This document shows, piece after piece, positions 1 to 64,000 of a stretch of 64,000 bases of DNA. Source of the DNA: Anadara kagoshimensis (lineage: Eukaryota > Mollusca > Bivalvia > Arcoida > Arcidae); contig CM037860.1 of assembly GCA_021292105.1 (NCBI GenBank), positions 15,766,698-15,830,697 of the forward strand. Reading direction: 5' to 3'. Position numbers and translations under genes: made by a program. Numbering within the stretch: position 1 is the first letter of the stretch; every line of letters begins with the position of its first letter. A model generated the notes under the pieces. That model was not told the DNA's origin, did no database searches, and saw nothing but the letters and a program-made list of their open reading frames with translations.

Positions 1-330
1 AGGCGTTATAGCGCGAATTGAAAGGCGTTATATAACGTGAAATAAAGGCGTAATAACGCGAATTAAATGGTGTAATGGTGCCAATTAAAAGGCGTTATAA
101 CGCGAAATAAAGCCGTGATAACGCGGAATAAAGGCATTTGGAAAGGCGTTATAATGCTTTTATTTCGCATTACAACGACTTAAATTATTTCGCGTTATTA
201 CGTGACGCCTTTCTGAAGGCGTTTTTAACGCCTTTTATTCGCATTATAATGTCTTTATTTCGTGTTATCACGCCTTTAATTCGCATAATAATGCCTTTAT
301 TTCGCGTCATTACGCCTTTTAATTTTTTAT
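1..330. repeat. Opposed short tandem arrays (ACGCG repeat)
   Basis: An imperfect repeat of about 21 bp, core GGCGTTATAACGCGAAATAA, runs in one orientation from the left edge to about 150. It then continues as its reverse complement (TTATTTCGCATTATAACGCC-like) to about 330. Each unit is itself partly palindromic. The array runs off the left edge. A 64-codon reading frame inside it is a by-product of the repeat and is not called a gene. Confidence 0.75.
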
Positions 331-1088
331 GAATGGGCCATAGTCTTTCGTAGGTTAACACATTTATTTTACTCGAGATGTTTTTTGGGCTACAAATGTA
401 GTTGTTTTTTTTACTCTAATCATATCTCTGATTCATAATATACTGTTAATAATAACACGACCCGGCCATAGCCACTGCAGAAACTTAATGTATAGATCTA
501 CATTTATCATGCAAGGAAGAGCCTGGTAATTTTATGTTGATTTTTAAGTTGTTATTTTATTTTCCCGGTGATGCATGTAGCTGACAGGTCAATTTTTGGC
601 CGGTAATTTTGAGTGAACATTAGCCCCCGCCCGCCCCCTTCTCTCTCTCTCTCTCCCTCTCTCAAATCTATTACCATAAAACGTTAGCCTACAAATCCAT
701 ATACAGTGAATCGTTAAAATAATGACTGCGTGTATACATGTATATGTTTTATATGTTCTCTCTCTCTCCTTCTCTCTCTCCCAATCAATTGATCAGTGTC
801 ACGTGACTTGTTTATAGCTAAGTAAACCTGATAATCCTTGACCCATAAAATCAGGCCAAGTTTATTAACCTATTTGATGCTTTCATTTGCATTTCACATG
901 GTATCTTTCCGTTGTAAACAGTACATGTATACGATTTAAAGATGAGCGACGTACAAAACAATAACACTATCATATGTGAAGCTGTACTTTTATACCTGTA
1001 TTATAACAGTGAACGTGCCCGTTATCATCTTCTTGTTTCTACGCTGAAAAACAGACATCAGATCAATACCATATATATATATAAATAA

Positions 1089-1127
<39 letters not shown>

Positions 1128-1480
1128 TATATATATATATATATATATTGTTTACTAAATTTCCGACTTCGTCTCGATAGATTTTTTTGTAAACATCTGG
1201 CCCATCCCTATTTTAATATCTGAGTGTAGATTGAATTTATTTATAAACTCATTGTTTCATCAAAATCTATTTTGAATCAATACTGTATAGATCTATATAA
1301 AATCTGAATTGCCAAGACTATATACTGAATGTTTGTAAACAAAAGTTGAACCCGACGAAAACCACGTGGATGAGTCAGGTCGTGTCAAGGCTAACTTTGT
1401 TTTTAAGCAATGATTGGTGACACAATATTTCCCGCAATTCTACGGGTTGCACGCTTATGTTGTTTATACATGGAGCGTGG
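331..1480. other. Upstream region with simple repeats
   Basis: No coding sequence is seen. The stretch has CT-rich microsatellites (about 640-665 and 760-780) and an AT dinucleotide tract at about 1072-1148. A perfect palindromic E-box, GTCACGTGAC, lies at 798-807 and a second CACGTG at about 1362, roughly 150 bases before the predicted start site of the next gene. Whether these E-boxes act on that gene is inference. Confidence 0.5.
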
Positions 1481-1481
1481 C

Positions 1482-1488
1482 TATAAAA
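1482..1488 (+). promoter_or_regulatory. TATA box of the 111-aa gene
   Basis: TATAAAA lies in a GC-rich setting (GGC before, CCCGGG after). Initiator-like sequences TCAGATC (1512-1518) and TCAGTT (1517-1522) follow at about 30-37 bases. A consensus splice donor lies 70 bases further on. This spacing is typical of a focused TATA promoter. Confidence 0.65.
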
Positions 1489-1513
1489 CCCGGGAATATT
1501 GCTTCGGTAGCTC

Positions 1514-1586
1514 AGATCAGTTTTGCGCATTGTTGGATTGAAATAGATAATATTTTGTGAAATTGCAATTTTTCCATTAATATCAA
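1514..1586 (+). other. Predicted 5' UTR exon 1
   Basis: This is a predicted non-coding first exon, from the initiator to the donor at 1587 (CAA|GTAAGT). It has no ATG. It should join exon 2 at 2702, across an intron of 1,115 bases that ends in a pyrimidine-rich stretch and CAG at 2699-2701. The joined sequence puts an A at -3 of the first ATG. Confidence 0.55.
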
Positions 1587-1648
1587 GTAAGTACACTTTA
1601 TTTTATATTTTCAAAGTAAAACTCAGTTTCTACATACATTTTCACAGG

Positions 1649-1741
1649 CATCTGATTTTAATTTATATAAAATTATCCGAATTTACTCTGTAAATTATAT
1701 AGAGTAAAATGGGATAATTTTATATAAATTAAAATCAGATG
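1649..1741. repeat. Perfect 30-bp inverted repeat in the intron
   Basis: Arms 1649-1678 and 1712-1741 are exact reverse complements over 30 bases. The 33-base spacer holds a further inverted pair (ATTTACTCT / AGAGTAAAAT), so nearly the whole 93-base block can fold into one hairpin. It lies about 60 bases after the splice donor. It is probably a small foldback MITE. Confidence 0.85.
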
Positions 1742-2276
1742 ATTTTCCACAAGTACCTGTGATACATTTTTTGTAAAACCTGTCTTTTTGTTCTGTTGCT
1801 GGTTTTTTTCCTGCCGAAACTTTAACAGTTTAACGTTCTTGAAAAAAGTTTGTTTTAAATGTTTTTGTTTGATCAATTAAACTGCGTTTGAGTGTTGCTA
1901 ATTCAATGCCTAGACTATTTTAGTATTTAATTTCAAACTTTAATATTTTAAGTTTTTGCTAATTTCTAATGCAGATACAATGTATATTTGTTTACAAGTA
2001 AACTATATAGACCTAATGATGTACAAATGTACTTAGTTTCTCACAGAACACGTTCCCAACAAAATAAACATATACAACTCAAAAATGTAAATAGAATTCG
2101 GGAACAAGCCAGATGCTTATATCAACCCGTCTCCCGTGCCCAACATTAGCGGTGCGGGGAGGCGGGCTTTATGTTGCTGATTATTTATATGCATCCAAAA
2201 GAAAGGTATATTTCTCTTCAATGCAGCTTAGATTGCACCATATGATATTTCAACTTTTCTTTCTGGGAGATCATAC

Positions 2277-2496
2277 CAGAGGCGGATCCAGAATTTTGGA
2301 AAGGGTATAGTGTGAGAGCCGAAGGCTCGAATCATCTAGTCGGGGTCCGGGGGCATGCTCCCTCGTAAAATTTTGAAAAAAATTGCGCAAAATTCCTGCA
2401 TTCTGGTCTGCATCAAAGAGGAAAAAATCTTTCATTCAAAATGTATTATTAGCAACATAAAGGGGGGGGGGTGCGCCCCCGCTGAATCCGCCACTG
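2277..2496. mobile_element. hAT-like non-autonomous element
   Basis: The ends form an inverted pair, CAGAGGCGGATCCAG on the left and CTGAATCCGCCACTG on the right, matching the CAG...GGCGGATCCAG termini common in hAT MITEs. No clear 8-bp target duplication was found. A related fragment with the GAGCGCCGAAGGCGCGAGC core and the same AATCCGCCACTG end lies at about 15720-15893. Confidence 0.55.
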
Positions 2497-2536
2497 CATA
2501 CCCCCGCCCACCACCCCGTCTACCTTTTAACGATAA

Positions 2537-2637
2537 ATCCACAGGCGCTTGTTTCGATATTTAAAAAAAAAATAAAATCCCTTGACCCTAATATATTTTT
2601 ATTTTTTTTTTAAATATCGAAACAAGCGCCTGTGGAT
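2537..2637. repeat. Inverted repeat near the splice acceptor
   Basis: Arms of about 42 bases (2537-2578 and 2595-2637) are near-perfect reverse complements; each contains the core CCACAGGCGCTTGTTTCGAT or its complement. The spacer is about 16 bases. The hairpin ends 64 bases before the acceptor of the 111-aa gene. Confidence 0.8.
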
Positions 2638-2702
2638 AAATCACATAGACCCGCCTGTCCTAGAATGAAAAAAGTCACAAAACTTTTAATTGTACTTTCA
2701 GA

Positions 2703-3038
2703 ATGAACAAAAAAGAGACACGCTATTACATGGGAGAAGTTCATTATGCTCCACATATGAACCCCCAGCAACCACAGAAAAAGACCTGGTTCTTCAACAG
2801 TGACAGGCCGAGCTTTGATTTATCCAAGCCAAAGAAAATTCCCATACAGAAACAGCTGAGTAGACAGGACAGCACTGAAGAACATGCGAGTTCTCCGCCT
2901 GTAGGTTCCCCCACTGTTGGATCACCAATGGGAATGGGTTTGGGTTCACCACCAGCACACGGGTTCCAAGCAGAGCCAAAGATCATTCATCCTAGAGGCG
3001 AAAAATTACTCAAGAAAGAATTTGACTTTTGTCATTGA
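2703..3038 (+). CDS. Hypothetical 111-aa protein, terminal coding exon
   Basis: Not recognised. The reading frame is complete in one exon: the ATG lies one base after the acceptor CAG (2699-2701) and the stop TGA is at 3036-3038. The protein is hydrophilic, with no signal peptide or membrane segment. It starts with a tyrosine-rich stretch (RYYMGEVHYAP), continues through a lysine/proline region (SKPKKIPIQKQLSRQDS) and a glycine/serine/proline low-complexity middle (VGSPTVGSPMGMGLGSP), and ends basic (RGEKLLKKEFDFCH). SRQDS resembles a basophilic kinase site. Codon sense, a TATA promoter, an upstream donor and an AATAAA signal together support a real gene rather than a chance frame. A short, TATA-driven gene with an untranslated first exon would fit an inducible gene, but that is inference. 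Reading frames on the opposite strand here are shadows. Confidence 0.65.
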   Translation: MNKKETRYYMGEVHYAPHMNPQQPQKKTWFFNSDRPSFDLSKPKKIPIQKQLSRQDSTEEHASSPPVGSPTVGSPMGMGLGSPPAHGFQAEPKIIHPRGEKLLKKEFDFCH

Positions 3039-3480
3039 ACATGTCTATATAGACAGACAATCGGTATAAACATGTGAACCAAAATAGATAGTGGAGTCCA
3101 GTTTCTTTCTGTGAAAGATGATCTCAAAGCTATTCATGGATCAACACTGAGCGAGAGAGGCTGAGACTTTCTAGTCCTTTAGAACATGATCATAACTTTA
3201 TGACAGTGGTGGTAGTTATATTTTGAGTCCTGTAGATATGTTAGTCAAATATTTTTGCTATTTCTTTACATTTATACATGTATATTTATTTATGTACAAG
3301 TGCTAATCAAGTTTTGTGCGCACAAAATACGCATTTTTTCGTTTATATGTCATTCCTGTGCACAGGGTGTTTTTTTTTCATTTGAACCATGGTACGTAAA
3401 TGCATGTATTATAAGTGGGAAATCGAGTTTGAAAGTTAGTGTGTTTGATTTTGTTTGGTTGAATGTTATAATGAATTTAT

Positions 3481-3486
3481 AATAAA
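3481..3486 (+). terminator. Polyadenylation signal AATAAA
   Basis: This canonical AATAAA lies about 440 bases after the stop codon of the 111-aa gene and gives a plausible 3' UTR of 3039 to about 3505. Confidence 0.5.
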
Positions 3487-3570
3487 ATAAGTTTGACAGA
3501 TTTTCCTTTTTATCATTAATTTCAAGGTTTAAAATGCTTATAATTAAAGCAAAGTCCTTTGAAAAAGGAA

Positions 3571-3720
3571 GCGGTTGCCGAATGGTCTAAGAAAAGGTGT
3601 AAATTGCCGTCAAGGTTCAAATTCACCTCAAAACAAATTGTTATGCAAGTTTGTCAGTTCGCTTGCCGAAGGTCGGTATTTTTCTCTGGATAATCCGGTT
3701 TCCTCCGCAATCACAGAACA
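3571..3720 (+). mobile_element. tRNA-derived SINE, Leu-like head
   Basis: The head resembles a class II tRNA (GGTTGCCGAATGGTCTAAG as A box region, GGTTCAAATTC as B box). The body reads CTTGCCGAAGGTCGG and ATAATCCGGTTTCCTCC. Related bodies occur on the minus strand at 59120-59335 and as fragments near 36275, 56540 and 60835. Confidence 0.6.
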
Positions 3721-3764
3721 CTGCTTCCATGCAAACGAAAAATGGGAGAGTGGGCAAAAAATTA

Positions 3765-3939
3765 CTGCAATTCGGTAAAATTTCCGCTTTTTTATTTTTG
3801 TGTAAATTCGCGAGTGTAACAAACGAAAATAACACTCGCGAATGTTTTTGCAGTGACCATCGTCCAACAACGCAAAAACAAAAGCGCGAAATGGTCATTA
3901 TCACGGAAATTAATGACGCGAAAATTTCCTGATTTACAG
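3765..3939. mobile_element. TA-flanked MITE
   Basis: Terminal inverted repeats CTGCAATTCGGTAAAATTT (left) and the complement of AAATTTCCTGATTTACAG (right) are flanked by TA on both sides (3763-3764, 3940-3941). An internal hairpin is built on TTCGCGAGTG / CACTCGCGAA. This fits a non-autonomous Tc1/mariner-type element. Reading frames crossing it on both strands are not genes. Confidence 0.6.
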
Positions 3940-3942
3940 TAA

Positions 3943-5860
3943 TTCGATCCAATTATTTCGAAAAATATAACCAGAGTAAATGTTTAGAACACTGCTTTCA
4001 TTCTAGCGCTCTCATTCCAAGATTTTTTTAGCGCTATATACATGTAGCTAGAAAAAAATGCATAACAATTAAATCGTTTTCCCTTGTTAAATCTATTCAT
4101 CGCTGTAACAAGTAGCCTACTGTTATTTTCAGATGTAACCGTGACCGATTTTAACTAATTTAAGTACTTAATTTAGTACTGAGCACAGCTGAAATAGAAA
4201 CCGGAGTTGAAATGTATTATTATCATTGGATAAAAAATGTGCAAGTGTACTTCGATAATGGTGTTTTTAATGCATTTTGCATTGGCCCCAATGCACTCGT
4301 AAACATGTGCACGCCTTGTTTACTGGTTTTCAATTTGCACTGGACTTGATGAGTCAAAAGTTCATGCAGTCTGCCCACACGTTGCTCATTGTTTACAAAC
4401 ATTGAGACGTTCAATTGAATTTCCTGTTAGATAACATTGACCCCATTTATATGCTTCAACATTTAATTTAAATCAATTTCTGCTGTTTCCTTCTGTTTAT
4501 AAAAACATGGTGCACTTGACCCTCGAGCTCTTGTATGTACTTGTAAGTAAACGGCGGCTAAACGCATACATCTATACTGAGAGGTAGCCGCGTTTTATTA
4601 TTTTATATGAGGTTGTCTGGTCGATTTAAAGTTGTTGACTGACAATAATATTGACCGAGAAACCGCATTTCTAAATTAACATAAAAATGTAAACATTTTC
4701 GTCACCATGTGTTTTGTCGTTGATTTTTAATCAACATAGCAGACGATATGAACCGCAATGAATGTACTGATCATCTTAAGATATTCAATGCATGATGCAT
4801 CACATCACTGCACTACTCTGCATCAAGAATGTTGACTACTTTGAATGTGTGCATAATTAACTTACTTGCACAAAGATTTCAAGGCCAAAGTAATTACGAG
4901 GGTTCTTTGACGTACCATGACACGTGGCAAGTTTTTCCGAAGCGCTCCGTTACTTCCATTTTTAAATGTCGAGTGCTTGGCGCATGATTCAAGTCTTGGT
5001 CAGACCCAGGCAGGGGTTCGAACCTACGACCTTCCACATATGAACCGAGCATTTACATTAACATGTACAAATGCAGTGAAGTCATATAATAAATCGCTAA
5101 AAATTCTGATTTTTAATTAAGATAATTCAAGTTGGGGATACTATATTCAATTTAATGAGACTTATACGGTGCTTTGATCATACAAACGGGTTTAGTCAGT
5201 TTTGATTAAAAATTCTGACCCCGTCTACAGTATGGGATTCGCTAGGTCGCTAGTGTTGTTGCAATCACAGGTTGTAATAGCGTATTTTAGCTGTTATAAT
5301 ATGTGTGTCCCTATTTCTATCTAATTAAAGTACATTATTTTTAATAGTATAATTTTCTTTTAATACTGACTTTTTTTTTTGGGGGGGGGAGAGCACATAT
5401 TTTATAAAAATGCTGCTGAACATCAACTTGAGGTTGTCTCGACATGATGGCTTTCCAATGTTGTGGAGAAGATAGAGTACAAGCGTCAAAAACTGATCAA
5501 TTCACCACTGCGAGGTGAAAATGTTGCAAGAAAAGGTGTACATGTACTATAAAAATTATTTCGAGAACGTTTTATTAATATTTACTAGCTTTAAATAGCA
5601 AACATTGACATTAAAATATACATGATTTTTCTCCTAAAAATAGAAGTCTGCCTGAATTACCAGATGTTGTTGATATAACAATGTAAATAGGTCAGACATT
5701 TAAAATATCGTCGATTTCATACTTGAGAACGTAGGCGATTATATTATGAATCATATTTGTTTCAGATGTTGAACTTAGATTAATCTAATATAACCTGACA
5801 TTTTAAGAAACACGTTTCATCCTCGTGATTTTCATTCTGCATGCACTGGTATAGCAAAAA
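3943..5860. other. No gene seen
   Basis: AT-rich sequence without convincing coding potential. A tRNA-like B-box fragment on the minus strand (GGGGTTCGAACCT, about 5013-5025) marks a SINE remnant. A short T/G homopolymer junction lies at about 5371-5389. Confidence 0.5.
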
Positions 5861-5861
5861 T

Positions 5862-6190
5862 CGTTAGAAATAGACACCATGCAACGGGTTCGAGCACACA
5901 ATCTTTCACTTACGAAACAATATACTTTGCCACTGCCAAGAGAGTGCAACAGACTATGTATGCTATATACATGATGGTAATCACACGCAAAAAATCGTTA
6001 GAAATAGACACCATGCAACGGGTTCGAGCCCACAACCGCTCACTTAAGAAGAAGCGATACACTTTGTCAAATCCATGAGAGTGCAGTAGACTATGTATAC
6101 TATATACTGATGATAATCGCACGCAAAAATTGTTAGAAATAGACACCATGCAGCGGGTTCGAACCCACAACCTTTCACTTACGAAGCGAT
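5862..6190 (-). repeat. Three tandem copies of a tRNA-like fragment
   Basis: Three copies of a unit of about 130 bases begin near 5862, 5993 and 6128. Each carries GTTAGAAATAGACACCATGCA followed by a reversed B-box-like GGGTTCGAGCC. The unit looks like a SINE head that was tandemly multiplied. A minus-strand frame of 94 codons crosses it and is rejected as a gene. Confidence 0.65.
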
Positions 6191-6199
6191 GCATATAAG

Positions 6200-7825
6200 T
6201 GAAATATTCTTAAATAAGACGTTAACACCATTACTCAACTCAAGTTTGTTACTTTATGTATGAATGCCGGCAGCAGTCAACATCGAGTTCAAGAGTTTAA
6301 GGCCTTGAATCCATCCTTGAACTAAAAGACATCAACAAACTAAACAACTAAACAAAGAAAATTGTTTTCAATAGAATTTATTGAACTGTGACGATATTGG
6401 TTGGTATGGCGGCAAACTGAGGCTAACAAACTGTTTGTTCTGGTTTTTTAAAATAAAAAAATCAGCAGTAGATCTACGGTCATGGTACATGCATCCACTT
6501 CAGATCATGTATGTGCATGGTTTGGTCATGTGCAATTAGATCAATATGATAAGAATTCAAAATATTTGTCAGTCAAATGTATTTAATGTTTTAAATTTTC
6601 TATTTCCAATCTATGTCTATATATAGCGTATTTTTACAAACAGGAATCATTTAAATGCGTTAGATGTGTACATATAAATAAATACGAGGTCTGTATTAGA
6701 CCAAGCACACAAAAATGAAACAAGAGATCAGAAAGTCAGGTGTCTCATCCGATTAATTGTTAAAATTAGTTTACGGGAAACATTGATGGGGCGGTACCTT
6801 CGAAAGTCGGGTCGTTTGGGTCCTCTAGTGATACTGTCATGTGCTGATTTTTATTTATATTATAAAATAATTCAATCGCGTTATTAGCTGATTTTGAATG
6901 CAGTAGTTTATAAAAAATTATACTATTACTACAGCACTCGACATTAATTTGTCATTAAAATGCCAGTCTGCCCTAGGTAGGGAGCTTTATCATAGGTGGT
7001 CCCAATATAATTATGTTGGTCTTTTCTCTTATTCTTATTAGGCGGGGCTATTCTGTCGTCAACGGCCCTTTTTATTGGTGTTCATCTAAATTCGTATTCT
7101 TCTGGTTTCGCGTGTGTCCTTTTTGCACTGACTGTTACCATGTAAATGCATGGTTTTTTTTAAATTGCAAATCGTAATTTACCCCTTTTATAAATGGTGC
7201 CGCTATATTGTGTTTGTCGTATTTCTAATTGTTTTGTTATGCGATTTGTTGAGTCTTTGTAGTTTTCAAGTGCATGTGTTATTCTATGTGTTATTCTATT
7301 TCTATTTGACAGTTTTGTGTTTTTCTCGGTGTAAATTGCAGCCAGGGGACACCAAAGGATGACGACATCTGCGGCTGTCTTTCTCCCGATTGCCATACAC
7401 GAAATTTACTGCGTACAGATTGACTCTTAACATCCTTATTGCTTTTCAAACACATCTACCGCTGTGTGACTGAGTGAATGAACTTCGTGCATAATTGATA
7501 TATACTTCTTATTATTCTACTACATAAAACAGAAAACTTAGAAAGTTTCACTATCTCAAGAATGAAACGATTTTCAGTTTGTTCCTCTATAGTAACAACT
7601 TATGGATTCCAAACTTTATTTGGCGTCAAAATAACAATGCCCAATGAAGTCCAAAGAATGAAGCTCCAGACAAGAAGTCACTTTGGTATAACAAAATGAA
7701 ATTATTCTTAAAACTGAACGAATATATTTGGCTTTCTTGTCTGGAGCCTCAAGTCGACGTTGTCAACGTCTCATTGACGTCCGGACTGCATTAGACGTTA
7801 TAATCTCGCCGTTGGTCTTCTAATC
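6200..7825. other. No gene seen
   Basis: No coding exon, RNA gene or clear repeat could be supported. Reading frames near 7150-7396 are short, overlap on both strands and show no recognisable domain. Confidence 0.45.
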
Positions 7826-7828
7826 ATT

Positions 7829-8180
7829 AGGTTGATTAGTTGGTTGAATGTTGCAACATCTATTCGCGACAAGAACTATCTTATTAATTTCTATGGATTA
7901 ATCTATGAACAAGTTCGTGTATGCATGTGAAGTGCAAGTGTGTTTTATGGTCTGCCGTGTACTAGCGCGCACTCAGGGCGACGTTTAAGTAGCTAGCTCA
8001 CCTAGTCAGTACGCCACAGACAAGCGTACCACTTCCCTAGTCCATTATACTGATACCAGGCGAACCGCGGAAAGGTCAACGGCAAGGAAAATTCACTTTT
8101 CCACATGTGGTCTAAGCGGGACTCGAACTCATAGCGGTGAGTGACCCTGGATTTCCATCAGGCCACCGCGGCCTCGGTCT
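7829..8180 (-). mobile_element. SINE-like repeat, copy 1
   Basis: The repeat begins near GGTTGATTAGTTGGTTGAATG, continues through ATTCGCGACAAGAACTA and CAGACAAGCGTACCACT, and ends with a reversed tRNA-like B box (GGGACTCGAACTC) near 8110. A second copy at about 21859-22020 and 23260-23440 is interrupted by a mariner element. Confidence 0.6.
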
Positions 8181-8519
8181 AATCATTAGGGGTTGCTATG
8201 TACTAGTATATAAGTTGTTTTGATCAGACGTGACCTTTTTTATATTTGTTTTGTAGTTATCTATGTAAGTTATATAGATTTAACATATATCTATTTGTTT
8301 TGTCGGTCAGATTTTGAGTACTTGTAACACAACAGACTGAACATTGCTGACCTAACCTAGAAACCGGATCATAATAATAATCCCTTATCATAACTATGTC
8401 ACATGTCCGACCTTCTATTTTACTTTATGATGTCATATTAGGCTATATTTTATCACAACTTGTACTTTTATTTTTAATTAAATTCCAACAAAACTGGAAA
8501 ACATTAAACATTTGTTGAC

Positions 8520-8735
8520 AATTAAACTTTGTCAAAAGGCCCCTTGCTTTGCGTGAAGTATTTTTTTTCTACAACGAAACATGCTGTTACAAATGCATTG
8601 TTGACGCAAGGTGCTTATCAAGGCCTCCAAAAAATTTATAGATGTCATAACAATTGTTGATAAGTATGATGTCTCTGTTTCCAACCGTATATCCTGAATA
8701 TATTTGACGTCCCATAAGTCCGTGTTCCTTTCCTA
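8520..8735 (+). pseudogene. Reverse transcriptase C-terminal fragment
   Basis: A short plus-strand stretch translates to a patchy match with the region downstream of the RT core in the same element family as the fragment at 9160-9720. A lysine/isoleucine stretch leads to VDKYDVSVS at about 8655-8690. Stops interrupt the frame. The family is probably Penelope-like, but that label is from memory of motifs only. Confidence 0.4.
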
Positions 8736-9159
8736 ATTTCGATTACATACATAGCTTGTAGCTAGATAAACCAGCAGGCGCGTAGCTCCCTATACGCCAC
8801 GGCGTCCACATAATTTTTGTAATTTTTTTTATCTTTTTAATATGATTTCGGCTTGAAACATTCCTTCACACTTAAAAATACAATAAAATGATTCGTCTAA
8901 CTAATATTTTAATTTAATTTTAGGTAAAGGTTCCAATCGCTAGATCGTTTTCAGGCCTTTTTTAAAATTTATTGTTACTAATTCGTATTCACTTGTATTC
9001 ATTCACAAAAACGGTAAACGAAGATACAGATATCTAGTGTTAACAGGGATTCTGCTTATTTTGTCAAGCACCATATCGATTCCAAACAGAACATACTGAA
9101 GATACCATAAGAAATGTTAGAATTTTTGATAGACAACATATATAAAATATACTTTTCCA

Positions 9160-9720
9160 ACAAACAACCTGTAAACCAATGGGTACGAAATGTGCACCAT
9201 TATTTGCTGATTTGTTTCTTTATACGTATCAAGCAGAATTTATGCAGAACTTTCGTAAATATTTAGAGAAGACTTGCCATTCAACTCCACATAAGTTATA
9301 TAGATGACGATCTATCTCTAAATAATGATTATGTAAATTCCATCTAACCCAGTGAGCTTGAAATAAAAGATACGACTGATTCTTCAAGTTATGCTTAATA
9401 TTTAGATTCGTGCATCAACTATGACATCCATGAAAAGCTACATTTGCAGCAATATACCCGCTCCTTCTGTTTATGGTGTATTTGTTTCTCAATACGCTAT
9501 GACAGAGCGTGTTCACACAACAGTAACTTTATACAATGAAGCAAGCTGCTCACAAATAAATGGTTGACGCAGGGACATTGCAAGTCTATGCTATCAAAGT
9601 ACTGAAATGTTTTTTTTTTCCGTCACCACAATATTGTTGATAAGTATGATGTTTCTGTATCCAAAATTACTCTGGATATATTTGACATGCCATACTTCCA
9701 TGGTCCTTTTATTCTGAATT
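9160..9720 (+). pseudogene. Decayed reverse transcriptase (Penelope-like?)
   Basis: The plus-strand translation shows PMGTKCAPLFADLFLYTY at about 9174-9227. A YIDDDLSLNN motif follows (about 9297-9328), the YxDD catalytic core of reverse transcriptases. Next come SELEIKDTT, YLD and VYGVFVSQYAMTER, and finally VDKYDVSVS-like sequence near 9630-9660. At least three frame changes or stops break it. The order of motifs matches a family of retroelement RTs abundant in bivalves and corals that I associate with Penelope-like elements. The call as an RT is firm; the clade is not. Confidence 0.65.
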
Positions 9721-9730
9721 TGACGGTGCA

Positions 9731-9880
9731 TGGTGCTTACCCTTCCGGAGAACCCGGCCTCACTTCACCTGGTGGAAGTTCGCGTGTTTTTAAAAATTGT
9801 TTTGCCAGTGTCACAGTACTTTGCTTTGGGTCTCTGGTTTGAATATGGATTGGTATGTTTGTTTTTATTTTATTTTATTT
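9731..9880 (+). repeat. Dispersed repeat (CTTACCCTTCCGGAG family), copy 1
   Basis: Shares GGTGCTTACCCTTCCGGAG, then CGGCCTCACTTC and a TGGTAGAAGTTC-like block, with copies at 10151, 10251, 18641 and 62251. This copy ends in TGAATATGGATTGGTATG and a T-rich tail. Confidence 0.65.
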
Positions 9881-10150
9881 TTTTTTTGTTTTACATTTGA
9901 AACAATTCAAAAGTAGCACATGGCAATTTGATTACTTCCTATTGCGACCGTTCGAAATTTCAAGAAACAAAAATGACCTTCAGTAAACATTTAAAAAAAT
10001 CCCGCCTTCAGATTCCACCAATTTCATTTAAATGAATATTTCCAAATTTTCAGGGGGGTGCCTCATAACCACCACCCCTGCATGTCTTTGGTGCGAAATT
10101 TCATCCTCATTTAATCCTCATCATTTTCACCTAGCCACGCGCCTGACCAG

Positions 10151-10365
10151 GAGGTGCTTACCCTTCCGGAACAATCGGTCTCACTCCCGCGTGGTAAAAT
10201 TCCACGTGTTTAACCTAATTAACCAGCTTCAATGCTGCTTTTGGTTGTAGGTGTTTACTCTTCCGGAGCACCCGGCCTCACATCAGCGTGGTAGAAGTTT
10301 AACCTAATTAACCAGCTTAGCTCTTAGCTTTGGAATTGTGGTTTAGGCAGTCTGTGACAGGTCAT
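10151..10365 (+). repeat. Dispersed repeat, two tandem copies
   Basis: Two copies of the CTTACCCTTCCGGAG family lie head to tail at 10151 and 10251. Both contain AACCTAATTAACCAGCTT. The duplication is local and imperfect. Confidence 0.65.
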
Positions 10366-10774
10366 CGCCGTTATGTATAACATAACCTCTGACTGCAAAA
10401 CACTTTTGATAATACCCAGAGCTGATTAATCTTACAGTTCCATTTTCGTTACTTGCATCAAGGAATTGTCTGATTCATTAGGTTTTTATTTACAAGCCTT
10501 AGAAGGACTAGCGAGCTAAGGTAAAAGTTGTATGTATACTATAAAGTGTGTAGTAAAATCACATACTTGAACAGAATCACCAAGAACCTACGGACTGAGA
10601 ACCCATGTTCTCACACCTGTGACATGAAAATCCCTTGTTTTAACCCATGTGGGATTTCCTTTTCTTCCATCAACCTATGTTTGAGATAGAGATTTCCGCT
10701 TGAATACACGATGGTAGAAATTTCTTTCTTCCATATCTGCTCATGTAAGATAGGGGTTTTCCCTATGTGAGATT

Positions 10775-10943
10775 AATAGAATCTGTCACCTGTTTGTGAC
10801 CGATACCGGTTGATCTCAGTCGAGGGTGCTGTGATGTAACATATATCCCAATCGAGGCTGTGCCGAGATTGGGATATGTTACATCACAGCACCCTCGACT
10901 GAGATCAACCGGTATCGGTCACAAACAGGTGACAGATTCTATT
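10775..10943. repeat. Palindrome type A, copy 1
   Basis: Arms of about 75 bases run from AATAGAATCTGTCACCTG to CAGGTGACAGATTCTATT, around a short centre GAGGCTGTGCCGAG. The arms differ only by an extra AT in the left arm. Confidence 0.9.
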
Positions 10944-10944
10944 T

Positions 10945-11341
10945 CTCGTACCATTTAAGTGTTTATAACTGCGTATACAAAACAAAACACGTACCCTCAT
11001 GGGGCCTCTTGCATTCCTTTGGGCACCTAATGCATTGTACAAATCCGCCCTTTGAAAATAATCCCATCGACAACTCTTCAAAATTTTAAAATATCAACGA
11101 TTTGTATTCAATCAAATATAAAAAACTTTGACAATGAAATATTTTGAATAAAAAGTAAAATAAAACACATATGTGAAAAATAAATAAAAAAACGCTTTGT
11201 TTTGATGACGTCAAGCGCAATGATCGGATACGTCATCCTGATTGTTCAATTGTCGCGTGAAGCAGTACCAGACAAACTGGACAAGACAGAAAAATCTAGC
11301 ACTGGTGTGCGCGTGAGATTTTTCTGTCCGAGGTACGAGAA
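10945..11341 (+). repeat. CTCGTACC-bounded unit, copy 1
   Basis: Bounded by CTCGTACC (left) and GGTACGAG (right). The same unit lies inverted at about 14942-15342 and, truncated, at 16371-16624. The interior holds AATAAAAAGTAAAATAAAAC and ends with a CTCACGCGCACACCAG-like block in reverse. The two complete copies form a roughly 400-bp inverted repeat 3.6 kb apart. Confidence 0.8.
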
Positions 11342-11850
11342 ACGCGTATCTCACATGGCCACGTGACCTTTAGTGACGTCACAATCAAAAGACAATTACA
11401 TGACGTCATCATGTGGAGAACATGACGTCATTTTGCGGGAAAACGACATCAAATTCTTCAAAATTTAGAAACTTTGAGTGCGTTTCAAATGATAAATATT
11501 GAATTTTTTAATGAACCACTTTGTTTTGTAGTTTATACATTTTGTATAAACCAATATCCGGTACGATATATCCAATGGTCATATTTATTTTAAAGTAGAA
11601 TGTCAAATTACAAAGTTAGATTTTACAAACATGGCGTCGATGTCTATGTTTATCGTACTTGAAGCCAAATATTGGCACTAAAATGGAAGAAAAATAATCC
11701 ATTATGAGTTTATCCATGTAGGATAGGGACATCTCACCCTCGGGGTTGAACATTTCTGGTCAGAGACTCGGCAAGCCTCGTCTCTGACTGAAATGTTCAA
11801 CCCCTCGGGTGAGATTTCCCTATCCTACATGGATACTCATAATGGATTCT
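11342..11850 (+). repeat. TGACGTCA-rich unit with terminal hairpin, copy 1
   Basis: A leader with three TGACGTCA sites is followed by GTTTATACATTTTGTATAAAC and an AAGATTGGCGTCGATGT-like stretch, then a hairpin (11720-11832) built from GTAGGATAGGG...CCCTATCCTAC. Close copies lie at 13940-14460 (direct) and 12560-13080 (inverted). More diverged or partial copies are at 11870-12370, 12460-12555 and 13120-13500. Confidence 0.8.
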
Positions 11851-12559
11851 TATAATCTTCACCTCCACGTGCTTATCCTCACCTCCAAGTACGGCTTTCA
11901 GTGACGTCACAATCAAAGGACAATTGAATGACGTCATATCGTGGAGACATGACGTCGTCTTGCAGGAAAATTACACCCGAGTCTCCAAAATTTAGATATT
12001 TTCACTGCATTTTAAATGTTTATTTTGGGAGATTAGAATAAATGGCTTTGATTTCTAGTTTATACATTTTGTATAAACCAAAATCAGGCACATTCTGTCC
12101 GATAGTCATATTTATTTTTATGTAAAACGTTAAACAACAAAGTTAGATGTACAAAAATGGCGTCGATGTCAATGACTGATACTTCAAACAAACAATTGTC
12201 ATTAAAATGGAAGAAAAAGAATCAATCATGAGTTTATCCATGTAGGATAGGGAAATCTCACCCTTGGGGTTGAATATTTCTGTCAGAGACTCGGCAAGCC
12301 TCGTCTCCGACTGAAATATTCAACCCCTCGGGTGAGATTTCCCTATCCTTAAATGGATACTCATGATAGATTCTATTATTCTTCCATCTTCCTATGTTTG
12401 AGATAGAGATTTCCGCTTGAAGAAACGATGGAAGAAATTTCTATCTTCACCTCCACGTGCTTAAATTCACCTCCTCGTGCGGCTTTCAGTGACGTCACAA
12501 TCAAAACACAATTGAATGACGTCATATCGTTGGAGACATGACGTCGTCATTCGGGAATA

Positions 12560-13080
12560 TAAGAATCCATTATGAGTATCCATGTAGGATAGGGAAATCT
12601 CACCCGAGGGGTTGAACATTTCAGTCAGAGACGAGGCTTGCCGAGTCTCTGACCAGAAATGTTCAACCCCGAGGGTGAGATTTCCCTATCCTACATTGAT
12701 AAACTCATAATGGATTATTTTTCTTCCATTTTAGTGCCAATATTTGGCTTCAAGTACGATAAACATAGACATCGACGCCATGTTTGTAAAATCTAACTTT
12801 GTAATTCGACATTCTACTTTAAAATAAATATGACCATTGGATAGATCGTACCGGATTTTGGTTTATACACTTTGTATAAACTACAAAACAAAGTGGTTCA
12901 TTAAAAAAATTCAATATTTATCATTTGAAACGCACTCAAAGTTTCTAAATTTTGAAGAATTTAATGTCGTTTTCCCGCAAGATGACGTCATGTTCTCCAC
13001 ATGATGACGTCATGTAATTGTCTTTTGATTGTGACGTCACTAAAGGTCACGTGGCCATGTGAGATACGCGTATCTCACAT
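12560..13080 (-). repeat. TGACGTCA-rich unit, inverted copy
   Basis: Reverse-orientation copy of the 11342 unit; the hairpin lies at 12583-12696 and the TGACGTCA leader at 12975-13040. Together with copy 1 it makes an inverted repeat of about 500 bp separated by about 700 bp. Confidence 0.8.
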
Positions 13081-13939
13081 AGGGAAAACCCCTATCTTAC
13101 ATGAGCAGATATGGAAGAAAATGACACCCGAGTCTCCAAAATTTAGATATTTTTACAGTGTTTCAAATGTTTATTTTGGGAGATTAGAATAAATGGCTTT
13201 GTTTCAAAATCAGGTACATTCTGTCCGATGGTCATATTTATTTTTATGTAAAACGTTAAATAACAAAGTTAGATTTACAAAGATGGCGTCGATGTCGATG
13301 TAACTGATACGTCAAAACAAAAATTGTCATCAAAATGGAAGAAAAAGAATGAATCATGAGTTTATCCATGTAGGATAGGGAAATCTCACCCTCGGGGTTA
13401 AATATTTCTGTCAGAGACTCGGCAAGCCTCGTCTCTGACTGAAATTTTCAACCCCTCGGGTGAGATTTCCCTATCCTACATGGATACTCATGATAGATTC
13501 TATTATTCTCACACCTGTGACATGGAAATCCTGCGTTTTTACCCATGTGAGATTTCCTTGTCTCACCCTAGGGTTGAGACAGGCTACACGCCGAATTTCC
13601 CGCGTAGTTATACCTGCTCTGGATTTATCGTTGAAAGAACTTAATAAGCTGAGAAAAGTTCCGAAGTCAACCAACAATTTTTCAATGTCACAATCATTTA
13701 CACACGCTTAATTGATGACGTCACAATCATTTTACGTGAGAACGTCAACAAAAATTGATTACGTCATTTTCAGTAGGCACGGATGATGACATGAAAAAAC
13801 TGAACATTTAATGCAATTTTTTGTTTATAAATCACATTTTATGTTGCAAATGTGCGAGAAAAAGAATCTTACACCAGCAACAGGGTAAGACAGAGATTTC
13901 TTCCATATCTGCTCATGTAAGATAGGGTTTTTCCCTATG

Positions 13940-14460
13940 TGAGATACGCGTATCTCACATGACCACGTGACCTTTAGTGACGTCACAATCAAAAGACAAT
14001 TACATGACGTCATCATATGGAGAACATGACGTCATATTGCGGGAAAATGACATCCATTTCTTCACAATTTAGAAATTTTGAGTGCGTTTCAAATGAAAAA
14101 TATTGGATTTTTTAATGAACCACTTTGTTTTGTAGTTTATACATTTTGTATAAACCAAAATCCGGTACGATCTATCCAATGGCCATATTTATTTTAAAGT
14201 AGAATGTCGAATTACAAAGTTAGATTTTACAAACATGGCGTCGATGTTTATGTTCATCGTACTTGAAGCCAAATATTGGCCCTAAAATGGAAGAAAAATA
14301 ATCCATTATGCGTTTATCCATGTAGGATAGGGAAATCTCACCCTCGGGGTTGAACATTTCTGGTCAGAGACTCGGCAAGCCTCGTCTCTGATTGAAATGT
14401 TCAACCCCTCGGGTGAGATTTCCCTATCCTACATGGATACTCATAATGGATTCTTATAAT
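13940..14460 (+). repeat. TGACGTCA-rich unit, direct copy
   Basis: Nearly identical to 11342-11850, including the ACGCGTATCTCACATG start, the TATACATTTTGTATA palindrome and the terminal hairpin (14322-14436). Confidence 0.8.
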
Positions 14461-14596
14461 CTCAATCGAGAATAAATATTTTCCTGTCCAGAACGAGCTT
14501 TAACGAGTTCTGGACATTAAAGCTCGTTCTGGACATTGAAAATATTCATCTGAGTTTGAGATATCTCTGTCTTACCCTGTTACCGGTGTAAGATTA

Positions 14597-14752
14597 ATAG
14601 AATCTATCACTACTTGTGGTGCCAGATAGGGAAATCTCATCCCGAGTTCTAATATATTTGGTCCAGAACGAGGCTTGCCGAGTTCTGGACCAAATATATT
14701 AGAACGAGGGTCGAGATTTCCTTATCTGGCACCACAAGTAGTGATTGATTCT
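14597..14752. repeat. Palindrome with TGGTGCCAGATA arms
   Basis: Arms AGAATCTATCACTACTTGTG and their complement enclose a GGTCCAGAACGAGG...GTTCTGGACC core. The outer ends again match the AGAATCTAT / GATTCTATT junction motif. Confidence 0.8.
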
Positions 14753-15342
14753 ATTTCTTGCATCAGAAAGTACAATTTTTCAAATTTAAATCAATTTCAA
14801 CTTTCGATACACCTCTGATTTTGTTGATAAAATTTTGAAAAACAGCGTGTAGGCTATCTTGCACAGGGGGTACAAGATCGAGATATCTTGCACCTCTCTT
14901 TTTATGGATTTTTCTATCTGGGGTGCAAGAATCTATTATTCTCGTACCTCGGACAGAAAAATCTCACGCGCACACCAGTGCTAAATTTTTCTGTCTCGTC
15001 CAGTTTGGTACTGCCTCACGCGACAATTGAACAATCAGAATGACGTATCCGATCATTGCGCTTGACGTCATCAAAACAAAGCGTTTCTTTATTTATTTTT
15101 CACATATGTGTTTTTATTTTACTTTTTATTCAAAATATTTCATTGTCAGAGTTTTTTATATTTGCATTGAATACAAATCGTTGATATTTTAAAATTTTGA
15201 AGAGTTGTCGATGGGATTATTTTCAAAGGGCGGATTTGTACAATGCATTAGGTGCCCAAAGGAATGCAAGAGGCCCCATGAGGGTACGTGTTTTTTTTTT
15301 TTTTGTATGTATCGCAGTTATAAACACTTAAATGGTACGAGA

Positions 15343-15511
15343 AATAGAATCTATCACTTGTTTGTGACCGACACCGGTTGATCTCAGTCGAGGGTGATGT
15401 GATGTAACATATCCCAATCTCGGCAAAGCCTCGATTGGGATATATGTTACATCACATCACCCTCGACTGAGATCAACCGGTATCGGTCACAAACAGGTGA
15501 CAGATTCTATT
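15343..15511. repeat. Palindrome type A, copy 2
   Basis: Same unit as at 10775 with a few substitutions (CTATCACTTG, GACACCGG in the left arm). It is followed directly by ATTCTCACACCTG, the start of another unit. Confidence 0.9.
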
Positions 15512-15719
15512 ATTCTCACACCTGTGACATGGAAATCCCGCGTTTTTACCCATGTGGGATTTCCTTGTCTCACCCTAGGGTTGCACGCTCAATTTCCCGC
15601 GTAGTTATACCTGCTCTGGATTTATCGTTAAGAGGACTCAATAAGTTTAGAAAAGTTCCGAAGTCAGAATTGAGAATCGGGTTGAGAATTATCCAGGATT
15701 TTTTGAAAGGAAGGGTGAG

Positions 15720-15893
15720 AATTTTATCAATGCTAGGTGCGAGCGCCGAAGGCGCGAGCTCCAGAGACGAGGGGTACAGGACAGAGCCCCGATGAGGGCC
15801 AAGAAAATAATTTTTAATCAGTCAATATCTCTCTCTCTTTTTTTAAATTTTTCAAAGGGGGATTGCAACCCCCCCTTTTAATCCGCCACTGCA
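15720..15893. mobile_element. hAT-like fragment
   Basis: Related to the element at 2277-2496: it has the GAGCGCCGAAGGCGCGAGC palindrome and the AATCCGCCACTG end. It interrupts a foldback unit whose undisturbed copy reads straight through near 13690-13850. Confidence 0.45.
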
Positions 15894-16201
15894 AATCATG
15901 TTTTATGTTGCAAATGTGTGAGAAAAAGAATCCTACACCAGTAAAAGGGTAAGGCAGAGATATCTCAAACTCGGATGAATATTTTCAATGTCCAGAACTC
16001 GCTAAAGCTCGTTCTGGACAAGAAAATATTCATCCTCGTTTGAGATATCTCTGTCTTACCCTGTTACCTGTGTAAGATTCTACTCCTACATAGATACTCA
16101 TGATAGATTCTATTAATCTCAAACTCGCATGAATAATTTCATTGTCCAGAACTCGTTAAAGCTCGTTCTGTACAGGAAAATATACATCCTCGTTTGAGAT
16201 T

Positions 16202-16370
16202 AATAGAATCTGTCACCTGTTTGTGACCGATACCGGTTTATCTCAGTCGAGGGTGATGTGATGTAACATACATCCCAATCGAGGCTTTGCCGAGATTGGG
16301 ATATGTTACATCACAGCACCCGAGACTGAGACCAACCGGTATCGGTCACAAACAGGTGATAGATTCTATT
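16202..16370. repeat. Palindrome type A, copy 3
   Basis: Third copy, in the same orientation context as copy 1. Both are followed by TCTCGTACCATTTAAGTG, the start of a CTCGTACC unit. The outer arms are nearly identical, and several changes distinguish it from the other two copies. Confidence 0.9.
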
Positions 16371-16562
16371 TCTCGTACCATTTAAGTGTTTATAACTGCG
16401 ATACGTACAAAACAAAACACGTTCTCTCATGGGGTCTCTTGCATTCCATTGGACAACTTATGCATTGTACAAATTCGCCTTTTGAAAATAATCTCATCGA
16501 AAACTCTTCAAAATTTTAAAATATCAATGATTTGTATTCAATGCAAATATAAAACAACTCTG

Positions 16563-16704
16563 ACAATGAAATATTTTGAATAAAAAGTAAAATAAAACAC
16601 ATATGTGAAAAATAAATAAAGAAACGCTTTGTTTTTGTTTTGCGTTTCTTTATTTTTTTTAAATATGTGTTTTATTTTACTTTTTATTCAAAATATGCAA
16701 TTGT
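16563..16704. repeat. Inverted repeat of a truncated CTCGTACC unit
   Basis: The interior of a CTCGTACC unit (ATATTTTGAATAAAAAGT, AAACACATATGTG, TAAAGAAACGC) is followed at once by its reverse complement. This forms a hairpin with arms of about 62 bases around GTTTTTGTTTT. Confidence 0.8.
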
Positions 16705-16719
16705 AATTTACGAAATATA

Positions 16720-18413
16720 TATGCAAAGTTAACCATATTTCATCAGTTTTTGTGGTACAATTTAAACTGAGAGCAAGACAGTTCTTAAGTTATTGTAAAT
16801 ATGATTAATTAAATTTATATGAAATGGCAATAATCTTGATTTGCCACGGCGTTAATGGCCCCTAGCACCCGGTTACAAAATGACGTCATGACGTAACTTT
16901 TGACGTCGGCTTCATGAAAAACAAAATTAGAACTATAGGCCTGCGTTTACGCGGTTTCCAACATTTCGGACAAATTTAGTGGATGATTTACTAAACATTT
17001 TTTTGAAGATACATGTCTTCATAACTGCTGGACTGAAGCCGTTTGTTTTCTTACTCGGTATAGTGCCTGCATATATACATTCCAGAAGAAACGCCAACGC
17101 AGAAGGGGTGAAAAAATGGCTAAAAACGGCATACACATCGGAGGCGAAGAAATAATGAAATATTTATTTTGTTTTTACTAGAAAACGTGGTATTTTATTG
17201 ATATTTCAGGATTTTAAGTTCGATTTGATCAAATTCGGTAGCAAATTAACCATGTAAATGACGATTGAATGTTGGGTACCACTTGCCTGAAATAAAAAAA
17301 ATTGTTATTATTATTTTAAATGTTTTCTCTTTCAATCATTTGCTTGTGCACTAAAGATGTTTTAATATGAATGGAAAGAATTTTTTTCTGTGTTTATTTT
17401 GATATATAATTCGTCCAATAATTTTCTGGAACAAAAACGTACAAGTATTAACGTCGAAAAAATCTCATGAAAATGTCGGATATGTAATCACGGGTCGGTC
17501 CTTTTTCCGGCTCATTTGACCCATAATTAATACAACGACAACTTCCTCATTGTACACCACGTGTTTACAAATTTGATAGTCAAGAGACGCCCATCGGTAC
17601 CATAAGTATGTCTAAATAAGAATGTTGGAATTATTAATAAACTACTAGTATATATCTTCCCTGTATTGATTTTTTACACAATAACTCCACGATGATTGGT
17701 AAGAATTGGTAAAATATTTCTGGTATAAGTAGGATTCTCCGATGTTCTATTCAAAACCAAGCATACAAGAAAGTATCTGTTGTCCAGAAGTTTTATCAGC
17801 TAGTATAACATGTTTGTTATGTATGTGGGAGGTAATTTGTTCGAATCCCGACGATGACTTGAAAATAGGTAGTAACTGTTCTTTCATTTAGAATTAGAAA
17901 TCCACAGGATCCTTAATTATTAGGGAGAGACCTTAAACACCGATGTCCTGTGTCAAGGTAAGCGTGACACTTCCAAAAAACCCTCCCTGCACATTGCCTT
18001 GAGCGAATTACAAAGGTCAAAATTTCTGTCGCTTCATCTATAGCTGGTGACATCTCGATATGTAGTGAAATAATCTTTATTGTTATGTGAAACTCCATTA
18101 AATCAATGTGAAGTTTGTAAAGTTCCAGAGTGCCGAAGAAGGTTTAGTTTTTTATAGAATTTTATGTTTATCTATAATAAGAATTATAATTATTTTCACT
18201 TTTTGTTTACAATACCGATGAACGTGCAAGTCAGGGAATGTCTTGTCGTATGCTGTGGAATGTACTTAGGGTTTTTGAAGATTTTATAGTGACCAACTAG
18301 ATAGACATCTTCAGTCAAACCAGAGAAAATAAGATTTGGTTTACATTATCAGCTGACATAGCTCTGGTACATCAGTTATCTTGCATTGATAATTTTCCAG
18401 TAATAATTAAGGT

Positions 18414-18415
<2 letters not shown>
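16720..18415. other. No gene; one SINE fragment
   Basis: AT-rich. The 67-codon minus frame at 16933-17136 has no recognisable domain. At about 17790-18010 a plus-strand SINE fragment shows a B box (TTGTTCGAATCCC), then AAAATAGGTAGTAACTGTTC and AAACCCTCCCTGCAC, shared with SINEs at 26784 and 30741. Confidence 0.5.

Positions 18416-18446
<31 letters not shown>
18414..18446. repeat. CA/CG dinucleotide tract
   Basis: An (AC)n run passes directly into (GC)n. Alternating purine-pyrimidine DNA of this type can adopt the Z form. Confidence 0.85.
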
Positions 18447-18640
18447 GCTCGTTTATATTCAAATACTGTTTATGTGTAGATGGGTTGTTCAGACTACAAT
18501 TACACAATTGTTTTATTATTCTACACGGTGTATGTATGCTTTGGACGGCTTTTGGGCAATAAACATAAGCATTATCTGCCCAGGTTGCAGTGTATACAAC
18601 TGGTTAACTACAAATTAGATCGGCAAAGCAATCTGAACAG

Positions 18641-18790
18641 AGATGCTTACCCTTCCAGAGCAGCCGGTCTTCCCTGGTAGAAGTTCACGTGTTTTTGTTT
18701 TTTGTTTTTTTTTTTTGTTTATTTTATTTTTTTTTTTTTTTTTTTTACTTTTGGATTTGAACATGGGATAGGATTGTTTGTTTTTGTTTA
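18641..18790 (+). repeat. Dispersed repeat (CTTACCCTTCC family)
   Basis: Copy of the family at 9731: CTTACCCTTCCAGAGCAGCC then TGGTAGAAGTTCACGTG. A long T-rich tract (about 18685-18747) follows, then GGATTTGAACATGGGATAG. Confidence 0.65.
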
Positions 18791-19148
18791 AATGTATTAA
18801 AAAGTCATTAATTACTGTTTCAGTATTTTAATGCGAATATATGTTGTACATTGAATTAAGCTATGTTCATATCGAATTGAAAAAGGAACCTAATTCTTGA
18901 TTTGGAAAATAAACATATACATGCATGTACCTAACTATAAAATGAGAGGACAAGATTAAATATGAGATACAAATATATAAAACCAAATAATGGTGCAATA
19001 CATTTCGACGGAATAACTAGCAGGGAAAATACAGCTGGTTGCAGCTGGATAATATTGAAGCTTTGGATGTAACAAATTAATTTACTTAACACAAAAGCTA
19101 AGATTTGAATAGAAAAAATAAGTTAAGCAAATTGAGAAAGAGACCAAT

Positions 19149-20768
19149 CTATGTCATTGGATATTCGACTTTATGAGTATCATTTATATCATCCTTTGAA
19201 AGTTTTAATGTTTTAGTTTTTCCACCAGGCCACTGAACTTTCACATTAATTTTGTCAATTTGATTCCCTAACCCAAAATGTGCTACAGGTTCCATTTGAC
19301 ACAAGTACCCTGATCCGCCATCTATGACCTGTAACTGAGTGATGGATTCACCACCAACTATCATTGTCATTGTAACAGAAGCGCCTCTAGCTGGTGCGTC
19401 ATACTGAGTGACAGGAAATATTCTGATAAAATTATATTCCTTAGTTTGTTCTGATTTATAAATTTGAAGAGGTTGGCCCGTGCTTTCTCCATGTGATAAA
19501 AGTAACTCAAGAGTTCCATCTCTGTCAATATCCGCATAAGCGCCACCTGTGTTGCTGCCGTCTGCTTCTTCTGCCTGCCCGATGTCTATTTTGTTTATTT
19601 CCGGTTGCTGGGCATTATCACTATTTGGAACTATTTTAAACAGTCGGTTTGGTTGGTCTCCACCGTAACCATATGAACTCTGCATTTCTGGCGGTGAATA
19701 AATATTATTTACCAAAACCTCTGTAAAACCATCGTTGTCAAAATCAGCAGCAATAACAGTCCTAACTGGAGACGGATTGGAAAAATCCAGAGGCGCAATA
19801 TCAGTGAATAAGCTTTTACCACTTTCTGATTTATTCTGCAAGAATATTCTGTGGGGTCCCTCCCAGTTACCATAAATGATATCAACCAGTCCGTCCCGGT
19901 TGAAGTCGCCGTTTATAACACCTCTGCCATTTTGTTTTTCATCGGCTATTCCGCTTTCTGTAGCCACGTCCTTAAACTTTCCTTGGCCATTATTTTTGAA
20001 AAGAAAATTAGCACCACCTTCATTGTCAAAGAATATATCGGACATACCTTTTTTGTTCAATATCGGACCGACAACTATTCCACGACCACCAGTGGCTCTT
20101 TCTATACCTGCTTCTTTAGCGGTATTCTTCAGGACGATAAGACCCTTGTCAACATTGTTTGCTGGATTAGACTCGTCCATTTCAATTAAGGAAAATTGTC
20201 CAGTTGTTCCATCTGAATACGTTGCTATAATAATTGAATACTTCCCAGTTCCCTTTCTATCAACACATGCCACTGATCTTCCGGCATACCCTTTTGCCGT
20301 CACATCCTCATTAACTTTGTCTGAATATAAATCGACGTATTTTCCATCCCGCCATTTAAAAAGTTTATCTCCATAAGACGATTTTCCGGAGTAAGCATTA
20401 TTTGTATTTAAGAAGTATATCTCCTCTTTCCCGTCACCATCAACGTCACACGCACAAACACCTATTGCCTCTCCATCTTTGTCTTGAAGAGTTTTGTATT
20501 TTTCTTCGTCTGCTAAATTTACTAACATCTTTTCCCCATTGGTGTTATCATTCCGAAACTTTAGGACAATGTTTGGCCCATCGAAACCTGCGACAATAAA
20601 TTCAAAAGATCCATCGTGGTCAACATCTGCAACGGCTACTCCGTAATTCTTTTGGTCAGTCTTAACATTGTCCAGCCAAGGTAGTCTTGTAAAAATACCA
20701 TTTGCATTGGCCGAAGTATATTGATGGTCATTGAAAATTGACAGGAGCAAAACAAAAAGCAAAAACAT
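19149..20768 (-). CDS. CRTAC1-like secreted FG-GAP/ASPIC-UnbV protein, intronless
   Basis: A 539-aa protein read without introns. Start: the frame is open further upstream to 20873, but a TATA box (20857-20866, minus strand) lies inside that extension, so the ATG at 20766-20768 is chosen. It is followed at once by a hydrophobic signal peptide (MFLLFVLLLSIF). Domains: five calcium-binding DxDxDG-type loops typical of FG-GAP/VCBS propeller blades (DVDHDG, DVDGDG, DFNRDG, DFDNDG, DIDRDG), then an ASPIC/UnbV domain near the C-terminus (GASVTMTMIVGGESITQLQ, GSGYLCQMEPVAHFGLG). This order matches CRTAC1 (cartilage acidic protein 1), an extracellular matrix protein, and related bacterial proteins. 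Human CRTAC1 is longer (about 660 aa) and has a C-terminal EGF-like domain, absent here. The frame is intact. Lack of introns suggests a retrocopy or an ancient intronless lineage. The extracellular calcium-binding role is from family knowledge. Confidence 0.88.
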   Translation of the reverse strand: MFLLFVLLLSIFNDHQYTSANANGIFTRLPWLDNVKTDQKNYGVAVADVDHDGSFEFIVAGFDGPNIVLKFRNDNTNGEKMLVNLADEEKYKTLQDKDGEAIGVCACDVDGDGKEEIYFLNTNNAYSGKSSYGDKLFKWRDGKYVDLYSDKVNEDVTAKGYAGRSVACVDRKGTGKYSIIIATYSDGTTGQFSLIEMDESNPANNVDKGLIVLKNTAKEAGIERATGGRGIVVGPILNKKGMSDIFFDNEGGANFLFKNNGQGKFKDVATESGIADEKQNGRGVINGDFNRDGLVDIIYGNWEGPHRIFLQNKSESGKSLFTDIAPLDFSNPSPVRTVIAADFDNDGFTEVLVNNIYSPPEMQSSYGYGGDQPNRLFKIVPNSDNAQQPEINKIDIGQAEEADGSNTGGAYADIDRDGTLELLLSHGESTGQPLQIYKSEQTKEYNFIRIFPVTQYDAPARGASVTMTMIVGGESITQLQVIDGGSGYLCQMEPVAHFGLGNQIDKINVKVQWPGGKTKTLKLSKDDINDTHKVEYPMT

Positions 20769-20856
20769 TGTTGTGCTGTCGAGACAAGTGATTGCTAGTC
20801 TGCTGTTGCTGCAATGATTGGTACATTGAAAAAGCAATCGGTATAAACCACACAGG

Positions 20857-20866
20857 TATTTATATA
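20857..20866 (-). promoter_or_regulatory. TATA box of the CRTAC1-like gene
   Basis: On the minus strand the sequence reads TATATAAATA. A start site about 30 bases downstream (near 20830) would leave a 5' UTR of about 60 bases before the ATG at 20768. This also rules out the longer open frame that begins at 20873. Confidence 0.65.
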
Positions 20867-20879
20867 CGAACACACGAAA

Positions 20880-21855
20880 GGGACATCGTTGCTATGATAT
20901 GTATTTCGAAGCCATGACTTGGTTCATAAGAAAAAAATAAACTTAATATAAGGCGTGATCATAAAATTTAGCCCCATCTTTAAAGTAAACATTAGAGAAG
21001 ATGAAATAGTTAGTTCTACTGCAAGAGAAATTTTTCATCAAAAGGAATAAGCACCACGGTATGTGGTTTCTTTGGAATGAATACGCTATCAATTTTCTCG
21101 ACGGAATAAACACGCTAGTGTTGAGATTCCAACGGAAAATGCCGAACTAGTAATATGTTTACATGTCTTCATTTACCAGAAACAGTGTACCAGGAAAAAA
21201 AGAATTTACAATTTGAAAACTCGTGTTTTTTCTCCACATGTCCGTTCTGTGCCTCTGTACATCGGTGTTAACAGCTGGCTGGTCAGTTTTATATAACTGA
21301 CATATTGAACTTTTTGCCTGGATACTTATACTGTATTGATCGTGTACACCTAACCATAAATGCATATATATATTGTAACACGTGGTGTTTACAAAACACC
21401 CTGGTAATTGTAAAATGAACAGATTATCTTAAAGCCTAATTTATAGTAATCATTATTACTACATGCAATGCACAGTCACAAAAACCAAAATATCAAGATT
21501 TGTACAAAGTGCAATAAATCGCGAAAACGGTTCAATTTTGCTGTCATATTACAAACCGCCCTGCACTGTGAACATCCCATATGAATAAAAACTATGCCAA
21601 TTATTTAAAGTTGTTTATGTACCAACATAACAAAAACATAATTGTGGAAAGAGTGAATTTATTATTGTAAACACAACGCATTTGAAATTTGAATACAACA
21701 TAAATACACCTGTAATTAATATTTTTCTCATGCAAATAAATTATGATTTTTTAATATACGCCCTATTTTGCATATTTACTGACTCCTGAAAACAACAACA
21801 TTGACCTCATTTCGGTATGAAACACTATACTACTCCCACAACAACATGTACGTGG
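20880..21855. other. No gene seen
   Basis: Upstream flank of the CRTAC1-like gene. AT-rich, with no recognisable coding or repeat structure beyond scattered short AT tracts. Confidence 0.4.
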
Positions 21856-21858
21856 TTT

Positions 21859-22024
21859 GCAGCATGGGTTGGTTGGTTGGTTGAATATTGTTTTTAAAAC
21901 TTAGCATCAGCAATTTTTCAGCTATTCGCGACGAGAACTATTTTATCAATCTCTATGGATCAATCTATTAACAATTAAAATTCTTGTATCCATGTGAAGC
22001 GCGAGTGTGTTGTATAGTCTGCCT
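21859..22024 (-). mobile_element. SINE-like repeat copy 2, left part
   Basis: GGTTGGTTGAATATTG, ATTCGCGACGAGAACTA and ATCCATGTGAAGCGCGAG match the repeat at 7829-7945. The match stops near GTCTGCC at about 22024, where mariner sequence begins, and resumes near 23238. Confidence 0.6.
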
Positions 22025-22029
22025 TTCAA

Positions 22030-23040
22030 TATAGTCCCCATTTACCCTAATGCACTTAGCCAACTTTTCTTTCAGACTGTCTACACCTTTGAAATAGAAG
22101 TTTTCGGTTTAGTCCTAAAACCATGCCTCTGTGGCAGCCTTAAGTCCATCATCATCAGGAAATCTGATTCCTCGTATATGGAATTTCAAATTTCTAAATA
22201 GGAAATAATCACTGGGTACCAAATCGGGATTGTAGGATGGGTGATTAAGTTGTTCGAACTTACATTCACGAATCGCTGCTTGTGCAATCCTTGACTTGTG
22301 CACAGGAGCATTGTCGTGAAGAAGCAATACCCCTCGGCTCAACTTTCCCCTCCTTTTTAATTTAATAGCAGCTTTCAGCTGCTTCATTAGATCAGCATAG
22401 TAAGCCCCAGTGATAGAGATTCCAGCAGGTTTATAATTGATTAACAGAACACTCTTAGAATCTTAAAACCATGACTTTGCCAGCTGATGGTTGGGTTTTT
22501 AATTTCTTTGGTGGGGGTGAGCCAGGGTGCTTCCATTGCATGGACTCGTTTTGGTTTCTGGGTCCCAATGATGAATCCATGTTTCAGCATCATTTACTAA
22601 ACGTAAATGGAAGCTCTCCGGGTTATCATTATAAATGCCAAGAAGCTTCCGACTTGACTGGAGTCTTTGGAAGCGATCCTGCACATTAAGGTTTCTGGGG
22701 ACCCATCTTGCGGATACTTTTGACATCCCAAAATGCTCGTGGATAACCGTGTATACACTTCCTTGTGAAATGTCACACTCCCCAGCTATGTCATCAATCC
22801 TAATTCGACGATCATTCATGATGAGGGTCTCTACAGACGTGACAATTTCTTTTGTGATGGCATCAGCTGGCCGACCTGACCGTGGGTCATCCTTCAGTGA
22901 GGTGCGCCCACGATTAAATTCAGCCGACAATTTGGCCACTGTGGCATAGGCAGGACCACTGTCACCGTACACCTCGACCAATCGCCGGTGAATTTCTTTG
23001 GCATTTGATCCCTCTACTGTGAGGAACTTTAAATTACTAC
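22030..23040 (-). pseudogene. Mariner (DD34D) transposase pseudogene
   Basis: Minus-strand frames carry the hallmarks of a mariner transposase. These are an N-terminal helix-turn-helix region (EIHRRLVEVYGDSGP, SLKDDPRSGRP, then DISQGSVYTVIHEHFG), the linker WVPRNL, and the catalytic region with DSKxVLLINYKP, LLHDNAPVHKS and NPDLVPSDYFLF, supplying the three aspartates. Frames break near 22550 (one base missing after an AAAAC run) and near 22465 (small deletion just before the first aspartate). No initiator is preserved; a stop precedes the first conserved residues near 23035. The full-length family protein is about 340-350 aa. Inactive; the element sits inside an older SINE-like repeat. Confidence 0.85.
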
Positions 23041-23237
23041 CTTAAACTCAACATTTTGATTTTCCTACATTGCTTGATGGTCACCAACTTTGAATGCTTT
23101 TGAGAATTACACAAATATGTTGTGACAAATAAACTTGATATGTTTAAAATGGCGGAATGTTGTGTTGTCTAAATAAGTAAAGAAAATATGTGTTACGCTT
23201 GGCTAATAACGCTGTTCTATGAACTTTCTGACTTCCC

Positions 23238-23445
23238 CTCGTAACACGCACTCGCGACTTTAAGGTGCTAGCTCACCGATTCAGTACGCCGCAGACAAGC
23301 GTACCACTCCCCCAGTCCATTATACTGATACCAGTTGAACTAGTAAAAGTAAAGGTCAACGGCAAAGAAAATTCACTTTCCAACGTGTGGTTCGAGCGGG
23401 ACTCGAACTAACAGCGGTGAGAAACACTGGATTTGAAGAGTGACG
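23238..23445 (-). mobile_element. SINE-like repeat copy 2, right part
   Basis: Resumes the 7829 repeat: CTAGCTCACCGATTCAGTAC, CAGACAAGCGTACCACT, CCATTATACTGATACCAG, and the reversed B box GGGACTCGAACTA at about 23398-23410. Confidence 0.6.
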
Positions 23446-23511
23446 TCTTATACATTAGGCCAGAACAGCTTCTTTGCAACAAGAGTGCGTACACCTGAAC
23501 AGAACGTAGTT

Positions 23512-23770
23512 GTCGAGCGGCTAATGGGCTAGCCTTCAAACCCAAGACGTCTGAGGTTTTTAAGCTGTGGGTTCGACCCAAGAAAGATGGTATGCGGCTG
23601 CCTCGATACCAGCATAATGGCCCGAGTGATCCGTTATATTTATCTGCAACATTGCGGACGAGTGCACTGAAAGCCGTAGTAAGCACACTAACTAAAACAA
23701 AGAAGACTGAAAACATAAACACAAAACTCACTCACCGGCAGTCACCGCATGTCGTTTATCACTTGGACTC
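23512..23770 (+). mobile_element. tRNA-derived SINE, Leu/Ser-like head
   Basis: A plus-strand tRNA-like head (GTCGAGCGGCTAATGGGCTA as A region, GTGGGTTCGACCC as B box at about 23567-23579) is followed by a body and a tail with TAAATAAATAAATAG near 23785. It is not a functional tRNA gene: no acceptor pairing was found. Confidence 0.5.
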
Positions 23771-23974
23771 ATAGACATAAGTATAAATAAATAAATAGTG
23801 TAAATCATAAAAAAAACTGCTGCTGCAACATAAAACAATATTCAACCTGCTAACCTTCCAATACAAATAAAAATTATAAAGTCATCCAACGCTTTTTTGT
23901 CATTACCAATGTTAAAGTTCCGCTACGTCTTAGAGATCTAAAATTAACTAAATAGCATTGTTTGAACTCTACGT

Positions 23975-25985
23975 TTAGCGTTACAGTAGTAGAAAGTCAT
24001 GTTGAACAGTACGTTTGGCGTGACAGGTGTGAAATTAACTCGGTAGAAAGTCATGTTGAACAGTACGTTTGGCGTGACAGGTGTGAAATTAACTCGGTAG
24101 AAAGTCATGTTGAACAGTACGTTTTGCGTGACAGGTGTAAAAATTCACTCAGTAGAAAGTCATGTTGAACAATACATTTGGCGTGACAGGTGTAAAATAA
24201 CCTCAGTAGAAAGTCATGTTGAACAGTACGTGTCAAATAAACGAAGTAGAAAATCATGTTGAACAGTACGTTTGGCGTGACAGGTGTCAAGTAAACGAAG
24301 TAGAAAGTTATGTTGAACAGTATATTTGGTGTGACAGGTGTGAAATAACCTCAGTAGAAAGACATATTAAACAGTACGTTTGGTCATGTTGAACAGTACA
24401 TTTGGCGTGACAGGTGTAAAAAAAACGAAGTAGAAGTCATGTTGAACAGTACGTTTGGCGTGACAGGTGTGAAATTAACTCAGTAGAAAGTCATGTTGAA
24501 CAATACATTTGGCGTGACAGGTGTAAAATAACCTCAGTAGAAAGTCATGTTGAACAGTACGTGTCAAATAAACGAAGTAGAAAATCATGTTGAACAGTAC
24601 GTTTGGCGTGACAGGTGTCAAGTAAACGAAGTAGAAAGTTATGTTAAACAGTACATTTGGTGTGACAGGTGTGAAATAACCTCAGTAGACATATTAAACA
24701 GTACGTTTGGTCATGTTGAACAGTACATTTGGCGTGACAGGTGTCAAAAAAACGAAGTAGAAGTCATGTTGAACAGTACGTTTGGCGTGACAGGTGTGAA
24801 ATTAACTCAGTAGAAAGTCATGTTGAATAGTACATTTGGCGTGACAGGTGTGAAATAACCTCAGTAGAAAGCCATGTTGAACACTACGTGTCAAATAAAC
24901 GAAGTAGAAAGTCATGTTGTACAGTACATTTGGCGTGACAGGTGTGAAATAACCTCAGTAGAAAGTCATGTTGAACAGTACGTGTAGTACGAAGTAGAAA
25001 GTCATGTTGAATAGTACGTTTGGCGTGAATAGTGTGAAATTAACTCAGTAGAAAGTCATGTTGAATAGTACGTTTGGCGTGACAAGTGTGAAATTAACTC
25101 AGTAGAAAGTCATGTTGAACAGTACGTTTGGCGTGACAAGTGTGAAATTAACTCAGTAGAAAGTCATGTTGAACAGTACATTTGGCGTGACAGGTGTCAA
25201 ATAAACTCAGTAGAAAGTCATATTGAATAGTACGTTTGGCGTGACAAGTGTGAAATTAACTCAGTAGAAAGTCATGTTGAACAGTACATTTGGCGTGACA
25301 GGTGTCAAATAAACTCAGTAGAAAGTCATATTGAATAGTACGTTTGGCGTGACAAGTGTGAAATTAACTCAGTAGAAAGTCATGTTGAACAGTACATTTG
25401 GCGTGACAGGTGTAAAATAACCTCGGTAAAAAGTCATGTTGAACAGTACGCGTCAAACAAACGAAGTAGAAAGTCATGTTGAACAGTACTTTTGGCGTGA
25501 CAAGTGTGAAATTAACTCAGTAGAAAGTCATGTTGAACAGTACATTTGGCGTGACAGGTGTAAAATAACCTCGGTAAAAAGTCATGTTGAACAGTACGCG
25601 TCAAACAAACGAAGTAGAAAGTCATATTGAATAGTACGTTTGGCGTGACAGGTGTGAAATTAACTCGGTAGAAAGTCATGTTGAACAGTACGAGTCAATT
25701 AAACGAAGTAGAAAGTCATATTGAACAGTACGTTTGGCGTTACAGGTGTCAAATAAACGAAGTAGAAAGTCATATTGAACTCTACGTTTGGCGTGACAGT
25801 TGTGATATTAACTTGGTAGAAAGTCATGTTCAATACTACGTTTGGCGTGAAAATTGTGAAATTAACTTTGTAGAGAGTCATGTTGAATACTACGTTTGGC
25901 GTGACAGTTGTGAAATTAACTTTGTACAAAGTCATGTTGAATACTACGTTTGGCGTGACAGTTGTGAAATTAACAAGCAAGAACA
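23975..25985 (+). repeat. 54-bp minisatellite with higher-order repeats
   Basis: Units of about 54 bases, core GAAAGTCATGTTGAACAGTA followed by CGTTTGGCGTGACAGGTGTG and AAATTAACTCAGTA, fill 2 kb. Some units are shortened (CAGTACGTGTCAAATAAACG). A block of about 331 bp that includes a shortened unit is repeated (compare 24230 and 24561), so there is a higher-order period. The unit length is near a multiple of three, so long frames appear on both strands; they are not called as genes. Confidence 0.9.
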
Positions 25986-26132
25986 CATCATAAAGTCATA
26001 CATTTAATATGAAACTAGATCAAATATACTAAATCTACAGCTTATAAAGATTCTGACTTAGGACGGACGAACCTTGGACATAATTCCAAATTGGTACTTA
26101 ACGGCTGTGGATCTATGAGACACTTTACAATA

Positions 26133-26303
26133 CAGTCAAACCTATTGATAAAAGCCGCCCAATGGATCCAGTAAAAGTAGCCTTTATGAGCAGGTGGCTC
26201 CTATATACAGGTTCAAATAACGTGAATATAGAGCAATTGGGATAAAATTCTACTGGCATTTGAAAGTAGGTGGTCCTTATATAGAGGTGGCCATTCGACT
26301 GTA
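26133..26303. mobile_element. TA-flanked MITE (CAGTCAAACCT family)
   Basis: Termini TACAGTCAAACCTATTGATA (left) and GGCCATTCGACTGTA (right). Interior reads GCAGGTGG and GGGATAAAATTCTACTGGC. Copies lie at 56762-56948 and, inverted, at 57627-57810. The CAGT...AACC ends and TA flanks fit a pogo/Tigger-type non-autonomous element. Confidence 0.6.
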
Positions 26304-26309
26304 ATCATA

Positions 26310-26780
26310 TTTGTTGTACAACCAGCAGCTGAAACGTCGATGCTTTGTTGAGTCGACTTTATTAAGACTTACACTATTCAACGCTTTTAAATTCTCGAAC
26401 TTGTCTTGACTTATAGCAATACTGTCTCGTTATTAATAAATATTCCGTTTTAAATGTTTTTCAAATGTCATGCATGTATTTAAATAAAAGAAACTATTTT
26501 TTTAAAAAAGAATTCAAAAAAGATATTTATTTACCTAACTCACCACCAAACTGTACATGACAATAATAAGATACACTACTGATTTTACGACGAATTAGGT
26601 TAAATAGAAAAATAACACAGCTGAAACATGTCTTCATAATTAATGTTGTAGCCTGAATGTCACTGTCAACTTTCATGATTAAAAACCCAAAATGAAAACA
26701 AAACAAAAAAAAATCATTTTTTTTTAAAAAAAGTTTTAAATCGATATTATGTGCCATTATGTACGTATTGAACGTAATAT
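26310..26780. other. No gene seen
   Basis: AT-rich with A and T homopolymers. The 76-codon minus frame at 26527-26757 has no recognisable domain and is left out. Confidence 0.4.
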
Positions 26781-26783
26781 ACT

Positions 26784-26980
26784 ACCACGGCAGCTCAGTT
26801 GATAGAGTGCTTCCTCTGTATACATGCAGGAGTAGGGTTCAAACCCTAGTTGTGTCTGGCCAAGAGACAGGCTTAGACATAGGTAGTGGCTGCTCTTTCA
26901 CCAAACACTCAGCAGCGTTTAGAGATGAAAGTCTAGTAAATGACTCGGACGTAAAAGCTCATTCAAACAATCAATTTTGA
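26784..26980 (+). mobile_element. tRNA-derived SINE
   Basis: A box CAGCTCAGTTGATAGAG (26791-26807), B box GGGTTCAAACC (26835-26845), then a body with CAAGAGACAGGCTTAGACAT and AGGTAGTGGCTGCTCTTTC. Same family as 30741-30965 (plus) and 44141-44400 (minus). Confidence 0.7.
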
Positions 26981-27702
26981 CCTATATAATTAAATCATAT
27001 TTGGAGATAGTGAGGAAATCAGTCGTGAGTTACCACTGTCCGTTGAAATGTGCTCGGGAAAGCCTACTACTTTATTTGATAAAATATCAAAATTCGTACG
27101 TGGCATTTGTAAAAGATTGATTCTTGATTCTGGGTCAGAGGTTCTGTGCCTGTGCTTTGGGTGTATCTTCTGATGCTGGTTTGGAATACCACTACTAGTC
27201 GAGTAGGCATTTTATAAACCTAGAAATGTTCATTCCTATGAAGTTTTTTTGCTATTTTGTTTTCCTCATGGGTCCTTGAACAAAACTAACTTAGTTGCCC
27301 TTCGGGCAAATTTGGGCAACTTGCACAATATACATAAATCCAAAATGGCCGCCAAACGTCAAATTGAAGTACATACTGCACATAAAAAATCTTCCATTAG
27401 CTTGTAATATATCCTTTTAGATGTTTTCAGGTATGAGAAACTCATTTCTGGCGTTAATTTTTACATATGGAACACTTTACTTGCACAATAAGCTATCAAT
27501 CCAAGATGACCGGCGGACGCCATCTTGAAATATTGATTTTATACAAAATCAAATTTATAATAGGTTGTAATATATCTTTGGAGTGATATTTAGGCATGGG
27601 CAACTCAATCCTGGCATTAGTTTTACATTAAATACCATCATGTCAACAATGACCAACCAATGTGCCAAATAACTATTCATCCTAGGATAGCCATGGGTAA
27701 TC

Positions 27703-27912
27703 TCATTTTGTGTAAAAATTTAAACGCATCCTTTCTCCAGAACAGTTACAAAATTGTTTACAGAAAGCATGTCCTTGTGTGTTGCACTTATGGTTTTGTG
27801 CCTTATATTGACATAACATGACATAAAGAAGTTCTTGTGGCGTCGGGTGTCCTTTCGCTATTACAGGTAATGAGAATTGATCTTTGAATTTCAATCCGAA
27901 ATTGGTTATCAT
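27703..27912 (-). pseudogene. Cysteine-rich C-terminal coding remnant
   Basis: A 69-codon minus frame just inside the left arm of the 27198 element reads ELLYVMLCQYKAQNHKCN then CKQFCNCSGER. The spaced C-x-C and C-N-C pattern resembles the cysteine-rich tail seen at the end of some transposon-borne proteins in marine invertebrates. No upstream core domain is visible. It could be the last trace of the element's own gene. Confidence 0.35.
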
Positions 27913-28189
27913 CTCATACTCTTCAGGAGGACAATGACTGTAGGTACCCTTTCATAACATTAACTAAAGGTGAGACAACAGAAAATGGTGTTTGAAACAA
28001 CGTCATAACTATTAGGCTTTGATGTTTTTTATGAAGATCCTGAAGAAACACCAGTTTTTCCTGCTGGCTGGCCATACAGAACAACAAAGAATGGTTCAGA
28101 TCTTATAAAGTTATTTGTGATCTTTGTTTACCAAGAACACCAGCTTAATGAGAAGAAGAAGAGTTTTTAATTAGGATGTTGTATCACAA

Positions 28190-28505
28190 CCTCTTAAGAG
28201 TTTGCATACCTAGCAATTCAAGATATCTCAAACGAAGATCATGCCCCTAAGAGCATATACGCCTTGTATTTGACATCTCGAACCAAGACCATGACACTTA
28301 CAGTGTGCATGCCTGTCAGTTCAAGACATCTCGACCAAGACCATGTTACTAGAGCATGCATGCCTGGCAGTTCAAAACATCTCGAACCGAGACCATGACA
28401 CTGAGAGCATGCATGTCTGGCAGTTCAAGACATCTCAAATCATAACCATGACACTAAGAGCATGCATGCCTGACAGTTCAAGACATCTCAAATCATGACC
28501 ATTGT
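28190..28505 (+). repeat. Tandem repeat of about 55-60 bp
   Basis: About five degenerate units contain TTCAAGACATCTC, GACCATGACACT and GAGCATGCATGCCTG. They sit inside the 27198-30737 element. Confidence 0.7.
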
Positions 28506-30740
28506 TAGTTGCATAGATGTTCAAAACTTCTATCCTATCACTCCATCTGTATATATCACATTGTTCCCATGCTTATGCACCCAACACACTAGGAAAAACA
28601 AAACCACGTGTCGTCAATCAGCACACAAATGCTACCGGTATCATGACCTGTTTGTGCAGCCTGGAGAACATACGATACCATAGTTATGCCGGATTCATCA
28701 TGGCCGAATCCACAACCGTATACTTATTGCTGTGTTGTATCCTCTGTCCTGGTCCTTAGAAGATACGAGATGGTATTTGTCAAACACAAGATTTTCTCTG
28801 AAGTGCCTGGGTACCAATATGACCTTTTTGGGGTTGATTCAATGAAATCTGATGGGTTATCGTCATGTAACCAAGAGATGCGATAGAAAAACTGTGAATC
28901 ATTGTGATTGTTTGTGAGTTTTGGGTGAACGAACCCCACAAAGCGATTTGACTAGAGCCGACTCCATGCCTTTCCAATGACAACCATTTCAACCACTGTC
29001 TAAAAAGGAACAGAACCGATATCAAATGCAAGCTCAAGCTAAGCTCAAACTGCCCTGCTGTCAAAACAACGGTAACCAAAGAAACATGTATCTTGCATTT
29101 TGACAGCGTCGCTTTGAAACGTATTGCCTTTATCATCTTTATAGAGCTAATAATGGCATTATAAAACTCATCAGGTAGACTTGATTGTACTCGTATTCCA
29201 TCTACTTATCCATTACAACTGAATCCACCATTACAACTGAATGACACATAAGAAGCAATTTTACGAACAAATGCCAGAGTTTGAATAAGCATATATATCC
29301 AAGGGACACCAAGGATTGAACTCTTTGAGTTATGGTCCATGTCATACTCAGAATATATTCATTTCAATCGATCATAGAAGCACCAATCTACCCACTTAAA
29401 TGATTAGGGTAAAGAGTCATGCCTTTAAAGGCTCATTTTTCAAATTTGATAGCAGTTTGTTCTCCAAACTGGTTAGCCAAGACAGCATCCTAATAATTAC
29501 CATGGTGCCGACATGCGTGATCTTCGACAGGACACGCATGTGTTTATAGCAGACACTGAGAAAGTTTACCAGCATATTGTACATGTCCAGCATCCAATAA
29601 AATAATTTGTTGGGTGTGCTAATCAGGATACAAACAGTTTTGGTGGTAGACAGTGCGGGGGTATTATTTTCTGCTGTCCAGTATAATTTGTAAGTGAAAC
29701 AGAATTGTCAGATCTAGATGTTGAGATGTTGCTTAATGGTGACTTAAAAGTAAACCAAATCTAGACTGTGCACTACCTTTTCACTTATACCACATGGATG
29801 AACATGGCAGTCTGTAGTCATAGCGTGTGTATCATAGCAGTCATTTGGAGTGTAAATAGTGGATCAAAATATCAAAACTATCATAAAACCAAAACATGAG
29901 TTCTTCTGTTCAACTCCAACAAATCAATTTGTGGAAAGTTGTTGCATTATCAGTGACAGATTTTACTGTAGATTCCCGAAACCATAATACTTCATTATAT
30001 GACGTAATGTATCAGTGTTCATGTAAAAATCGAATCAATTCACTGTTGACAAACTTATTATTTAGTTTGATACGATGTCCGAGTATAATTTGGTTTTCAT
30101 TCGTGGTAATATACATGTATATGTGACTGGATTAACTATGATAGCAATATTGTGGCTTTGAAAACTTCTTCGTTGGATACACGCTTTAAAAGAAACCTTA
30201 GCAAAGTGAACTAGCCTTTATGCTAGACTTAGTAAAGCTGAAATCACTAAGATCATATTTTTAATTTCTTATTAAAAGGAATTGTTCGAGCCTCATGTAT
30301 GACCTTTAAATCAAAATGTATCAAGATGTATGGTTAAGTTACACAGCATTGAATGTGATATGCTGTGTTACATCTTTTAATAAAAAAAACCTGTTACTCC
30401 TACCGTTGGTTGGTCAAAATTGTTAAATGTACTTTTAAATTCCCCCAAATGTTAAAAACATCAACGGAAATGAGTTCCTCATCCCCGAAAACATATAAAA
30501 CGGTATATTACAAGCTATTGTAGACTGTGACAATTCTTACAAAAGATAGATTTTCAATATGGCGTCAGGCAGCCATCTTGGATATATGCAAATTATGCAA
30601 TTTGCCCATTGTTGCCTGCAGGGCAACTAACCTAATTTTACTCTAGGGACCCTATAGAATACAAAACAGCAAAAAAACTTCATAGGAAAAAACATTTCTA
30701 GGTTCAAGTATTGAGTATATGGGAGTGTCAACTCGACTAT

Positions 30741-30970
30741 ACGGTAGCTCAGTTGATAGAGTGTTCGTTCCGTATGTAAGAGCGGGTGGGTTCGAAACCC
30801 AGGTATGCCCAAGACTTAAAAATAGGTAGTGACTGTTCTTTCGCTAAGCACTCGACAGTTAGGAATGGAAGTTATGGGGTCCCTCGGAAGAGACCTTAAA
30901 ACCTATGCCCCAGGTCACGCGTATGACAGGCCTGGCATGTTAAAGAACCCTCCCTGAACTTTTTTTAGTT
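30741..30970 (+). mobile_element. tRNA-derived SINE, near complete
   Basis: A box GGTAGCTCAGTTGATAGAG (30744-30762), B box GGGTTCGAAACCC (30788-30800), body with AAAATAGGTAGTGACTGTTC and GTTAAAGAACCCTCCCTGA. It begins two bases after the TA that flanks the 27198 element. Confidence 0.75.
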
Positions 30971-30974
30971 TTTT

Positions 30975-33175
30975 TCCCACACATGAAGAATATTATTTTC
31001 TTCTTCTTCTTTATAAATGATAAGTGTTTGACTTTTGCAATGTTTAATAAAACCAAAACGATATTTAAACAAATGCATTACAAAGCAGCTTGATCTTAAA
31101 GCCATATTTTTTTAAGATCGAAAGAGTTGCCTCCCCTTTATTTAGGTCCTGACATTGCTTACAGCAACATTGTCGTTCATATAATTTTCTTAGGTCACCT
31201 TTACCGAATTTCTTGAATTTTAACTAATCTAGATATAATCAACATTTCTTGTTCTTTGCTTCAGTAAGATTGATTTCCTGCTGAACTATTTTAAAATATA
31301 ATAATTCTCATCTTAATCATATGCATCTGAAGTCAAGTGTCCGGTTTAGTGAGGTTTCACTGTATATTGACAATTTCATTTAATGTAAAATGGACTTATG
31401 ACATTAAATGATGATCAATATATTTTCCAAATTTTATACATTGTATTCTTATTTCTTTTGTATTTTCAGTTTCTATTATAGCCATTTCATGTCTACTGGT
31501 TACCATAGTTGACTCATGGACAGTATTTTGTGGGCCTGAAATTTTATTTAGGAGTTAATGGCATAAGGAGCCCTTCTAGATTGAATACTGATATAGACCC
31601 TATGTAGGGACAAACTTCACTACTACATTAGAAAAATTCAGGAAATGATAAACAGTATAAAAAACAATAACTACATAGTAACAAAATCTTGTAATACAAT
31701 ATATTCATAAAATGAAATCTACTTTCTCTTTATACAAGTTATGAGTGCTTGAAATTCAATAGAATTCAAGTTTTAAAAATATTATTTAAAATCCATAGAG
31801 TGTGTTAATATATTATAAAACAGAAACTTTATACAGGTATATAATGATTAAAACAATTTGTAAAAGCTATATCACATAAACACTAATACATGTACATAAA
31901 AACTTGGTAAAAGCATAAAATTGTTAAGAACTATTAGAAATATGTAGCACTTTATAAAATAATAGTTTAGACTTGGTTCTCATTGGCATTTTGAATCTAC
32001 AGTACTAGCTATTGTTTGGTATAGCTACTGTGGTGAACTGATAAAAAGCTGCACACAGATTTGAAAGGTTTGGTGTTTGAATCCTTTCTGCCTTTTCATT
32101 TTCATTCCTTCTTCTTTAACATTTTAGTATTTTCCCCTATTTCTTTAACATTTTGGTATTTTTATCCAAATTTTTTTTACAATTTAATGACATATTTAAG
32201 TAAGTTTTATGATAAATATGACATTATTATGATTCTAAGCAGTTGTACACAAACTCTGAATTCAGAGGGTCTGAATGATTCCAAAGTTAAATCACCGGTC
32301 TATAGTTGAGACGTTCCGTGTTTTGACTAGTTATGGTTTTGTATATATACAGTTTATTTTTCTGTAATTTTTGTGGAGTGAACAGATTTATTATGGTGCT
32401 AACTTTTGCGCAAATCAATATGACTTTTGAGCAAAAAAATATGATGGTTTTGCAAAGGCTTATATTACGATTGCACAAAACGTAATTGCCATGTTAAATA
32501 AACATCCAAAACGTAATTTCCATGTTTTTTTAATAAACATCCAAAACGTAATTGCCATCAGATGATTAAAAAAAACACTACCCGAACTCTGAATCTGTTT
32601 AATAACATCCACAAACAGAAAAATAATTGAATGGCTTGTGTAAAATTGTTCATTAAAGTGAGAATAGAAAGATTCGGGTCCATTGTTAGTTCTTTTGCAG
32701 TTGGGAACTGGATTGGATGCTCATACTTTTGGTGGAAAGCCATATTACATGCAGTATCTTCACCGATTTAACCAGTAAATACATGTACTATAAAGTGTCT
32801 ATGAACACTATTTGGCGTGGGTAACTTAACATAAAGTTTGAAGTAAACTAAGTCTGGTCATGTGACACTAGCGTAGATAATTTTACCATGATGTATCGTG
32901 AACTTAAACTGGTCAGGTGGTGTATATCACAGTTTAACATGGACAATTAAGATTTGTGCAATAGTAGTATACGCCCTTTGCCCAAATGACATATAGGGGT
33001 TATGAAAATTTTGCACAAATGTAATGTGCCCATTTACTATAATCGGACTGAAGAAACAATTTCATATTTTTAGATTTCTTTGCTTGGGCATGATTTTATT
33101 TAAATGATACAGTACCTTGAATTAGTTAATTATGAATGCTAAGGGCTTTAAACAACCCTACAGTCAGAATCGCTA
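30975..33175. other. No gene; short tandem motif
   Basis: AT-rich, non-coding. Near 32470-32555 three copies of AACATCCAAAACGTAATT lie in tandem. A lone CGGTTTAGTGAGGTTTCACTGTAT at about 31342-31365 resembles one end of the CAGT...AACC MITEs. No exon is supported. Confidence 0.45.
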
Positions 33176-33179
33176 TATC

Positions 33180-33564
33180 TGTGACAATGAATTAAACTTA
33201 ATTTCCATAGAAAATAAAATAAACTTCTATAATGTTTGATATTGTTCACTTACTTGTGCCTAGTCATACATGAAAATCTTTATGCACATCCCTGATTGTC
33301 ATTTTCTGTAGAAAGGAAAATGTTTGTGCTATGGGGATTTTACATGTCGAAAATGGTGATGTCATATGTACATAAGGATCCGTATTCGCCTGGTTTTTCA
33401 ACATGTAAATCCCCATAGTGGCAAAGTTTTATACTTTGGAGATATATTCTCGACTAACCGCAAACGAGCATGGCAATTTCCTCTTATGAAAAGAAAAAAA
33501 TATCAATTTTTATTCAAGTGGCTGTTAGATTTTCTATGGAAATGAAGCATAATTCGTTGTCACA
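33180..33564. mobile_element. Foldback element in the receptor 3' region
   Basis: The outer arms (33180-33215 and 33529-33564) share TTTCCATAGAAAAT with its complement. The inner arms (33321-33352 and 33393-33424) share TATGGGGATTTACATGT-like sequence with its complement. The whole 385 bases can fold into one long hairpin. A possible minus-strand AATAAA (33509-33514) for the receptor gene lies inside the right arm region. Confidence 0.6.
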
Positions 33565-33754
33565 TGGACAGTAATAATTTAGTTCTATTATGTTCAGTGA
33601 TTAGAACAAGATTTAATAAGAGATTCTAAAATGATAATGAATTAATAAAAATGTCATATGACATGATTTTAAATGTTAAACCTAGATCTATGGTATTAGC
33701 CTTTGGAAATATTTAATATTGGCACTGCTGATTTGCAATGCCAAAGTCTAAATA

Positions 33755-34590
33755 TTATCTATGTATATTTGAATCATCTGCATCATAGTCTTGTTGTACA
33801 TAGTTATCAATGGAACCACCTGATGTATAGTTATACATGCTACCACTGGTGGATATAAGTAGGTCACTGTTATATCCTGAAACATCATGACCTTGACCTT
33901 CATAGTTATAAATAGCATCTTCTGGCCTGACATAGCCATTAGGTATCGATGCAGCACTATTTTCCATGGCATTTTCTACATACGAATCTACAGACTGAGC
34001 TGATGAATCTTGCAGCGCACCTTGATTCATATTTAATGCCGTCCCTGCGATTAAAGTCACCGGCCCAGGTGTAAGCAATTTTCCTGTTTCGTTATTTCCA
34101 CTTACATCTGTCAAATTGTGGACATTTTTGGAACTATCTACCGTTTGTCTCACATAAGGGTCTATAAAACTGGTATCATCTACAGAGTTATCCCCTTATC
34201 AGGAATTGTCTGAATCACAGTTTCTTGAATGTTTTTAATGGAATCTTTATTTTTGTCAACTGAATAAAGAACTGAAACACTTCTATTATCACCACTCATA
34301 TCACCCCTATCTGTTGCTAATGTGCTCGCTGTCTGTTTAAAATATGTTTCCACATCTCCAGAACTTGTTACATCATAATCACTTATTTCTTCCTTTCTTT
34401 CTTCAGGTATATGCCCATTTCCTTGGCAACCAGAATCATCATTACTATCTGAATCACTTGGTCTTTTCGGTGGTGGTTTTTTCGGTAGCAAAGGTTTGAT
34501 TTCTTCCTTCTTAATTTCTGAATCTTTTAAATTCTTTAACTCTCCGGACCCAGCATATCCACCATCAGAGCTTCTGGATGAATGAGACAC
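33755..34590 (-). CDS. Receptor last exon: cytoplasmic tail with frameshift
   Basis: Starts at acceptor TTTTAG|GTG in phase 0. The first frame runs 134 codons to a stop near 34180. It includes an acidic/lysine stretch and a proline-rich basic motif (PLLPKKPPPKRP, exon residues 33-44), a possible SH3 ligand. The second frame (34153 down to the stop at 33755) carries the tyrosines YVRQ, YVEN, YVRP, YEGQ and YVQQ. The exon is 836 bases, one short of a multiple of three. One more G in the GGGG run at 34192-34195 would make a single open frame. Either the assembly lost a base or this allele truly lacks the distal tail. Confidence 0.75.
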
Positions 34591-37500
34591 CTAAAATTTA
34601 AACATATACTGATAAGTTGAAAAGGTAAGAAAAACACAAAGATTAGAGGTACTGTGAAATCATTTATTTTCTTGATTTCAAATTGTATTGGTTGTAAGAA
34701 AAAATACCATTGTGTGGTTTGCTATAACCATTTGACGCCATAAAAAATTAATTTCTAGATTTATCATCAAATTTCATAATTGGGGTGAGAAGGAGGGAGG
34801 GGCGAATCTTATTTTTTATTTTCAGATTCAAAAGAAATAACAGTAATGACAACAGAAAGTGCCTGAAAGAGACTTTATTAAAGAACACAACAAAAATTTA
34901 CATATAAAAAATTCTGGAGCAGGCCAAAGAAAGTGGGGCAGGCGGGATGAACATCTAGGAATTAACTTTATATGGCCTAAGGTGGATTTTTAATAATACA
35001 ATGCAATAATAAATGTATACTAAAATCACTGCCTATGTCACTTTGTTTTGACTGCCAATTTTTGTAAATAAATACTACAGTTAGTAGCTTGGTCATAGAT
35101 TGAACATATTTGTAACTGAAAATCATTATGTGCATCTTCTTTTCCATATAGAGAGAAATATTGCCAGTACTAGGATTTACAACATTTGGCAAACAAAATA
35201 TCTCGTTTGTAATAGATCACCAAAAACATCACTTTTCATGTAAAAATAGACTACTGTAAACATAACACTGGTTTTGTTTGCCTAAAATTACTACCAAATA
35301 AAGGTACTTTCCCTTGGGGGAAAATGACAAAAGATTCACAATTTGACAACTAAATTTCCCAAAACAACAATGATATACTAGCAAATTAAATCCACTTTTC
35401 CTTAACCACAAAATGTTAAATATTGGAAGAACTTAACGTCTTTGTATTTAGGATCCTAAGCTTTTGCAAGCACGTCATAATGCACTTTGCTATATTTCAA
35501 AACTTCAAATTTTCCCAATTTAAAAGGCAGAAGGTAGTTTTTAAAAGATGTAACAAAATCACTGACATATCTAATTTCTGTCTAAACTTAACTGCAGTGG
35601 AATCTATGAATACCACACCCTAAGTAAACCAAAAACCTACCTAAATTTAACAACAGTGAAATCTGAATACCAAAACCTGATTAAACCAAAAACCTGTCTA
35701 AACTAAAAAAAAAAAAAACCAGTGGAATCTGTGAATGCCCTAAAACCTGCCCAAACTAAACAACAGTGGAATCTGTGAAAACCCTAAAACCTGCCCAAAC
35801 TGAACAACAGTGGAATCTGTGAAAACCCTAAAACCTGCCCAAACTGAACAACAGTGGAATCTGTGAATGCCCTAAAACCTGCCCAAACTGAACAACAGTG
35901 GAATCTGTGAAAACCCTAAAACCTGCCCAAACTGAACAACAGTGGAATCTGTGAAAACCCTAAAACCTGCCCAAACTGAACAACAGTGGAATCTGTGAAT
36001 GCCCTAAAACCTGCCCAAACTGAACAACAGTGGAATCTGTGAAAACCCTAAAACCTGCCCAAACTGAACAACAGTGGAATCTGTGAATGCCCTAAAACCT
36101 GCCCAAACTGAACAACAGTGGAATCTGTGAAAACCCTAAAACCTGCCCAAACTGAACAACAGTGCAATCTGTGAAAACCAAACCCTAAGTAAATCCTTAA
36201 CTTGTCTAAACTGGAATAATTTTATTGGAAGGTTCCACAGTCAAAAATCTTAAGCTTGTAGTGAGTCTGTAAGTCCTGTGATGGTGGAGAAAACCACTAA
36301 ACTTTGACAAGCAAACTGGCAAACATGCTTCAACCTGACATTATAACGTGTTTCAAATCAAGAATGCCACTAGGTGTTGCAAGATACAACAAAGGAAAGG
36401 GACAAAACTCATAAGAAGGAAATATAAACTTTCCTGATAATTCCCTAACACTTCCTTAATTTTTCAAATTCCCTGACATTTAAAACAAGAGGCCCATGGG
36501 CCTTAATGCTCACCCGAGGCCAAGTACATATCTCATGCAGAGGTTCAATGGTCAATAACATTTATTAAAGAGAACTCCTAATTTTCAGCAGTAAGGCAGA
36601 ATTAATTGCAATGATTTTGCAAATTAATCATACCTTGTCCCGAGAATGCTACATATAATATATATATAGTCTAGCTACAATACACTATTTATAACAGCTA
36701 AAAAAAGAAAAACAAAAGTATAAAACTATGACCTTATTCTATATATCAAAACTGTTAGGCCATTACCTACAATATTCGAATATACATGCCTATACAAAAA
36801 GTTAATAGTTTTCAAGATAATTAACCATTTCAGTATCTTTCCCATCTGTAACCTTGACCTTTAAACCCATGACCTTAATCTATATATCAAAATGATTGTT
36901 AAATCAACTCCTACAATATTCTAATATACATGTTTATACAAAAAATTTATAGTTTTTTAAATAATTAACCATTTTGGTATTCTTTGGCATCTGTGACCTT
37001 GACCTTTGAATCCATGACCTTAATCTATATATCAAAATGATCGTTAAATCAATTCCTACAATATTCTAATATACATGTCTATACAAAAAGTTTATAGTTT
37101 TTGAGATAATTAACCATTTTAGTATTGATTTGAATCTGTGACCTTGACCTTTGAACCCATGACCTAAATCTATATATCAAATTGATTGTGAAATCAAAAC
37201 CTACAATATTCTAGTATACATGTTTATACAAAAAGTTTATAGTTTTCGAGTTAATTAACCATTTTGGTATTCTTTCGCATCTGTAACCTTGACCTTTGAA
37301 CCCATTACCTTAATCTATATATCAAAATGATCGTTTAATCAATTCCTACAATATTCTAATATACATGTCTATACAAAAAGTTTATAGTTTTTGAGATAAT
37401 TAACCATTTTGGTATTGATTTGCATCTGTGACCTTGACCTTTGAACCCATGACCTAAATCTATATATCAAATTGATTGTGAAATCAAAACCTACAATATT

Positions 37501-40500
37501 CTAGTATTCATGTTTATACAAAAAGTTTATAGTTTTCGAGTTAATTAACCATTTTGGTATTCTTTCGCATCTGTAACCTTGACCTTTGAACCCATTACCT
37601 TAATCTATATATCAAAATGATCGTTAAATCAATTCCTACAATATTCGAATATACATTTCTATACAAAAAGCTTATAGTTTTTGAGATGATTAACCATTTC
37701 AGTATTCTTTCGCATCTGTGACCTTGACCTTTGAACCCATGACATTAATATATATATCAAAATGATCGTTAAATCAAAACCTACAATATTCTAATATACA
37801 TGTCTAAACAAAAAGTTTATAGTTTTTGAGATAATTAACCATTTAGGTATTCTTTCGCATCTGTGACCTTGACCTTTGAACCCATGACATTAATCTATAT
37901 ATCAAAATGATCGTTAAATCAAAACCTACAATATTCTAATACATATCTATACAAAAAGTTAATAGTTTTCGAGATAATTAACCATTTTGGTATTGATTTG
38001 CATCTGTGACCTTGACCTTTGAACCCATGACCTTAATCTATATATCAAAGTGATCGTTAAATCAATTCCTACAATATTCTAATATACATGTCTATACAAA
38101 AAGTTAATAGTTTTCTAGATAATTAACCATTAAGGTATTCTTTCGCTTCTGTGACCCATGACCTTTATCTATATATCAAAATGATCATTGTGCCATTACC
38201 TACAATATTCTAATATGTATGCCTATACAAAAAGTTAATAGTTTTGCAGATAATCAACTATAATGGCAATAGTTGTGCATCCTTGACCTTGACCTTTGAA
38301 CTCATGACCTTGATCTATGTATCAAATGATTGTCATGTCAATACCTACAATTAACTGAAAATCCCATGCCATTATCATCTAAAATGTTTAAAAATAGCAT
38401 TTTTATCAAAGGTCAAAAACAGGGACATGACCTTGACCTTTGACCTTGACATCTTTTGGAAGAAAATAGCAAGACAAGATCAACAGTGAAAACTCCATAC
38501 ATAATTTTACGCAAAAAACGCGTAACCTATTTTTCGTTCAATTTTCATGAAAAACACAGTTTTAATGTTCCCAGGTATGCTGAATCTAAATATCCAATCA
38601 AAATTTGCCTGCACCTTTTGGTTTCAGAGAAGAAGATATTTTTGTCTTTTTGCTATTTTTAGTAACGGTGGCCATCTTGTTGGGCATGGCCAAACCCCGA
38701 ACAAAATTTTGAAAGGCTGTTACCCAGGCATGATAATCGCCAAGTTTCATCAAATTTGGCCCAGTAGTTTTGGAGGAGAAGATTAAAATGTAAAGTTTAC
38801 ACACGACGCACGATGCATGACGGACGGTGATAGATTGCAATAGCTCACCTAAGCCAAAGGCTCAGGTGAGCTAAAAATTCCCCGATAATTCCCCGATCTT
38901 GAAAACAAAATTCCCTTACTTTTCCCTGACAATCGGGAAGCAGGTTATTATATATACCTACCCTTCTTATTGTTGGTACATCTATTGCTATATCCTCCTC
39001 TCTCACATGGCATTGTTTCCTATAATAAGAAGGAAAACATTAAACTAGAAAATATAAAACATTTGTAGAGTTAAACAGGCTACAAGGACCTAAGTCAAAG
39101 TGACCTTAATTTTGTCTCATAAAAACTAAAGTTGTTTTTAAAGAAGACTAATGATACCCTCGTGGAATCACGTGGCCTAGTGGTTAAGGCGTTGGACTCA
39201 TGATTCGAAGGTCGTGGGTTCGATCCCTGGACCGGGCGATGTGTTGTGTCCTTGAGCAAGACACTTAATTTCACGTTGTTCCAGTTCACTCAGCTGAAAA
39301 ATAAATGAGTACCAGCAAAATGCTGGGGGTTAACCCTGCGATGGACCGGTGTCCCATTCAGGGGAGAGTCTTGTACTCTCAGTCGCTTAACGCCACGGAA
39401 ACCGGGATAAGCTCCGGCCTGATGGGCCTAATGGCTCGGGACAGACTTTAACTTTAATGATACCCTCCCCCCCCCCCCCCCACACACACACAACCCAGCC
39501 CTCCTCCTTTCAGTCCTTAATTAAATAGTTATATCAGAAGCCATTTATGCATTAGAAAGTTATAATCAGGATTTCAGTTTTATAACTTTATAATCTAGAG
39601 AATATGAAAAAACTATTTTTATTTTTAAAGAAAGACTTCTTGTCAACAAGTTTTCAATATTACTGAAGAGTGAAGATTATGACTTTAACACTAATGTACT
39701 TTTATGTTTTTTATGGTATAAGCTTATAAATGAATTTAAAAAACAAAACAAAAACCAAATAAACATCTATAAAATAAAAATAATTTTTTTCCCCAGGCAT
39801 GATTTGAACTAGAAACCCTCTGGTCACTAGAACACAATACGTAAAATCTGATTTCTATACAAACCCTAAACTTTGTTGGGGGTGGGAGGCGGGTATAACA
39901 ATGTTTCCCAATACCAAGCTCCTCAATGATACCAAGTCAGTTTGAGTGAGAAATGGTGTAAGGGAGATAACTTCCTACACTTTAGTTCAATTTCAATTAA
40001 ATATAAATATTGGTTCACATGAATGAAGTTGTATACTTGGTAAGTCAGAAGGGTATCTCTTTAAATTAATTTTTAGCTCTCCTGAGCCAAAGGCCTGTCT
40101 AAGGCCTAGATTGGTCATGATGGACTAAACAGTGAAAACAAATGGGACAGTGGCTATTAGAGATAGTTTGACATTTAGAGATTATTATTACTGTAAGTAA
40201 AAACTGAAGTGCAAGGACTCAAAATCCCCTGGTTCCAAGGTCTGGGACCTAAGGCTATTCATTTTACATTAGGACCCTTGATATTTAAACTGTAAATTCC
40301 GATGGACCTGCAGGTTTTACCAGGATAATGCTACTTTTTCTATATGATATCATAATTTTACATGAATCTTTCAATTTTGATATTGAACTATTGAAACTTT
40401 ATGTGGGACCTGCAATGAATAAAGACTTTGAACCATGTTAAAGCATAATTTTGAATCCCTGTGGTGTAACTTACCAGACAAAATAACCAATACATAAGGA

Positions 40501-43500
40501 TATGACGGCAATTACTGCAACACCACCGGCAACCCCTACAGCTATGTACACTGTATAATCACCAGCTTCTGTAAAAATAAAAATTGTCAAGGTTAGGTCA
40601 TTGTAATACTTCATGAAACAGGTCAAGGTGCCTGGTGGAATATAAAGGCTGAAGAATACTGCATTAGATGCTTTACCATCAATTACAACTTTCTGTTCTC
40701 TTTCACATAACCATGCTCTTGTCCAAACCAAATTTACCACTGATTTCACAATCGGGTTCGCTGCTGTACCATGTGATACCCTCTAACATTTGTGCTGAAC
40801 ACTCATTTCCAATGGATATGGAATCGCATAAAGTGACATTTTAATGTAAATCGACATTATTGCGGAAAATTTTGTCAACATTTTCCAAAACATTCTGCAC
40901 AAACGTCAAGAGGCATTGATCACATGTACAGTGGTGAAGCCAATTGTGCAACTTTGGTGAGGCACATGCAGTGTCAAATACCATACTTAAATATGAACAA
41001 TAGAATATCAAACGGCACTGTGTCCTTGTATTTCTTTAATAGTTATGATTAAATAGATCTTTCTTGATCTCTTTTGCCTGAATTCATGCTGAAAGTAGAG
41101 CGGTCATTGATGAGAATTTGAATATCGATATATCAAATGAAAAATATATCGATATATTGAAATATTGCAAAAATGATTAAAATAAGATTACTTTTTGTTG
41201 AATCTTTTGTAGACAGATAATTTTCCACTAATATTTGGCATGTCTGGTTTTGTCTTGAATGTTTCTTATATTATATGCATCCTATTTTATATGGCAGTTG
41301 GTTTTGAGATACATGTACATTAAAATGATAGGTTGTAATAATAATACATTTACAACCAGTTTAATCTATGTGTCATTGACTTCTCCAACTTTAGCCATGA
41401 ATTGGTGGCCATTTTTGTTGATATCGATACTCATAAAATGTATCGATATATTGTATCAATGGCTTTTATTGATGATATATTGATCTATCAATGACAGCCC
41501 TAGCTGAAAGTCAACTAATATTTTGTCTTTATCAAGGTGTTCCATTATTGGTGTTCAATAATTGGTGTTCCATAATGATATCTTTATATGGCATCGATGG
41601 TAACATAAATCATCAAAGTTAACCACACACATGATCAAGCTTATGTAACTTTTACAAGCTGCTAATAAATGTGGTCATCTGTTTCCATGACAAAGAAGGC
41701 TTTAATAATTTCTTAAGTAATTAACTTGTTGAATTGTATTAAAAATAAGAAATCTGCAAAAAAAGACAATAATGTTGATCATTATTAATAATAATAGATT
41801 TATATCAAATGATGTCATGATGTCACATTACTTTGACTTGTTAAATTTGATGAATAAGCCACTCCAACTTATTAGAGTCTGAGATTGACGGCAGGCTAAT
41901 TTTCCCACAATGTACCTGAAATGGTTTCGGACTCTAACCAGTTTGAGTTATAAATTAGCATACTGTATTCTATTTTTAAACAAACAATGTAGCGCATGTC
42001 TCTTTTTAAGAAATTCACTAACAGGGTGTTGTTTAAACTGTATGCAAGTCAGAGGATACACTATTACACATGCGCAGTGACTGGTGGATTTACCTATCTC
42101 ATGCGCAGTGACTGGTCAAATTACCTACATGTACTGTGATTGGTCAATTTACCTATCTCATTTACATAACTTGATAAGAAATAGCCCAATGTTAGAAACC
42201 TGGAACTATGACTAGTAACTTATCTGGTTGTGTGTGTTATAGTTTTTTTAGTTTAAACAATATTTTATTTAATTCATAAATACATAAGTAAAATAAATAA
42301 CATATACAAATATAGAAAATAGGATTCGGGAACAAGCCATGTGCTTAATCCTATTTTCTATATTTGTATATGTTATTTATTTTACTTATGTATTTATGAA
42401 TTAAATAAAATATTGTTTAAACTAAAAAAAAAAAAAACTATAACACACACAACCAGATAAGTTACTAGTCATAGTTCCAGGTTTCTAACATTGGGCTATT
42501 TCTTATCAAGTTATGTAAATGAGATAGGTAAATTGACCAATCACAGTACATGTAGGTAATTTGACCAGTGTGTGTTATATGTTGCTGTTGAGATGCATTC
42601 CTTCGTGCGAGACGCGCACCTGTAATTACTAATTTAGCAGTATTCTAACTTACAATTTACAAACCAAGTTATCTTATTTACAGGTATTCATAGAATAAAC
42701 ATCAGATTTCAATATTTATCTGCATGTACAATAATTTCTAAAAGTAAGGCATGTTCGAAAATAAAATTGGATTTTAAAAAATTATCCTACAAACTGATGA
42801 GCTGATAGTATTATTATCAAAAATTTACTGATTTGACTTATCGAATTTTGATCAAAATTTCATAAATTCTTTCAATTTCTTCACATTTTTCCTAAATATT
42901 TATAACAAAATAAGGGACAGTTCTGAATGCCCAGTCACTAGTGGAGTGTATTTGTAATTTTCCGTCAAAACTTTTTATTAATAATATTTTTTTACTTTAA
43001 CTAACCATTACATATAATACTTATTATATGTCGCTACTTTAATTCACATTTTAGAAAACAAAATTTATATATCTGTCTAGATTTTTATTAAATTTAGAGA
43101 AGATTAAATTTATTAGATGTGGAATATCTTAATAAAGGACAACTGGATACATTTAAAAGTAAAATAGTCTTGATCGAAATGTAAAACCCTATTGAAACAA
43201 TCAATGATTTTTTAAAAGGATTGATTGAATGGGGTTATATGTCCCAGTCAAGAATATTTCTTATATCTAGATGCCACCAACTACAGTAGAACTTCGATAA
43301 CTCGAAGTGCACGGGACTTCGATGATGACTTAGAGTTATCGGGATGTTCGAGTTTTCAAAGTTGAAGAATGACGTCACAATGTAACTTTCATTTTTTTGG
43401 GAGAAATGTTGGATGGTGTAAAACTGTTTACTGATACACTGGTGGAATATGTACCGGTATTGCAAAATAATAAATGAATTAAAATTGAATAAAAATCAAA

Positions 43501-46500
43501 TTATTAATTATGTTTTTAAAAAGACTGATGGCGACAACATACGCATACATGAAATACACAAAATGTGTATTACCAATACATGACCGTAATGCATTCAAAG
43601 AACTGAATCAGATAAACATATATATCCATGTACATTGTATGTTATGATATACAAAACAAGACGCACATTTTATAGAAATTATAAAACTAGTGTGCCTACC
43701 ACGTGTTAGTCATTAAAACCCAGCTTAAATCACCTGAACATTTATTGTTGTCGCCAGCGCCACAAAACTCGGCTTTTACTGAAGGTGTACACGGTTACAC
43801 TTCATCGCCCAGTACGGCACAGAGTACTAATCCTTAATCGGATTATACGGAAGTATTATAGCTAATCGTCGATTAATTACCGTGTTCTCACTGAAACGTT
43901 CTATTGGTCACCCATTGTTAAAAACATTTCGAGTTTTAGAAGGTTGTTTTCCTATAATTTTGAATTTTGCACCTTAACATTACTTCGAGTTATCGGGGGT
44001 ATTCGAGTTACAGGAGTTTGAGTTATCGAAGTTGTATTTATATGGTTTATATAGAAAACCGGTCGGGACAAAATTATTACTTCGAGTTATCCGTGGTATT
44101 CGAGATATCGAAGTTCGAGTTATCGAAGTTCGACTGTATAGGTGAAGTGGCAGAAATTTTGACCATCGCAATGCAAGCAGGGCAATATGATGGGAGGGTT
44201 CTGTCATCTGTGATGACACAGGACATTGGTTTTTAAGGTCTCTTCCGAAGGACTGCATGACTTTTATTTCTGAATGAAGAGTGCTTGGCCAAAGATAGGC
44301 CACTACCTACCTATTTTCAAGTCTTGGTCAGACCTTGGGTTTGAACCCACGGCCTCCCATATATGGATCAAACACTCTACCAACTGAGCCACTGTAGTGA
44401 TCTAATTACAAAAGGAGACCATGGATATAAATTTCCTAGATGTATTCCAAACCAGCATCAGAGTATGTATACACCCAGAATCATTCTTAATGTGTATGTG
44501 CAGCAATCTTCCATGGCATGGTTTTAACCATTTATTTTAACCACTTAAAACTGTGCGACTTTATACTAAAAGGACCAGGTACAATAAAAGAGAAAGAAGA
44601 GACATATTATCTAATTTAGCCTGAAGTTTTTCAAAATCTATAATGAATTACTGCCTGGCAATGGCAATTTAATCAATGAAGATAAATTTTATAAAATAAT
44701 TTTAGATAAAATATCATCGTTTTTGTTTCTTTTAATTGTCAAATAAATTGCTGCATTTGGTGTTGAACAATTGAAAATAACACAGTTAAAATATGAACTG
44801 TTTAAAGCTCATATTCTGCAAAGAATTGTTCACAGAAATCCAAAACAAAATTTCATTTTCCAATTCATCTAAACAACCTGTATCTTCGTCAATTAAACTT
44901 ACCGTAATTACAGATTTCATTTAGATTGTTGAAAGATCATTAACAAGAATATAATTCATTGGTACAATTCACCTTAGCGCTTGTTTGCATCGTATATGGA
45001 ACTGAAAATAAGTTTCAAATTTTAAAAAAATACAATTTTTTCTTACCTTCGTTAGTTTCACAACGGGACATGTTTCCAGATTATAAAGGGAGATAACTAT
45101 CTGTTGTTAAGCAAATAAACTTTAAAAGTAGTTTTCACGTGACTACTAAAGGGATTATAATACTAAAGCTTACTAACAACTATTATTCATTGAAAATCTA
45201 CATTTTTATATACATGCTACACACAAAAATACACCTTTTAATTGAATATCCAAATTCTGTTGTACCAGGTGTTGCACCCAGAACCGTCAACTACACATAT
45301 CTAAATTGGACATCTACATTTTGATATATACCGGGTACCACATCCAGAAATGTCAACTATACATATCTTAATTAAATATCTACATTTTGATATATCGGGT
45401 ACCACATCCAGAAATGTCAACTATACATATCTTAATTAAATATCTACATTTTGATATACCGGGTACCACATCCAGAAATGTCAACTATACATATCTTAAT
45501 TAAATATCTACATTTTGATATAACGGGTACCACATCCAGAAATTTCAACTATACATATCTTAATTGGATATCTACATTTTGATATACCGGGTACCACATC
45601 CAGAAATGTCAACTATACATATCTTCATTGGGTGTCTATATTTTGATATACTGGGTACCACATCCAGAAATGTCAACTATACATATCTTAATTGGATATC
45701 TACACTTTGATATACCGGGTACCACATCCAGAAATGTCAACTATACATATCTTCATTGGGTGTCTGTATTTTGATATACCGGGTACCACATCCAGAAATG
45801 TCAACTATACATATCTTAATTGGATATCTACATTTTGATATACCAGGTACCACATCCAGAAATGTCAACTATACATATCTTAATTGGACAACTACATTTT
45901 GATATACCGGGTACCACATCCAGAAATGTCAACTATACATATCTTAATTGGATATCTACATTTTGATATACCAGGTACCACATCCAGAAATGTCAACTAT
46001 ACATATCTTAATTGGATATCTACATTTTGATATACCAGGTACCACATCCAGAAATGTCAACTATACATATCTTAATTGGATATCTACATTTTGATATACA
46101 GGTACCACATCCAGAAAAGTCAACTATACATATCTTAATTGGATGTCTATATTTTGATATACTGGGTACCACATCCTGAAATGTCAACTATACAATCTTC
46201 ATTGGATATCTACATTTTGATATACCGGGTACCACATCTAGAAATGTCAACTATACATATCTTAATTGGATGTCTATATTTTGATATACTGGGTACCACA
46301 TCCAGAAATGTCAACTATACATATCCTAATTGGATATCTACATTTTGATATACCAGGTACCACATCCAGAAATGTCAACTATACATATCTTATTTGGACA
46401 ACTACATTTTGATATAATGGGTACCGCATCCAGAAATGTCAACTATACATATCTTTATTGTATACCTACACTTTGATATACCGGGTACCACATCCAGAAA

Positions 46501-47671
46501 TGTCAACTATACATATCTCAATTGGACAACTACATTTTGATATACTGGGTACCACATCCAGAAATGTCAACTATACATATCTTAAAGGTCACCGGTCACC
46601 AAATTTATCAATTTTGTATTTTGCATTCTAATGGGTAGAATAGTCAATATTGATGTGTCTGACGGTTTCCCATGCCTTACATTTACCTGTAATACACTAA
46701 AACCTTACCTGAACGAACTGCTAATACTCGGTAGTTTCCGACACTGCTCGTAACTTTCCGGCGACCTAATTGATGACGTACATGGTGTTAAGCTGCTGAG
46801 GAAAGACACATAACCTCTATATGTATCCATGTATTACATGTGGGTTTGTGTGGTGTTTTGAAGGCCTTTAAAGTTTGATTTCAAGTCAAAATGATATATT
46901 TTGTGAAGTTTGAATATAATAAAATCACAATGACCGATGAACATGTTTTTTTTTCACAAAATTCAGAACAAATTAAAGCCGGATTTACACAGCTGTTCAT
47001 GCAGCTTTTTAATTGTTTTGAATGTATTCAGATTAAACACTACGAGATAAGTCAGGGAAATATGAGTTGTTTAATCATTTAAGACAATTGAAATTATTAT
47101 GAACGAATTCAGTCAAATATATAGATTTTTAAACAATTTTAATTTCCAAAATTAATTTAATTCCGTTATTCAATCAGTTCACCAATTCACACGTTCAAAC
47201 AGAGACGTGTGCCTTGTTCAAATTAACTAATCTAATTTAACTTTAATTTATTCGATTTTCAGAATCCATAAAAAATGACAAATAACATTTACCGGGTATA
47301 TCATAAATATATACGCACGCGTCGATTAATGTTGCATATTGTAAGGTAAACTCTGTTAATTACAGGTGGTAGATGTCTACTTCTAAACAGGATGTTTCCG
47401 AATGTAGCATATTGATAATCTCTTAATTACTGGTATGTGAGGGGATGTAAATCACACTTTGAACGATATTAATTTATTGTGAATAAATGAAAGAAAGTTT
47501 CACTCGAGTTTTGAGTTCTTAGTAATATATATAGTCGAGCGAAATCCCACTGGTATCACATTTTGATGACGTTCTTTTCATCCCATTAAAATTAAGCGTA
47601 ATAAAGTTATTATATGAATTTATTTTTTTATTTTATCATGGAAACATTAATTATTATTATTATAATTATTA

Positions 47672-47714
<43 letters not shown>

Positions 47715-47920
47715 ACTTACTGCAAATAAGGAATAGGAAGCTATTGAATTGAAATTGTTTTCATATTTAAGTAATACTGGGGTGATATATTTTATTTGAG
47801 AGACAATATGAAATTATTTTTTAAACCTTTATTTTGATATTTTCGTTGTTCTAAAAACTACAGATCTTGGACCCAGATTATATTCGAAAACATGTTTTTT
47901 ATTCATTACGCGGGTATATA

Positions 47921-47951
<31 letters not shown>

Positions 47952-48177
47952 CTTTGATTTTAACCTAAAAAGGAATTAAAAATGGGACAATTTCTAAAGC
48001 AATATGAATTAAAATCAATTTGAGATCATAATATAGCTGTACTAATTAATTAATTAATCAGAGATATGTAAAGATAATTAAAATGATATTAAGTATTAAT
48101 AAAAATTAATGTGAACAATGTTTAAAATAAAAAACGAAGATTTGGGTCCTTTTAATATTTGTTGTGATAAATAGATA

Positions 48178-48224
<47 letters not shown>

Positions 48225-51094
48225 CTCAGAGATATGTAAAGATGATTAAAATGATAATTAATATTAATGAAAATTAATGTGAACAATTCACTTTATTCAC
48301 TTTATTCACTCAAGCCCACAGGAGGTGGTACATGAGGTAATATATACACAAAAATACAAGAATGCGCATGCTTCATACAATACAACATAAAAATTATTTA
48401 CATCAATATAACATAATTGCATTTTTATAAACAAGCAAAGTGATAACTATAGATCTAAATACAAATGTACCGGTATATACAAATTACTCAATATGATTAT
48501 ATAAATAACTATAAATATTTGCAAACTAGGTCACAGTATCTTAACATAAATATGAGCGTATAAGAAATAAATTGCCATTATAAATAACTATTTGAATTTA
48601 AACTGTAACCTCCTTAAATCCATTTTTTATAAATTTACATAAGTTGATCAGAACTGTTTGGTTTGTAGAATTTAAAAGTTTAGCTAACTTAAGTATGTTT
48701 GGTTTATTGTAGAAACTTGCATGTATTAACTGCTTTCGCAAAGTCTTAAAGTGTTCACAAACAAACAAAAAATGAAATTCGTCCCCCAGTTCAGTTTTAC
48801 AGAAAGTACAGTATCTTTCGTGCCTTTGAATATTATGCCAACGACCAGTTTCAATGGGAAGATTATGATTTGAAGTTCTAACTTTTGTCAATTCTATTCT
48901 AAATTTCGGCGACAGAATGTCCAGATAATTATCAAATTCAAAATTAGTTTTTATTATTCTATACATTATCCCCTTGACGAACCTGATATATCCCCCTCCC
49001 ATTTTTGAATAAATTGGTCTTGTAATTTTCTTTCAACGGCTTTTAATAACCAGTTTTTATTAACCCCGTCACCTTGTGAAAACCAAACGTTACTCAATCC
49101 CAAAGAATCTAAAATGTTTCTTATTTTTGCTATCCATGGAACTGTTTTAATATCACACACGTTAAGCAGTAATTTATACATTAGAAAAGTCAGTTTGTTT
49201 TCGTAGTTGACCACTTTGTACCAAAATGAGACAATTCTCTTATAAATTTTTATACTTATTGGGAATCTGCCCAACTCGCCGTATACCATATAACTTGGTG
49301 TTGATTTACGTAAATTCAATATTCGTTTACAAAATTTAAGGTGAAGCGTTTCCAATAAATTTAAATTTTCAAATCCCCAAACTTCACAACTGTAAGTAAG
49401 AATTGGTTCAACCATGTGATCAAAGAGTTTTAATTGACATTCTATTGATAAATTCAAATTATTAATCTTTTTGAATACGCAAAACATAGCTTTAGATGCT
49501 TGATCTAGTAAAGTTTTCTGCATTTCGTAAAACTACCATTGTAACTAAAATAAATTCCTAAATAACAAAATTCACTAACATAATCAAGTATCTTTGAATT
49601 AAATTTTAAGGCAGGTAATTTTTTAACTTTCTTTTTAGAGAAAACCATAACTTTCGTTTTATCTGAGTTAACTTCCAGTTTCCAAGTCGAGCAATAATCA
49701 GAAAATGTATCTAAAGCTAATTGCATTGTTTCGGCAGTTTCTGCAAAAATTATTGTATCGTCTGCATACAGTAATACAAAAAATTTAAAATAAATATCTA
49801 ATTGTTCAAACAAATCAGTAGATAAAGTTTGTAATCCCTCAAACCCATTCTCATGAAAACAATCTTCTAAGTCATTCAAAAATATTGAAAATAAAAATGG
49901 TGATAAATTTTCACCTTGTCTAACCCCAATATTGCAAATGAAATAATCTGATTTTAGATCTCCATTCATAATACAGGATTTTATAGAATCATACATATTT
50001 CTAATAACATTAAAACATTTTCCATTGATCATATATTTCTGGAGCTTTGTCCACAGTCCACCCCTCCAAACAGAGTCAAAAGCTTTGCGAAAGTCTACAA
50101 ATGTGCAAAATAGTTTTTTCCTTTTGGCAAAATATAATTCAATTAAGCAATGTAAAATGAAAATATTGTCAGTAGTAGAATACCATTTCCTAAAACCCGC
50201 TTGACCCATCGATATCAAATTAGTTTTATCTGCAAAAGAAGTTAAACGTTTATTCAGAATTGCCGTAAAAATTTTCCCAAAACAACTCAGAATAGTTATA
50301 GCCCTGTAGTTATCCGGATTATTTATATCGCCCTTGTTTTTATAAATAGGCTTAATGACACCAACTAGCCAAGCAGGTGGAATTACACCAGAATCAAATA
50401 TTAGATTAAAAAGTTTGATGTATATAGGCATCATAATATGTGCCGAACACTTAAAATATTCATTAATTACTCCATCTTCTGCAAAGGCTTTATCGTTTTT
50501 CAAGTTACTGATAACTTCAGATATTTCACTTTCCGTTATTGGTTGATTTATTTCTATATTCTCCGGTAAAGCCGTATAATCATCTAAATTAGGGACAGTT
50601 AATCTATCATCATTTTGTTCTAATTCATTGAGATTCTTGTAAAAATCGAAAAAGGTTTGAACATTTATATTTACCGAATGATCTCTTTTCGAATTATTTC
50701 CATTTACAATTTTCCAATACTCTTTAGAATTCGAAGATCTTAAATTTTTCAACCGTTCTCTAGTCTGTTTCCGATATGTAGCAAAATGCTTTGATATTGT
50801 TTTTCTATATGATTTACTTGCAGCTTTTAGATTATTTTGGTTAATTCAGTTTTTACTTTGTTGTAATTACTTTTTGCTTTGTGAAATAGTTTCCTTTTTT
50901 CGTTGCATTCATTTCCAAACCAGGGTTTATTATTCGACTTTGTTTTCATATTACATCATTTATAACCAAAAGCAGATGCAGCAGATTGAGTAAACATATT
51001 AACAACACTATGTACAACAATACGTTAAATAATTATAAAAAACGGAAGTTTGGGTTCTTTAATTATTTGTTGTGATAGATAAATAAATAAATAA

Positions 51095-51125
<31 letters not shown>

Positions 51126-54100
51126 ATGAAGATATAAATAAATAACTCAGAGATATGTAAAGATTAAAATGATATTAAATATTAATGAAAATTAATATGA
51201 GCAATATTTTAAATAAAAAACGGAAGTTTGGGTTCTTTTATTATTTGTTGTGGTAAATAAATAAATAAATAAATAAACAAATTTCTAAAGAAATGTAAAA
51301 TTATGTTTTGTAAAAGTATTAGTAAATAGTATATCATACTTAGAGCAAACACAAATATAGTTTTTTCTTTATTTTTTTTTTTATTATTATGAGTTTATTT
51401 TTTATTTGTTTTTTTCTACTGAAGGAAACTGAAATACCCAATGCTAAAAAATAAATAAATATATAAAAACAATAGAAGTTATTTCCGATAAATCTGGGAA
51501 ATAAATGCAGTTCACTATACAAGCTTCATTTACTAAATAGCTGGGATAACACCTTCTGCGTCACTTCCGGTTTTGTGCCCTTTTACTACCAAAGGGAGAT
51601 AACACAGTTTTTCAACAGTTTCAGGACTTTAATTTACGCTGTAGAAAAGGACAGAAACGATTAAAAAATGTTATTTGTGGCTAAATCGACTTTTTATGAT
51701 GTAATCTTTCGGAAAATAGTACTAAAAAAAATTCGGTTTTTGGTGACCGGTGACCTTTAATTGGATATCTATATTTTGATATACCAGGTACCACATCCAG
51801 AAATGTCAACTATACATATCCCTATTGGATATCTACATTTTGATATACCAGGTACCACATCCAGAAATGTCAACTATACATATCCCTATTGGATATCTAC
51901 ATTTTGATATACCAGGTACCACATCCAGAAATGTCAACTATACATATCTTAATTGGATATCTACATTTTGATATACCGGGTACCACATCCAGAAATGTCA
52001 ACTATACATATCTTAATTGGATATCTACATTTTGATACACTGGGTACCACATACAGAAATGTCAACTATACATATCTTAATTGGATATCTACATTTTGAT
52101 ATACTGGGTACCACATCCAGAAACATCTAGTAGTATACAATTCTTCATTATCATTCATACAGGGTTAGTAAATATTACATCGGTCTAGGGTGAAGCCCAA
52201 AGCTAGATATGAAACTGACTCTGTATGAACCATTATAGTTTTGCATCAACACACTGTAACTACATGAAATAATGAAAATTTATGTAGTTGTATACTGTTA
52301 TTGTATATCCTTATAACTGATCACCCTGAAGATATATATATGTATGCGTGTTTAACAATATATAAATATATATATGTTAAAGAAAACAGTTGAAATCAGG
52401 AATTACATGTACATGTATTTACTAAAATTTAGTACAACAATATAATTTCCTGTAATCCCCATTGAATAAATTGCTGCTGAAAGTATTCATCTTCAGGTTG
52501 TCTAGATAAAATAAAAATTACCTTACACCAGCAAATCTTTCTATTTAACATGAACATGACAGGAGATGATATTGGTAATGCGGAATCAAACCCAATACCT
52601 TTTTAACAACATGAATACATGTACAGTAAAACCTCGTTATAATGCCCCTCGATTACTTTGCCATCTCGCTTATCGCCACACTATTTTGAAGTCCCAAAAT
52701 CCATTTTGTTTATGGTTTTCCTTATTCGCCTCCCCCGATTTATCGCCAAACCCCTTTATAACGCCAAACTTTGACTGAACAAATGGTGGCGATGAATCAA
52801 GGTTTTACTGTATACTCTATTAATTGCTTGATAAATGACAACCACTGTTACAGTAATTATTTTATTTTATTTTGTTTAAGCCAAAACTACCTGTTTAATT
52901 TAATTGGGCCAAAATTATCCCTAAAGGTACCTCTTAAAATCAATAAGTGTCAATCTTTATATGTCCAATTCATCTATTGTCCAGTAATCATTTTGTTAGG
53001 TCATTTGTACTTTTATCTAATAGTTTAACTTGTCAAGTTTCAAGTTTCTTTATTTCTCATATTGCAATTTTACAAATTGAGAATATATAAACACACATAT
53101 ATATATATAACAAATAATGCATGAGTAACAGCATAACATAACTATACAATTACACATTATGTTAACCCGGAGGACCGGTAGTACCGATTCTTTCATTAAT
53201 AATCTTTATAAACTTACTTAATTTAATTTGTAGAGATAAATTTGTATTGTTGAATAATGAATAAAATTTTAAAGTATTTGGTTTGACAATATACCATTTA
53301 GGAATAAACATACTTCTTTCTGCAGACAAAGCAGTACAACACAAAATATAGTGATATTCATCACCTAAATCGGTGTTACAAAGTTCACATAATCTATTCT
53401 CTCTTGGGATATTTTTCCAACGTCCAACTTCAATAGGTAGTTTATGATTACTACATCTAAAATTACTTAAAGTAGTTTTGTTTCTATCAGAAAGATCTGA
53501 AGTTAAATACAATTGTAGTTTAAAATCAAAATGAGTAAATAAATTATAAGAGATTCCCCTTGAAAAGGTAGAATTTGTATACCAACTTTGTAAAAATTGA
53601 TCATATAATTTTTGTTTAACACATTTAATTAACCAGGTACGGTTGCTATAATTATGAAATAGCCATATATTATTCATACCACATTCTTGAAAAATTGCTT
53701 CAACTGAGCTAATCCACTTAGTTTTAACACCATTTGAAAAATAGTTATATAATAATTTGTAAAAAATTGACGTATATTTCGTATCACTTTTCTCAATAAT
53801 ATTTGACCAGTAACTTATAATTCTAGTTTTGACATAAACATATAATGGTACCCTGCCTAATTCGCCATATACAATAAAACTTGGCGTACTTTTTCTAACT
53901 TTTAAAATAAGTTTACAAAATTTTAAATGGACCCTTTCTAATATATCTAATTTTTCAAAACCCCATATTTCTGAACCATACAACAAAATTGGTAAAACCA
54001 GATTTCTTCTTTTTCTTTGAATTTTTTTGCTCCTCTTTCGAATTCATTGAACACTAATGTCTTTTATATAACTCCAGTACATTTTCAGTAATTTTAAAAT

Positions 54101-57100
54101 CCAAAAAAACATGTTTTTGAAGGATAAATGTAGAGCAAGAAATTTAAACAACCCGCTATTACATGTGAAGTCCAGTTTTCATGTTGTCAATAAAATAGTT
54201 TAAGTGTGTGAGTGCATGAATTTTTGATGGATGAATGATTTTGAAGGTATAAAAGAAGGTGTGAAAGTTTAACTTGGAGGGAGTATGATATGATCAGAAA
54301 GAATGACAGAGGTGATATATTTTAAAGGAATTTTTGAAGATATGGGTAGTGTGAGTACATATTTTACTTATTTTAAATAAAAAAAAACAGTTTAGCACTT
54401 GCTATACTTAAATTCATTAAAGAAAGTAATTACATTAAAATTTAAAATTTAAATCTGCAAATTCTGCACTGGGTGCTATATTGAGTACCGTAATTGTAAA
54501 ATAATGTGATGCAATTGTGACATAATGAGATGTAAAATAATGAGATGTATTTGTGAAATACTGAGATATATATTGGTGAGATTTTCGTGATTTAGTAATG
54601 ACGTCATATTACATAATTAATGTACTATTATAATTATTGTATTAATTGAGCACCATATTAGGCACCTTTTGTTTTATTTGGAAATTTAAATAATAATTTA
54701 GTCATTTAAAATCTCAAATTTCTTACAAATTGTTTGTTTCTGATCATTTTAGTTTGGCTTGATACCTTGAGCAGAAGAAAAGTCAAAAATAATTATTGTG
54801 GAATTGTTTGCACATAGAAAATTTATGTGATGTATTGGTGAACTGAAAATTGAAGAATTGAATTATGTAAAAAGAACTGAATAATTCTGTGTAAATGCAG
54901 TTAATTTAATTGATATTGAAGTTGTTTGTGTTGAATTGATTTTGATGAACTGAAATGAGAAATAATTCAATGAAATTATTATACAGTTGTGTGGAAAACG
55001 AACTGAAATGAATTGTAATATAGAGATACAGTGAAATTATTGAACTGTGGAGTGAAAAACGAACTGAATTGAATTGATGTAATATTGTGAATTGGACATT
55101 GAGAAGAGTTAATTTGTTCTGAAGATGAACTCTGATGGATTTGATAACAACCACATTCCACCCTCCTAACTCAATTGAAACTGCAAGATTAAACCCTTGG
55201 ACTAACTCAAAAGTTAATTTACATAGCTCAGATAGGTCATGGATTGCTGGGACAGAGTGGGATTTGAACCCAGGACTTCTCAATCTAGAGACAAGTTTTA
55301 CCTGAGTTACTCTAACTACCGCTGGTAAACAATATGTATCATTGATGGGCCACGCTACAACAATTCTCATAAATATACAATATGTATCATTGATGGGCCA
55401 CGCTACAACAATTCTCATAAATATACAATATGTATCATTGATGGTCAACGCTACAACAATTCTCATAAATATACAATATGTATCATTGATGGGCAACGCT
55501 ACAACAATTCTCATAAATATACAATATGTATCATTGATGGGCCACGCTACAACAATTCTCATAAATATACAATATGTATCATTGATGGGCCACGCTACAA
55601 CGATTCTCATAAATATACAATATGTATCATTGATGGGCCACGCTACAACGATTCTCATAAATATACAATATGTATCATTGATGGGCAACGCTACAACAAT
55701 TCTCATAAATATACAATATGTATCATTGATGGGCCACGCTACAACAATTCTCATAAATATACAATATGTATCATTGATGGGCCACGCTACAACAATTCTC
55801 ATAAATATACAATATGTATCATTGATGGGCCACGCTACAACGATTCTCATAAATATACAATATGTATCATTGATGGGCCACGCTACAACAATTCTCATAA
55901 ATATACAATATGTATCATTGATGGGCCACGCTACAACAATTCTCATAAATATTTCATTAGGATATGTATTATTAAATGGCCCTTGTGAAAAAATACAAAA
56001 TACAAATAGTATTTGAACCTAGGGCCTCTCATTCTAGAGTTAAGTGTTCCACCTAGTAAGCTACTCTGGCTTTTACACTAAATGAATGTTTATTACCTAC
56101 CTTTGTTAGTCTGGGCTACAACTTTTGTTATAAACATTTCAATGGGATCTGTCTGAACTGGACTGATTTTTGTGTTATGCAGGTGAGCCTGAACCCAAAC
56201 AAAGTATGTCTTTCCTTTCTCAACGTTCTCCATTGTGTATGATGACATAGTGGAATTTACTTTCACTTTCTTTCCATTTTTATCTGAAAAAAGGAAAATT
56301 TTTATTTTCCATGGTTAAAACATAATTTTAAATGTAAAAAATACCGTAAAACCTGCTATAGTGACCATCTCTATATAATATCATCTGCCCATGCAAACAG
56401 TTTAAGGTAGCAAGTTTGATATTTCAACCAAAAGAAACTTTTAATAAAGACCACCTAAGTCTATAAAGTCCTCATTTTAAGGTCCAATAGGTGGTCTACA
56501 TAAGCAAATGTTGGTGTTTTTCTTCAAACTATATCACTAAAGCAGTCAGTTGGGGTGGAAGGGGAAACTGGACTACCCAAAGAAAATCATCAACTTTTGG
56601 TAAGCAAACTGACAAGATTTCTTACACACTATGATCTGGCTATATCAGGTTCAAAGACACCATAGGTGTGAGAAGAGATGTGATATTTTTGATATTTTGA
56701 CCAGTACTTTTGACCAGCTACTTATAAAAACCAGGGAAGTAATTTACTCTTCAATAAGGATACAATCAAACCTGTTTATAAAGGCCACCCAAGGGAACCA
56801 GTAAAAATGGCCTTTAAGGGCAGGTGACCTTTATTATAATACAGGTTTAAAAAATATGAATAAAGAATTATTGGGATACAATTCTACTGGCCTCTATAAA
56901 CAGATGGCCCTTATATAGAGGTAGCCTTTAAGGCAGGTTCAACTGTATATTGCATTTTAGCCTAGATATAAACTCAATTTTTAGAATATAGAATGTAATT
57001 TTTTTGGAATTCCAAGTGAAAAACAACCAATAATTGAAAAGTGCCAAAGAAATATTAATATCAAGAGAAAAACAGTTTACATTTGGAAAGTGCAAAGAGA

Positions 57101-60100
57101 CAGAAATCCAAGTGAACAAGCAAATTCAGTGAATTAGGATCCCCCTGTCAGCATGTTCTTTTTTGTGACTTGAACTTATGTTTAAAGAACCATAACTCTG
57201 AGGAAAATGAGCAAACTAATTCCGGTTAACAATATGTGCATCTTATATCTATGTTGATACTTAATTTACACCAAGTTTGGTGAAATAGTGCTTCTTTGTT
57301 TTGGAGATTTAGTGCAGACAAGGATTTAAGATGGAAGGATTGACAGAAACTAGAATTTAATATCCCCCTCTTTCTCTGAAAAGCAGGGGATGAAAACAAC
57401 CAACAACTAACCTTTAGAAACAAGGTTAATTTTTATTATTAAACAAGACTTACATTGACATTTGAGAGTTGTATTCTGGATACAGTATGTAACTATGTAC
57501 CAAGTCACATATCCTCTAGCTTCATTACATCCATACGGCTCCCATTTAATGTGGAAATTATCTGTATCTGTAATATTGTCACGTTTTATCTTCAATGGCT
57601 GATCTGGGACTGAAAAATTAAAGTATAGTAGAGTCTAAACTGCCTCAAAGGCAACCTCTATTTAAGAGTAACCTGGTTTTAAAGGTCAGTAAAATTGTAT
57701 CCCAATTGTTCTTTATTCATGTTATTTTAACCTGCATATAATGGCTTCCTGCCAATAAAGCCACTTCTACCAGTTCCCTTAGGTGACCTTCACAGACAGG
57801 TTTCACTGTAATATATTTATCATGTCTTTGAATGTTCCATTTATGTTTCACATGATAATCTGCATTACACAGTGATCAAGATGATGGATTTCGCAAATAA
57901 AATTGTTTTGTTGTATAGGCAAATTCCACCACCTTGACCGTGATATTTGTACCCTGGTTGATTTATCATTTGCTATATTAAATGGGAAATTGCCAGAACA
58001 GTATGTTCCATCTTTTGCAAGTAATGTTTGTACATGTGTAATTTTTGCCTTTTCATGCAATAACATTTTTTGTTTGTGCATATTTTTCCCTCACTCTCCT
58101 GGTTTAAATTTTTTGCATCTGAAGAAAAGCTTTATGAAGAAAGAAATATTTGATTTTTATTCACTTTTTTGCCTCTATTTTTTTTTCCAAAAATCTGATG
58201 AACCGAAACTTAATTTGTTGTGGCCTTATATGTATCATCAATCTTACCCCCATCCATGACGTAGTTACATCTACTCCAGTTTATAGGACTCCCCGTCATT
58301 TTACCAGCAGGTATGTCAAAACTTTTTGTTGTATAGCTTATCGTTGATACTCCAAAGATGTAATTCTCATAGTCACTTATATTAGTGCCCATGTCTATAT
58401 GGTATGAAGTGGCATTTTTTACAATAATAGTCTGTATCATGTCCTACAATAAAAGTGTATACCGGTAATTATATTCCCAAACCATAAAAAAATTGAGACT
58501 GCCAGCCCTGCTTTATCATAATATATTATCTAGAGATTGCCAGCCCAGTGACCTCATCATAAAATATAATTTAGAAATTATGAGCCTAGCCCCTCGTTAG
58601 AAAATATTATCTGTCATTTGATGTTTGACAAATCATATTCACTATATATCATCTAGAGCAAACAGCCAATCATCAAATCATTTTCCATTTCCCACCAAGA
58701 AAAAACAGCCAATCATCAAATCATTCCTCATTTCCCATCAAGACCAAACAGCCAATCATCAAATCATTCCTCAATATCCATCAAGAGCAAACAGCCAATC
58801 ATCAAATCATTCCCCATTTCCTGCCAAGACCAAACAGACAATCATCAAAAAATTTCCCATTTCCTGCCAAGAGCATGAGCAAATCATTAAATCATTCCCC
58901 ATTTTCTGCTAAGAGCATGAGCCAATCATCAAATCATTCCCCATTTCCTGCCAAGAGCATGAGCCAATCATCAAATCATTCCCCATTTTCTGCCAAGAGC
59001 AAACAGACAATTATCATAAGACAGAATAACAAACATCTCAAAAACCATGCTGAAGAAAAGGTGGCATCAAGAGTGAAATGGGGTAATGGAGTTATAGGCC
59101 ACAGTTTAGATTATTTTTCTTTGCTTATATCAAGGTGGTCAGTTCAAGGATGAAGGTGGAAACTGGCATGTCAGGAGAAAAACCAAAGCCACCAACCTTC
59201 AACAAGTGAACTGACAAACTTTCTCTCACTAGGATTTGCCCAGAGTGGGACTCAAACCTTGGCAGTGAGAGGGACTGTGATCTGTAAGTACACAATTTAG
59301 ACCTCTTGGCAACTGAGGCCCCAGGTGGCATGAAGAAATAAAAATTCTGACAAATGAAAGCAAAGTTGATGGCATTGGAAATAACATTTATTTAGAGGAT
59401 TATGTTCTTTATTTTACCTGGCAACCAGAGTCATATGTTCCTTTACAATACACAATTCCATTCCATTCGATCTTCAAATTTGATGGATTTTTCCATCTGA
59501 TATCAACATGTGTACCATTAGACTCTACCCATACTACCTTTGCCTGGGGTGGTCCTAAATTAAAAAAGAAAAATAATTTAGAACATAACAAAACTTTACA
59601 TATGCAAACTGTCATTTTTGTCAGATCATGATCGCCTTGAATGGAGGTCAAGGTCAACCATCTTCAGACACTTAATAGAATTTCATGTACTGATGGTCAA
59701 TATGAAGTTTCAATCTTCAAAACCACTCAGTTCATGATAATATTGATGTCTAAAGATTAAGATACTTCTAATGATTGTGAAATTAAATGGACAGAAAATG
59801 AATAAAAAGTATTAGAATACCTCACCTTGAGTACTAACTCACTACTGTTCACATTGTTTATATGAAATGTAATTACACATAAGAAAGAATATGGTTACAA
59901 TGAAATTATTTTCAAAAAAAGTGAATCTGGTCACTATGACAAGTTTTACAAAGAAGAGTGAAACTAGTCACTATGATATGTTTTACAAAAAAGAGTAAAA
60001 CTAGTCACTATGATATGTTTTACAAAGAAGAGTGAAACTAGTCACTATGATATGTTTTACAAAGAAGAGTGAAACTAGTCACTATGATATGTTTTACAAA

Positions 60101-63100
60101 GAAGAGTGAAACTAGTCACTATGATATGTTTTACAAAGAAGAGTGAATCTGGTCACTATGACAAGTTTTACAAAGAACAGTGCTTTTTGTTGTGATGACA
60201 AGTTTTACATGTAACTTACTTGTAGTTTTGGGTAAGATAAAGAAGAAGGAATCTTGTTTTGCCTTCCCTTCTTTTGTTCTCTGACTTAGAAATATTTTAT
60301 ATGTGCTGTTGTTTTCTTTGTTGTTGAGATATAGGTTGTATTTCATTGCTGACGTGTCTTTTATCATGATAAGTTTACTCTTGGAATGATCTGTCATGTT
60401 TTCTATCCAGATGATGTAATCTGTCAGTACACCATGTCTGTCCTTAATCAAGGTTGGCTGAAAACATAAAGTTCAAGATTAAAATTACTGTCAGTGTCAG
60501 TATGGTTAGAACAGTAACTATTAACTTTCGCGATATTAACTATAAATAAAAATTAAATTTATGATATAAATAATACCATTTACAAAGACATGTTTGCAAT
60601 TGATTAAATTTTGCAATTATTTTGTCCTGGCAAAACAAAAGTTAATCCCAGGTGAATAAAAGTAAGTATGCAATAACGTACCTGCCAATAAATGGTAGCA
60701 TTGTTACACTCACTGTCTATACACTCGTAGAAATATGGAAGCAGTTTAGGGTTCTTTCCTGGTACTGAAATGAAATAAATAAGAGTTGAATGGAGTAACG
60801 GTGTTGTAAACCCCAGTTCAGATAATTTCTCTCATAATCAGTCAGTCAGTTCTGGGATGATGGAGGAATCCAGAGGATAATATTTTGGTTTCTGGAGGAT
60901 AAAATTTTGGTTTCCAGAGGATAATACAATATTTTGGGTTTCCAGAAGATGAAATTTTGATTACCAGAGAATGATATTTTGGTTACCAGAGAATGATATT
61001 TTGGTTTCCATAGGATGATACATTTTGTATTTTGGTTTCCAGAGGACGACGTTTTGGTTTCTGGAGGATAAAATTTTGGTTACCGGAGGATAATATTTTG
61101 GTTTCCAGAGAATGATACATTTTGTATTTTGGTTTCCAGAGGATAATATTATTTTGATTTCCAGAGGATAATATTATTTTGGTTTCCAGAGGATAATATT
61201 ATTTTGGTTTCCAGAGGATAATATTATTTTGGTTTCCAGAGAATAATATTATTTTGGTTTCCAGAGGATAATATTTTGGTTTCCAGAGAATGATACATTT
61301 TGTATTTTGGTTTCCAGAGGATAATATTATTTTGGTTTCCAGAGGATAATATTTTGGTTTCCAGAGAATGATACATTTTGTATTTTGGTTTCCAGAGGAT
61401 AATATTATTTTGATTTCCAGAGGATAATATTATTTTGGTTTCCAGAGGATAATATTATTTTAGTTTCCAGAGGATATTATTTTTGGTTTCCAGAGGATAA
61501 TATTATTTTGGCTTCCAGAGGATAATATTATTTTGGTTTCCAGAGGATAATATTATTTTGGCTTCCAGAGGATAATATTATTTTGGTTTCCAGAGGATAA
61601 TATTATTTTGGCTTCCAGAGGATAATATTATTTTGGTTTCCAGAGGGTAATATTTTAGTTTTCTCCTTCCTATTCCATGTACAATATTTTTTTTAATGAA
61701 TAAATATAATCATAAAATAAAAAAGAATCTGTTTATGACTATCTGGTCATATGGTCTGATGCAGTAGATTTGTGGTAAGGTCTGCTGGTGGATTTAGTAG
61801 TGTTCTGAACAATACAAGACAAATTAAGTTCTTGTTGCAGTAGACTTGTGATAAGTACTGCTGGTGGATTTAGTCATGTTCTGAACAACACAAGTAAAAA
61901 GTTTAATAAATAAAGGTTTTTAAATGAGTGTTCATCTTAAAAAGTAGAAACAGTATTCACAATGCATTTACTGAAAACCTGTCTATTCTGAAAATAATCC
62001 AACAAAAAGCTGGAATAATCTTCAGCTTACACACTAAATCTGAAAGGGAATATTTTTGCTGTTTTCGTCATTCCTCTTACGATATTATCATAAGATAAAT
62101 TAAACAAAGTTAAAAATACTATTACCTGATTATCCTGTTGAATTACCTGATTATCCCGTTGAATTACCTGATTATCCCGTTGAATTACCTGATTATCCCG
62201 TTGAATGTCTTAATTTTGATTACACACGTGGTGGGTCTATCTAACTAAACAAGAGGTGCTTACCCTTCCAGAGCACTTGGCCTCACTTCCCTAATGGAAC
62301 ATCATGTGTTTAACCTAATTCGTCAGTTTCAAAGTTTTAAATTTGCTTTTGAATTGTGATTTGGACATGGATTAGAATGTTAGTTATTGATTGTAGTTTT
62401 GAATACTGTAAAACAATAAATTTTCATGTGCATGTTGTGTTTCTGCAATTCGTCAGTTAATGATAAAAAAAAGCAAAAATAATGTGTGTGAAAATGAAAT
62501 TAATCAAATAAAAAGCACAGTTCACAGGTAGGAACACATGAATTTGTACATGATGAAGAACAAACCGCTGATTTTATTTACATAGTACATACCTATGACT
62601 TTAAATGCGGAGATGCTCATAATGGGAAACAGCAAAAATTTCATGCTGCAAAGTGACAGACAGAAATCTCACGAAAATATCATGCTGTAAAATAAGATGT
62701 TTTACAGTACTTACCATCTTCTAATGTTCTAGTGGTAACCCTTTTGTACTTCACTTCAGTACTTACCATCTTCTAATGTTCTAGTGGTAACACTTTGTAC
62801 TTTACTCCAGTACTTACCATCTTCTAATGTTCTAGTGGTAACCCTTTGTACTTCACTCTAGTACTTACCATCTTCTAATGTTCTAGTGGTAACCCTTTGT
62901 ACTTCACTCTAGTACTTACCATCTTCTAATGTTCTAGTGGTAACCCTTTGTACTTCACTCCAGTACTTACCATCTTGTAATGTTCTAGTGGTAACCCTTT
63001 GTACTTTACTCCAGTACTTACCATCTTGTAATGTTCTAGTGGTAACCCTTTGTACTTCACTCCAGTACTTACCATCTTCTAATGTTCTAGTGGTAACCCT

Positions 63101-64000
63101 TTGTACTTCACTCTAGTACTTACCATCTTCTAATGTTCTAGTGGTAACCCTTTGTACTTCACTCCAGTACTTACCATCTTCTAATGTTCTAGTGGTAACC
63201 CTTTGTACTTCACTCTAGTACTTACCATCTTCTAATGTTCTAGTGGTAACCCTTTGTACTTCACTCTAGTACTTACCATCTTCTAATGTTCTAGTGGTAA
63301 CACTTTGTACTTCACTCTAGTACTTACCATCTTCTAATGTTCTAGTGGTAACCCTTTGTACTTCACTCCAGTACTTACCATCTTCTAATGTTCTAGTGGT
63401 AACCCTTTGTACTTCACTCTAGTACTTACCATCTTCTAATGTTCTAGTGGTAACACTTTGTACTTCACTCTAGTACTTACCATCTTCTAATGTTCCAGTG
63501 GTAACCCTTTGTACTTCACTCTAGTACTTACCATCTTCTAATGTTCTAGTGGTAACCCTTTGTACTTCACTCCAGTACTTACCATCTTCTAATGTTCTAG
63601 TGGTAACCCTTTGTACTTCACTTCAGTACTTACCATCTTCTAATGTTCTAGTGGTAACCCTTTGTACTTCACTCTAGTACTTACCATCTTCTAATGTTCT
63701 AGTGGTAACCCTTTGTACTTCACTCTAGTACTTACCATCTTCTAATGTTCTAGTGGTAACCCTTTGTACTTCACTCCAGTACTTACCATCTTCTAATGTT
63801 CTAGTGGTAACCCTTTGTACTTCACTCTAGTACTTACCATCTTCTAATGTTCTAGTGGTAACCCTTTGTACTTCACTCTAGTACTTACCATCTTCTAATG
63901 TTCTAGTGGTAACCCTTTGTACTTCACTCCAGTACTTACCATCTTCTAATGTTCTAGTGGTAACCCTTTGTACTTTACTCCAGTACTTACCATCTTCTAA
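33755..64000 (-). CDS. Single-pass fibronectin III receptor, cytokine-receptor-like (3' part, 10 exon pieces)
   Basis: One minus-strand gene whose 5' end lies beyond the right edge. Exons in transcript order: array region ending at a donor within 62700-64000, then 60764-60682, 60457-60220, 59554-59418, 58443-58248, 57609-57454, 56283-56101, 40568-40475, 39019-38962, 34590-33755. Every junction has GT-AG ends and joins in phase by hand. Introns between fibronectin III domains are phase 1, as is usual for this module. The product has the end of one FN3 domain, three complete FN3 domains each split over two exons, a membrane segment, a 19-aa basic/acidic juxtamembrane exon and a cytoplasmic tail with YVRQ, YEGQ and YVQQ. 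YxxQ motifs recruit STAT3-type factors in gp130-class receptors. I therefore lean to a gp130/Domeless-like cytokine receptor, but no clear Box 1 was found, so other FN3 receptors remain possible. The last exon carries a frameshift. Confidence 0.75.
34591..35590. other. Receptor intron, no feature seen
   Basis: Intron sequence before the 44-bp minisatellite. AT-rich; no exon or clear repeat. Confidence 0.5.
35600..36200 (+). repeat. 44-bp minisatellite in receptor intron
   Basis: Roughly twelve units with core CCCAAACTGAACAACAGTGG, then AATCTGTGAAAACCCTAAAA. Units alternate between GTGAAAACC and GTGAATGCC. The outer units are diverged and the central ones nearly identical. Confidence 0.9.
36485..38880 (+). 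mobile_element. Repeat element with internal 145-bp tandem array
   Basis: The left end reads AAGAGGCCCATGGGCCTTAA. The right end is a hairpin, AGCTCACCTAAGCC / GGCTCAGGTGAGCT, followed by CTAA-type sequence. Between 36720 and 38340 about eleven units of roughly 145 bases contain AATCTATATATCAAAATGAT, CCTACAATATTCTAATATAC, ACAAAAAGTTTATAGTTTT and GTGACCTTGACCTTTGAAC. Elements with internal tandem arrays and a 3' hairpin recall the pearl/Helentron-associated repeats of bivalves; that assignment is inference. Confidence 0.65.
38962..39019 (-). CDS. Receptor juxtamembrane exon
   Basis: A 58-base exon between acceptor AATAG|G and donor AGG|GTAGGT. The first base completes the tryptophan codon started by the membrane exon; 19 codons follow (KQCHVREEDIAIDVPTIRR), ending in phase 0, as the last exon needs. 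The charged sequence right after the membrane segment fits a stop-transfer and the start of a cytoplasmic tail. No WP-x-P-type Box 1 is visible. Confidence 0.7.
39168..39452 (+). mobile_element. Complete tRNA-derived SINE
   Basis: The head GTGGCCTAGTGGTTAAGGCG with B box GGGTTCGATCCC (39219-39230) is a good tRNA-like promoter. The body reads TGTGTCCTTGAGCAAGACAC, then CAGGGGAGAGTC and GGATAAGCTCCGGCCTGATG. It lies in the receptor intron, antisense to the gene. Confidence 0.75.
39465..39495. repeat. C homopolymer and CA tract
   Basis: Poly-C is followed by (CA)n just after the SINE at 39168-39452. Confidence 0.8.
40475..40568 (-). CDS. Receptor transmembrane exon
   Basis: A 94-base exon between acceptor TTTTTACAG and donor CTG|GTAAGT. 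Two bases (AA) complete the glutamate started by the exon at 56101; 30 codons follow; two bases (TG) run into the next exon. The product is AGDYTVYIAVGVAGGVAVIA continuing into VISLCIGYFV, a single membrane segment of about 24 residues with small-residue (GxxGG) spacing. The preceding intron is 15.5 kb. Confidence 0.8.
41097..41503. mobile_element. hAT-type MITE with 8-bp target duplication
   Basis: The 407-bp element is flanked by identical 8-base direct repeats CTGAAAGT (41089-41096 and 41504-41511). The ends are imperfect inverted repeats (AGAGCGGTCATTGAT on the left; CTAGGGCTGTCATTGAT when the right end is complemented). The interior is rich in ATCGATATAT motifs. Eight-base duplications are the mark of hAT insertion. 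Confidence 0.75.
42111..42569. repeat. Near-perfect 459-bp palindrome
   Basis: Arms 42111-42325 and 42348-42569 appear identical in reverse complement, except that a 7-T run in the left arm faces a 14-A run in the right. The 22-base spacer begins TCGGGAACAAGCC. No repeat termini or target duplication are evident at the outer edges. Confidence 0.9.
42600..43280. other. Receptor intron, no feature seen
   Basis: AT-rich intron sequence with no exon or clear repeat supported. Confidence 0.4.
43284..44136. mobile_element. Pogo/Tigger-like non-autonomous element
   Basis: Ends CAGTAGAACTTCGATAACTC on the left and the complement of TTATCGAAGTTCGACTG on the right, flanked by TA on both sides (43282-43283, 44137-44138). 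Further TTCGAGTTATCG motifs lie inside both ends. No transposase frame is present in the 853 bases. Confidence 0.7.
44141..44400 (-). mobile_element. tRNA-derived SINE (minus strand)
   Basis: Reversed B box GGGTTTGAACCCA (44338-44350) and reversed A box CTACCAACTGAGCC (44378-44391). The body has CTTGGCCAAAGATAGGCC and GGGAGGGTTCTGTCAT. It directly abuts the TA flank of the 43284 element. Confidence 0.75.
44540..45290. other. Receptor intron, no feature seen
   Basis: AT-rich intron sequence before the 64-bp minisatellite. No exon found. Confidence 0.4.
45294..46585 (+). repeat. 64-bp minisatellite, left part
   Basis: About twenty units with core GGTACCACATCCAGAAATGT, then CAACTATACATATCTTAATT and GGATATCTACATTTTGATAT. 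The array is interrupted at a TTAA by the element at 46586-51756 and continues afterwards. Confidence 0.92.
47651..47950. repeat. ATT/AAT microsatellites
   Basis: (ATT)n runs at about 47651-47714 and (AAT)n at about 47921-47949, inside the TTAA element. Confidence 0.85.
48059..48289 (+). repeat. 170-bp tandem repeat split by a LINE
   Basis: A unit reads CAGAGATATGTAAAGAT, TTAATGTGAACAATG, AAAAAACGAAGATTTGGG, TTTGTTGTGATAAAT and an (AAAT)n run. One unit spans 48059-48230. The second begins at 48226, is cut at 48289 by the LINE, and resumes at 51031. A third lies at 51147-51283. Confidence 0.75.
48290..51030 (-). mobile_element. 5'-truncated non-LTR retrotransposon (LINE copy 1)
   Basis: On the minus strand the element runs from a truncated coding region near 51030 to a 3' end made of repeated GTGAATAAA. 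It inserted within a 170-bp tandem repeat that lies inside the TTAA element. The order of insertion is therefore 64-bp minisatellite, then TTAA element, then LINE. Confidence 0.8.
48598..50945 (-). pseudogene. LINE reverse transcriptase, frameshifted
   Basis: Minus-strand frames give, in order: a linker (KPWFGNEC, then EYWKIVNG); an RT domain with FRKWYSTTDNIF, FVDFRKAFDSVWR, GVRQGENLSPFLFS and the catalytic LLYADDTIIFAE; and a C-terminal region with SCEVWGFENL, TPSYMVYGELGRFP and a zinc-knuckle-like CTFCKTELGDEFHFLFVC. Endonuclease is missing through 5' truncation. Frames change near 50840, 49515 (AAA run) and 48970 (GGGG run), and an in-frame TGA lies upstream near 50960. The RT motifs place it among jockey/CR1-like LINEs; the exact clade is not determined. 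Confidence 0.85.
51031..51290 (+). repeat. 170-bp tandem repeat, continuation after the LINE
   Basis: AAAAAACGGAAGTTTGGGTT and TTTGTTGTGATAGAT with (AAAT)n runs (51065-51127, 51258-51283). Completes the unit cut at 48289 and adds another copy. Confidence 0.75.
51761..52125 (+). repeat. 64-bp minisatellite, right part
   Basis: Six units continue the array at 45294-46585, same orientation and sequence (GGTACCACATCCAGAAATGT). Confidence 0.92.
52130..52620. other. Receptor intron, possible decayed MITE
   Basis: TAGTAGTATACAATTCTTC near 52130 and TTATGTAGTTGTATACTG near 52281-52299 form a loose inverted pair. The rest is AT-rich without features. Confidence 0.3.
52626..52809. mobile_element. TA-flanked MITE (CAGTAAAACCTCG)
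   Basis: Left end TACAGTAAAACCTCGTTATA, right end AATCAAGGTTTTACTGTA. Short, no coding capacity. The CAGT...AACCTCG terminus is typical of pogo/Tigger-type elements. Confidence 0.65.
53028..53995 (-). pseudogene. LINE copy 2, C-terminal fragment
   Basis: An open 274-codon minus frame (53986-53162) matches the C-terminal third of LINE copy 1: SEIWGFEKL, TPSFIVYGELGRVP, then a knuckle CELCNTDLGDEYHYILCC. It starts abruptly near 53995 without an RT core, so it is 5'-truncated. The 3' UTR ends with AATAAAGAAACTTGAAACTT at 53038-53060. Sequence and 3' end differ from copy 1, so the two are separate subfamilies. Confidence 0.8.
54000..55230. other. C-poor intron stretch
   Basis: No gene. The plus strand is visibly depleted of C from about 54180 to 55140 and contains loosely repeated GAATTGAATT and GAACTGAA motifs (54840-55090). 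Confidence 0.4.
55238..55325 (-). mobile_element. tRNA-like SINE head, left of minisatellite
   Basis: Reversed B box GGGATTTGAACCCAGG (55259-55274) and reversed A-like region CTGAGTTACTCTAACTACCG. Same orientation as the head at 55995. Confidence 0.5.
55328..55955 (+). repeat. 48-bp minisatellite, 13 units
   Basis: Thirteen near-identical 48-base units with core AATATGTATCATTGATGGGC, then CACGCTACAACAATTCTCAT. Variant sites are few (GGCCAC/GGCAAC, CAACAA/CAACGA). As 48 is divisible by three and no stop occurs in one frame of each strand, long frames of 16-residue repeats exist on both strands. They are not called genes. Confidence 0.95.
55995..56080 (-). mobile_element. tRNA-like SINE head, right of minisatellite
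   Basis: Reversed B box TATTTGAACCTAGGG (56008-56022) and reversed A region CTAGTAAGCTACTCTGGC. It ends about 20 bases before the receptor splice donor at 56100. Confidence 0.45.
56101..56283 (-). CDS. Receptor exon: second half of membrane-proximal FN3
   Basis: A 183-base exon from acceptor CAG (56284-56286) to donor AAAG|GTAGGT. It enters in phase 1 and leaves in phase 1, with its last G completing a glutamate with the transmembrane exon. The product contains NSTMSSYTMENVEKGKTYFV, the F-strand tyrosine region of an FN3 domain, then VQAHLHNTKISPVQ and the G strand. Confidence 0.8.
56762..56948. mobile_element. TA-flanked MITE (CAGTCAAACCT family)
   Basis: Left TACAATCAAACCTGTTTATA, right AGGCAGGTTCAACTGTATA. 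The interior GGGATACAATTCTACTGGCC matches the copy at 26133. Confidence 0.6.
57454..57609 (-). CDS. Receptor exon: first half of membrane-proximal FN3
   Basis: A 156-base exon between acceptor TTTTCAG and donor CAAT|GTAAGT. It reads PDQPLKIKRDNITDTDN then FHIKWEPYGCNEARGYVTWY, the B-strand tryptophan and C-strand region of an FN3 domain. Cysteines follow in YCIQNTTLKCQ. Enters phase 1, leaves phase 1; the last T completes a tyrosine with the next exon. Confidence 0.8.
57627..57810. mobile_element. TA-flanked MITE, inverted copy
   Basis: Reads in reverse to the copies at 26133 and 56762: TAGAGTCTAAACTGCCTCAA on the left, GACAGGTTTCACTGTAATA on the right, with AAATTGTATCCCAATTGTTC inside. Confidence 0.55.
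58248..58443 (-). CDS. Receptor exon: second half of middle FN3
   Basis: A 196-base exon from acceptor TTGTAG to donor GGGG|GTAAGA, entering in phase 0 and leaving in phase 1. It reads DMIQTIIVKNATSYHIDMG, then DYENYIFGVSTISYTT (F/G strands) and SPINWSRCNYVMDG. NWS is both a glycosylation sequon and weakly WSxWS-like. Confidence 0.78.
58640..59005 (+). repeat. 44-bp minisatellite in receptor intron
   Basis: Roughly eight units with core CAATCATCAAATCATTCC and CATTTCCTGCCAAGAGCA; spacing varies. Short plus-strand frames across it are repeat by-products. Confidence 0.85.
59120..59335 (-). mobile_element. Leu-like SINE (minus strand)
   Basis: Reversed head: GTGGGACTCAAACCTTGGC (B box) and ACCTCTTGGCAACTGAGGCC (A region). 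Body GGTGGAAACTGGCATGTCAG. Same family as 3571-3720. Confidence 0.6.
59418..59554 (-). CDS. Receptor exon: first half of middle FN3
   Basis: A 137-base exon from acceptor TTTAG|GA to donor CAG|GTAAAA, phase 1 in and phase 0 out. It reads PPQAKVVWVESNGTHVDIRW (B-strand tryptophan), then KIEWNGIVYCKGTYDSGCQ (C strand and a cysteine pair). Confidence 0.8.
59920..60185 (+). repeat. 37-bp minisatellite beside a splice donor
   Basis: About seven units of GAAACTAGTCACTATGATAT and GTTTTACAAAGAAGAGT. The array ends about 35 bases from the donor of the exon at 60220-60457, on the intron side. Confidence 0.9.
60220..60457 (-). CDS. Receptor exon: second half of distal complete FN3
   Basis: A 238-base exon from acceptor TTTTCAG to donor CAA|GTAAGT, phase 0 in and phase 1 out. 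It reads PTLIKDRHGVLTDYIIWIEN (C strand of an FN3 domain), MKYNLYLNNKENNSTYKIFL (F strand), then SFFFILPKTT (G strand). Three N-x-S/T sequons are present. Confidence 0.8.
60682..60764 (-). CDS. Receptor exon: first half of distal complete FN3
   Basis: An 83-base exon from acceptor ATTTCAG to donor CAG|GTACGT, phase 1 in and phase 0 out. It reads PGKNPKLLPYFYECIDSEC then NNATIYWQ. Its first codon (V) needs a G from the upstream exon, which every donor in the 51-bp array supplies. Confidence 0.75.
60850..61660 (+). repeat. 25-bp minisatellite in receptor intron
   Basis: More than thirty units of TTTTGGTTTCCAGAGGATAA with TATTA or shorter linkers. Some units carry an ATGATACATTTTGTA insertion that recurs at intervals, giving a loose higher order. 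Confidence 0.92.
61670..62110. other. Receptor intron, no feature seen
   Basis: AT-rich. A short duplicated phrase (GCAGTAGA, TGCTGGTGGATTTAGT) appears at about 61761 and 61838. No exon found. Confidence 0.4.
62125..62205 (+). repeat. 21-bp tandem repeat, four units
   Basis: ACCTGATTATCCCGTTGAATT repeated four times with one variant (TCCTGTTG). Confidence 0.9.
62251..62415 (+). repeat. Dispersed repeat (CTTACCCTTCC family)
   Basis: AGGTGCTTACCCTTCCAGAG, then GTGTTTAACCTAATTCGTCA and GACATGGATTAGAATG. Best preserved 3' part of the family first seen at 9731. Confidence 0.65.
62699..64000 (-). repeat. 51-bp minisatellite that contains an exon end and its splice donor
   Basis: Twenty-six copies of a 51-base unit, reaching the right edge. 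On the minus strand each has GAAGATG|GTAAGTACTGG preceded by AGGGTTACCACTAGAACATT. Read in the receptor frame a unit gives GKYWSEVQRVTTRTLED, 17 residues that look like the G strand and end of an FN3 domain. The G before GTAAGT completes the first codon of the exon at 60764. All 26 donors are intact. In 15 units the tryptophan codon after the donor is a stop (TAG in 13, TGA in 2). The upstream part of the exon lies beyond the window. Confidence 0.85.

Follow-up and report, generated by a model that had tools for sequence, protein, structure and literature searches.

What is a 51-base minisatellite doing at the right edge of the window (the whole stretch of 64,000 nucleotides analysed, C4:15766698-15830697 of its assembly), if each of its copies looks like the end of an exon followed by a 5' splice site? 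The preliminary description of this DNA offered two answers, a neutral expansion of decoy donors in an intron and a length-variable receptor segment selectable by splicing. In our opinion, it is quite probable that this is an intronic minisatellite that began across the boundary between an exon and its 5' splice site in a gp130-like receptor gene, and whose later amplification was probably neutral.

The array and the exon from which it starts

On the minus strand of the window we recounted 26 copies of GTAAGTACT at a spacing of 51 bases (one spacing is 52), the number given originally, and TRF reports a period of 51 with 97% matches. By TRF and junction search this part of the exon-end/donor minisatellite occupies 62705..64000. 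At the tryptophan codon that follows the donor, 15 of these 26 copies have TAG or TGA, as had been stated, and 10 have TGG, while the 26th copy enters unique sequence. Reading inward from the right edge, the first in-frame stop is indeed the TAG at 63880-63878; however, seen from the exon, the two open units that were counted before it come after other stops and after some two thirds of the array.

That position becomes apparent once the contig is extended past 64000, a check that the preliminary description itself proposed. We added about 27 kb past the edge from the window's own assembly (1,115,223,567 bases, 36 contigs); coordinates above 64000 are therefore window-equivalent. The array continues, and an authentic exon is reached at 67006-66844. 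On the extended sequence the TRF array spans 62705-66889 and counts 82.1 copies, a range that takes in the final 46 bases of the exon. A relaxed junction search finds 82 exon-end/donor junctions, the first intron base of which runs from 66843 (donor 1) to 62714 (the last); 75 of them read GTAAGT, two GTAAGC and five TTAAGT, so that GT is present at 77 of 82. Between the junctions lie 81 units of 19 distinct types, 77 of them 51 bases long, three of 50 and one of 52. Starting at a real exon end (66844) and going on for 82 junctions, 77 with GT, the array resembles in its layout the one described for human IFI6. It is a real and very long splice-donor minisatellite, larger than the earlier note had it, and the upstream exon, its acceptor, its donor and the array are found together on a single piece of the assembly. 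The array part of the intron contains GTAAGT 75 times and the other 1,936 bases of the intron not once, an excess above chance. The remainder of the intron (60765..62713, minus strand) holds two more minisatellites, at 60869-61654 and 62121-62206.

The exon in question, which we call D3b, is open and lies immediately upstream of the copies. It is preceded by TACTACAG, reads EINLDGNKIEQHIIKNLTPYTTYKINVDVIPLINRSVIGYWSKVQRVTTRTLED/G (the slash marks the splice junction), with ...GYWSKVQRVTTRTLED/G as its end, and closes on GATG/GTAAGT. It forms the end of domain 3 and includes a degenerate WSXWS-like segment. The idea that the unit combines an exon end with its own 5' splice site is hence borne out by an exon with matching end and donor, and the phase proposed for the junction is right as well: GATG/ leaves in phase 1 and tttcag/TACCAGG at 60764 enters in phase 1, which gives LED-V-PGKNP.

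What would each donor produce? We joined D3b, up to each of the 82 junctions in turn, to the next two exons (D4a and D4b) and read the frame. Donor 1 alone opens into domain 4. Five junctions have no GT, and all 76 other GT donors give one and the same truncation, ...LEDGKY-stop (...RVTTRTLEDGKY-stop), because the first intronic unit carries an in-frame TAG. The proposal that any donor could be used, each step adding 17 residues, does not survive this result, and a splice-selectable receptor segment of variable length fails with it for the allele of this assembly. Coding extension in 17-residue steps is ruled out for this allele. The other reading, that of intron decoys which expanded neutrally, is supported, since only donor 1 keeps the frame.

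Along the whole array the codon at the tryptophan position is TGG in 38 units, TAG in 40 and TGA in three, and this loss of tryptophan in 43 of 81 units is as expected of an intron. Given the 38 units with TGG, the first unit could be open in another allele. The order of tryptophan and stop along the array is near random (41 runs against 41.4 expected); nine of the first ten units are stopped, open units do not cluster near the exon, and the longest open runs reach four units. The tryptophan/stop pattern matches itself more often than chance at lag 4 (0.636 against 0.496, p 0.013). With 12 lags examined and the p value uncorrected, we set a higher-order repeat of four units aside. The last 46 bases of exon D3b equal the matching part of units 2, 51 and 57 of 81; hence the array may have arisen recently, or exchange with the exon may be continuing.

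The gene and its likely identity

All features of the gene model lie on the minus strand, and phases agree across 11 exons, from D2a to the transmembrane exon. Exon D1 (window-equivalent 82743-82426, 318 bases) fits by its length and open frame. Exon D3a (window-equivalent 71133-70991) joins D3b in phase, and D3b in turn joins D4a (60682..60764, phase in 1, out 0). There follow D4b (60220..60457, in 0, out 1), D5a (59418..59554, in 1, out 0), D5b (58248..58443, in 0, out 1), D6a (57454..57609, in 1, out 1) and D6b, an FN3 exon (56101..56283, in 1, out 1). The transmembrane exon at 40475..40568 (in 1, out 2) was recognised by eye from its hydrophobic stretch. A probable cytoplasmic region is divided between open stretches at 34590-34183 and 34195-33758, which overlap and use different frames; a frameshift, a short intron or an error of assembly could be the reason. 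The second stretch holds YVRQ and YVQQ; YxxQ is a STAT3-type motif.

Two other arrays neighbour exons of this model. One with a 37-base unit (59909-60182) starts 37 bases past the end of D4b at 60220 and does not include its donor. One with a 48-base unit (55329-55952; 16 codons, 13 copies, 98% matches) lies just downstream of D6b and is open on both strands; a minus-strand open stretch of 370 residues spans it. Further away on the minus strand, transposase-like open stretches are found at 22118-23041, the first of which matches Pfam HTH_32 and HTH_48 (Mos1) below the cut-offs, and an open stretch of 580 residues at 19152-20891 contains FG-GAP repeats and an ASPIC/UnbV domain.

The gene appears to encode a gp130-like class I cytokine receptor, an assignment from sequence which is not proven. 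A query with domains 2-3 (214 residues) has gp130 (1bqu) as its best PDB match, with E 9.6e-5 over residues 3-214, and gp130 accounts for 14 of the 24 PDB sequences listed, so that this pair of domains is gp130-like by this search. In the alignment the segment that was copied into the array falls on the end of gp130 domain 3, GYWSDWSE...YEDRP. This agrees with the earlier suggestion that the reading frame of the array is the last strand of an FN3 domain: by exon phases and by the gp130 alignment it belongs to domain 3 of a gp130-like receptor. A canonical WSXWS is absent at the end of domain 3, where GYWSKVQ aligns to GYWSDWSE of gp130. With longer queries of 399 and 675 residues, FN3 domains of receptor tyrosine phosphatases lead (E 3e-4 and 5.7e-7, respectively), and gp130 is absent among the matches listed for both. 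In Pfam, fn3 reaches 60.3 bits against a cut-off of 25 and is the sole passing family of the six listed; no cytokine-receptor model exceeds its cut-off, LIFR_D4 scoring 15.7 bits (E 0.017, cut-off 25). As for the gp130-type layout of an Ig domain, two cytokine-binding domains, three FN3 domains and a transmembrane stretch, the exon phases fit and fn3 was matched, and the Ig domain and the transmembrane stretch were read by eye.

Paralogs in the same genome

Searching the genome with 416 residues (E up to 1) returned at least 14 matches, eight in this gene and six at two other places, C4 29.80-29.81 Mb and C4 30.10 Mb. Over two long pieces the two paralogs agree with each other at 98.9 and 99.2% identity and, being nearly identical, they count as one independent comparison. 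They represent either a recent duplication or a haplotype duplicate. A frame change is seen inside the D3b exon of the 29.81 Mb paralog relative to the 30.10 Mb copy.

In both paralogs the D3b exon ends in TKTLED/G and is followed, in the same phase 1, by an intron of some 400 bases, and then by a D4a-like exon (VPA..PKMLPFYYSCIDS). TRF, run on L023 and L024, two of the four paralog pieces, finds no minisatellite in this intron, and the gene strand of all four (L023-L026) lacks the 16-base core of the array unit. Because both paralogs have the intron without the array, the intron is probably old and the array an addition.

Origin of the array and absence of selection on its donors

If the array is removed from the sequence, the word TACTG occurs once in the exon, 46 bases from its end, and once in the intron, starting at base +6; the two occurrences are 51 bases apart and have a shared run of five bases. 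Since the unit length equals the distance between these words, the pair suggests a seed for slippage or for a microhomology-mediated duplication. For comparison, a background of 7.8 kb offers 7,650 breakpoint pairs with this spacing, and 60 of them have at least five bases in common, a post hoc test of one distance in one 7.8 kb stretch. A duplication between the two words would have copied 51 bases, namely the last 46 of the exon and GTAAG. The 81 copies of this allele would then have come from unequal exchange or slippage. Every copy follows the true donor, and donor 1 is the only one from which the frame stays open into domain 4. With long flanking introns, published minigene experiments let us expect that exon definition picks the donor nearest to the upstream acceptor; the decoys would then be mostly silent and the array tolerated. 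Where a decoy is used after all, the product would be a truncation after domains 1-3, or an mRNA open to nonsense-mediated decay.

Is such an event surprising? Tandem arrays are common here: we count 27 after merging in 91,302 bases, 16 of them within the gene span. A crude expectation is 0.35 seeds across the 24 exon boundaries, with a chance of 0.29 for at least one. Of the 27 arrays, the 51-base donor array is the one that touches an exon boundary in the model. Two separate arrays, at 45278-46585 and 51757-52123, apparently share a 64-base unit, perhaps that of a dispersed satellite.

Selection on the donors finds no support, since their letters are conserved no more than the rest of the unit. 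Among the 77 full-length units, 12 of 51 columns vary; these are three of the nine donor columns against nine of the other 42 (p 0.42), and two of the six core columns (p 0.62), in a test that has few variable columns and leaves out the four units with indels. We also considered a hairpin that masks the donors. A four-unit fold is no better than shuffled sequence (z -0.73; 47 of 200 shuffles fold equally well), and this candidate was rejected. TTACCA stands upstream of the donor in 79 of 81 units and is complementary to TGGTAA at the junction, a possible stem of six pairs per donor. tRNA and Rfam scans of the window give nothing at the array; a weak tRNA-like match lies at 39171-39234. Taking these observations together, a tolerated neutral expansion is most likely.

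Donor choice and alternative explanations

The array donor is strong, with a U1 duplex of -9.3 kcal/mol, the second among the 12 donors of the gene. Of the 76 GT sites downstream of donor 1, 74 are the same GTAAGT and two are GTAAGC. Some leakage to them is therefore plausible. Competition between such donors is treated in PMC9225289, as far as its excerpt goes: under exon definition, five minigenes that each held a pair of identical donors used the upstream one exclusively, and among genomic events with nearly equal donors only 60% overall favoured the upstream site, the downstream one being preferred under strict intron definition. Those minigenes had two donors and were studied in transfected cells; here there are 77 GT donors. 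By analogy, the length of the introns that flank D3b (3,984 bases upstream and 6,079 bases for the array-bearing one) suggests exon definition and use of donor 1.

Should the decoys nevertheless be seen as a device? Use of any of the 76 donors would yield domains 1-3 followed by GKY and lacking a membrane anchor, so that the array could act as a switch to a soluble receptor, with the copy number tuning the ratio of soluble to signalling forms. All 76 donors do give the same end, the cut falls just past the cytokine-binding module of domains 2-3, and human gp130 has a soluble isoform of 50 kDa, GP130-RAPS (PMC10526877, in excerpt), which arises by exclusion of exon 9 and a premature stop and is described there as the smallest known isoform that retains binding. 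On the other hand, the stop precedes many exons and makes the mRNA a candidate for decay; as 43 of the 81 units have TAG or TGA, chance would place a stop in unit 1 about half of the time; the donors are not conserved, five of 82 having lost GT; and the upstream donor is expected to win (PMC9225289, in excerpt). We regard such a switch as unlikely. Its population version, where the 76 decoys would turn some of the transcripts towards a soluble decoy or towards decay, in a proportion that differs between individuals with array length, seems to us slightly less probable still. The receptor could instead vary in length between alleles, some of which have open first units, each donor adding 17 residues to a longer last strand of domain 3. 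The unit is 17 codons long and in frame, and TGG in 38 of 81 units with open runs of up to four would agree with this. But the TAG in unit 1 of this assembly means that no residue can be added, the three units of 50 bases and the one of 52 break the frame, and the order of tryptophan and stop is near random, with nine of the first ten units stopped; we would be very surprised if this explanation were correct.

A role that does not involve splicing at the copies themselves can be imagined too: the many donors may bind U1 snRNP and so help to splice the intron or block premature polyadenylation. There are 77 GT sites with strong pairing to U1, and suppression of polyadenylation by U1 is described in the excerpt of PMC3826338, but the donor letters show no conservation and two paralogs manage without an array, and we find this role highly improbable. 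Finally, the presence of the array or its copy number could be an error of repeat assembly. Long arrays with 97% identity are difficult to assemble, and the copy number in the assembly may still be off; yet the units are not clones, given 19 unit types and the weak excess at lag 4, and the array sits between unique flanks of exon and intron. Hence, we give very little credit to an artefact.

Significance

Even as a probably neutral intronic expansion, the array offers a useful natural set: 77 GT donors, 75 of them identical GTAAGT, in a nearly identical exonic context, with one acceptor upstream, and only the first keeping the protein open. The rule of exon definition that the upstream donor wins would be tested here far harder than by minigenes with two donors, and array length polymorphism, if it exists, could supply a dose series. 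The locus also suggests a route by which a five-base repeat across an exon end seeds a splice-site minisatellite and thereby enlarges an intron.

Comparison with known systems

We found no report of this locus in the openly licensed literature, and neither of the two paralogs of the receptor gene in the same genome has a comparable array. The gene model itself appears to be of a familiar type: receptors of the IL6R/gp130/Domeless type in molluscs and other invertebrates have Ig, cytokine-binding and FN3 domains and a transmembrane stretch, as outlined in the excerpt of PMC13203501. Truncation upstream of the membrane anchor by alternative RNA processing is likewise known for gp130-type receptors, from the soluble gp130 form GP130-RAPS (PMC10526877, in excerpt) and, reportedly, from sgp130-E10. 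Those isoforms arise by exon skipping or intronic polyadenylation and have evidence in cells, whereas decoy donors are here a possibility drawn from sequence; a leaked decoy product would resemble the short soluble GP130-RAPS.

Tandem duplication that copies splice-site sequence within a gene, as here, is also seen in intron gain by duplication of a segment bearing AGGT, including a 24-base exonic repeat in fission yeasts, according to the excerpt of PMC4974935. There a new intron arises, with GT and AG supplied by the repeats, while here the intron pre-existed and became longer, with copies made of its donor side alone. Intron gain of that sort does not fit our locus, given that the paralogs have the same phase-1 intron without an array.

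In our opinion, the closest precedent is human IFI6 (6-16, G1P3), where copies of a minisatellite carry splice donors just as they do here. Its multiple splice donors were reportedly described by Turri, Cuin and Porter in 1995. The IFI6 unit has 12 bases, unlike the 51-base unit of our array with its 77 GT donors. In IFI6, two downstream repeat units serve as donors and three mRNA species are reported, as far as the excerpt of PMC4526556 tells, whereas in the receptor gene the downstream donors would all truncate the protein.
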